Part shown: positions 1-34,262 of the stretch, piece by piece
Numbering within the stretch: the stretch's first letter is position 1
How the letters are laid out: every line of letters starts with the position of its first letter
Assembly (NCBI GenBank): GCA_903899375.1
Contig: CAIUIT010000065.1
Location: forward strand, 1-34,262
Length of the DNA stretch: 34,262 nucleotides
From: an uncultured Actinomycetes bacterium
GTDB taxonomy: Bacteria > Actinomycetota > Actinomycetes > Nanopelagicales > Nanopelagicaceae
Direction: 5' to 3'
Notes under the pieces: model-generated
The model's database searches: none
What the model saw: the letters and a program-made list of their open reading frames with translations, nothing else
What the model was told of the DNA's origin: nothing
Translations under genes and position numbers: made by a program

Positions 1-497
1 TGGGGTTGTACTCGTGCGCGAGCGGTCAATCCGCGAAAGGCGGTAGCGAAGCGACAACCAAGTGCAGCTGCGGTTGAAAAGGAGATTGCATCGGGTAGTG
101 CGATCAAGTTGAAGTCGGCATTTTCGATCGCAACATATTGCGCGTAAGAACCCCACTGGGTAAATCCGGGTTGAGTTTGGGTGGGACAGACCTGTGCATT
201 GCCGCTGGTGCAGTACTGGCAGGTGCCGCAGCCGTTGACGAAGGGAACGGTGATGCGATCTCCGACTTTGAATTGTGTTACGCCTGTGCCTAGAGCGGAG
301 ACGATGCCTGCTAGTTCGTGGCCGGGGACGTGTGGCAGCACAACATCGCTGTCGTGGCCCATCCAGGCATGCCAGTCGCTGCGGCATAAGCCGGTAGCTT
401 TGACTTCGATGACGACGCCGTTGGCGGGTGGGGTTGGGGTGGGGACATCTTTTACTGTCAGTTCACCGCCGAATTGGGTGAAGTAGATGGCGCGCAT
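1..497 (-). CDS. Zinc-dependent alcohol dehydrogenase, N-terminal part (3' end cut by window)
   Basis: The first about 165 residues of a medium-chain zinc alcohol dehydrogenase run off the left edge. The ATG at 497 opens with MRAIYFTQFGG, a standard family start. Visible zinc-site residues are Cys38 (LCRSDWH) and His60-Glu61 (PGHE) for the catalytic zinc. Cys90, Cys93, Cys96 and Cys104 (C-x2-C-x2-C-x7-C) form the structural zinc lobe. The NAD(P)-binding Rossmann half lies outside the window, so cofactor and substrate cannot be assigned. The family oxidises alcohols or polyols, or reduces aldehydes, in the cytoplasm. It follows the ABC transporter ATPase gene by 26 bp on the same strand and may be the distal gene of that transcription unit. 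Family is certain; substrate is unknown. Confidence 0.9.
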   Translation of the reverse strand, partial: MRAIYFTQFGGELTVKDVPTPTPPANGVVIEVKATGLCRSDWHAWMGHDSDVVLPHVPGHELAGIVSALGTGVTQFKVGDRITVPFVNGCGTCQYCTSGNAQVCPTQTQPGFTQWGSYAQYVAIENADFNLIALPDAISFSTAAALGCRFATAFRGLTARARVQP

Positions 498-523
498 TGA
501 TTAAGGATAAGGCGTCTGGCCAA

Positions 524-2035
524 CTACTGCGTGGCGCCTGCCATCAATCGACCAATCTGAGTGCGGTCTACATCGTGGGGATCCAAAATTGCGACGATCT
601 TTCCGCCATACATGACGGCGATACGGTCAGATATAGAGAGAATTTCGTCGAGTTCGGCAGAAACCAAGAGGACAGCTACCCCAGAATCGCGGGAAGCAAG
701 CAATTGATTATGGATGAATTCGATGGAACCAATATCGATGCCTCGTGTTGGTTGTGAGGCGATAATGATCTTTGAGTCTTGGCTCATCTCACGAGCGATG
801 ACGACTTTCTGCTTGTTTCCACCTGAAAGGGAGTTGATTGGGTACTTGCCTGAAGGCGTCCTTACATCAAACTTTTCAATCATCTTTGCCGCATAAGAGT
901 TGACCGCTGCGATGTTACGTATCCATCCCTTTGCAAAGGGAGGATTTTTATATTGATTGAGAACCAAGTTCTCGTCAATAGAAAGGGTGGCGATCAAACC
1001 ATCTTTTTCGCGATCTTCGGGCACGTGGGATACGCCCATGGTGTGAATGGCGTGCGGGTTCTTTCCAATGGCAACTTCTCCCAAAATCGAAAATGAACCC
1101 TTAACCGTCGGGCGCATACCTGTAAGAGCTTCAACGAGTTCGCGCTGACCGTTACCTTCGACGCCTGCAACACCCAGGATTTCCCCCGCATGCAGGGAAA
1201 GACTCAAGCCATTTACGGACATTAACTTGCGGTCGTCCTTTACATACAGATCATCAATTTCAAGAACAACGGCCCCAGGTTTAGCTTCCTTCTTGTCGAG
1301 CCTAAAGATGACCTCACGGCCAATCATCAACTGGGCTAACGAAGATTCGGTGCTCTCTTTGGGAGTCGCTGTGCCGACACTCTTGCCGTTACGTAAGACC
1401 ACGATGCGATCTGCGACTGCCAGTACTTCGCGCAATTTATGGGTGATGAAGATGATGCCCACACCTTGGCTAGATAGATTGCGGATTACTTGGAGTAATT
1501 CTTCAATTTCTTGTGGCGTCAAGACAGCGGTTGGTTCATCCAAAATAAGTAGGTCAACATTCTTGCGCAGGGCTTTGAGGATCTCCACGCGCTGCTGTAA
1601 ACCAACTGGAAGGTCTTCAACGATGGCATCGGGATCAATATCTAGGCCGAACTTATCGGAGAGTTCCTTTACAGATTCGCGAGCCTCTGCATATGAAATG
1701 AAGGCGCCTTTATGGGGTTCATCGCCCAAAATAATATTTTCAGCAACTGACATAACTGGAACCAGTTGAAAATGTTGGTGCACCATTCCGATGCCATGCC
1801 TGATTGCGGCGGCGGTGTCACCAGCTTCGATGACTTCGCCCTTGATGGTGATGGTGCCAGAATCGGGTTTTACTAAACCAAAGACGCTCTTTACGAGAGT
1901 GGACTTTCCAGCGCCATTTTCTCCGAGCAGAGCTACGACTTCACCCTTGTTTACTTCCAAAGAGATATTGTCATTTGCTTTAACGGTAGCGAAGGTCTTG
2001 CTGAGGTTTTCAATGCGAAGCAGAGTTGTGTCCAT
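524..2035 (-). CDS. BMP-type nucleoside ABC transporter, duplicated ATP-binding subunit
   Basis: This 503-residue protein carries two ABC ATPase domains in tandem, as in sugar/nucleoside importers of the RbsA/NupA/YufO type. The first domain has Walker [10 protein letters not shown] (about 38-46), a modified signature LPVGLQQR and Walker [10 protein letters not shown]. The second has a degenerate Walker A ([10 protein letters not shown]) but a canonical signature [14 protein letters not shown], the usual asymmetry of this family. It energises import through the two membrane permeases encoded just upstream. Its ATG lies 2 nt after the permease stop, with an AAGGAGC ribosome site inside that gene's end. 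With BmpA and the two BPD_transp_2 permeases the set is complete. The neighbouring methylthioinosine phosphorylase and MTA/SAH deaminase favour nucleosides as substrate (inference). Confidence 0.93.
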
Positions 2036-2037
2036 GG

Positions 2038-3045
2038 TTATGACTGCTCCTTTTCATATGGCTTACCGGCGGCCGCCGGAGGTCTCACTTTGCCTGCCGA
2101 GAAGGCCAGCACCAGGATCGTGAAGACGTACGGCAAGATGGTGATGAACTGATTGGGAACGTTATTCACACCAAAGATTTGCAGTTGCGTTGCCAGAGCT
2201 TGGGCCAGGCCGAAGAGGATGGCAGCGGCAAAAGCTCCGAGCGGGTTCCAGCGTCCAAAGATCATCAAGGCAAGGGCGGTGAAACCGGTGCCTGCAGTGA
2301 AGTCCTTGCTGAAGGAACCCACGAGTTCTAGACATATAAAGCCGCCTACAAGTCCGCCTATGGCCCCACCAATCATCACGTTGGTCATGCGCATGCGAAT
2401 GACGTTGATTCCAGCTGTATCAGCCGCACCAGGGTTCTCGCCTACCGAACGTGTGCGCAGCCCCCACCTGGTTTTATTCATCATCACCCAGATAGCGGGG
2501 ATGAGAAACATTCCAAATAATTGAATCGGTCCCAGCTGACTAAAGAGAGATGCTCCAAGCAGTGGGATCTTAGATAGGACAGGGATATCGAAGATCGGCC
2601 AGGTATTGGGAACCGTGGAACCTTCGCGGTAGAGGAAGGAAGTCAGGCCTGAAGCCAAAATATTGATGATCGTTCCCGCGATGATCTGATCCATCCCCCA
2701 TTTGATGGTCATCATGGCGTGCACAAAAGAGGTGAGCACACCGGTGAGAATGGCGATAACCAAGCCGATGACAATGTTCTTGCTGTAGGACGCTACATAG
2801 AACCCGGTGAAACCAGAGAGGAGCATGGTGCCTTCAATGCCGATGTTGATAACGCCAGATCTTTCGCACATGATTCCGACCATCGAGGCCAGTGCCAAAG
2901 GCATACCAAAGCGCATTCCGGAAGCGACAACCGAATTAGTTATATCCATGTTTGCGGAGTAACAATAAATCCACAAGGCCACCGTGGCTACGGAAAGGAG
3001 GAATTTCCAAGATTTAAAGTTGAAGCTCTTTATGGTGTTTAGCAT
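2038..3045 (-). CDS. BMP-type ABC transporter permease (second permease)
   Basis: An inner-membrane permease of the BPD_transp_2 family (RbsC/NupC-like), about 335 residues, with multiple hydrophobic spans and the family segment GIMCERSGVINIGIEGTML near the N-terminus. The ATG at 3045 overlaps the TAA of the preceding permease by one base (TAATG), a classic translational coupling. A longer TTG start at 3057 is possible but less likely. It should pair with the upstream permease to form the translocation channel for the BmpA-delivered substrate. The ATPase gene follows after 2 nt. The start choice is the only real uncertainty. Confidence 0.9.
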   Translation of the reverse strand: MLNTIKSFNFKSWKFLLSVATVALWIYCYSANMDITNSVVASGMRFGMPLALASMVGIMCERSGVINIGIEGTMLLSGFTGFYVASYSKNIVIGLVIAILTGVLTSFVHAMMTIKWGMDQIIAGTIINILASGLTSFLYREGSTVPNTWPIFDIPVLSKIPLLGASLFSQLGPIQLFGMFLIPAIWVMMNKTRWGLRTRSVGENPGAADTAGINVIRMRMTNVMIGGAIGGLVGGFICLELVGSFSKDFTAGTGFTALALMIFGRWNPLGAFAAAILFGLAQALATQLQIFGVNNVPNQFITILPYVFTILVLAFSAGKVRPPAAAGKPYEKEQS

Positions 3046-4094
3046 TATGAACCCCAACCAGAGGTAGTTGTAATCGATTTAGCATTTGATTTCAATAACT
3101 TGGCTAAGAATGGTGCGGTGGCGAAGAAAAGCACCAATGCGAGCAGAAGGTTAATAATGTCGGGGGCCACACCAGCTTCAAATTGGATTGCTGACTGCGC
3201 AGAACGCATGCCGCCGATGAAGATTGCTCCAGGAATCAGGGCCTTTGGATTGGCTCGGCCAAGCAAGGCAACGGTGATTCCGTCGAAACCTATTCCGCTA
3301 TAGAAAGCGGGTACAAAATAGCCAGTAGTTTCGGAGCTAAAGATTGCACCAGTGAAACCAGCGATGGCACCGCTTACCAACATCCCCAGGACGATCGTCT
3401 TTTTCACCGATATACCGGCATACCAAGCCGCGTTCCTGTTTCTGCCGACGCTTTCAAATTCAAAACCTGTCGTTGTTTTCTTTAACACCCACGATACAAA
3501 GAACGCTAAAAGTACTGCGATTAAAAAACCCGAAGGGTAACCAAAAATATGTGGCAGCCGCGCGGAATGGAGAATCTCTGGAGTACGCGTATTTGGCTGG
3601 CCTTGTAGGCGGAATTGATTTTGAGTTAAATAGTCAACGACTCCGGCCATAATACTGTTGAGCATAATTGTCGAGATAACTTCGTGAACTCCGCGGGTTG
3701 CTTTGAGAAAACCAGCAAATCCACCGACCAAAGCTCCGAAAGCGGCGCCCACAACAAGTGCAACGGGCAGATGTATCCAAATTGGGAGTCCGTGGAGTCG
3801 ATAACCAACATAGGTAAAAGCCAGCGCACCGCTAAGGACCTGTCCTTGGGCGCCAATATTAAATAGCCCGGCGCGTAGCCCGATTGTGATTGCCAATCCG
3901 GACATAATCAATATGCCGGCCTTGCTTAGAGTTGATTGCAATCCTGCGGTGGATTGAAAACCTTTTACGATCAGTACGTGATAAGCCGTCATCGGGCTAT
4001 GTCCTTGGGATGCAATTAAAATCGCACCTATCGCGAGTGCCACTAATACCGATGCGATGGGAACCAATACATCCCTGGTGACTTTTAGCTTCAT
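3045..4094 (-). CDS. BMP-type ABC transporter permease (first permease)
   Basis: A 349-residue integral membrane protein of the BPD_transp_2 family (NupB/YufP-like) with about eight or more hydrophobic spans. Family-typical stretches are GLAITIGLRAGLFNIGAQGQ (about 66-85) and GRNRNAAWYAGI. It forms half of the channel of the nucleoside-type importer. The ATG at 4094 has only a weak GGA upstream. The gene is separated from bmpA by 103 bp containing a strong intrinsic terminator-like hairpin, so its expression probably depends on read-through from bmpA or on its own promoter. It is coupled by TAATG to the next permease. Confidence 0.9.
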   Translation of the reverse strand: MKLKVTRDVLVPIASVLVALAIGAILIASQGHSPMTAYHVLIVKGFQSTAGLQSTLSKAGILIMSGLAITIGLRAGLFNIGAQGQVLSGALAFTYVGYRLHGLPIWIHLPVALVVGAAFGALVGGFAGFLKATRGVHEVISTIMLNSIMAGVVDYLTQNQFRLQGQPNTRTPEILHSARLPHIFGYPSGFLIAVLLAFFVSWVLKKTTTGFEFESVGRNRNAAWYAGISVKKTIVLGMLVSGAIAGFTGAIFSSETTGYFVPAFYSGIGFDGITVALLGRANPKALIPGAIFIGGMRSAQSAIQFEAGVAPDIINLLLALVLFFATAPFLAKLLKSNAKSITTTSGWGS

Positions 4095-4140
4095 CTACGT
4101 CCGATTCACGATGGGTTGATGTTTAGATAAACGAGCAAAT

Positions 4141-4182
4141 TAAAAATCGAGTAGCAGGAAAGCAAACTTCCCTGCTACTCGA
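4141..4182 (-). terminator. Intrinsic terminator / attenuator after bmpA
   Basis: On the minus strand, arms at 4171-4182 and 4147-4158 form a perfect 12-bp stem (TCGAGTAGCAGG with its complement) around a 12-nt loop. It is followed directly by a U-rich tract (TTTTTA, from plus-strand 4141-4146). It sits 16 bp after the bmpA stop and 47 bp before the first permease start. Placed inside the transporter operon it should act as a partial terminator, leaving binding-protein mRNA more abundant than membrane-component mRNA, a known arrangement in ABC importers. Structure is seen directly; the partial read-through is inferred. Confidence 0.85.
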
Positions 4183-4197
4183 TCGAGTTATTGGGTA

Positions 4198-5247
4198 CTA
4201 CTTAACGCCAGTTGAAAGAGATCCAGAGAGGACCTTCTTTGTAATAGCGGTTACCTTGGCCTGAACGGCTGCAGGGATCTTGCTTGCGAATGCGTGGTAT
4301 GGAGCAATGCCAACTTTTCCGAAGACATTTCCACCAGCAAAGGTGCCAGCCTTGAACTTGCCAATGAGATCTGCAACGCCTGGGGCGATGAGCTTCTCAG
4401 CAGAAGTTACGAGGCAAGCCTGAGCTTCTGGGACGGTATTCCACTGGTCAACATCTACACCAATGCAGTACTTACCCTTTGACTTTGCGATACGAGCAAG
4501 GCCACCGTTACCGGTACCTCCACCAGCAGCGAAGATGACGTCATAACCCTGTGAGAGAAGCTGTGCAGAGTTTGAAGCACCGAAAGCTGGATCGCTGAAT
4601 GCATTATCCCCAGCTGGGTGATAGATAATCTTTGTAGCAGGGAACTTCTTCTTCTGCTCTTTGCCGGCATATGCAACACCGTTTGCGAAGCCAACTGCAT
4701 AACGATAAACAGGTGGAATGTTCATTCCAACAACTTCGCCGGTCTTGCCGGTCTTGGTGAGGTAACCAGACAAGTAACCTGCGATGAAGCCAGCTTGATC
4801 TTCATGCCAGTTAAGTCCTGCAAGGTTTGGTGTGGTCTTTGTAGTATCAAGGAATTGATCTACACCGATGAACTTGATATCTGGATACTTGGCTGCTTCA
4901 GTGATTGTAGCGTTTGCCTCTAAGTATCCAACAGTAACAATTACGCTGTAATGCTTTGCAGCAAAGAGCTCCATGTTATTGGCGTATTCGGTATCTGTTG
5001 CAGCATTTGATTCGATGTAGTTAGCGATTCCGCCAACAGCCTTTGCGCCAGCTTGTGCGCCTTCCCAGGCAGCCTGGTTGAATGACTTGTCGGTGACGTG
5101 TCCGATATCAGTAACGACACCAACGCAAATGACGCCTGTGTTTCCGCAGGTGGAGTCATCGGTGGTAGCAGCTATTGATGAAGGAGCTGTAAATCCAAGT
5201 AGAGCCAGTGCGGCAGCAGCCACACTCGCGCCTAAGCGTTTTTTCAT
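4198..5247 (-). CDS. bmpA: BMP-family substrate-binding protein (PnrA/Bmp, nucleoside type)
   Basis: A 349-residue secreted binding protein of the BMP/PnrA family (purine-nucleoside and related receptors). An N-terminal signal peptide (about 1-26, ending in SSIA) precedes the mature domain, which starts with the family strand GVICVGVVTDIGHVTDKSFNQ. Other family segments are IVTVGYLEANA, KFIGVDQF, FAAGGGTGNGG and YCIGVDVDQW. No lipobox cysteine lies at the cleavage site. The nearest cysteines (34 and 41) look like a disulphide pair, so anchoring differs from typical lipoprotein BmpA. The ATG at 5247 has a good site (GAGAGGA, 5 nt). It is the first gene of the ABC operon, with a terminator after it. 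Substrate is inferred from family and neighbours. Confidence 0.93.
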   Translation of the reverse strand: MKKRLGASVAAAALALLGFTAPSSIAATTDDSTCGNTGVICVGVVTDIGHVTDKSFNQAAWEGAQAGAKAVGGIANYIESNAATDTEYANNMELFAAKHYSVIVTVGYLEANATITEAAKYPDIKFIGVDQFLDTTKTTPNLAGLNWHEDQAGFIAGYLSGYLTKTGKTGEVVGMNIPPVYRYAVGFANGVAYAGKEQKKKFPATKIIYHPAGDNAFSDPAFGASNSAQLLSQGYDVIFAAGGGTGNGGLARIAKSKGKYCIGVDVDQWNTVPEAQACLVTSAEKLIAPGVADLIGKFKAGTFAGGNVFGKVGIAPYHAFASKIPAAVQAKVTAITKKVLSGSLSTGVK

Positions 5248-5354
5248 GAGGGTCCTCTCGGGTTAAATGAAGGTCGCGTGAAGGAACAGGTCCAATAAAC
5301 CTAAACTTTCTGCTTGTCGGAAACCTATCATTAACCCTTAAAAGTTACGATCGA
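5248..5354 (-). promoter_or_regulatory. bmpA leader / promoter region with long-range inverted repeat
   Basis: This 107-bp gap lies between the SDR stop and bmpA. Read on the minus strand, GGGTTAA (5331-5337) and TTAACCC (5260-5266) can pair around about 64 nt. Inside are a smaller AGGT...ACCT pairing and two copies of TAGGTTT. The downstream arm ends just before the GAGAGGA ribosome site. This may be a structured leader or an operator pair plus promoter. It does not match any riboswitch consensus I can recall. Weak evidence. Confidence 0.3.
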
Positions 5355-6023
5355 TTACCAATTGGGACTCGCGGAATTGCCACCATCGAGTGTCAATATT
5401 TCGCCAGTTATCCATGGTGCGGTTAAGAGAAAATGTAACGCTTCCGTTATGTCTGTTAGCTCTCCCATGCGAAGAAGTGGAGTCGCTTTGCGCCAGGAGT
5501 CGACGCCCTCGGACCACGAACTCTCAATGCCAGGTCGAGAGATTAATCCGAGTCGTAGCGCGTTCGAACGTGTCGGCGCTAATTCAATTGCTGCCGAACG
5601 AGTGAGCGATTCCAGGGCAGCTTTTGAGGCGCCATATATGGAATGGCCCGCTCGTGCATGTACAGCTTCGATCGAGGAGATATTGACGATGCTTTGCACC
5701 GTCCATGAACTGCTCTTAACACATGCATATGTTTCGGCAACAGCGTTGAAATTCACCTGCATGATTTCTGCAATAGTTTCTGGTGCCATTGTGAGAAAGT
5801 TTTCGACTTTTTGGTTAGCAGCATTGTTAATGATGTAATCAAGGTTGATTCCCTTGGAGTGGAGTGACTCCAAATATTTCGTTGTGGCTCCAGTCGTCGA
5901 AAGATCGCACTCGGATCGACTGGGTGATATGACTGTTGCGCCTTGCGCTGCAAAGAAGGTGGAGATGTGGCCTCCGATATAGCCAGATCCCCCGGTGAGC
6001 AGGATTGTGGAGTTCTTAAACAT
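5355..6023 (-). CDS. Short-chain dehydrogenase/reductase
   Basis: A 222-residue classical SDR, slightly shorter than the usual 245-260. Cofactor motif TGGSGYIG is at 10-17, NNAA at 66-69, the catalytic Ser at 116/117 (NISS), and YGASK with Tyr130 and Lys134. A C-terminal ITGEILTLDGG matches the family ending. It is an NAD(P)-dependent oxidoreductase in the cytoplasm; the substrate cannot be read. Its ATG overlaps the end of the cupin gene by 8 nt, so it is translationally coupled to it and belongs to the purine/guanidino operon. The acidic-free cofactor loop with PSRSE after the second strand hints at NADP(H), but this is weak. Confidence 0.88.
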   Translation of the reverse strand: MFKNSTILLTGGSGYIGGHISTFFAAQGATVISPSRSECDLSTTGATTKYLESLHSKGINLDYIINNAANQKVENFLTMAPETIAEIMQVNFNAVAETYACVKSSSWTVQSIVNISSIEAVHARAGHSIYGASKAALESLTRSAAIELAPTRSNALRLGLISRPGIESSWSEGVDSWRKATPLLRMGELTDITEALHFLLTAPWITGEILTLDGGNSASPNW

Positions 6024-6453
6024 GGATCAATCCTGGCACCGATGGCTCGACTTTCTGCCATTGCGCAAATGTTTCCGGTGGAAGAAGAGTCATGTCCGTA
6101 AATGGCGGAGCTAAAAAGCAGAGAACAAGTGAAAAGTCTCCTGTGGTGCGCGCAGCCATCCAGGTTCCGGGCGGTACCGAATAGGTGAAATCGCCCCCAT
6201 CATGGGAGAGAAGGTTCCTCTGCGTTGAACCCGCATCGGTGCGAGTAAAGAGTTCGATAGGGGCGCCATCGAGAAAGACCCAGGTTTCGCGCTCGTTGAG
6301 CTTATGCCATGCAGAGAATTGGCCTGGTGTTACCAGGAAATAAATTGCATTGCCGTGTTCATCGCGATGAGAAGTGGCGAAGTATCCGCCTTCTCCGTGT
6401 AGTGGCTCTAAGTGCAATGCCGCTATTGCCTCTGTTGCGCTGGCGAATTTCAA
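6016..6453 (-). CDS. DUF985 / cupin_5 family protein
   Basis: A 145-residue single-domain cupin of the DUF985 type. The signature pattern is LEPLHGEGGYFATSHR near residue 16, then AIYFLVTPGQFSAWHKLNERETWVF with the metal-type His/Glu, and a late VPPGTWMAAR and LVLCFLAPPF. Members are small metal-binding sugar- or nucleotide-related cupins of mostly unknown activity. The start is a TTG whose bases overlap the deaminase stop (TTGA), giving tight translational coupling to it. The 3' end overlaps the SDR start by 8 nt. This suggests an accessory role in the same pathway, not demonstrated. Confidence 0.82.
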   Translation of the reverse strand: MKFASATEAIAALHLEPLHGEGGYFATSHRDEHGNAIYFLVTPGQFSAWHKLNERETWVFLDGAPIELFTRTDAGSTQRNLLSHDGGDFTYSVPPGTWMAARTTGDFSLVLCFLAPPFTDMTLLPPETFAQWQKVEPSVPGLIHV

Positions 6454-7766
6454 TTGGTGCCCACCTTGAGATCTGCAAGGGCACGAACCCGTTCAAGAAC
6501 CCGTTTACGTAAATCTGGCTCATCTATATGGGTGACCTTCCTGCTTTCTAAAACTTTATCGCCATCGACCCATGCATCTATTACATCAGATCTACCAGCG
6601 GCAAAGACGAGCAACGCTGCAAGATTATGAATAGGAGTCAGATGCAGGGCGGTGAGATCAATTGCTATGAGGTCAGCTCTCTTGCCAACGGTGATACTGC
6701 CGACCAGGTGATCGATTCCGATGGCGCGTGCCCCGTCAATGGTGGCGGCGCGAACAATTTGGGCGGGCTGTACATCAGCTGGAGAATGTTTTAACGCGAC
6801 CATGTGGGCGGCGATTCGCATCACTGACCACATATCTAAATCGTTGCTCGATGAACATCCATCAGTACCCAGTCCAACAGTTACACCACGAGAAATGTAG
6901 TGCAAGTAATCCGCGACTCCGGATCCCAACTTGAGATTACTTCCTGGACAGTGTCCGATCGAAGTCCCATGCGAGTGCACGATCGCGATGTCATCTTCAG
7001 ATAAGTGCACCCCATGGCCAAAGACAACAGGTACATCGAGGATTCCAGTATCTTCGCAGACCTGCGTTGGTGACTTCTGATATTTTTCATTGACCGCCTG
7101 ATTTTCATTCATGGTCTCTGAAACATGCAAGTTAATTCGAGCGTTCACTTTCTTAGCGAGTTGGGCAACTTCATGTAAATGTTCTGGAGAATCGGTGTAC
7201 GTGCTATGCGGCATGAAATAAATAGGGATTTCGGGTCCACCAATATTTTTGAGAACAGTAGGCCACGCTTCGCCAAATGCAATTCGCTGACTCCACTCCA
7301 TCCCATCTAAACCGGGAAAGTCGAAGAAAATGGGTCCAGTGACATGACGGAGTCCGACTTTAACCGCAGCTGCATGCGTTGCATCAGGGTTGAGATACAT
7401 ATCTAAAACTGTGGTTGTGCCACCCTGGATCGCTTCGGCTGCGCCCAGTTCGGTACCTAAAGCAGATGTGGGCTTATCCATGATTGCGCCTTCAGCCGCC
7501 CAGACTCGCTCCAGGAATCCATCGAGGTTCACGCTCTCGGCCCATCCCCGCAGAAGTGCCATTGCCAGGTGAGAATGAGTATTAATTAACCCAGGCATGA
7601 TTAAGCGATCTTTTCCATCATAAATTTCTGTTATATCCGCAGGCACATTGGCTGGATTGATCGATTCAATGACCCCATCGCGAATCACGATGGTTGCGTT
7701 CTCTAGAACGCAATCTTGATCATCTACCGTGTATACATAGCTCGCGTTCTTAATAATAAAAGACAT
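6450..7766 (-). CDS. mtaD: 5-methylthioadenosine/S-adenosylhomocysteine deaminase (amidohydrolase)
   Basis: A 438-residue amidohydrolase of the MTA/SAH deaminase (TrzA/AtzB-like) family. The N-terminal small beta domain is followed by the metal motif NTHSHLAMALLRGW (His64, His66), HVSET (His214, Glu217), FGHGVHL (His251) and GTDGCSSSNDLDMW (Asp302). It should hydrolyse the 6-amino group of methylthioadenosine, S-adenosylhomocysteine or 5'-deoxyadenosine, giving the inosine analogue and ammonia. It starts 5 nt after the stop of the methylthioinosine-phosphorylase-like gene, and its AAGGA ribosome site lies inside that gene. The two together make a deaminate-then-phosphorolyse route. Guanine or other ring deaminase activity is an alternative for this superfamily but less likely given the motifs. 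Confidence 0.85.
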   Translation of the reverse strand: MSFIIKNASYVYTVDDQDCVLENATIVIRDGVIESINPANVPADITEIYDGKDRLIMPGLINTHSHLAMALLRGWAESVNLDGFLERVWAAEGAIMDKPTSALGTELGAAEAIQGGTTTVLDMYLNPDATHAAAVKVGLRHVTGPIFFDFPGLDGMEWSQRIAFGEAWPTVLKNIGGPEIPIYFMPHSTYTDSPEHLHEVAQLAKKVNARINLHVSETMNENQAVNEKYQKSPTQVCEDTGILDVPVVFGHGVHLSEDDIAIVHSHGTSIGHCPGSNLKLGSGVADYLHYISRGVTVGLGTDGCSSSNDLDMWSVMRIAAHMVALKHSPADVQPAQIVRAATIDGARAIGIDHLVGSITVGKRADLIAIDLTALHLTPIHNLAALLVFAAGRSDVIDAWVDGDKVLESRKVTHIDEPDLRKRVLERVRALADLKVGTN

Positions 7767-7771
7767 ATCTA

Positions 7772-8509
7772 TTAGATCCTTGGGAGAGCAAGGTTCAAAA
7801 TATCAATGACCTTTTGTGAGGAACTAGCCAAGACCGCTGAAATATCTTCCATCGTGATCTTCTGGTCAGAGACTCCAGCTGCAGGATTCACGCATAAGGC
7901 GATAGAGGCATAGCGCAGACCTGCTTCGCAAGCCAACGTTGCTTCTGGGCACCCAGTCATACCAACGACAGTTGCGCCTGCAAGAGCTGCCAATCTAATT
8001 TCGGCTGGAGTTTCGAAACGGGGGCCGTTAAATCCGGCGTAAACACCTTTTTGCTTGACTGTTATTCCTAGCTCTGCCCCAGCCTGGGTCAGTACCGCAC
8101 CCATTTCGACGTCGTAAGCGTCAACGACATCGGTGTGCTGCAGCGCTTCATTTATTCCATCAAAAAATGTATCTTCACGCCCAGAGGTAAAGTCAACGAA
8201 ATCGGTAATGATCTGCAAGTCCCCCGCCTTGAGCGTTGGATCAATACTGCCTACAACATTTATCGCGATGACTCTATTAACGCCTAAATCTCTCAATGCT
8301 TGGATATTGGCCCGGTAATTCACTTTTGAAGGTGGAACGGTGTGTTTGACTCCATGACGCGTAACAAATTCGATGGGGATATCACCCCACATGCCACTTG
8401 TGATGAGCGCTTGGCCAAATTTGGTATCGACCGCCCGCGGCGTGGAATTTGAAAGTGCAGGTAGCGTGTAAAAACCGGTTCCGGCAATGATTCCAACCTT
8501 GTTAACCAT
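7772..8509 (-). CDS. S-methyl-5'-thioinosine phosphorylase-like (MTAP/PNP family)
   Basis: A 245-residue nucleoside phosphorylase of the MTAP/PNP family, the short bacterial form. Phosphate-site motif RHG is at 51-53, with NYRANI at 64-69, GPRFETPAEIR at 162-172 and MTGCPEATLACE from 184. The base-recognition position reads LCVNPAAG, with Asn208. An Asn here, as in PNP and in Pseudomonas methylthioinosine phosphorylase, favours 6-oxopurines, whereas MTAP has Asp for adenine. The predicted reaction is methylthioinosine (or inosine) plus phosphate to hypoxanthine plus (methylthio)ribose-1-phosphate. It has a good AGAGG ribosome site and sits between the ureohydrolase and the deaminase. Specificity is inferred from one residue and context. 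Confidence 0.85.
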   Translation of the reverse strand: MVNKVGIIAGTGFYTLPALSNSTPRAVDTKFGQALITSGMWGDIPIEFVTRHGVKHTVPPSKVNYRANIQALRDLGVNRVIAINVVGSIDPTLKAGDLQIITDFVDFTSGREDTFFDGINEALQHTDVVDAYDVEMGAVLTQAGAELGITVKQKGVYAGFNGPRFETPAEIRLAALAGATVVGMTGCPEATLACEAGLRYASIALCVNPAAGVSDQKITMEDISAVLASSSQKVIDILNLALPRI

Positions 8510-8536
8510 AAGGACCTCTCTAGATTTGCAGAAATA

Positions 8537-9505
8537 TTACTTGGTAGCGAAAGCGCTAATAAGTTCGTAAATGACGTGCGATGCGGCGATGCCTGTAATT
8601 TGCGCATGATCGTAGGCGGGGGCTACCTCTACGACATCGGCGCCAATGACATTCATTCCAGCGGTGGCGCGTAGTACCGAAAGAAGTTCGCGACTGGTGA
8701 GTCCGCCCGCCTCTGGAGTGCCAGTGCCAGGTGCGTGAGCCGGATCTAGGACATCGATATCAATGCTGATGTAAACGGGACGCTGGCCAACGCGGGCCTG
8801 CATCTTCTTGATGGCTTCGTGCGCGCCGAGATCCTGAAATTCGATGCTAGAGAAGATCTGGAATCCCAGGGCTTTGTCATCTGTTAAATCTTTAGCTGCA
8901 TAGAGCGAGCCGCGAATTCCAATATGCATGCAACCTTCTGGGTCGAGTAATCCCTCTTCGCTGGCACGTCTAAATGTGGTGCCGTGGGTGTAGTCGGCGC
9001 CAAAATAGGAATCCCATGTGTCTAAGTGAGCATCAAAGTGCACAACGCTAATCGCTCCGTGCTTAGCCTTGAGCGATCGCAAGATCGGAAGGGTGATCGT
9101 GTGATCGCCACCGATCGTCACAATGCGTTTTGCACGCTCTAAAAGTTGGTCATAGCTCTTGTGAATACCGGCAATGGCCTCTTCAATATCAAAGGGATTT
9201 GCAGGAAAGTCACCAGCATCTGCAACTTGTTGTTGCGAGAATGGTGAAACATCGCCTGCGGGGTTGTAAGGGCGGAGCAGCCGCGCCGCTTCGCGGACAT
9301 GACTGGGACCGAAGCGAGCACCGGGGCGGTATGAAACACCGCTATCAAAGGGGATTCCAACGATCGCAACATCAACATCAGATACTTCGTAAAGTTCTGG
9401 TAGCTGGGCAAATGTTGTTAACCCGCTATAGCGCGGGACTTTTGTGGCATCGATCTGGCCGACAATCTTGCCGTTGGTCACTCTTGGTTTGCTGGTATCG
9501 CCCAT
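8537..9505 (-). CDS. Agmatinase-family ureohydrolase (agmatinase / guanidinobutyrase type)
   Basis: A 322-residue binuclear manganese ureohydrolase that should split a guanidino compound into an amine and urea. Metal ligands are visible: GGDH (His135), FDAHLD (Asp158, His160, Asp162) and SIDIDVLDP (Asp249, Asp251), then the family ending GTGTPE. The N-terminus [13 protein letters not shown] resembles guanidinobutyrase/guanidinopropionase more than E. coli SpeB, so 4-guanidinobutyrate or a related acid is as likely as agmatine. It starts 17 nt after the cyclase-family gene with an AGGA ribosome site. An NCS1 permease two genes upstream may feed it. Family is certain, substrate is not. Confidence 0.88.
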
Positions 9506-9522
9506 TTACAAATCCTATCTCG

Positions 9523-10161
9523 CTACCAGCTGGCGATAGCGCGGACTGGGGCGCCATCACTGGCGCCTAAATTAAGGGGCAACATAGAGATGTTTGGCCG
9601 TTCGACCGTGATTTGAGAGAGTCCAGTGAAGTTTTCACCGATGATGCCATCTCCTTGAGACCAGAAATAATGGTTGGCCAGGGTGAACTCCTCCCCCGCT
9701 ACAGGGGTTCTGTCGAGGGAGAGAAAATCCAAAGCTATGGTTGTAATCCCGTGATTCTTAAGGTGGGTCAGTGATTCCACGTTTGGATAAGGGTGCGCCA
9801 AATAGCGTGCAGTTCCAAAGTATTGCGACCAGTCGGTCCGTACGAGCGCAATACTCACGCCAGTTAAATCTAGGTTTGTAAACCGTTCGGTGGGTATTTC
9901 TTGACGGTCGGATAATCCCGTTGCATCTATAACGGCACCTATGCCGATGAAATTTGAAAGATCCACTTCATTCAGTCTTTTACCATCCGCAAGAACGTGG
10001 AAGGGCGAATCGACGTGTGTACCGGATTGTGAGCCCATGTTAACTGTAAGGACATTGACGAAATCATCTTCGATCGTGAGTGCTGGTTTGATTTCTACCT
10101 TCGGATCTCCGGGATAAACCTGGAGATCCGTTAGCAGAATGTGGCTGAGATCTACGATCAT
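9523..10161 (-). CDS. Cyclase-family metal hydrolase (kynurenine-formamidase-like)
   Basis: A 212-residue protein of the cyclase family (PF04199), which includes kynurenine formamidase and isatin hydrolase. The metal motif SGTHVDSPFH gives His49, Asp51 and His55, and the protein begins with the family start IVDLSHILLTDLQVYPGDP. Members are small Zn/Mn amidohydrolases acting on formamides or cyclic amides. Here it lies between an NCS1 permease (13 nt upstream) and the ureohydrolase (17 nt downstream), so it probably opens or deacylates a nitrogenous compound brought in by that permease (inference). No tryptophan-degradation genes are nearby, so KynB is not supported by context. Confidence 0.85.
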   Translation of the reverse strand: MIVDLSHILLTDLQVYPGDPKVEIKPALTIEDDFVNVLTVNMGSQSGTHVDSPFHVLADGKRLNEVDLSNFIGIGAVIDATGLSDRQEIPTERFTNLDLTGVSIALVRTDWSQYFGTARYLAHPYPNVESLTHLKNHGITTIALDFLSLDRTPVAGEEFTLANHYFWSQGDGIIGENFTGLSQITVERPNISMLPLNLGASDGAPVRAIASW

Positions 10162-10174
10162 GCAGAAACTATAA

Positions 10175-11680
10175 CTACTTCTTCACAATCGGAGCAGTTG
10201 GCATATCGACTGCAGGCCGGAAGCGAGCACCCAATTCACCGTGAATAGCGGCTGGTTCCGAAGAGAACTTCAACGTGAGCCAGTACAAGACCGCAGGCAG
10301 AATGACGGCAACCAGCAGCGAGATATCTAGACCATTGAAGTGACTTCCAAGTACTCCCACGAACTGGCCAGGGACGTTCACAAAGCAAAGGCTCAAACCA
10401 GCGCTAAAGATCCAGATGAAGAGAGCTTCAACGTTGAAGCCATTTCTGAACCAGTATGCGCCGCCCTTTTGGCCGCGATTGAATACCTGTAGATCATCGG
10501 ATAGGTAATGGCCCCGGCGATGCAGGAATCCAACCATCATCATGATCATCCACGGCGTTGTGCAGACGATAATCAAGGTTACGAAGGTGGTAACGCTGGT
10601 TACCAAGTTGTATCCGAATCGCCCGATAAAGATCAGGACTATCGAGATGATTCCGATGAAGATGGTTGCCTGCACGCGACTGAGTTTTGGAAATACGCTC
10701 GAGAAATCCAGTCCGGTGCCGTACAACGATGTGGAACCCGTCGACATGCCGCCGATAATGGCGAGCAGCAAGATTGGAAGCAAGAACCAACTTGGTGTTG
10801 TCGCAAGCATGCCACCTACATAATCAAAATTCTTAAAGGAATCAGGGGCTTTTTCAGCTACTACTGCTGTAGTAACCAAGCCAAAGAGGAATGGCAAGAG
10901 AGATGCGATCTGGGATAAGAATGCAGCCTTCATAACTCTCATTCCGCCAGAGTCCCTGGGAATATAACGAGACCAGTCGCCCAGGAAGGCACCGAAGGAG
11001 ATTGGGTTCGAAAGAACGATAAATGCAGAACCGAGGAAGGCGGGCCAGAATCCAACACTTGCAGTGCTCTTAAATGAACCTACATAGTGCCAGTTAACCT
11101 TGCCAGAGAAGGCGATGAAGCCAAGGACCAAGACGAAGGATGCCCCAGTAACGGCAATTTTATTGATCCAGAGCATGAACTGGTATCCATAGATACACAC
11201 AGCCAAAATCAAAAGCGCCATGATGCCGTAAGCGAATCCGCGGAATACCTTTGAATCGTGCCAACCAAAGAGTTGAACTGCGCCGCCGACGATGGCATCT
11301 CCTGCAGTCCACACCGCGATGGAATAAAAGGCGATAGCGGTGAGGAGCGAAAGATAAGAGCCGAGTACACGGCCAACGACGCCAAAGTGTGCTCCAGATG
11401 AAACTGCGTTATTGGTACCGTTGATTGGTCCAAAGACCGCCATTGGCGCCAAAATTGCCGAACCAACTACGACTCCGAGCAGAGTTGCCAGCAACCCTTG
11501 CATCAAGGAGAGTCCGAAGAAGATAGGGAAAGCGCCGAGCAAAACGGTGGCAAAACTATTTGCGCCACCAAAGGCAATTTTGAAGAGATCCGATGGGGTA
11601 GATGTTCGGTCCGCTGCCGGAATCGACTCCACTCCATAGATTTCTATATCAGTCATTTTCGGTTTGCTATTAGTGCTCAT
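10175..11680 (-). CDS. NCS1-family purine/cytosine-type permease (A)
   Basis: A 501-residue, roughly 12-span NCS1 permease (purine-cytosine permease group). Family marks are an N-terminal GVESIPAADRTSTPSDLF just before span 1, the GPINGTNNAVSSGAHFG region, LSNPISFGAFLGDWSRYIP, and GRFGYNLVTSVTTFVTLIIV. It should import a nucleobase-like or small nitrogenous ring/guanidino compound with H+ or Na+. The ATG at 11680 has GGAG 9 nt upstream. It heads the permease, cyclase-family hydrolase, ureohydrolase run. It differs clearly from permease B next to creatininase, so the two probably have different substrates. Confidence 0.88.
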   Translation of the reverse strand: MSTNSKPKMTDIEIYGVESIPAADRTSTPSDLFKIAFGGANSFATVLLGAFPIFFGLSLMQGLLATLLGVVVGSAILAPMAVFGPINGTNNAVSSGAHFGVVGRVLGSYLSLLTAIAFYSIAVWTAGDAIVGGAVQLFGWHDSKVFRGFAYGIMALLILAVCIYGYQFMLWINKIAVTGASFVLVLGFIAFSGKVNWHYVGSFKSTASVGFWPAFLGSAFIVLSNPISFGAFLGDWSRYIPRDSGGMRVMKAAFLSQIASLLPFLFGLVTTAVVAEKAPDSFKNFDYVGGMLATTPSWFLLPILLLAIIGGMSTGSTSLYGTGLDFSSVFPKLSRVQATIFIGIISIVLIFIGRFGYNLVTSVTTFVTLIIVCTTPWMIMMMVGFLHRRGHYLSDDLQVFNRGQKGGAYWFRNGFNVEALFIWIFSAGLSLCFVNVPGQFVGVLGSHFNGLDISLLVAVILPAVLYWLTLKFSSEPAAIHGELGARFRPAVDMPTAPIVKK

Positions 11681-11820
11681 TCAATTCTCCATCCTGGTAA
11701 ATAATGGGTAATCAGCTGGATAAAAGGTACAGGTTTTCCGAGTTTTCTTTCAAAATTGGGGCTAGATTTAACACAACATTCGGCCAAGATGGGGATATCA
11801 CCCCGTTAGGACTAGTAACC
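11681..11820. promoter_or_regulatory. Divergent intergenic region (permease A / NTF2-like gene)
   Basis: This 140-bp AT-richer gap separates the minus-strand NCS1 permease A from the plus-strand NTF2-like gene and must hold both promoters. It contains a GGGG-ATATCA-CCCC imperfect hairpin at about 11791-11804, just before the plus-strand start. I could not place convincing -35/-10 pairs. No other gene is seen. Confidence 0.4.
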
Positions 11821-12219
11821 ATGAGCGCGATAGAAGAGGTTAGACAAGCAGCCGCAACACTCGTAACTAATTTTGGCGCAGGGCGTGTCCCGCAATATTT
11901 TGGGTGTTTTAGCGCTGATGCCGACTTCATCTTTTATACGCATAACGAACACCTGACTTCGCGCGTCGCCTACGAAGAGCTTTGGAAATCATGGGAAGCA
12001 GAAATCAATTTTAAAGTTCTATCGTGTACCAGTAGCGACCAGCACATTCGCTTGCTTAGTCCAACCGCCGCCGTCTTTACTCACAACGTTTCTACTACCG
12101 TCTCAACAACTGATGGGACCGATGTTGTACTAGAACGCGAAACAATTGTCTTCGAATTGATCAACGGTTCGTGGATAGCTGTTCATGAACACCTATCCCC
12201 GATGCCCGCTAATTCCTAA
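11821..12219 (+). CDS. SnoaL/NTF2-like protein
   Basis: A 132-residue protein with an NTF2-like (SnoaL_3/DUF4440-type) fold pattern. An N-terminal helix (EEVRQAAATLVTNF) leads to FSADADFIFYTH, and a C-terminal beta sheet ends in ERETIVFELINGSWIAVHEHLS. That ending (interpretation of an ingoing carbon-rich cavity with W-x2-HEH) is typical of the family. Function in this group is not predictable; members include isomerases, small-molecule binders and calcium/calmodulin-kinase association-like domains. I chose the ATG at 11821 over an upstream ATG at 11704 because the domain starts here. It is the only plus-strand gene in the first 31 kb, wedged between permease A and creatininase and convergent with the latter (15-bp gap). 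Confidence 0.75.
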   Translation: MSAIEEVRQAAATLVTNFGAGRVPQYFGCFSADADFIFYTHNEHLTSRVAYEELWKSWEAEINFKVLSCTSSDQHIRLLSPTAAVFTHNVSTTVSTTDGTDVVLERETIVFELINGSWIAVHEHLSPMPANS

Positions 12220-12234
12220 ACCTAAAAGATTGAC

Positions 12235-13035
12235 TCAATAACCGTCCGCAATTTGGCGCTCTTGTCCCAATTCGAAATCGATCGAAGCGGTAATGCGCGT
12301 GACAATATCAACCCAGACGATCTTGCCCTTTTCGGTTGAGGAGCGGGTGGCTTTCCACAGTGCGCCGCTTTCTGGTACAAAATCCTTGGGAGGTGGAACA
12401 ACATCGTATGAAGGGTGGCGCTTTGCCTCGTCATCTACCGCGCGATCCATCAAAACCAGATCGGGGCGCAGATGCAAGAGAATCGAAGTCTCTAGGACCG
12501 CAGCGTGCTCGACATCCCAACCCGGGAATTCATCTCCAAATAGGGCTGTGACAACTTCCTCCGAAATACCAGCAAACGTTGCCTCGCAGACCATGATGCG
12601 AAGACCTTTGATCTTCATCCGCTCATAAGCCAAGAATGCGGCTTCGTAAATAAAATTCGAATTTTCGTAATGCCAATTCATGAGGACGATCTTGCGAAAG
12701 CCGCTCTTTACATAGGCGCAGATAACATCTTCGAGATTCTTGATGAAGGTTATTGCGCTTACGCTCAAGGTCCCGGGGAATCCTTCTCCCCCGCCGGCGA
12801 GTGGTCGCGAGCGATTTCCAAAGACAATTGAAGGCCCAACTAACATGTCAAGTTTTTCGGCTACTTCCAGCGCCATCGTTTCGGGAATTATTACATCCGT
12901 GAAGAGTGGCAGGTGCGGTCCATGCTGCTCTGTCGCGCCGATCGGGATGCCGATTAAGGCACCCCGATCTGCTGCATCGCGGATCTCAGGCCAGGTGAGG
13001 TCTGAGTATCTGGTACTGCGACTTACTTTTGGCAT
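12235..13035 (-). CDS. Creatininase (creatinine amidohydrolase)
   Basis: A 266-residue member of the creatininase family. It should open creatinine to creatine, the first step of creatinine breakdown. Metal ligands match those of Pseudomonas creatininase: Glu36, His38 and Asp47 (GATEQHGPHLPLFTD), then His122 and Glu124 (NWHYEN). The segment GWDVEHAAVLETS keeps Trp173, His177 and Glu182. The active-site Trp corresponding to Pseudomonas Trp154 appears replaced by Thr153 (CEATF). It starts 5 nt after the permease B stop, downstream of creatinase. The family also includes mycofactocin-type and F420-linked paralogues, but HYENS, the WDxEH segment, the C-terminal YDV/EKGK pattern and the creatinase neighbour make true creatininase the best call. 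Confidence 0.85.
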   Translation of the reverse strand: MPKVSRSTRYSDLTWPEIRDAADRGALIGIPIGATEQHGPHLPLFTDVIIPETMALEVAEKLDMLVGPSIVFGNRSRPLAGGGEGFPGTLSVSAITFIKNLEDVICAYVKSGFRKIVLMNWHYENSNFIYEAAFLAYERMKIKGLRIMVCEATFAGISEEVVTALFGDEFPGWDVEHAAVLETSILLHLRPDLVLMDRAVDDEAKRHPSYDVVPPPKDFVPESGALWKATRSSTEKGKIVWVDIVTRITASIDFELGQERQIADGY

Positions 13036-13040
13036 TAGTT

Positions 13041-14459
13041 TTACTCCACCGCCGTTGAGGCGTAACCAAGAATCTTCTTGGCGTTAGGCATCTTCCAGAT
13101 TGCAGCAACGATTACGCTGTAAAGAACAGCAGCCATAATCCAAGCTTCGACCGGAACAATGCCCCAGCCAGCGAGAGGTGAACCAGCTTGTCCTGGTGCA
13201 ACGCCACTGCCGTAAGCGCCAAAGGCAACTGCGACGACAAGTACAACAACACCGACCCAGTTACCGCGTGCGGTCTGGTTCCATGAAGGAACTACCTTTG
13301 TTGGGCGCTTATATCCAGCGAGCAACTTAGGCAGTAGTAATTGATCAACATACATAATCACTGAAGCTGTTGGGACTGTAATTGCTAACCACGTTGTTAC
13401 ACGGAAGAAGTTCGCACTGTTTTGTGGAACCCACCAAGCCATGAAACCACCAAGAGCTGCAATAAAGGCACAGGTGTAAATACGACGCCATTTAGCCCAG
13501 CCGCCGAAGATATTCTGACCTGCATTAAGTGATTCGTAATAGTTAGCATCGTTAACAGCAATCTGGGTGGCGGTTGCCAGCAAGAAAGCTAAGAACGTCA
13601 AGCCAAAGAGCGAGAAGCTGACAGCTTCGCTAAATCCTTTGCCGAAATCACCGCTGTGAATACGCGCCGCGATAACCCAACCAGCAACTGGGAAGAGAAT
13701 CTGTCCGACAAAGAGTCCGACGGCAAGTGGAGGAACAACATTCTTCACGTGAGGTTTTGCATAACGGAAGAGATCTGCCTCGTTGCCGTATGTTGCAAAA
13801 CCGATAGCAGCGATAATTCCAAGAACTAATCCCGGAGCTTTAACGCCCGCAGCATGTGAGTTAAGGATGGAACTTCCGCTGGTAGAGAATGCCTTGATCA
13901 CCATATAAAGAACCCAGACGAGAGTAATGGGAGCAGCAACCCAACGAGCGAAGGCGCTGATACCAGTGAAACCGAGGACGTTGTTCACGATTCCAAGAAC
14001 TGCAATGACGACGCCGATTCCTACAACTGGTGTCCAGCTGTAGAGCGCATTCCACATGGTTGAGAGGGTGTTGGCTTGGTAGCCAATCCAACCAAGAGGT
14101 GCGATCAATACAAAGACAGAGACGATCATTGATCCAGATACACCGAAGACCGATCGACCCATGAGAGCGTGCGTCTGACCGCTCTTAGCACCTAGATATG
14201 CAGCAGGAATTGCATAAGCGAGGTAGCAGAGGCTGCTGATAAGAAGCATCTTAAGGACTGCATGCAATCCATATCCAAAGGAATAAAGTTCTGAGCCGAG
14301 GCTCATATAAGAGAAGCCAGCATAGAGAGTTATCCAAAGTGGCACATGGTGACTCCACGTTCCACGGCGGGCGCTTTCGGGGACGATGCCGTCGTGACTT
14401 GAAGAGTAATCATGTTTGATTTCAAGCTTCAACTCATTTGATTCACTAACTTTTGTCAT
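13041..14459 (-). CDS. NCS1-family permease (B), likely creatinine/creatine importer
   Basis: A 472-residue, about 12-span NCS1 (cytosine-permease-like) transporter beginning MTKVSESNELK. I use the ATG at 14459: it lies 1 nt after the creatinase TGA and a GGAGG ribosome site is embedded in the last creatinase codons (NGG-stop). A longer start at 14534 would overlap creatinase by 74 nt. Family marks include PESARRGTW before span 1, APLGWIGYQANTLS and TATQIAVNDANYYES. Being sandwiched between creatinase and creatininase, it most likely imports creatinine or creatine (inference; cytosine and allantoin carriers belong to the same family). Confidence 0.88.
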   Translation of the reverse strand: MTKVSESNELKLEIKHDYSSSHDGIVPESARRGTWSHHVPLWITLYAGFSYMSLGSELYSFGYGLHAVLKMLLISSLCYLAYAIPAAYLGAKSGQTHALMGRSVFGVSGSMIVSVFVLIAPLGWIGYQANTLSTMWNALYSWTPVVGIGVVIAVLGIVNNVLGFTGISAFARWVAAPITLVWVLYMVIKAFSTSGSSILNSHAAGVKAPGLVLGIIAAIGFATYGNEADLFRYAKPHVKNVVPPLAVGLFVGQILFPVAGWVIAARIHSGDFGKGFSEAVSFSLFGLTFLAFLLATATQIAVNDANYYESLNAGQNIFGGWAKWRRIYTCAFIAALGGFMAWWVPQNSANFFRVTTWLAITVPTASVIMYVDQLLLPKLLAGYKRPTKVVPSWNQTARGNWVGVVVLVVAVAFGAYGSGVAPGQAGSPLAGWGIVPVEAWIMAAVLYSVIVAAIWKMPNAKKILGYASTAVE

Positions 14460-14460
14460 A

Positions 14461-15690
14461 TCAGCCTCCATTCTTGATGATGTTGTGTTCAGGACCAAAC
14501 GGGAACTTCGTGATATTTTCTGCTGTTTTTGCACCTACGAGGAAGATGTCATGTTCGCGGTAACCACCGGCGCCTGGCTTGCCTTCTGGAATGGTGATCA
14601 TTGGTTCCATCGATACAACCATACCTTCTTGCAAGACGGTTTCGATATCTTCGCGGAGCTCAAGTCCAGCTTCACGCCCATAGTAATGAGATAGAACTCC
14701 GAAGCTATGTCCGTAGCCAAATGTGCGATTCTCGAGAAGTCCGTGGCTGCGATAGATCTCGTTTAGTTCATTAGCGATATCCATGCAACGAGCGCCCGGA
14801 ACAATTAACTCTGAACCGCGACGGTGAACTTCGACGTTGATCTCCCAGTACCGCAATGATGCTTCGTCTACATGGTCAAAGAACATCGTGCGCTCTAAAG
14901 CGGTGTAATAACCGCTGATCATTGGGAAGCAGTTGAGGCTCAATATGTCACCTTTTTGCACGCGCCGACTTGTGACCGCGTTATGGGCCCCATCGGTATT
15001 GATTCCGGATTGGAACCAGACCCATGTATCTTGCAACTCTGCATTGGGATATTCACGAGCGATCTCGCGCACCATCGCGCGAGTACCAGCGAGCGCAACC
15101 TCGTACTCTGGAATATTCTCTTCAACGGCTGCCGCAACTGCTGCGCCGCCGATATCTGCAGTGCGAGCGCCGCTACGAATGATGCCCATTTCCTCTTCAG
15201 ATTTGAACATGCGCAACATCATGGTTTGTGGAGCAATATCGACGAGTTCTACACCAGGAAGCGCTGCTTGAAGCTTGGCGCGGATGGTGAGGCTCACATG
15301 ATCGAATTCAATTCCTACGCGCTTTGCATTGCGTGGAACAACTTCTCTGACTGCCTTGAAGTAGTTATCTCGCTGCCAATCTGTGTAGACGATATTGCTC
15401 CCATACGTCCTTCTGTGGGCTAGTCCGTAATCAATATTGGCCGAAATAGAAACTTGCTCTCCGGGGGTGACTACAAGGCCGTAATTGCGGCCGAAATAGC
15501 AGTACAAATAATCGGCGTAGTAATTAATATTGTGAAAGCTGGTGAAGAGTGAGGCGTCGAGGGACAATTCGGACATCAGGTTTCGAAGTCCTTTAAGCCG
15601 GCGATCCATCTCAGCTGGAGTGAAAGTTGGGATAGCACGCTCACCGTTAGGCAATTTGATGAGGCTAGGGCGATCCATTTGAGTAGTCAT
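14461..15690 (-). CDS. Creatinase (creatine amidinohydrolase)
   Basis: A 409-residue pita-bread protein of the M24 fold that should hydrolyse creatine to sarcosine and urea. It is not a generic Xaa-Pro peptidase. The sequence tracks Pseudomonas creatinase nearly end to end with a constant +4 offset, including FTSFHNINYY, VYTDWQRDNYF, FQSGINTDGAHN, SLNCFPMI and TFGYGHSFG. Catalytic residues are all present: Cys64, Arg68, His236 (general base), Glu266, Arg339 and Glu362. M24 metal ligands are absent, as in creatinase. The ATG has a GGAGG site 7 nt upstream. It heads the creatinase-permease-creatininase run below a PucR-type regulator. Free urea would need urease, not seen here. Confidence 0.95.
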   Translation of the reverse strand: MTTQMDRPSLIKLPNGERAIPTFTPAEMDRRLKGLRNLMSELSLDASLFTSFHNINYYADYLYCYFGRNYGLVVTPGEQVSISANIDYGLAHRRTYGSNIVYTDWQRDNYFKAVREVVPRNAKRVGIEFDHVSLTIRAKLQAALPGVELVDIAPQTMMLRMFKSEEEMGIIRSGARTADIGGAAVAAAVEENIPEYEVALAGTRAMVREIAREYPNAELQDTWVWFQSGINTDGAHNAVTSRRVQKGDILSLNCFPMISGYYTALERTMFFDHVDEASLRYWEINVEVHRRGSELIVPGARCMDIANELNEIYRSHGLLENRTFGYGHSFGVLSHYYGREAGLELREDIETVLQEGMVVSMEPMITIPEGKPGAGGYREHDIFLVGAKTAENITKFPFGPEHNIIKNGG

Positions 15691-15799
15691 TGCGCACCCT
15701 CCAAGGGCTTAGGTGTCCAAACGGGGTTGGATTACGCGCAGTGTGACAGGGCGCACAATTGAAGTGGAAGTGGTGAAACGCCCAGAGTTTTCCCCTCAC

Positions 15800-15817
15800 T
15801 ATGTAGGAACCTACATA
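15800..15817. promoter_or_regulatory. 18-bp palindrome upstream of creatinase (candidate operator)
   Basis: TATGTAGG-AA-CCTACATA is an 8-2-8 inverted repeat, perfect in both arms, 110 bp before the creatinase start and just after the regulator's stop. It sits within the 130-bp gap (15691-15820) that must carry the creatinase promoter. The two-base spacer is too short for a stable RNA hairpin and no U-tract follows, so a dimeric-protein binding site is more likely than a terminator. Binding by the adjacent PucR protein is inferred. Confidence 0.55.
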
Positions 15818-15820
15818 ACT

Positions 15821-17305
15821 TTAAAGGGAGGGAGCTTTGCGCAATTTACGTGCCTCGAGGGCGAGCCAGAAATCGACCTTATCGTGCATCAGAGATAAGT
15901 CGCGGCTGGTTAACTCTTCAATCCTATTTAACCGCTGCCGCAACGTATTCACGTGAATATGCAGGTCATCGGCTGTAACTTGAAATTGTCCATTGAGCGC
16001 CAGGAATCGTTGCAGGGTGTGAACCAATTCGGAATGGCGATTGGCATCTTGCGCGATCAATGGCTGCAGTAGAACCGTTTCAAATCGTTCTAAAGTTTGA
16101 TCGCTCTGCGTAGTAAGGAGCACCACATGAGATGCCAGAGCCTCGTATGTTGAATATCCCGCTCCGCCACTTCGAGCTGCAAAATGCGCCGCGTATCTGG
16201 CTTGGATAATCGACTCATGCGCGCCCTTTACATCAGCGACGATAGTTCCCACACCCAGAAAAATCTTTCCGCCAAGTTGCGCGTGTATTTCTGCCCCGAG
16301 GGCGGCAATATCCAAATGTTCGGCAGCCGGTAAGAGCGCAAGCAATTCACCTTCTCGAACACCTGCAATCCCAACCCCGGTCTGTTCTTGCAACCAGCTA
16401 TTTACTTTCTCCAAAAGGTCTTCCGGATTTACATCGGCCACTTCGACACAGATTGCAACCATGGGCACTTCGGGCTTTACGCCGATCGATCGCATCCGCG
16501 AGCAAATTGTTGCATCATCGCGCGGACTGGCTTCGATGAAATCAAAAATTTCTTCTGCAAACTTGCGAGCAATTTCCAGATCAAATTGGAAACGTTGCAA
16601 TTCGATCGCCAAAAAAGGGAGAACTTGATCGATGACTTGTTGCTGTTCGGGAGTTGGCTGCTCTCCAAAATTCTCGATGATCAACGTTGCTTGCAACGAA
16701 CCGGCGAGTATTGGATAGCGAGCGAAGTTTGCATAGTGGTCTAGGAGCGCTCGTGCCGATTCTAAGGCTGTGGATTGATCCGAGGCCAAAATCTTTTCGC
16801 CAGAAATTATCGCCATGCGCCCAGAGATATTTGTAGAAAGAACTTTAAGCATGGCATCGGCGCCACTTTGATGCTGCAATATTCCGAGTAGTTGGGCGTT
16901 GCGCAATACATTCTCGCGCAGAGGTTGCTCGTGGTGAGCCATAGAAAGTTCAACGAATAATTCCGAGAGCGAAATAAAAGTAACTCCAGAGGGAACTTCA
17001 AAGAGCGTTAAATTATTTTTCTTTGCCTCGACAATCAATTCCATCGGGACCGTCGGCATGTCGTCGTGAACACCAAAGCCGAGTGCAGCAACATTTGCCT
17101 TCATTAACCCCGCGACGAATCGCGTGACAGATTCCTTTCCGTTAAACCAAGCGCCAGTGCTTAATACGACCTCTTCGCCGTTCAAGTATGGGGCGGGATC
17201 CCGAGAATCACTGGCATGTACCCAACGGATGGGACGGGCCAAATCACCAATCACGTGGAGTCTCAAATTGAGCTCCTGACGGAAGAGTAGATCGATAACC
17301 TGCAT
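15821..17305 (-). CDS. PucR-family transcriptional regulator
   Basis: A 494-residue regulator of the PucR/CdaR family. The N-terminal PucR sensor domain (residues about 1-120) begins MQVIDLLFRQ and holds PIRWVHASDSRDPAPYLNGEEVVLSTG. A middle region follows, and the C-terminal PucR-type helix-turn-helix (HTH_30) ends with TADDLHIHVNTLRQRLNRIEELTSRDL. I start at the ATG at 17305, which has GGGAGG 9 nt upstream and matches the domain start; an in-frame ATG at 17368 lacks this. PucR regulators usually activate purine or amino-acid-derived catabolism in response to a pathway metabolite. It lies 130 bp upstream of creatinase on the same strand and probably controls that operon. Confidence 0.88.
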   Translation of the reverse strand: MQVIDLLFRQELNLRLHVIGDLARPIRWVHASDSRDPAPYLNGEEVVLSTGAWFNGKESVTRFVAGLMKANVAALGFGVHDDMPTVPMELIVEAKKNNLTLFEVPSGVTFISLSELFVELSMAHHEQPLRENVLRNAQLLGILQHQSGADAMLKVLSTNISGRMAIISGEKILASDQSTALESARALLDHYANFARYPILAGSLQATLIIENFGEQPTPEQQQVIDQVLPFLAIELQRFQFDLEIARKFAEEIFDFIEASPRDDATICSRMRSIGVKPEVPMVAICVEVADVNPEDLLEKVNSWLQEQTGVGIAGVREGELLALLPAAEHLDIAALGAEIHAQLGGKIFLGVGTIVADVKGAHESIIQARYAAHFAARSGGAGYSTYEALASHVVLLTTQSDQTLERFETVLLQPLIAQDANRHSELVHTLQRFLALNGQFQVTADDLHIHVNTLRQRLNRIEELTSRDLSLMHDKVDFWLALEARKLRKAPSL

Positions 17306-17419
17306 AAATATCGCCCTCCCGTTTGGCCGCTCAACCCCAATAAAGTGGAAGGCTCTAGCGTAGGACACGCTCGCTCACATTAACCGACTTCCAAGACCCC
17401 TAAATATTGCCTGGCCGGT
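17306..17419 (-). promoter_or_regulatory. Upstream region of the pucR-type gene
   Basis: This 114-bp gap between the UbiA gene and the regulator probably holds the regulator's promoter. An AGCGT-N5-ACGCT inverted repeat lies at 17357-17371 and could be an autoregulatory site, but 5-bp arms are weak evidence. No gene or terminator was recognised. Confidence 0.25.
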
Positions 17420-18076
17420 TCAGCGGGTTAAGAAAAGGAGCACGCTGAGCAAGATGAGCGTCATCGCAATAAGTGAGCTCCATCGCGCCCCAATCCGCTG
17501 CGGTAGGCCCAAGACCAACTGCGTACGATCCCATTCCAGATCCTTAATGACATTGAAGAAATGGAAGGCTACCGAGAGAAGAGCGAAGTCAATATAGATC
17601 CAGGCGGGTGGGTGATTGCCAACGACAGAGTAAATAGCCCAGGGCATCGCTCCGAAGGAGATCGCATAGGGAAGCGGCGAGAGCCAGGTGGACTTTGCCC
17701 AGAAGTTATAGATAGTTGCACTGCCCAGACCCAGCATATGCAAGAGCCCACCTTTAAGACCCAGGGGTCCCAAGAATGAGAGCAGGACCGCGAGCAGTAA
17801 GGCTGTCGCGATTCCTATCTGAATCTGTTTGCGAGAGACCGACTCTTTGACGAGCGGCTTCTTCGTGCGACTGGCGGCGTGATCAAGGGGGTGATCTAGC
17901 AAGTCGTTGGTCCATCCGACGACGCACTGTCCGGCGAGGATTGCTAAAGCGATCTCAAAAGATTTGGGGGATGAGAGTTGGCTTATTGATAAGCAGAAAG
18001 AGATCGTGACAACCAAAACGGTAGGGCCAAAATGAGTGGCTTTAGCCATGCCAATGGCTTGGCGCATAAGCGTCAT
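17420..18076 (-). CDS. UbiA-family prenyltransferase
   Basis: A 218-residue membrane protein with about seven hydrophobic spans and both aspartate motifs of UbiA prenyltransferases: NDLLDHPLD (Asn57, Asp58, Asp61, Asp65) and DLEWDRTQ (Asp179, Asp183). These bind Mg2+-prenyl diphosphate, which is transferred to an acceptor in the membrane. It is shorter than the usual 280-300 residues, lacking some C-terminal spans, as in several actinobacterial small UbiA proteins. The acceptor cannot be inferred. Its ATG overlaps the DUF805 stop (ATGA), so the two are co-translated. Confidence 0.8.
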   Translation of the reverse strand: MTLMRQAIGMAKATHFGPTVLVVTISFCLSISQLSSPKSFEIALAILAGQCVVGWTNDLLDHPLDHAASRTKKPLVKESVSRKQIQIGIATALLLAVLLSFLGPLGLKGGLLHMLGLGSATIYNFWAKSTWLSPLPYAISFGAMPWAIYSVVGNHPPAWIYIDFALLSVAFHFFNVIKDLEWDRTQLVLGLPQRIGARWSSLIAMTLILLSVLLFLTR

Positions 18077-18387
18077 AGTTCAAACTGATTGAGCGGACCA
18101 GAAGGTTGAACCATGAAATAAATATTTGCGAAAGGAACTATCAACCACCAGCCGCGCTTACCGACATCGTGCATACGACGAGTACCAGTTGCAATAGATG
18201 GGATGAAGAGAAAGATATCTACGAGATCTTGCGTATATGCATGACTTTTGAAGAAGCCTGCGTCAATAATCGCTCCTGCAATTGACATCATGATGGTAAA
18301 GAGCCAGAAGAGCCAGTAGTCGCGACGGGTTGTTCGACCGCGGAAGAGACCATAATTTGTGAGTGCTAATCGGACTGCATTATTCAT
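18073..18387 (-). CDS. DUF805 membrane protein
   Basis: A 104-residue DUF805 protein. The family hallmarks are an N-terminal NYGLFRGRTTRRDYWLFWLF, a central run of two hydrophobic spans, then RRMHDVGKRGWW and LIVPFANIYFM. Function of the family is unknown; members are small inner-membrane proteins. It overlaps the DUF4236 gene by 8 nt upstream and the UbiA gene by 4 nt downstream, so the three form one translationally coupled unit. Confidence 0.88.
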   Translation of the reverse strand: MNNAVRLALTNYGLFRGRTTRRDYWLFWLFTIMMSIAGAIIDAGFFKSHAYTQDLVDIFLFIPSIATGTRRMHDVGKRGWWLIVPFANIYFMVQPSGPLNQFEL

Positions 18388-18889
18388 GGTGACTGCTCCT
18401 TTCCTTGGCGCTATGGGTGAGATCCCTGAGCCAAAGTATCAAAGTGATCGCTCCGATGATTATCAATATGGGTTCCCACGGGTTTAATGGTTGGGATTTG
18501 TTGGTAATGGCGATGATTGCGGCGGCAAGGAGCGAGAAGAAAGCGGCAGCGGCATGGCTGATGTAAAAGCCATGGTGTTCGACAGCTACGACTTGGTGCG
18601 CGGTGGGTAACGCGGTGGTTGGTGCGCGCATCGCGATTGGTTCGGGTGAATGTGGAGTGGGCGTAGTTGGCTCAGATTGAGGAGCGTGGGCTGCCTTTGC
18701 ATGCAAGGTATCGACATCGCGGTAGTAGATACCGGTGCCAGGAATGTTGAGGGTCTTGGTGACTCGGCCGGTGGGACTAAATGAAACGTGGGCACCGCGG
18801 CCACCGAAGGAGACGCCGGTCCCCCGCTTAGACAAGTTGATATGAACCCCAGGGGCAACTTTGAAGGACTTGCGAAAGTATGCGGTCAT
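18380..18889 (-). CDS. DUF4236 domain protein with C-terminal membrane spans
   Basis: A 169-residue protein. The N-terminal 60 residues are a DUF4236 domain: FRKSFKVAPGVHINLSKRGTGVSFGGRGAHVSF, then GTGIYYRD. A Pro/Thr/His-rich linker (about 70-100) leads to two hydrophobic spans (FYISHAAAAFFSLLAAAIIAI and a later IIIIGAITLILWL). Function unknown. A membrane-anchored surface or cytosolic beta domain is likely. It begins 36 bp after the VapC stop and overlaps the DUF805 start by 8 nt. Confidence 0.82.
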   Translation of the reverse strand: MTAYFRKSFKVAPGVHINLSKRGTGVSFGGRGAHVSFSPTGRVTKTLNIPGTGIYYRDVDTLHAKAAHAPQSEPTTPTPHSPEPIAMRAPTTALPTAHQVVAVEHHGFYISHAAAAFFSLLAAAIIAITNKSQPLNPWEPILIIIGAITLILWLRDLTHSAKERSSHHE

Positions 18890-18925
18890 GAGATCAAGAT
18901 TAGCGTGACCCAGCGACAGATCGAC

Positions 18926-19354
18926 CTATCTGAAAGCAATCAATCGAATTCGAGGAAGTTTCAACTCTGACCAAAAAGAATCTGAGTAAATTACTGGGAG
19001 ATCGAGTCGGTATCCCACTGCGAGGCAGGCGGCATCGGCCATGCTCAATTTGCGGGTGGTGCCCAGAGCCTGCGCAGCAATATCTCCCTGGCTTTGAATG
19101 AATGCAATTTCTAAGGCGTCTTCTGGAATTAGATTTACGATTGCAAGTCCATATCCGATGAGACCGTCAAATACCTCTCGAGCTGGCTTGCCCCGTTTCA
19201 GCCGGACGATCCCAAGAGTTTCAGCCACCGCAATTGGTGTAGCGAGCGCTTCGCCATTTTCGAAGATCCCTTGAACTACTTTGTACCCTGGTTCCTGCAA
19301 AATTAATGCAATAAGAGCGGATGCGTCGAGTACAAAACGGTTATTTTGATCCAC
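18926..19354 (-). CDS. vapC: PIN-domain toxin, VapC family
   Basis: A 142-residue PIN-domain protein, the toxin of a type II pair. The N-terminus FVLDASALIALILQEPG holds the first acidic metal ligand (Asp9). A central acidic region follows, and a late LSMADAACLAVGYRLDLPVIYSDSFW holds the downstream aspartates (MADA and SD). It should be a Mg2+-dependent ribonuclease, usually cutting tRNA or rRNA. The start is a GTG at 19354 that overlaps the antitoxin's 3' end by 14 nt, so toxin translation is coupled to antitoxin. Confidence 0.88.
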   Translation of the reverse strand: MDQNNRFVLDASALIALILQEPGYKVVQGIFENGEALATPIAVAETLGIVRLKRGKPAREVFDGLIGYGLAIVNLIPEDALEIAFIQSQGDIAAQALGTTRKLSMADAACLAVGYRLDLPVIYSDSFWSELKLPRIRLIAFR

Positions 19355-19688
19355 TAAATCCCAGCTTTGCCAGAATTGTTGCGTCTTGTTCGGCTTGTTT
19401 CTCTGGCGAAAGGTCAGGAAGGACCGGATTCATCAAAAAATGATGACGGGCGGTCTCAGCCTCTTCGCGAGAACGCAGAAAATCGATGATTACCTCGGGT
19501 TCGACAAGATCGGTAGCAGGACTCCGCAATGCTTCAAGGATTTGCTTTCGAGTTTTTACCGAAAACCCACCATCAGGAAGTGGGGTTGCGATCAGTTCGA
19601 CTTCGGCGCCCAACCCTGCCTGCGCCCTTAGTGCAGCAGGGATGAGGAGGCGACCTTTATCTTTGACGCTCACGGTAAAACTACTCAT
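19341..19688 (-). CDS. vapB: AbrB/SpoVT-type antitoxin (VapB)
   Basis: A 115-residue antitoxin. The N-terminal swapped-hairpin AbrB DNA-binding domain (about 1-50: FTVSVKDKGRLLIPAALRAQAGLGAEVELIA) is followed by a long charged C-terminal tail that would wrap the PIN toxin. It overlaps vapC by 14 nt. The start has no clear Shine-Dalgarno, but a TAGTAT -10-like box (19698-19703) lies 9 nt upstream, suggesting a very short leader. Three direct repeats upstream (19703-19755) are likely its autoregulatory operators. Confidence 0.85.
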   Translation of the reverse strand: MSSFTVSVKDKGRLLIPAALRAQAGLGAEVELIATPLPDGGFSVKTRKQILEALRSPATDLVEPEVIIDFLRSREEAETARHHFLMNPVLPDLSPEKQAEQDATILAKLGFSGSK

Positions 19689-19702
19689 GCAGAGAGGATA
19701 CT

Positions 19703-19755
19703 AAGATTTTCCCACTTCTACAAGAAATACCCACTTTATGAAGAGAAACCCACTT
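19703..19755 (-). repeat. Three 15-bp direct repeats at 19-bp pitch upstream of vapB
   Basis: On the minus strand the pattern AAGTGGGNNNNTCTT occurs three times in one orientation, at 19741-19755, 19722-19736 and 19703-19717, exactly 19 bp apart. All 11 defined positions agree in all copies. The array covers the region from the vapB -10-like box (19698-19703) upstream across the -35 position, filling the 73-bp gap after the ferredoxin-GltD gene. This is the layout of an operator array, probably bound by VapB or the VapBC complex (inference). Confidence 0.75.
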
Positions 19756-19761
19756 TGAGGG

Positions 19762-21381
19762 CTACAGGTCTGAAACCATCTCGATCGCAGAAGCCGGGCA
19801 CTCGCTGACGCAGATGCCGCAGCCCTTGCAGTAGTCCAAGTCGATCTCATAACCCCAGCCGGGGCCGAGCTTCTTGATGGCGTTGTCGGGACAGACGCCG
19901 AAGCAGTTATCGCACTCGAAGCAGTTGCCGCAGGACATGCAGCGACGGGCTTCATAGAGGGCGGTGGATTCATCGAGGCCTTGTACGACTTCGCTGAAGT
20001 CATAGACGCGGCGGGTGGCGGCTAAGCGCTCGCGCACGGCGTGAGGGGCGTCGGTGTAGTACCAGGTATTTAAATCTTCGAATGCAACTGCATCCTTCTC
20101 CTCTTTTGCTTCGACCTTTGTCTGGCGCAGCCAGGCATCGATGTATTTAGCTGCTTTCTTACCGTGGCCAACGCTGGTTGTGACGGTGCGATCGCCTTCG
20201 ACCATATCGCCACCAGCGAAGATGCCGGGGTGGGTGGTCATCATGTTTGTATCAACATCCATGACACCGCTCTTTACATCTAGATCGACGTTGTTACCGA
20301 GCAGACTGAAATCAACTTCTTGACCTAGGGCAAGGATCAATGAGTCGGCTTCGAGAGTTTCGAATTCACCAGTTGGTTGTGGGAAGCCTTTCTCATCGAG
20401 CGCCATCTTCTCGATCATCATGTCATCTTCGCCCATGTATTTAACGGTCGAGAGCCACTTGATCAAGATGCCTTCTTCGAGCGCCTCTTCGATCTCTTGA
20501 TCATTTGCTGGTGCCTTATCGCGGGTGCGGCGATAGACGATGATGGCTTCTTCGGCGCCTAAGCGCTTTGCGGTACGAGCAACATCCATTGCGGTATTGC
20601 CGCCACCATAAATGACAACCTTGCGGCCCAGCATCGGGGTCTGCCCATCTTCGAAATGATGCAGTACCGAGATGGCATCCAAAATGCGAGCTGACTCACC
20701 GGCGGGAATGTATGTGCGCTTGGATAGTTGGGCACCGATCGCCATGAATACGGCGTCGAAGCCTTCTTCTAGAGCATCGTGCACATCGTCAACGCGGGTG
20801 TTGAGTTGGAAGATAACGCCCATCTCTTTGATGCGATTGATTTCGGCATCCAAGACTTCGCGAGGCAAGCGGTACTTAGGAATTCCATAACGCATCATGC
20901 CGCCGGGTTGGTGGGTGGCATCGCGTACAACTACTTGGTGGCCCATCCGACGCAATTGATATGCGGCAGATAGACCTGCGGGGCCAGCACCGATAACCAA
21001 TACTGCAAGGCCGGTCTCGTGTTCTGGTGGGTCGATCTTCCAACCTTTTTCTAGAGCGTGATCGCCTAAGAAACGTTCGACAGAGTTGATGCCGACTGCT
21101 TCATCGAGGAATGAGCGATTGCATGCGGTCTGGCAAGGGTGGTAGCAGACTCGACCCATGATGGCTGGGAAGGGATTTTCTTTAATGAGTTCGCGCCAAG
21201 CTTGTTCGTATGAACCATCTTCAGCGATGTAGAGCCAATTCTGTACATTTTCACCAGCGGGGCAGGCCTTGTTGCAAGGTGGCATGCGGTTTACATACTC
21301 GGGGTGTTCTACCCGCCAAGAACCGGTGTGGTTGGCGAGGCTAGACCCAACTGACAAGGTAATTGCATATGGTTTATCCAC
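19762..21381 (-). CDS. GltD-like NAD(P)H/FAD oxidoreductase fused to a 2[4Fe-4S] ferredoxin
   Basis: A 539-residue fusion. The N-terminal Fe-S region has CNKAC (Cys36, Cys40) and C79/C83/C87. The FAD-binding motif is GAGPAG (131-136), and the NAD(P) motif is YGGGNTAMD (around 266-274), followed by IFAGGD. A C-terminal two-cluster ferredoxin domain carries Cys487/490/493/497 and Cys518/521/524/528. It should pass electrons between NAD(P)H and the Por enzyme encoded upstream, replacing the separate PorD subunit. The GTG start at 21381 follows the porB stop by 2 nt, with GGGGGAG inside the end of porB. It is too short for a glutamate synthase role and no gltB is present. Confidence 0.88.
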   Translation of the reverse strand: MDKPYAITLSVGSSLANHTGSWRVEHPEYVNRMPPCNKACPAGENVQNWLYIAEDGSYEQAWRELIKENPFPAIMGRVCYHPCQTACNRSFLDEAVGINSVERFLGDHALEKGWKIDPPEHETGLAVLVIGAGPAGLSAAYQLRRMGHQVVVRDATHQPGGMMRYGIPKYRLPREVLDAEINRIKEMGVIFQLNTRVDDVHDALEEGFDAVFMAIGAQLSKRTYIPAGESARILDAISVLHHFEDGQTPMLGRKVVIYGGGNTAMDVARTAKRLGAEEAIIVYRRTRDKAPANDQEIEEALEEGILIKWLSTVKYMGEDDMMIEKMALDEKGFPQPTGEFETLEADSLILALGQEVDFSLLGNNVDLDVKSGVMDVDTNMMTTHPGIFAGGDMVEGDRTVTTSVGHGKKAAKYIDAWLRQTKVEAKEEKDAVAFEDLNTWYYTDAPHAVRERLAATRRVYDFSEVVQGLDESTALYEARRCMSCGNCFECDNCFGVCPDNAIKKLGPGWGYEIDLDYCKGCGICVSECPASAIEMVSDL

Positions 21382-21383
21382 GA

Positions 21384-22376
21384 CTACTCCCCCATCAATT
21401 CGTAACGTTCAATATTTTTATCTGCGATGCGCTGCAGGTGATCGATGACTTCGTCATTGCGCTGCGGCGAGAAGAGGTGGCTGTAGCGGGTCTGCAGTTT
21501 GAGGTATTCCTCAACACTGACTTTCTTGCGAATCTTGCTCGATGCGACGACTTCGCCGTTGATTGCTTCAAAGACGGGGAACAATCCACTCTGGGTAGCA
21601 AGACGTGCGATCTTTATAGTGTCACAGGATGCCGATCCCCAACCAAGTGGGCATGGCACTAAAACGTGCAGATAGCGACTGCCGTGCATTGTCATCGCCC
21701 GTTCGACCTTTGCTTCGAGATCGCGCAAGTCTGCGATTGTGGCTGTTGCGACATATGGAATGTCGTGAGCCATAGCGATCTTAGGCAGGTACTTACCTTG
21801 ACCGAAGACGTTGCCGGGTTTGGCGCCGACTGCTTGAGTGGTGGCGGTGCGAGCTGCAGGTGGTGTGGCACCAGAACGCTGGACGCCGGTATTCATATAA
21901 GCCTCGTTGTCGTAACAGATGTACAGGACATCATCGTTGCGTTCGAACATTCCACTCAGTGCACCAAAACCGATATCGACGGTCGCGCCGTCACCGCCTT
22001 GGGCGACTACGCGGGTGGTGTGATTCCCCTTTGCTTTGAGCGCTGCAGCGACACCCGTTGCAACAGCAGGGGCGTTGCCAAAGAGTGAGTGCAACCAGGC
22101 AACGCGCCAGGAAGATTCGGGATAGGGCGTGGAAAATACTTCAAGGCAACCGGTGGCGTTGACTGCGATCAGTTGATCGTTGGTAGCGCGCATTGCGGCA
22201 TCGAGTGCATAGCGAGCACCCAGCGCTTCACCGCAACCTTGGCAGGCGCGATGGCCCGATGTCAGCGCGTTGGTGCGTTCGGGATCGGATTGCACGCTGC
22301 GTTCGTCTTCGCGCAGGAGGCGATTTCCGACGGCAAAGGAGCCGACCTGATAGAACTTGATCTGTGTGGTGCTCAT
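21384..22376 (-). CDS. porB: 2-oxoacid:ferredoxin oxidoreductase, beta (TPP) subunit
   Basis: A 330-residue TPP-binding subunit. Four cysteines of its own [4Fe-4S] cluster are Cys45 and Cys48 (ACQGCGE), Cys77 (ATGCLEV) and Cys242 (VPCPLGW). The TPP/Mg motif is GGDGATVDIG (127-136) with YDNEAYMNTGVQRS after it. It catalyses the decarboxylation half of pyruvate + CoA + ferredoxin to acetyl-CoA + CO2 + reduced ferredoxin. Its start overlaps the porA stop by 4 nt (ATGA). Pyruvate specificity is likely from the close resemblance to PorB, but other 2-oxoacids are possible. Confidence 0.9.
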   Translation of the reverse strand: MSTTQIKFYQVGSFAVGNRLLREDERSVQSDPERTNALTSGHRACQGCGEALGARYALDAAMRATNDQLIAVNATGCLEVFSTPYPESSWRVAWLHSLFGNAPAVATGVAAALKAKGNHTTRVVAQGGDGATVDIGFGALSGMFERNDDVLYICYDNEAYMNTGVQRSGATPPAARTATTQAVGAKPGNVFGQGKYLPKIAMAHDIPYVATATIADLRDLEAKVERAMTMHGSRYLHVLVPCPLGWGSASCDTIKIARLATQSGLFPVFEAINGEVVASSKIRKKVSVEEYLKLQTRYSHLFSPQRNDEVIDHLQRIADKNIERYELMGE

Positions 22377-23563
22377 CGCAGCGCCCTCTCTTTACTCAAT
22401 TCTTTTTCGATAGTTTCCGTTTCTAGATCGAGGAAGGTGATGCGTTCGACGTTCTCTTGCATCGCATTAGTTAGGTATTCGCGCAGCGATGCGATGGTGA
22501 TGGGGCGCCCACCTAACCCTGCGATCACGGTGAAGTCTTTGATGCCCATGCCTTCGATAGCGCGCACGACATCTTGTGTGACGATTCCACCTGTCCCGGT
22601 AGAGAAGGCTTTTTCAAGGATGACTACGCGCTTGGCGCCTTTGAGGGCTTCGGCAAGTGCATGGAATGGGAATGGCCTGAAGGATGTGAGTCCGACGAGT
22701 CCAATGGAGTGGCCGTCGAGTTGTAATTCATCGACGACATCTTTCAGGGTACCGATTACAGAACCGAGCGCGAGGACGACGGTGTCGGCACCTTCTGTGC
22801 GATAGGAACGCAATTGGCCCCCGGTTTTGCGACCAAAGTGACGTTCGAAATCATCGGCAACTTCCTGCACTTTGCGCAGTGAATCGATCATGCGTTGGTG
22901 CGCCAAGTATTTCACTTCGGTAAATGATTCAGGACCCACCATGGCACCGATCGAAACTGGATCTGCCGGATCCAAATGTTGGCGGGGAGTAAATGGCGGC
23001 AAGAAAGTTTTTACTTCTTCACGGGTTGGAATATCAACTTGTTCGTAGGCGTGGGTCAAGATGAAACCATCCATGCAAACCATTACGGGAATCGACATCT
23101 CCTCGGCTATACGGAAAGCCTGAATGTGTAGGTCAACGGCCTCCTGGTTGTTCTCTGCGTAGAGCTGCAACCAACCACAGTCGCGCTGCGACATCGAATC
23201 ACTGTGATCGTTCCAGATGTTGATTGGGCCGCCGATAGCGCGATTGGCGACTGTCATGACGATCGGTAATCCCAAGCCAGAGGCGTTATAAACGGCCTCG
23301 ATCATGTACAACAAGCCTTGACTAGCAGTGGCGGTATAGGTGCGAGCACCGGTGGCGCTGGCACCGATGGCGACTGACATGGCGGCGAACTCAGATTCGA
23401 CATTGATAAATTCGCAATTCTTAAGGGAACCATCTTTTACAAGCGCGCTTAGCCCTTCGACGATATGAGTCTGGGGGCTGATGGGATACGCGCAGATGAC
23501 TTCTGGGGCACAGGCTGCGACTGCATCAGCAACCGCCTTGGATCCTTCGACTTGTCTAAGCAT
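22373..23563 (-). CDS. porA: 2-oxoacid:ferredoxin oxidoreductase, alpha subunit
   Basis: A 396-residue alpha subunit with the pyrimidine-side TPP domain. Family segments are AYPISPQTHIVEGLS (about 25-39), NVESEFAAMS, TATASQGLLYMIEA, GPINIWNDHSDSMSQRDCGW and ILEKAFSTGTGG. The GPxNIWxDHSD segment is characteristic of pyruvate-type rather than 2-oxoglutarate enzymes. It overlaps porG by 8 nt and porB by 4 nt, so stoichiometric synthesis by translational coupling is expected. Oxygen sensitivity is typical of the family, which is notable in an organism that also makes carotenoids. Confidence 0.9.
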   Translation of the reverse strand: MLRQVEGSKAVADAVAACAPEVICAYPISPQTHIVEGLSALVKDGSLKNCEFINVESEFAAMSVAIGASATGARTYTATASQGLLYMIEAVYNASGLGLPIVMTVANRAIGGPINIWNDHSDSMSQRDCGWLQLYAENNQEAVDLHIQAFRIAEEMSIPVMVCMDGFILTHAYEQVDIPTREEVKTFLPPFTPRQHLDPADPVSIGAMVGPESFTEVKYLAHQRMIDSLRKVQEVADDFERHFGRKTGGQLRSYRTEGADTVVLALGSVIGTLKDVVDELQLDGHSIGLVGLTSFRPFPFHALAEALKGAKRVVILEKAFSTGTGGIVTQDVVRAIEGMGIKDFTVIAGLGGRPITIASLREYLTNAMQENVERITFLDLETETIEKELSKERALR

Positions 23564-24125
23564 TACTGGCCACCTGATTCATGACATATTCGTAGGCAGC
23601 AGTTGCTGCTGCGACATTACCGGCAGCAACCTTTGGCTTGAACTTTTCATTGATCGCGTCTGTTACGGCTTCTAGGGAAACCACGCCGGTCAACGCGCTA
23701 AATGCTCCAAGCAGTACTGCATTTGGTACTGGACGTCCGAGATGAGTCATTGCTATTTCTGTTGCAGGAAGAATGGCCAAGGTTGTTAGTACTTTTAATT
23801 TTTCAGCTATCAGTAGATCATCAGCATTCTCTGTCGAGTTGACGATGACAAAGCCGCCTGTTTTAAGTCCTGCAAAGATATCAATCTGTTTTATCAAGCT
23901 GGCATCTTGAACAATCAGCGCATCGGGTTCCATGATCGGTTCGCGGGCACGGATCTCATGTTCCGATATGCGGCAATATGCAACAACAGGTGCACCTGTA
24001 CGTTCAGATCCAAAACTTGGAAATGCTTGCGCATGCTTACCTTCGTTGAAAACCGCTACAGCTAATAGTTCGGCTGCAGTGACTACACCTTGTCCGCCTC
24101 GACCGTGAATACGTACCTGAAACAT
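23556..24125 (-). CDS. porG: 2-oxoacid:ferredoxin oxidoreductase, gamma subunit
   Basis: A 189-residue gamma subunit. It starts with RIHGRGGQGVVTAAELLA and continues with QAFPSFGSERTGAPVVAYCRIS, the two signatures of the POR gamma domain. It is the first gene of the por operon (order porG, porA, porB, ferredoxin-GltD). No separate porD ferredoxin gene is present because that domain is fused to the last gene. Its ATG at 24125 has GAAGAGGCAGG upstream as a ribosome site. Confidence 0.9.
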   Translation of the reverse strand: MFQVRIHGRGGQGVVTAAELLAVAVFNEGKHAQAFPSFGSERTGAPVVAYCRISEHEIRAREPIMEPDALIVQDASLIKQIDIFAGLKTGGFVIVNSTENADDLLIAEKLKVLTTLAILPATEIAMTHLGRPVPNAVLLGAFSALTGVVSLEAVTDAINEKFKPKVAAGNVAAATAAYEYVMNQVASNA

Positions 24126-24250
24126 GAAACCTGCCTCTTCTCTAGACAGCGCAATCCTGCTCTGGAAGTGGTTATTTATGCCCCCTGATTCGTGGGGCTG
24201 GCACTCAAAGTGCGCAGGTCAGATAGTGCAAATGCTTAAAATCTTGAGGG
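24126..24250 (-). promoter_or_regulatory. Promoter region of the por operon
   Basis: This 125-bp gap separates the secreted-protein gene from porG. On the minus strand it holds two small hairpins (GCACT-TTG-AGTGC; GCCCC...GGGGC) before porG. A 12-bp palindrome AGGGCTAGCCCT (24247-24258) overlaps the preceding gene's stop codon. A CATAAAT box lies about 50 bp before porG and could be a -10. None is strong. No gene was seen. Confidence 0.3.
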
Positions 24251-24697
24251 CTAGCCCTGCCACATATCAGAAGTCCAGGTTACCTTTTTTGGTACGGGCT
24301 TCATCTTTGGAGGCCAGACAAATTTCTTACCGGCCTTTGGTGTCACCGTCACATTCATTAAATAGTTTTTACCATGCGTTTTGACCAACTTATTGAGCAA
24401 TACGTTAACGCTGGACTTATAAATAGTTCCACCTGCACACGTAGGAGTACAACCGTTGATGTAGTAGATGCCTGTTCCTTTTGCCGATGTAGCACCCCAT
24501 GATGACCATTTTATGTTGACAACACCTGCGCCACCATCCGCGCAATATTGAATAACGCTCGATGGTTTTGTTACTGGACCTAAACCGCAATCATTAAAAT
24601 ATGAAGGAGTTTTCGTCGTGCTAGCAGGCGAAATTCCGATCAAAACAGTTCCAAGCAAGAGCGCTGCAATTAAAGAGATCGGTAAGGTGCGTTTCAT
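24251..24697 (-). CDS. Small secreted protein, unknown, four conserved-looking cysteines
   Basis: A 148-residue protein I do not recognise. Residues 1-26 look like a signal peptide (basic MKR, hydrophobic LISLIAALLLGTVLIG core, ISPAS). The mature part has four cysteines (DCGLG, QYCADGG and the GCTPTCAGG pair), suggesting two disulphides. A basic, Trp-rich C-terminus (KFVWPPKMKPVPKKVTW) follows. Its ATG overlaps the NhaA stop by 4 nt (ATGA), so it is co-translated with the antiporter and likely acts at or outside the membrane near it. Function unknown. Confidence 0.75.
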   Translation of the reverse strand: MKRTLPISLIAALLLGTVLIGISPASTTKTPSYFNDCGLGPVTKPSSVIQYCADGGAGVVNIKWSSWGATSAKGTGIYYINGCTPTCAGGTIYKSSVNVLLNKLVKTHGKNYLMNVTVTPKAGKKFVWPPKMKPVPKKVTWTSDMWQG

Positions 24698-25812
24698 TCC
24701 GCGACTTTACCGTGCCCGCCGGGGAAGAAATGAACAAGGGTTGAAAGTACTAGGCCAGCTGGAATTGTGAGCAAGATTCCAAGGATCGCCAGGTTCTGCG
24801 CAGTTCCTGCGAAATCCTTCTGTGCGAAGATCAAGGAGACATCAAGCCCCAGGGTCCCCAGAGCTCCTATCAAAAGCGCTTCCGCGGTAGTAAACGGAAT
24901 TCGGATGCGAGTCACCGCCTTGCCGAGCAGGATTCCAAGGAATATTCCAGCGGGCTTACCGATCAACCGCACGATAATCAGCGATAGAACCAAGGTAGAT
25001 CCGATCGCATGGGGCGAGAAGTCATATCTGCGAAAGAGGGATATGAAGACAAATACCGGTATCACTACGAAGGCCGAAGCCGGCTCAGCTAGGCCGAGCA
25101 TCTTTGCTTGCAGATCGACGCCTGCTCTCCGATTGTTCGATGTAAAAATCCCAAAGAGAACTGCGACCAAAGATGTCTGAATTCCGCTTTGATGCGCCAA
25201 CGCTAGCCCTACGATAAAAACGGCTATTAAGAGCGCTTTGGAGGTAAAAAGATATGAAAGCATAAAGTAGATCGCAAGAATCGCCACAAGTGCAAGGAGA
25301 TATAACATGTCGATATGGACCTTAAAAAGGATCGAGAGCACGATCACCGAGCCAATGTCATCGATTGTAGCTAACGCCAGAACAAAGCCCTTGAGATTAT
25401 TTTTCTTAAAAACAACGAGCGCCGCCAGCACGAATGGTAGGTCGGTCGCCATCGTTATTCCCCACCCCGTGGTGGGGCTGCCGTGTGCACGGTTGTAGAT
25501 GTAAAAGATAAGAGCAGGAACCGCCATGCCCATTCCCGCCGAGAGCGCACTCACAACTAGCACTTTGCGGTTCTGAAGTGATCCGTGCACCAGCTCAAAA
25601 CGCAGTTGGAGCCCTATGGCATAAAAGAAAAATCCCAGGAGATAGTCCAGAGTCGCTTCGCGAATGGTGAAATGCCATCCGCTTATTCTGTGAGTTTGCT
25701 CCAAGAAATGGCTATTGAAATTGGCGCCCAAGGCAATGGATAGGAGTCCAATGGGAATCAGTATGTAGGCAGAAAATGTCTCGTTTCGCATAACTCGCAG
25801 CAGAGTCTTCAT
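24694..25812 (-). CDS. nhaA: NhaA-type Na+/H+ antiporter
   Basis: A 372-residue antiporter with about 11-12 spans. It keeps the NhaA ion-binding residues: Asp124 in MATDLPFVLA, the pair Asp151-Asp152 in ATIDDIGSV, and Lys286 in IGKPAG. These match E. coli Asp133, Asp163-Asp164 and Lys300. It should export Na+ in exchange for H+. The gene is flanked by 4-nt overlaps on both sides (kinase upstream, secreted protein downstream). Its length is near the usual 385-440. Assignment is good; physiological role may be pH or sodium homeostasis. Confidence 0.88.
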   Translation of the reverse strand: MKTLLRVMRNETFSAYILIPIGLLSIALGANFNSHFLEQTHRISGWHFTIREATLDYLLGFFFYAIGLQLRFELVHGSLQNRKVLVVSALSAGMGMAVPALIFYIYNRAHGSPTTGWGITMATDLPFVLAALVVFKKNNLKGFVLALATIDDIGSVIVLSILFKVHIDMLYLLALVAILAIYFMLSYLFTSKALLIAVFIVGLALAHQSGIQTSLVAVLFGIFTSNNRRAGVDLQAKMLGLAEPASAFVVIPVFVFISLFRRYDFSPHAIGSTLVLSLIIVRLIGKPAGIFLGILLGKAVTRIRIPFTTAEALLIGALGTLGLDVSLIFAQKDFAGTAQNLAILGILLTIPAGLVLSTLVHFFPGGHGKVAE

Positions 25813-26579
25813 TTATCCATCCCCTTAAGTTCCCAGGCGCGCACTCCCCCAAGAATTCCAGCGGTGTTAGATGCGATGATGACATCATCCCCCAAAACTT
25901 TGAGAACTGCCGAACTGATTCTGCGCGAGTTTCCCCCACCGATATAAAGCCGATCCCACCAGAAGACGGGACGCAAATCTTCCACCATCGACTTGATGCG
26001 ACGCGACCAGAACATATCGCCTAAGCGACGGCGTTCATGTTCGCCGATCCAGGTGTCATAGCTAGTGGCTCGACGGACCGGAGCATGTGAAAGTTCGAAA
26101 TGCGGAGCTAGTTTGCCGCCATCAAACATACAAAAGCCCAGTCCAGTTCCTAGCGTGAAGACAACTTCTAGACCCGAACCCGTGATTAAACCCGCGGCAT
26201 GCACCTCTGCATCGTTCATCACAAGTGCGGGGCGACCGAAGTGATTGGCAACGGCGCTTTGCATATCAAAGCCGCGCCACTGCGTGAGTAGATCAGGTTC
26301 GACCTTAGTGAGTGGCCCTTTGGTGTTGATGTAATGCGGCGTGTGAACGACGACGCCGTGGCGAATCATTCCAGGCATACCGATTGTTACGCGATCAAAA
26401 GCAGGCAACTTGTCGGCCAACTCTTGAAAGGTTGCGATTAGCTTGGGGGGACTCAATGGATAAGGCGTCGGAGTTGAAATCGGCTGGGCGTGCAAAGTCC
26501 CCTTGCCATCTAATACCGATGCCTTAATGCTCAAACCGCCACAGTCGATCGACAGGGTCATCAGGTCAACTGAGGTCAT
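25809..26579 (-). CDS. ppgK: ROK-family kinase, polyphosphate-glucokinase-like
   Basis: A 256-residue ROK kinase resembling actinobacterial polyphosphate glucokinase. Motifs are SIDCGGLSIKAS (phosphate loop, 10-21), GMPG (67-70), MNDAEVHAAG with catalytic Asp123, TLGTGLGF (142-149) and a late YIGGGNSRR and NTAGILGG. It should phosphorylate glucose from polyphosphate or ATP. The usual DIGGSGIKG loop is altered to DCGGLSIKA, and the segment after TLGTGLGF reads ELSHAPVRRATSYDTW rather than the glucokinase GHxE pattern. The substrate may therefore differ. The 3' end overlaps nhaA by 4 nt. Confidence 0.75.
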   Translation of the reverse strand: MTSVDLMTLSIDCGGLSIKASVLDGKGTLHAQPISTPTPYPLSPPKLIATFQELADKLPAFDRVTIGMPGMIRHGVVVHTPHYINTKGPLTKVEPDLLTQWRGFDMQSAVANHFGRPALVMNDAEVHAAGLITGSGLEVVFTLGTGLGFCMFDGGKLAPHFELSHAPVRRATSYDTWIGEHERRRLGDMFWSRRIKSMVEDLRPVFWWDRLYIGGGNSRRISSAVLKVLGDDVIIASNTAGILGGVRAWELKGMDK

Positions 26580-26597
26580 AGCCCGCTACCTAAAGCG

Positions 26598-27950
26598 TTA
26601 TTTGCCGGTGTAGTGCGCTGCAATAGAGGTCAGAGCCGCATCCAGAATTGCAAAGCCTTCGCGGAGTTCGGCTTCGCTAACATTGCATGGAGGGCAGATA
26701 TGAATTCTGTTGAAGTTCATAAATGGAATCATGCCGGCCTTCTTGCAAGCACCCATCAACTCACCCATCGCTGGGCTCGATCCACCGTATGGAGCAAGTG
26801 GTTCGTGGGTATCACGATCCTTCACAAGTTCGATGGCCCAGAAAACTCCAAGTCCGCGGATTTCACCGATGACTTTGTGCTTGGCAGCAAGCGCCTCGAT
26901 CAATGGCTTAATAACATCCTGCCCAATTTGGGCGGCGTGCTCGACCATCTTCTCTTCGCTCATCGCGTTGAGAGTTGCGACGGCAGCAGCGGTAGCCAAT
27001 GGGTGACCACTGTAAGTCAATCCACCGGGAAAGACGCGATCGTTGAAAGTTGCTGCGATCTCATCGCTGATGACGACGCCACCGAGTGGCACATAACCAC
27101 TATTGACGCCCTTAGCGAAGACGATCAGATCTGGTTCTGCAGTGGAGTGCTGATAAGCAAACCATTTACCAGTGCGACCAAAGCCGGACATAACTTCGTC
27201 GGCGATCCATTTGATGCCGTACTTGTCGCAGAGTGCTCGCACTCCCTCTAAATATCCAGTTGGCGGGATCAATACGCCGGCGGTACCAACGACTGATTCC
27301 AGCAAGATGGCAGCAATGGTGCTGGCACCTTCAAAGATGATGACGTTCTCCAAATGTTCTAATGCGCGCTTGCACTCTTCGGCCTCATCCTTCGCCCAGA
27401 ATGCGCTGCGATAAAGGTATGGACCAAAGAAATGTACGTGACCGGTGGCATGCTCGTTTGGCCAACGGCGGGGGTCGCCAGTTGCGGTAACAGCCGTGGT
27501 CGTGTTGCCGTGATAACTGCGATAGAAAGAGAGGACCTTGTGCTTGCCGGTGTGTATACGAGCCATGCGAACTGCATTTTCGACTGCATCGGCTCCACCG
27601 TTGGTAAAGAAAACCTTATTGAGATGCGCGCCAGCGCGATCGGTGATCAACTTGGCAGCCTCGGCGCGAGCATCGTTGCCATGTTGTGGCGCGATCGTTG
27701 TCAGCTTCGCTGCTTGATCCTGAATCGCTTTAACAACCTTTGGATGCTGAAAACCAATATTGGTGAAGACCAGTTGGCTAGAAAAATCGAGGTACTTGTT
27801 GCCGTCGTAATCCCAGAAGTAACTCCCCAAGCCGCCAGCGACGGGCATCGGGCTGATCTGGCCTTGGGCCGACCAAGAGTGAAATACGTGAGCGCGATCA
27901 AGGTCGAAAACTTCTTTGCCGCGGGCTGGGTTTGCAATGGGCTCTGTCAT
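26598..27950 (-). CDS. Class III pyridoxal-phosphate aminotransferase
   Basis: A 450-residue class III (omega-amino-acid type) aminotransferase. Visible are FFTNGGADAVENA (substrate/PLP loop, 114-126), YHGNTTTAVTATGDPRRW, DEVMSGFGRTGKW with Asp251, and VFAKGVNSGYVPLGG with the Schiff-base Lys280. It should move an amino group from an omega-amine (such as beta-alanine, taurine, GABA or a diamine) to pyruvate or 2-oxoglutarate. The exact donor cannot be read from sequence. It is 18 bp upstream of the ROK kinase and 56 bp downstream of the MalY-type gene, in one transcriptional direction. A link to GABA made by the ureohydrolase far upstream is speculative. Confidence 0.9.
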   Translation of the reverse strand: MTEPIANPARGKEVFDLDRAHVFHSWSAQGQISPMPVAGGLGSYFWDYDGNKYLDFSSQLVFTNIGFQHPKVVKAIQDQAAKLTTIAPQHGNDARAEAAKLITDRAGAHLNKVFFTNGGADAVENAVRMARIHTGKHKVLSFYRSYHGNTTTAVTATGDPRRWPNEHATGHVHFFGPYLYRSAFWAKDEAEECKRALEHLENVIIFEGASTIAAILLESVVGTAGVLIPPTGYLEGVRALCDKYGIKWIADEVMSGFGRTGKWFAYQHSTAEPDLIVFAKGVNSGYVPLGGVVISDEIAATFNDRVFPGGLTYSGHPLATAAAVATLNAMSEEKMVEHAAQIGQDVIKPLIEALAAKHKVIGEIRGLGVFWAIELVKDRDTHEPLAPYGGSSPAMGELMGACKKAGMIPFMNFNRIHICPPCNVSEAELREGFAILDAALTSIAAHYTGK

Positions 27951-28006
27951 AAGCGCTATCTAATCATCTAAATGCTTATGGCGTCAGCAGGCTCGAATTT
28001 GGCCGT

Positions 28007-29167
28007 TCAAATGCTGGGGTGAAGCACCTTTATGGCCGCGACGATCCGGTCGATACCTTCGGCGATGATCTCTTCGCTGGTGGCAAAATTGAGGCGAACG
28101 AACGAACTGCAATCTGGGCCGAATAAGTGGCCTTGGGTAAGCGCTACCTTGCCGGCTTCCAAGATCGCCTTCGCCGGGTTCTCACCCAGGTCATAGGCCG
28201 ACATATCAATCCACGCTAAGTAAGTGCAGTTGGGTATACGGTATTTTGCCTTAGGCAACTTATTTTCAAGCTGTACCTGCAAGAACTGGCGATTGCGATC
28301 GAGGGTTTCCATCATCCCATCGAGCCAATCGGTACATTCAAATGCTTTAGCAGCCGCTTGTGCCCCAAAGTGCGATGCCCGAAAACGTACAGACGGGGGC
28401 ATGCTTTTTGTGAGAGCCAAGATGCGATCTGACCCGGTAATAATGAATGCACATTTGAGCCCGGCGAGATTCCACGCTTTGCTTGCCGCAGTTACACAGA
28501 CTCCTACTTGGCGCGCATTATCGCTAATGCTTAAGAATGGAATAAAAGTTTCTTCATCAAAGACGATAGGCCCGTGAATCTCATCGCTAAATACGTAGAC
28601 GCCATATTGTGCTGCTAAATCAGCAATCGCTTCTAGTTCGGCTCGGCTATGAACGGTACCTGTTGGATTCTGCGGATTGCAGAGGAAGTGAATTTTTACA
28701 CCTTGCTTGTAACCGGCTTCAATTGCAGCAAGATCTAATGTGTAATGCATTCCATCTTTGTGCATCGGCGCATCCACAATTTCGCATTTAAGCTCTTTAG
28801 CCCAGTTGTACATATTGAGATACACCGGTGAATTAACCAAAACCTTGTCACCGGGTTGCACAATGGTGCGGGCCATTTCGACCGTACCTACCCCTACATC
28901 GCTACATAAAAAGAATTGCTTAGGGTCAACGATCCAATTCCAACGTTCGCTAGCAAAATCGGCAAATGAACGGGTTAAAGCGTCTGTGTTGCCCATGTAC
29001 CCGGTATCGGAGTTGAGCGCCATAGCGACCAGGAGATCGCGGATGGGCTGTGCCAATTCGAAGTCCATCTCTGCGACGGGCAGAGGCAAAACGTCTGGCG
29101 CGAAGCCACTCCATTTTTCGCTGAGACGAGTGCGGAGAATTTCTAGGGGAACGCCTTCGACCTTCAT
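28007..29167 (-). CDS. MalY/PatB-type aminotransferase / C-S beta-lyase
   Basis: A 386-residue class I/II PLP enzyme of the MalY/PatB family. It begins with LSEKWSGFAPDVLPLPVAEMDF, the family N-terminus, and has NPQNPTG (164-170), SDEIHGPIVFDE (Asp195) and SKAWNLAGLKCAF with PLP Lys230. Typical activity is cystathionine or cysteine-conjugate beta-lysis giving a thiol, pyruvate and ammonia; some act as aminotransferases. It follows the alditol oxidase by 19 bp. Confidence 0.85.
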   Translation of the reverse strand: MKVEGVPLEILRTRLSEKWSGFAPDVLPLPVAEMDFELAQPIRDLLVAMALNSDTGYMGNTDALTRSFADFASERWNWIVDPKQFFLCSDVGVGTVEMARTIVQPGDKVLVNSPVYLNMYNWAKELKCEIVDAPMHKDGMHYTLDLAAIEAGYKQGVKIHFLCNPQNPTGTVHSRAELEAIADLAAQYGVYVFSDEIHGPIVFDEETFIPFLSISDNARQVGVCVTAASKAWNLAGLKCAFIITGSDRILALTKSMPPSVRFRASHFGAQAAAKAFECTDWLDGMMETLDRNRQFLQVQLENKLPKAKYRIPNCTYLAWIDMSAYDLGENPAKAILEAGKVALTQGHLFGPDCSSFVRLNFATSEEIIAEGIDRIVAAIKVLHPSI

Positions 29168-29186
29168 ATTGCCAGTCTAATGGTTC

Positions 29187-30419
29187 TTAGATTCGCCACA
29201 ATGACAATTGCTCGTTGATAAATTTACGATCGGGATCCAATCCCTCGCGATAGGTGAGCCATGGTGCAAACTGAGGATAAAGAGCGTGGAAATCAAAGTT
29301 CTCATCGGTAAACAACTTGCCCCAATGCGGCCGAGCATTGAAAGGTGCGAGTGCTGCCTCTAGCGTCGGAAGAAATGCTCTGACCCCCGCAACATCGGGT
29401 TTCCACGTGAAGTGAATAGCCAGACTGTCGCGACCGTAGGCCTCGCTCAACCAATTATCATCAGCGGCAATAGTTCGTAATTCAGATACTAAGAGCAAGG
29501 GCGCAATCTCCTTGCGCAGGGCATAGACCGCTTGTAGCGCCACGACTGCATCTTCTGTATCTACAAAGTACTCACTCTGCAGTTCATCGCCAAAGCTGGG
29601 AGTGAAGTCCAACTTAAAGTGGGGTAAGCGCTCGTGCCAAGACCCGACGCGCCCCAATTGCTCGGTTGCGCTCTTGGTCGACGCACCCTCGAGTGGATGA
29701 AATTTACGGGTGGCGTGGTTGGCAGAAAATAGTTCGTCTCCTGGCAAAGTATCAATATCAACGCGAGATTTGACCCAGAGCTGATCGACGAGCAGATCGC
29801 CCCACATTGTGAATGCCGAAACGCTATAACCCGCACCCATGATCGCCTCAAAGTGATGTAACAAGTTCTCGAAGGGCAGATCCAGGAAGATCGTTTGTGC
29901 AACATCAAAGGTATCTATTGCCATCAACGTCATATGATGAATAATCCCGAGCGCACCTAAACCTACGCGAGCCGAGGCGAGTTCATCTCCTGTGATCGTA
30001 ATGTCATCCCCGCTGGCAGTAATTAACTCAATGGAATGAATAGCAGCCGACAAGTTCTGATTCTTCACGCCAGAACCGTGAGTACCTGTGCTGGTTGCTC
30101 CCACAACAGTGATGTGTGGCAAGGATCCCATATTGGGAAGAGCTAAACCTGCGGCATGCAGCGCGATAGCCAACTCGCCGTAGCGCACTCCAGCAGCAAC
30201 GCGGACTTGCTTTCCAACTTTGTCGATTTCGATATCACGCGGGAAATGTTCGAAAGAGAGCAAGACATCGTTGCAATCAGCGATTCGATTAAAAGAGTGG
30301 GCGCTTCCTAGTGCACGCACCGATTCTGCGGCCATCACCGCAAATTTTATGTCATCGATGCCAGTCGGCCGTACAACCAGGTCGGCATCAAAGGCGACAT
30401 TGCCGCTCCAATTTTTCAT
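29187..30419 (-). CDS. aldO: Alditol oxidase (AldO-type, covalent FAD)
   Basis: A 410-residue FAD oxidase of the aldonolactone/alditol oxidase family, very similar to Streptomyces AldO. FAD would be bound covalently to His41 in ALGSAHSFN. GSLPHITVVG (Ser99), TGTHGSG (111-117), SELRTIAAD with Glu313 and Arg315, Thr338 in HFTW and Lys368 in HWGK line up with AldO's active-site Ser106, Glu320, Arg322, Thr345 and Lys375 with a constant offset of seven. It should oxidise sugar alcohols such as xylitol or sorbitol to aldoses, reducing O2 to H2O2. No catalase gene is in the window. It overlaps the small membrane protein gene by 4 nt. Confidence 0.9.
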   Translation of the reverse strand: MKNWSGNVAFDADLVVRPTGIDDIKFAVMAAESVRALGSAHSFNRIADCNDVLLSFEHFPRDIEIDKVGKQVRVAAGVRYGELAIALHAAGLALPNMGSLPHITVVGATSTGTHGSGVKNQNLSAAIHSIELITASGDDITITGDELASARVGLGALGIIHHMTLMAIDTFDVAQTIFLDLPFENLLHHFEAIMGAGYSVSAFTMWGDLLVDQLWVKSRVDIDTLPGDELFSANHATRKFHPLEGASTKSATEQLGRVGSWHERLPHFKLDFTPSFGDELQSEYFVDTEDAVVALQAVYALRKEIAPLLLVSELRTIAADDNWLSEAYGRDSLAIHFTWKPDVAGVRAFLPTLEAALAPFNARPHWGKLFTDENFDFHALYPQFAPWLTYREGLDPDRKFINEQLSLWRI

Positions 30420-30820
30420 TCCGCACTTTCCTCTCTACGAGCAACACGGATCTGGCTAACTACTCCCAAGACTGCAAAGGCAACCATCACACCAATAACG
30501 CTAAATATAATGATGTAAACATCTTTGGGAACGTGGTTCGCCGATACCAAGATATAAACCTGCGGCAGCATGAAATTGAGAGCTGATAGCCACCCCCACC
30601 TTTGAATTTCTGACCAACGTTTGTGGATGACCGCCACAACGAACCTTGCAGAGGACAATCCATAGAACCATGACGTTATTAAATCGATGACGAAGAAAAG
30701 GTAAGGATTTACTCCATACTTATGCAAGGCTTTCCAGACAACGAATGTCGCAGCGAAGGTATAGAGAACAATGGTCGATGCCCAGATCCGCTCCCAGAAG
30801 GTCTGGCGCTTAGTTCTCAC
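30416..30820 (-). CDS. Small membrane protein, unknown
   Basis: A 134-residue protein with four hydrophobic spans: LYTFAATFVVWKA, YLFFVIDLITSWFYGLSSA, LNFMLPQVYILVSA and IIIFSVIGVMVAFAVLGVV. Charged, Trp-containing loops (KRWSEIQRW) and a basic end (RVARREE) are also seen. No family was recognised. The GTG start overlaps the DUF1295 stop (GTGA) and its stop overlaps the alditol oxidase start by 4 nt. It is therefore firmly part of a three-gene coupled unit. Confidence 0.78.
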   Translation of the reverse strand: MRTKRQTFWERIWASTIVLYTFAATFVVWKALHKYGVNPYLFFVIDLITSWFYGLSSARFVVAVIHKRWSEIQRWGWLSALNFMLPQVYILVSANHVPKDVYIIIFSVIGVMVAFAVLGVVSQIRVARREESAE

Positions 30821-31638
30821 GCTGTCAGCTTACGTAGGCCGCGCTTTGCGATCCAAGGAATGATGGCCGAAGTGCTCTTCTGGTAATCAGCGTATTCCGG
30901 ATATTTGGCCAGTGAAATCTTTTCGGTGAAACCAGTAGAACCGATGAAGAGAATTGTAAGAAGCACGGGACCAACAATGGTGCGCTGGAAGAGTAATCCG
31001 ACAGAATTGCATCCGATTAAGTAGAGCACCCACCACTGCGATATCTCGAAGAAGTAATTGGGGTGGCGCGAAAACTTGAAGAGCCCAGTCGTTAAAAAGC
31101 GCTTCGCTGGAACTCCCCCTGTAGCAATCAACTTCTTCTTGCCCTCTTGGAAATTCCACTGCTGTTGATCTGCGATCGTCTCGCCACTCAAGAACAGCAC
31201 AAAGATAACCAAGAGCAATAGATCCCATGCATCAAAGGGGGTTCCCTGATGGCGATAGGCAGTCAGAGCAGGAAGTGAGATTGAGACGAGCAGGAAGTTT
31301 TGGTAGAGAACGATGAAGAAGATATTAAATAGTTGGAACTGCCAGTTCTTCATGGCAGCGCGCAGTACTGGCCAGCGATAATCTTCGGCCCCCGAATACC
31401 CGCCCTTGCGCGCGAAGTTAAAGGTGAGGCGAGCGCCCCAAGCCAACACGATCAGTGCCATTACATTGAGGCGTGTGTTATGGAAGTGGGCAGCACGGGC
31501 GAACTCCCCCACATAGATCACCGGAGTAATCGACCACATCCGGTCCACCCATGAATGTTCCTTGGTTACGATCGAGAGAATCCAACAAGCAGCGCAGACG
31601 ACTGCAAAAGTTACCCAAACTAGATGAAGAGGCGTCAT
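30817..31638 (-). CDS. DUF1295 membrane protein (steroid-5-alpha-reductase-like fold)
   Basis: A 273-residue membrane protein of the DUF1295 family, related to steroid 5-alpha-reductase and isoprenylcysteine methyltransferase folds. The C-terminal FKFSRHPNYFFEISQWW and YPEYADYQKSTSAIIPW are the family signatures for NADPH/substrate binding; about seven spans are predicted. Substrate unknown; lipid or isoprenoid reduction is plausible. The start has no Shine-Dalgarno but a TAAAAT box 6 nt before the ATG, typical of a leaderless mRNA. It is divergent from crtYc with only 48 bp between. Confidence 0.85.
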   Translation of the reverse strand: MTPLHLVWVTFAVVCAACWILSIVTKEHSWVDRMWSITPVIYVGEFARAAHFHNTRLNVMALIVLAWGARLTFNFARKGGYSGAEDYRWPVLRAAMKNWQFQLFNIFFIVLYQNFLLVSISLPALTAYRHQGTPFDAWDLLLLVIFVLFLSGETIADQQQWNFQEGKKKLIATGGVPAKRFLTTGLFKFSRHPNYFFEISQWWVLYLIGCNSVGLLFQRTIVGPVLLTILFIGSTGFTEKISLAKYPEYADYQKSTSAIIPWIAKRGLRKLTA

Positions 31639-31686
31639 GGAGCGATTTTAACCCAGCACAATAGATAATGAGTGAAATAATGAGCC
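31639..31686. promoter_or_regulatory. Compact divergent promoter with 8-bp direct repeat
   Basis: These 48 bp must drive both the DUF1295 gene (minus) and crtYc (plus). On the minus strand TAAAAT ends 6 nt before the ATG; on the plus strand AATAAT ends 5 nt before the crtYc ATG. ATAATGAG occurs twice in the same direction at 31665-31672 and 31677-31684 (12-bp pitch), overlapping the crtYc -10-like box. Leaderless transcription of both genes and regulator binding to the repeat are inferred. Confidence 0.5.
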
Positions 31687-32019
31687 ATGCGAAGTTGGGG
31701 TTATATGGCGATGCTCCTCTTCACCATCGCCGGCTCTTTCTGGCTCGAAATCTTTCTTAAAGTCGCCGTCCTGCGTCGCGTGCGCCGTTTAGTCTTAAGC
31801 ATTCTGCCTATTGCCCTTCTCTTTGTGAGTTGGGATGCTTATGCAATCTCGCGGCATCACTGGCACTTTGATCTGACGCAGATTCTGCAGATATATGGGC
31901 CTTTTAATATTCCGATCGAGGAATACCTCTTCTTTATCATCGTCCCGATTGCCGCCATCATGACGCTGGAAGCAGTACGCAAGCGCCGCCCCCATTGGAT
32001 GATTGGGGATGAATCGTGA
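31687..32019 (+). CDS. crtYc: Lycopene cyclase domain protein, C subunit type
   Basis: A 110-residue membrane protein of the actinobacterial lycopene-cyclase domain family, one half of the heterodimer. It has three hydrophobic spans and the hallmark PIEEYLFFIIVP (Pro-x-Glu-Glu). With CrtYd it should close the end rings of lycopene to give beta- or epsilon-ring carotenoids at the membrane. It overlaps crtYd by 4 nt (GTGA). No crtE, crtB or crtI is in the window, so precursor genes must be elsewhere. An internal ATG at residue 7 (MAMLLF) could also be the start. Confidence 0.88.
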   Translation: MRSWGYMAMLLFTIAGSFWLEIFLKVAVLRRVRRLVLSILPIALLFVSWDAYAISRHHWHFDLTQILQIYGPFNIPIEEYLFFIIVPIAAIMTLEAVRKRRPHWMIGDES

Positions 32020-32324
32020 CCTATACCCAGATCGCACTCTTTGCAGTGGCCTGTGCCGCTGCGCTCGATCTCTATGTTATTCAAACCAAATTATTACTTC
32101 GGAGAGCTTTCTGGACTTCGTACGCGATCATCCTGCCCTTTCAATTGTTGACTAATTGGTGGCTCACTTCGCGCAATATCGTCATGTACGACAAGGGCCA
32201 GATCATGGGTGAACGCTTGGCCAGCGCACCGCTGGAAGATCTCGCCTTCGGTTTTGCGCTCATTCTGGGGGTTCTCTCGCTCTGGGTCTTCTGGGGCAGG
32301 CGTGGGATTGGTCGCGCTAAATAA
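32016..32324 (+). CDS. crtYd: Lycopene cyclase domain protein, D subunit type
   Basis: A 102-residue partner of CrtYc. It carries the second-half motif APLEDLAFGFAL (Pro-Leu-Glu-Asp) and ends in GRRGIGRAK, with about three spans. Its GTG start sits in the crtYc stop (GTGA), so the two are made in equal amounts. The split architecture is typical of actinobacteria; fungi and some archaea have the fused form. Confidence 0.88.
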   Translation: MTYTQIALFAVACAAALDLYVIQTKLLLRRAFWTSYAIILPFQLLTNWWLTSRNIVMYDKGQIMGERLASAPLEDLAFGFALILGVLSLWVFWGRRGIGRAK

Positions 32325-32327
32325 TCG

Positions 32328-32333
32328 TAGAAT
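32328..32333 (+). promoter_or_regulatory. trhO: -10-like box for leaderless trhO
   Basis: TAGAAT lies 6 nt before the trhO ATG, and there is no Shine-Dalgarno sequence in the 15-bp gap after crtYd. That spacing would place transcription start at or next to the A of the ATG. No good -35 is visible. Confidence 0.45.
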
Positions 32334-32339
32334 TACCGC

Positions 32340-33245
32340 ATGGAACTCCAGAAGGTCATCTTGTATTACGGCTTCGCGCCGCTACATGACCCCGAGGCGA
32401 TTCGCTTATGGCAGACCAGACTTGCGCAAGATCTCAACCTCAAGGGTCGCGTCTTAATATCTAAGCACGGGATCAATGGAACTCTCGGCGGCAATATGTC
32501 TGACCTCAAGAAATATGTGAGCGCCACCAAGAAATACTCTGGTTTTAAGAGGATTGATTTCAAGTGGTCCCAAGGTACCGGCGCCGATTTCCCACGCCTT
32601 TCCATCAAGGTAAAAGAAGAGCTTGTTGATTTCGGTTCCCATCTTGATGTCAAAGTAAATGAGAAGGGCGTCGTCAACGGCGGAAAGCACCTGAAGCCTT
32701 ATGAAGTTAACAAGTTGGTAGAAGAGCGCGGCGATGACGTACTGTTCTTCGATGGCCGCAATGGCTATGAAGCGAAGATCGGCAAGTTTAAGAATGCGAT
32801 CGTTCCTGACGTCAAGCATACCCGCGAGTTTGTTGCTGAAATCGAATCCGGCAAGTACGACCACTTGAAAGATAAGCCGATCGTTACTTATTGCACGGGG
32901 GGAATTCGCTGTGAAATTTTATCTACCGTCTTTGTAGAACGCGGATTTAAAGAGGTTTATCAGATAGAAGGCGGCATCGTGCGCTATGCGCAGAAATATG
33001 GCGATGACGAACTCTGGCAGGGTTCGCTCTATACATTTGATGCGCGCATGACTTTGGATTTCTCGGATCACACCCCAGTGTTGGGTGAATGTGAAAAGTG
33101 TGGTGAGGCTACTAAACAGTTCTACAACTGCGCCAAGCTTTCATGTCATTCTTTATATCTCTTGTGCCATTCATGCGGTACTGATATTTCCAACAGAGCA
33201 TGCACGCATCAATACAGTCCCAGTGATGCCGAAATGGTTGGGTAA
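32340..33245 (+). CDS. trhO: tRNA uridine(34) hydroxylase, rhodanese-related (TrhO/YceA)
   Basis: A 301-residue TrhO (formerly UPF0176/YceA) protein. The N-terminal acylphosphatase-like part (about 1-90: YYGFAPLHDPEA, LISKHGINGTLGG) is followed by a rhodanese domain with YCTGGIRCEI (Cys185 catalytic, Cys191). A Cys-rich C-terminal zinc region comes last (CEKCGE, NCAKLSCHSLYLLCHSC). It should hydroxylate U34 of tRNA using O2 and help form cmo5U/mcmo5U modifications. Its TAA abuts the stop of the next, opposite gene (TAATTA). Confidence 0.92.
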   Translation: MELQKVILYYGFAPLHDPEAIRLWQTRLAQDLNLKGRVLISKHGINGTLGGNMSDLKKYVSATKKYSGFKRIDFKWSQGTGADFPRLSIKVKEELVDFGSHLDVKVNEKGVVNGGKHLKPYEVNKLVEERGDDVLFFDGRNGYEAKIGKFKNAIVPDVKHTREFVAEIESGKYDHLKDKPIVTYCTGGIRCEILSTVFVERGFKEVYQIEGGIVRYAQKYGDDELWQGSLYTFDARMTLDFSDHTPVLGECEKCGEATKQFYNCAKLSCHSLYLLCHSCGTDISNRACTHQYSPSDAEMVG

Positions 33246-33641
33246 TTACTTCCCGATAGCTGCTAGCGCTACTTTGTAATTCTTTTGTGCTGTTACAACT
33301 GCTTGCTTGTACGCCGTGATAATTCCCTTGCCTGCTTCTTTGTAAACCGCGCGCGCTGCCTGCACCGTGGCCTTGTCTTTACCCTCTGATTGCATCAGGG
33401 TTGCATTGGCATCCGCAAAAGCTAAATCTCGACCGTTCTGGGCGCTTAGAAGTGCCGCGCGATATGTGGCGCGAGCAGCCTTTCGCGCAGCGCTGTTTAC
33501 TGCGGATGTAGTCCTAGGTGGAGCTGTGACTACCGCCGTACCAGCAGAAGCTGCCAATGCAGATGGAGCAATGGTAGGTAAGTAGGGTGGTGAAAAACTT
33601 AAGGCAGAAGCCACACCAAGGACGACCAACAACCGTTTCAT
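33246..33641 (-). CDS. Small secreted alanine-rich protein, unknown
   Basis: A 131-residue protein. Residues 1-30 are a signal peptide (MKRLLVVLGVASALSF core, cleavage near ALA-AS). The mature part is Ala/Lys/Arg-rich and predicted helical, with repeated AxxAxxAxYRAAL-like heptads (RKAARATYRAAL, QAARAVYKEAGKGI, YKQAVVTAQKNYKVAL). This hints at a coiled coil. I start at the ATG at 33641, with AAGGAGG 13 nt upstream; the longer ORF to 33932 is an extension without a signal. It is convergent with trhO, with zero gap. Function unknown. Confidence 0.7.
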   Translation of the reverse strand: MKRLLVVLGVASALSFSPPYLPTIAPSALAASAGTAVVTAPPRTTSAVNSAARKAARATYRAALLSAQNGRDLAFADANATLMQSEGKDKATVQAARAVYKEAGKGIITAYKQAVVTAQKNYKVALAAIGK

Positions 33642-33692
33642 ACAATGAATTATCCTCCTTATTTGCAGAAGGCGTACCACTATTATCGTGAG

Positions 33693-34262
33693 ATGAAGTT
33701 CGGGCGCGGCTTTGTCGTTGTGATCACCTCTGCCTGCCTCTTGGTAACTTCCGAGATTCCAATTTCTCACGCGCTCATTCCCAAGGCGACCATCGTGCAA
33801 ATAAAGGTAAACAGTCCAGAGAAAGATTTCCCAATCCGCAGCGTCTACGTTTTGACGCCTGCCGTCCCCGCAGATCAAGTTCCTCTCTTGCCTGTGGTTT
33901 ATATGTTGCACGGTTGGCCCGGAACTCCTCAAGGGTTAATGGCTGGAGTGCAGGCTCCTCTAGCATCGGCATTCGCAAAAGGCGCTGCGCCCTTTATCGC
34001 GGTCTTTCCCGACGGAAATGCCACAACACATTCAGATTCCGAGTGGGCCGATTCATATGATGAACGAGCAATGATTGAAACCTGGCTCACCACACGCGTC
34101 ATTCAAACGATCGAAGCGGGAAATATTCGCAACCGCAACGATCGCGCAATCATGGGATTTTCCATGGGCGGCTATGGCGCTGCAATTATCGGGTTGCACC
34201 ACCCCGAACTCTTTGGCCAAATTGTCACGCTCGCGGGTTACTTCGTGATCGATGACCTAACA
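33693..34262 (+). CDS. Secreted esterase of the esterase-D/antigen-85 type (5' part; 3' end cut)
   Basis: 190 residues of an alpha/beta-hydrolase before the window ends. The signal peptide MKFGRGFVVVITSACLLV is followed by a hydrolase core. VVYMLHGWPG provides the oxyanion-hole loop, AVFPDG a family turn and GFSMGGYGA the nucleophile elbow with the catalytic Ser; the acid and His lie beyond the window. It resembles the esterase family (PF00756: esterase D, antigen 85). An ATG at 33645 is in frame but would cover the opposite gene's ribosome site and leave no promoter room, so 33693 is preferred. Substrate unknown. Confidence 0.8.
   Translation, partial: MKFGRGFVVVITSACLLVTSEIPISHALIPKATIVQIKVNSPEKDFPIRSVYVLTPAVPADQVPLLPVVYMLHGWPGTPQGLMAGVQAPLASAFAKGAAPFIAVFPDGNATTHSDSEWADSYDERAMIETWLTTRVIQTIEAGNIRNRNDRAIMGFSMGGYGAAIIGLHHPELFGQIVTLAGYFVIDDLT

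Follow-up and report, generated by a model that had tools for sequence, protein, structure and literature searches.

A candidate deaminate-first module for external 5'-modified adenosines in freshwater Nanopelagicales

Within a 34,262-nucleotide contig of an uncultured member of the Nanopelagicaceae (CAIUIT010000065.1, the window), genes for a nucleoside phosphorylase and a deaminase lie on the minus strand (6450-8509) with a spacing of 5 nt and are accompanied by genes for an ABC importer. This raises the question of which nucleoside the pair acts on, where it comes from and what becomes of its sugar. The module probably serves to catabolise external 5'-modified adenosines and feeds the DHAP shunt via a deaminate-first entry. 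The enzymes are known ones; their combination is new. We infer all reactions from the genes present, from their conservation and joint occurrence, and from the 6-oxopurine residues of the phosphorylase.

The phosphorylase and the deaminase

The methylthioinosine (MTI) phosphorylase-type enzyme (7772..8509, minus strand, 245 aa) was assigned to PNP_UDP_1 (E 1.5e-40) in the Pfam domain search of the window proteins. Among the NCBIfam models, it exceeded the cut-off of NF006599 (S-methyl-5'-thioinosine phosphorylase) with 234.9 vs 223 bits and stayed beneath that of TIGR01694 (S-methyl-5'-thioadenosine phosphorylase) with 238.5 vs 274.85 bits. The nearest solved structure is 3ozb, a Pseudomonas enzyme with 42% identity. 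As proposed in the preliminary description, Asn208 stands where methylthioadenosine (MTA) phosphorylase (MTAP) has Asp; the aligned residues are the first Asp of the TDYD motif in Sulfolobus MTAP and Asn in 3ozb. Glu166, in the motif RFET, is a second diagnostic residue that had been overlooked. Asn208 and Glu166 replace the base-site Asp and Ser of MTAP and are 6-oxopurine residues, as in 3ozb; they match MTI phosphorylase and PNP and not MTAP.

Residues were counted over 80 named loci (80 of 84 relatives were kept), with gapped rows excluded per column. Asn was present in all 78 relatives covering column 208 (two were gapped there) and Glu in all 79 covering that of Glu166. Given this conservation of Asn and the fact that the deaminase directly follows the phosphorylase in all 29 named loci of Nanopelagicales type that extend at least 1.4 kb further downstream, Asn208 is not due to chance.

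The 5' position is occupied by Met220, and Glu, Asn and Met all match 3ozb. The ordinary PNP of the same genome has His at this column, presumably the residue that binds the 5'-OH in human PNP. A PF01048 search of the window's own assembly yielded two members, the phosphorylase and this PNP on contig C28. The lack of a classical MTA phosphorylase or nucleosidase, raised earlier as a point to check, was thus borne out within an assembly that is 90.7% complete. The separate PNP with His and the Met of the phosphorylase speak against general purine-nucleoside scavenging, in which an importer for adenosine and the like would supply an adenosine deaminase and a second inosine phosphorylase.

The deaminase (6450..7766, minus strand, 438 aa) is an MTA/SAH-deaminase-like amidohydrolase of the Amidohydro_1 family (E 8.9e-62), and the solved structures closest to it are those of MTA/SAH deaminase-type proteins (4f0r, E 2.8e-74). 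The first account of the pair, an MTA/SAH-deaminase-type enzyme behind an MTAP/PNP-family phosphorylase, was confirmed for both genes. The residues H64, H66, H187, H214, E217, H251 and D302 were invariant in 30 aligned sequences. The enzyme has the HxH, His and Asp metal ligands and the catalytic Glu/His of a cog0402-type amidohydrolase; following superfamily roles, we take H64, H66, H214, E217, H251 and D302 to be these metal-ligand or catalytic positions. It passed no curated NCBIfam cut-off and scored 211.3 vs 779 on NF012037 (MTA/SAH deaminase), 284.5 vs 522 on NF005557 (5'-deoxyadenosine deaminase) and 99.7 vs 320 on the aminofutalosine-deaminase model. Its substrate was therefore predicted from the nearest relatives and the context.

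The kinship with MTA/SAH deaminases would also agree with processing of SAH/S-inosylhomocysteine, or else of aminofutalosine, instead of 5'-deoxynucleosides. This is very improbable in view of the low aminofutalosine score and of a linkage of MtnA and MtnK that points to 5-deoxy-5-(methylthio)ribose sugars. SAH hydrolase was found in 26 of the 27 genomes searched, the window's included, and SAH is therefore unlikely as the main substrate. The deaminase can have another role, since G033 carries one with 56% identity, while module phosphorylase, cupin and mtnA were not found there.

Gene neighbourhood, spread and source of the substrate

The module consists of eight genes on the minus strand, coding for a BMP-type nucleoside ABC importer, the phosphorylase, the deaminase, a DUF985 cupin and a short-chain dehydrogenase/reductase (SDR). 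The gene of the DUF985/Cupin_5 protein (6016..6453; PF06172, 5.3e-23) shares 4 nt with the deaminase gene and 8 nt with the SDR gene (5355..6023; PF13561, 4.5e-30). A fold predicted for the cupin without an alignment reached a pLDDT of 44.8. The importer comprises a BMP/PnrA-type substrate-binding protein (4198..5247; PF02608, 2.3e-38), two permeases (3045..4094 and 2038..3057; PF02653, 1.5e-44 and 1.1e-41) and a double-domain ATPase (524..2035; PF00005 in two stretches, 2.6e-48). Between the genes of the binding protein and the permeases, a pattern scan located a terminator-like 18-bp hairpin with a T run (4145..4184, minus strand), by far the longest stem among 11 such sites vs 7.3 expected. 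The promoter scan was uninformative with one site vs 9.1 expected. Upstream genes for a ureohydrolase, a cyclase-family protein and an NCS1 protein were rejected as module parts, as they lie beside the phosphorylase only in the window and on L086. The contig L086 shares its bin with L053.

The module recurs across Nanopelagicales-type freshwater actinobacteria. It is rearranged in Acidimicrobiia, where the 12-kb contig L089 holds cupin, deaminase, SDR, mtnA, importer, phosphorylase and aldolase all together. In the family sample of 61 genomes, the phosphorylase was present in 19. The module-type deaminase was found in 18 of these vs 1 of the other 42, the cupin family PF06172 in 16 vs 0 and the module binding protein (at least 57% identity) in all 19 vs 0. 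Among the named loci with sufficient room, the importer was linked to the phosphorylase in 27/30 and the SDR was present in 23/23. The proposed link to a nucleoside-type importer is supported by the distribution of the binding protein.

The importer also provides the arguments for general scavenging. Solved relatives of the binding protein include TmpC (2fqw), which we take to be a purine nucleoside receptor, and in some genomes the importer genes adjoin those for cytidine deaminase, pyrimidine-nucleoside phosphorylase and adenosine deaminase (cdd, deoA, add), which fits a general nucleoside importer. Against this, none of the 42 other genomes has the module binding protein, and the BMP protein that many of them carry is a more distant one.

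Spermidine synthase and class II aldolase were searched for in 25 genomes (19 module-bearing and 6 not). Spermidine synthase was absent from all 25, with a control search positive in 11/14, so an outside substrate is likely; together with the binding protein, this supports the earlier suggestion of scavenging. MTA and 5'-deoxyadenosine arise universally as by-products of SAM, and MTA is released by some phytoplankton. Since radical-SAM enzymes produce 5'-deoxyadenosine inside all such cells, an internal source of this compound is conceivable as well. The pair might then serve internal housekeeping, clearing the cell's own MTA or 5'-deoxyadenosine from SAM enzymes with the importer being incidental. 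We regard this as quite improbable given the missing spermidine synthase, the importer linkage and the 42 of 61 related genomes that do without the phosphorylase, even though DHAP-shunt genes can act in detoxification according to excerpts of PMC6079011 and PMC10986504. As to external supply, MTA was found in the Microcystis exometabolome (PMC12405062, in excerpt), and exogenous MTA and 5'-deoxyadenosine sustain growth of E. coli via the DHAP shunt (PMC10986504, in excerpt).

Fate of the sugar phosphate

The gene mtnA, coding for methylthioribose-1-phosphate isomerase, was found in 17 of the 19 phosphorylase-bearing vs 0 of the 42 other genomes, with a Fisher p of 3e-13 that overstates independence because the sampled genomes are related. 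Seven genera hold both states, and mtnA tracks the phosphorylase in them except in the window's own genome. Of the 17 genomes with mtnA, 16 have a class II aldolase gene within about 1 kb of it; in the remaining one, each of the two genes lies close to the end of a contig. In L059, mtnA lacks an adjoining aldolase gene. Together, MtnA and an adjoining class II aldolase form the core of the DHAP shunt. Searches of the window's own assembly, which is 90.7% complete, gave neither of them and no RuBisCO-like protein. The MtnA and aldolase steps are thus drawn from relatives, among them the near-identical G061 (locus 98% identical), in which mtnA adjoins an aldolase/SDR gene. No mtnA was found in G005 (rated 99% complete) either, whose contig C13 starts inside the same operon.

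From the classical methionine-salvage set, the searches covered MtnA and RuBisCO-like proteins, the latter in 80 of 88 genomes or contigs (all but G070, G079, G081 and G083-G087). A RuBisCO-like protein was present in 13 of the 19 phosphorylase-bearing genomes. S-methyl-5-thioribose kinase (MtnK) was above the cut-off in 6/80 genomes, every one phosphorylase-bearing and including 3 of the 19 module-bearing family genomes; in the single operon mapped completely, its gene sits with mtnA.

To our knowledge, mtnA has no role for ordinary ribose-1-P in bacteria, and its tracking of the phosphorylase is a further point against general scavenging, which we consider unlikely. Use of ordinary adenosine or inosine was set aside on the separate PNP, Met220 and the mtnA linkage.

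In the favoured catabolic route, the BMP-type importer would take up MTA and/or 5'-deoxyadenosine. The deaminase would convert the adenine to hypoxanthine, giving MTI or 5'-deoxyinosine, from which the phosphorylase would release hypoxanthine and 5-methylthioribose-1-P or 5-deoxyribose-1-P with phosphate. MtnA would then form the ketose-1-P, the class II aldolase would split it to DHAP and an aldehyde, and a dehydrogenase would finish the aldehyde. Whether MTA, 5'-deoxyadenosine or both are the predicted substrates is a choice beyond sequence.

Cupin and SDR belong to the gene set and stand outside the assigned steps. It is a doubtful, speculative idea that cupin and SDR represent a new breakage of 5-deoxypentulose phosphates, in which the SDR would act on 5-deoxyribulose-1-P or the corresponding methylthio compound and form a 2,4-dione phosphate by oxidation at carbon 4, with cleavage by an LsrF-type thiolase in Acidimicrobiia or by the RuBisCO-like protein and a split transketolase in Nanopelagicales. 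From 5-deoxyribulose-1-P, the product would be 3-hydroxy-5-phosphonooxypentane-2,4-dione, the very compound that LsrF cleaves with CoA to acetyl-CoA and DHAP when autoinducer-2 (AI-2) is broken down. An LsrF-type thiolase gene directly adjoins mtnA in two Acidimicrobiia genomes; one of the two proteins exceeds the curated cut-off and is followed by an aldolase/SDR gene. In a literature search for LsrF with methylthioribose, 5-deoxyribose or MtnA, none of the 15 matches listed of 94 featured LsrF. If true, this idea would link the salvage of 5'-deoxynucleosides with the breakdown of AI-2.

Relation to known systems and significance

In Pseudomonas aeruginosa, we take PA3170 to be the MTA deaminase and PA3004 the MTI phosphorylase. 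The existence and reaction order of its methylthioinosine route are given in excerpts of PMC6302742. The module resembles it in having a deaminase and an MTI-type phosphorylase with the same Glu/Asn/Met. It differs in its operon-like run with importer, cupin and SDR, in the lack of spermidine synthase and in the next steps, which in relatives are isomerase and class II aldolase. The preliminary description had equated the two: deamination followed by phosphorolysis of a 6-oxopurine nucleoside stands, but the sugar would probably enter the DHAP shunt and not the methionine salvage of Pseudomonas.

The shunt of Rhodospirillum rubrum from MTA to isoprenoids uses a phosphorylase, MtnA, a RuBisCO-like protein and a cupin of another family than DUF985. 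In module relatives, too, the phosphorylase is accompanied by MtnA, a short RuBisCO-like protein and a cupin; the module cupin, however, is DUF985, and the RuBisCO-like protein is not general.

The DHAP shunt of E. coli ATCC 25922, Rhodospirillum and Bacillus thuringiensis proceeds by MtnN and MtnK or by MtnP, then MtnA and Ald2, and use of exogenous 5'-deoxynucleosides was shown for E. coli (PMC10986504 and PMC12632272, both in excerpt). Module relatives share MtnA and the class II aldolase, but their aldolase is mostly a fused aldolase/SDR and a BMP-type importer is linked. Entry by deamination and an MTI-type phosphorylase lies outside the two variations named in the excerpt of PMC10986504; neither MTA nucleosidase with kinase nor MTA phosphorylase was found in the window's own assembly. 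Methanocaldococcus jannaschii also salvages 5'-deoxyadenosine and MTA deaminate-first, with a 5'-deoxyadenosine deaminase and a promiscuous MTI phosphorylase (PMC6302742, in excerpt). Its system is archaeal, with a proposed feed into aromatic biosynthesis (PMC6079011, in excerpt), and the excerpts of both papers describe no importer module.

No description of the module appeared in the titles and abstracts listed on freshwater acI actinobacteria and methylthioadenosine, Nanopelagicales and nucleoside ABC transporters, methylthioinosine and actinobacteria, or the DHAP shunt and methylthioinosine or deaminase. If the proposed route is true, it would be a third entry to the DHAP shunt, for which PMC10986504, as excerpted, names two. 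Cupin and SDR, whose gene partners are the same in two classes, offer concrete targets in the search for new enzymes.

Nanopelagicales-type actinobacteria are among the commonest freshwater bacteria. With a dedicated importer and a deaminating entry to the DHAP shunt, they would use SAM wastes as a source of carbon, purine and perhaps sulfur, and the module appears suited to the uptake of modified adenosine waste shed by other cells.

Phosphorylase, deaminase and their surroundings

The phosphorylase and deaminase genes (6450-8509, minus strand) and the 5-nt gap between them were confirmed as first described. The window corresponds to contig C65; its assembly spans 1.38 Mb and is rated 90.7% complete. 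The deaminase gene overlaps a cupin (DUF985/Cupin_5) gene by 4 nt and this one overlaps an SDR gene by 8 nt, followed on the same strand by four genes of a BMP-type nucleoside ABC importer. A hairpin of 18 bp plus T run (4145-4184, minus strand) separates the binding-protein gene from those of the permeases, as though permease expression were set below that of the binding protein. A nitrogen-scavenging cluster (8537-17368) lies just 27 nt upstream of the phosphorylase and encodes an agmatinase-type ureohydrolase, a cyclase-family protein, an NCS1 permease, a creatininase (303 bits, cut-off 235), a second NCS1-like permease, a creatinase/M24-like protein and a PucR regulator. Among 80 named related loci, only L086 has part of this cluster beside the phosphorylase. 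This small freshwater actinobacterial genome also encodes PorA and PorB of the pyruvate synthase type, together with an Fe-S/flavin oxidoreductase (19762-23563, minus strand).

The phosphorylase exceeded the cut-off of the methylthioinosine (MTI) phosphorylase model (234.9 bits, cut-off 223) and stayed below that of the methylthioadenosine (MTA) phosphorylase, or MTAP, model (238.5 bits, cut-off 274.85). Its best solved relative is 3ozb (42% identity across 233 columns), deposited under methylthioadenosine phosphorylase, which we take to be the Pseudomonas MTI phosphorylase. Asn208, proposed in the preliminary description as a 6-oxopurine-type replacement of the Asp of MTAP, is Asn in all 78 relatives with the column covered, and Glu166, a Ser in Sulfolobus MTAP, is Glu in 79 of 79. 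Judged by sequence, both are base-site residues of the 6-oxopurine type. Where the purine nucleoside phosphorylase of the same genome has His, the window's enzyme and 3ozb have Met. As this column holds Met in 26 of 34 Nanopelagicales-type loci (another residue in six, a gap in two) and His in 20 of 46 more distant relatives, Met is a feature of the group and not general to MTI-type enzymes.

The assignment of the amidohydrolase to the MTA/S-adenosylhomocysteine (SAH) deaminase type agrees with its best solved matches, 4f0r (2.8e-74) followed by 4dzh, 3lnp, 4dyk and 4gbd, all proteins of this type. Its metal and catalytic residues are unchanged across 30 aligned sequences. It reached no cut-off of the curated NCBIfam models, and its substrate assignment therefore rests on relatives and context.

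Conservation of the module

The recurring gene set was found by tblastn of the window's proteins against the 80 named loci. The best named relative is L053, from an 'uncultured actinobacterium' bin (98% phosphorylase identity); further near loci bear the titles Candidatus Planktophila and Candidatus Nanopelagicaceae. Within the set of 34 closest loci, every phosphorylase with enough room after it is followed by the deaminase (29/29), and cupin and SDR are present in 27/27 and 23/23, respectively. The suggested importer link was borne out by the ATPase in 27 of the 30 loci of this set that could show it, the misses (L056, L059, L086) all having limited flanks. Since the importer precedes the enzymes in some loci and comes after them in others, this linkage was rebuilt more than once. 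Two family genomes that are not among the named loci, G028 and G053, have a non-adjacent cupin, and no SDR was seen beside the module in G053; these exceptions allow core and accessory parts to be distinguished.

Of 61 family genomes, 19 carry the phosphorylase (identity of at least 55%) and 42 do not, and both kinds occur within seven genera. The module binding protein was found in 19/19 versus 0/42, the deaminase in 18/19 versus 1/42, Cupin_5 in 16/19 versus 0/42 and the methylthioribose-1-phosphate isomerase gene mtnA in 17/19 versus 0/42 (Fisher p 3e-13, a guide only because the sampled genomes are kin). A short RuBisCO-like protein followed with 13/19 versus 0/42 and S-methyl-5-thioribose kinase past its cut-off with 3/19 versus 0/42. 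The single deaminase outside the phosphorylase-bearing group is an orphan of module type (L188, 2601-3902) in G033, where module phosphorylase, cupin and mtnA were not found. True RuBisCO occurs in G043, one of the 42 genomes without the phosphorylase, as well as in G066, G080 and G082. In G065 (contig C87, 1061-1958) a large-chain gene is read as two overlapping pieces, probably owing to a frameshift.

The mtnA operon and the sugar half

Across the genomes behind the named loci, mtnA is present in 26 of 27, and 16 of the 17 family genomes with mtnA have a class II aldolase within about 1 kb of it. In the 14 named loci where mtnA is in reach, eight have a fused aldolase/SDR as its partner and four have, at the same place, a short class II aldolase that belongs to a different subgroup; L059 lacks an aldolase and L078 is cut off at the contig end. 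That the two forms displace each other at one place supports an aldolase step. In genome G061, the operon comprises mtnA, aldolase/SDR, a split transketolase and the RuBisCO-like protein (cut at the contig end); a GntR/UTRA gene is oriented divergently. The operon of L182 further includes a sugar ABC importer, together with S-methyl-5-thioribose kinase at 378.6 bits against a cut-off of 275, which links mtnA with 5-deoxy-5-(methylthio)ribose sugars. The parts around mtnA are those described for the DHAP shunt in PMC10986504 and PMC6079011.

Split transketolase and short RuBisCO-like protein, whose best solved relative is 3qfw, lie within the mtnA operon of L143, L144, L149 and L182. L059 has mtnA directly before the split transketolase, then RuBisCO-like protein, phosphorylase and deaminase; no aldolase intervenes.

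Searches of the window's own assembly found no mtnA, class II aldolase or RuBisCO-like protein. Given that G061 has the operon on a contig of its own and that a G005 contig (C13) begins within it, missing assembly would be the simplest reason for these gaps.

Acidimicrobiia carry the same gene set. In L089 a span of 12 kb holds all of it: cupin, deaminase and SDR share a strand, and mtnA, importer, phosphorylase and aldolase occupy the opposite one. G080 has two facing groups, one of cupin, deaminase and SDR with a regulator of DeoR/LsrR type, the other of mtnA, a thiolase of LsrF type (341.5 bits, cut-off 297) and aldolase/SDR, and in G081 an LsrF fragment (76% identical) adjoins mtnA. In these two Acidimicrobiia genomes (L159, 4842-5678; L190) the thiolase gene lies directly next to mtnA. 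Compared on paper, 5-deoxyribulose-1-P oxidised at carbon-4 has the connectivity of 3-hydroxy-5-phosphonooxypentane-2,4-dione, the substrate of LsrF, and an oxidative route passing through this compound is conceivable but improbable.

Substrate source and proposed route

Spermidine synthase was absent from all 25 genomes searched and SAH hydrolase was present in 26 of 27, so that neither polyamine synthesis nor SAH clearance accounts for the enzyme pair. MTA has been detected among the exometabolites of Microcystis, a freshwater cyanobacterium (PMC12405062), and some Prochlorococcus cultures release it (PMC10654061).

On the best reading of the gene content, the ABC importer would take up the substrate, the amidohydrolase would deaminate it, the MTI-type phosphorylase would cleave the product phosphorolytically and the sugar half would enter the DHAP shunt; cupin and SDR stand outside these putative steps, and their strict association with the module is what this reading explains least. 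PMC10986504 names two variations of entry into the shunt, nucleosidase plus kinase or phosphorylase, whereas here deaminase and MTI-type phosphorylase would take this place. No description of such an entry with a BMP-type importer was found in the portions of the literature searched. Every enzyme kind is already known; what would be new is the combination of a deaminating entry with a BMP-type importer.
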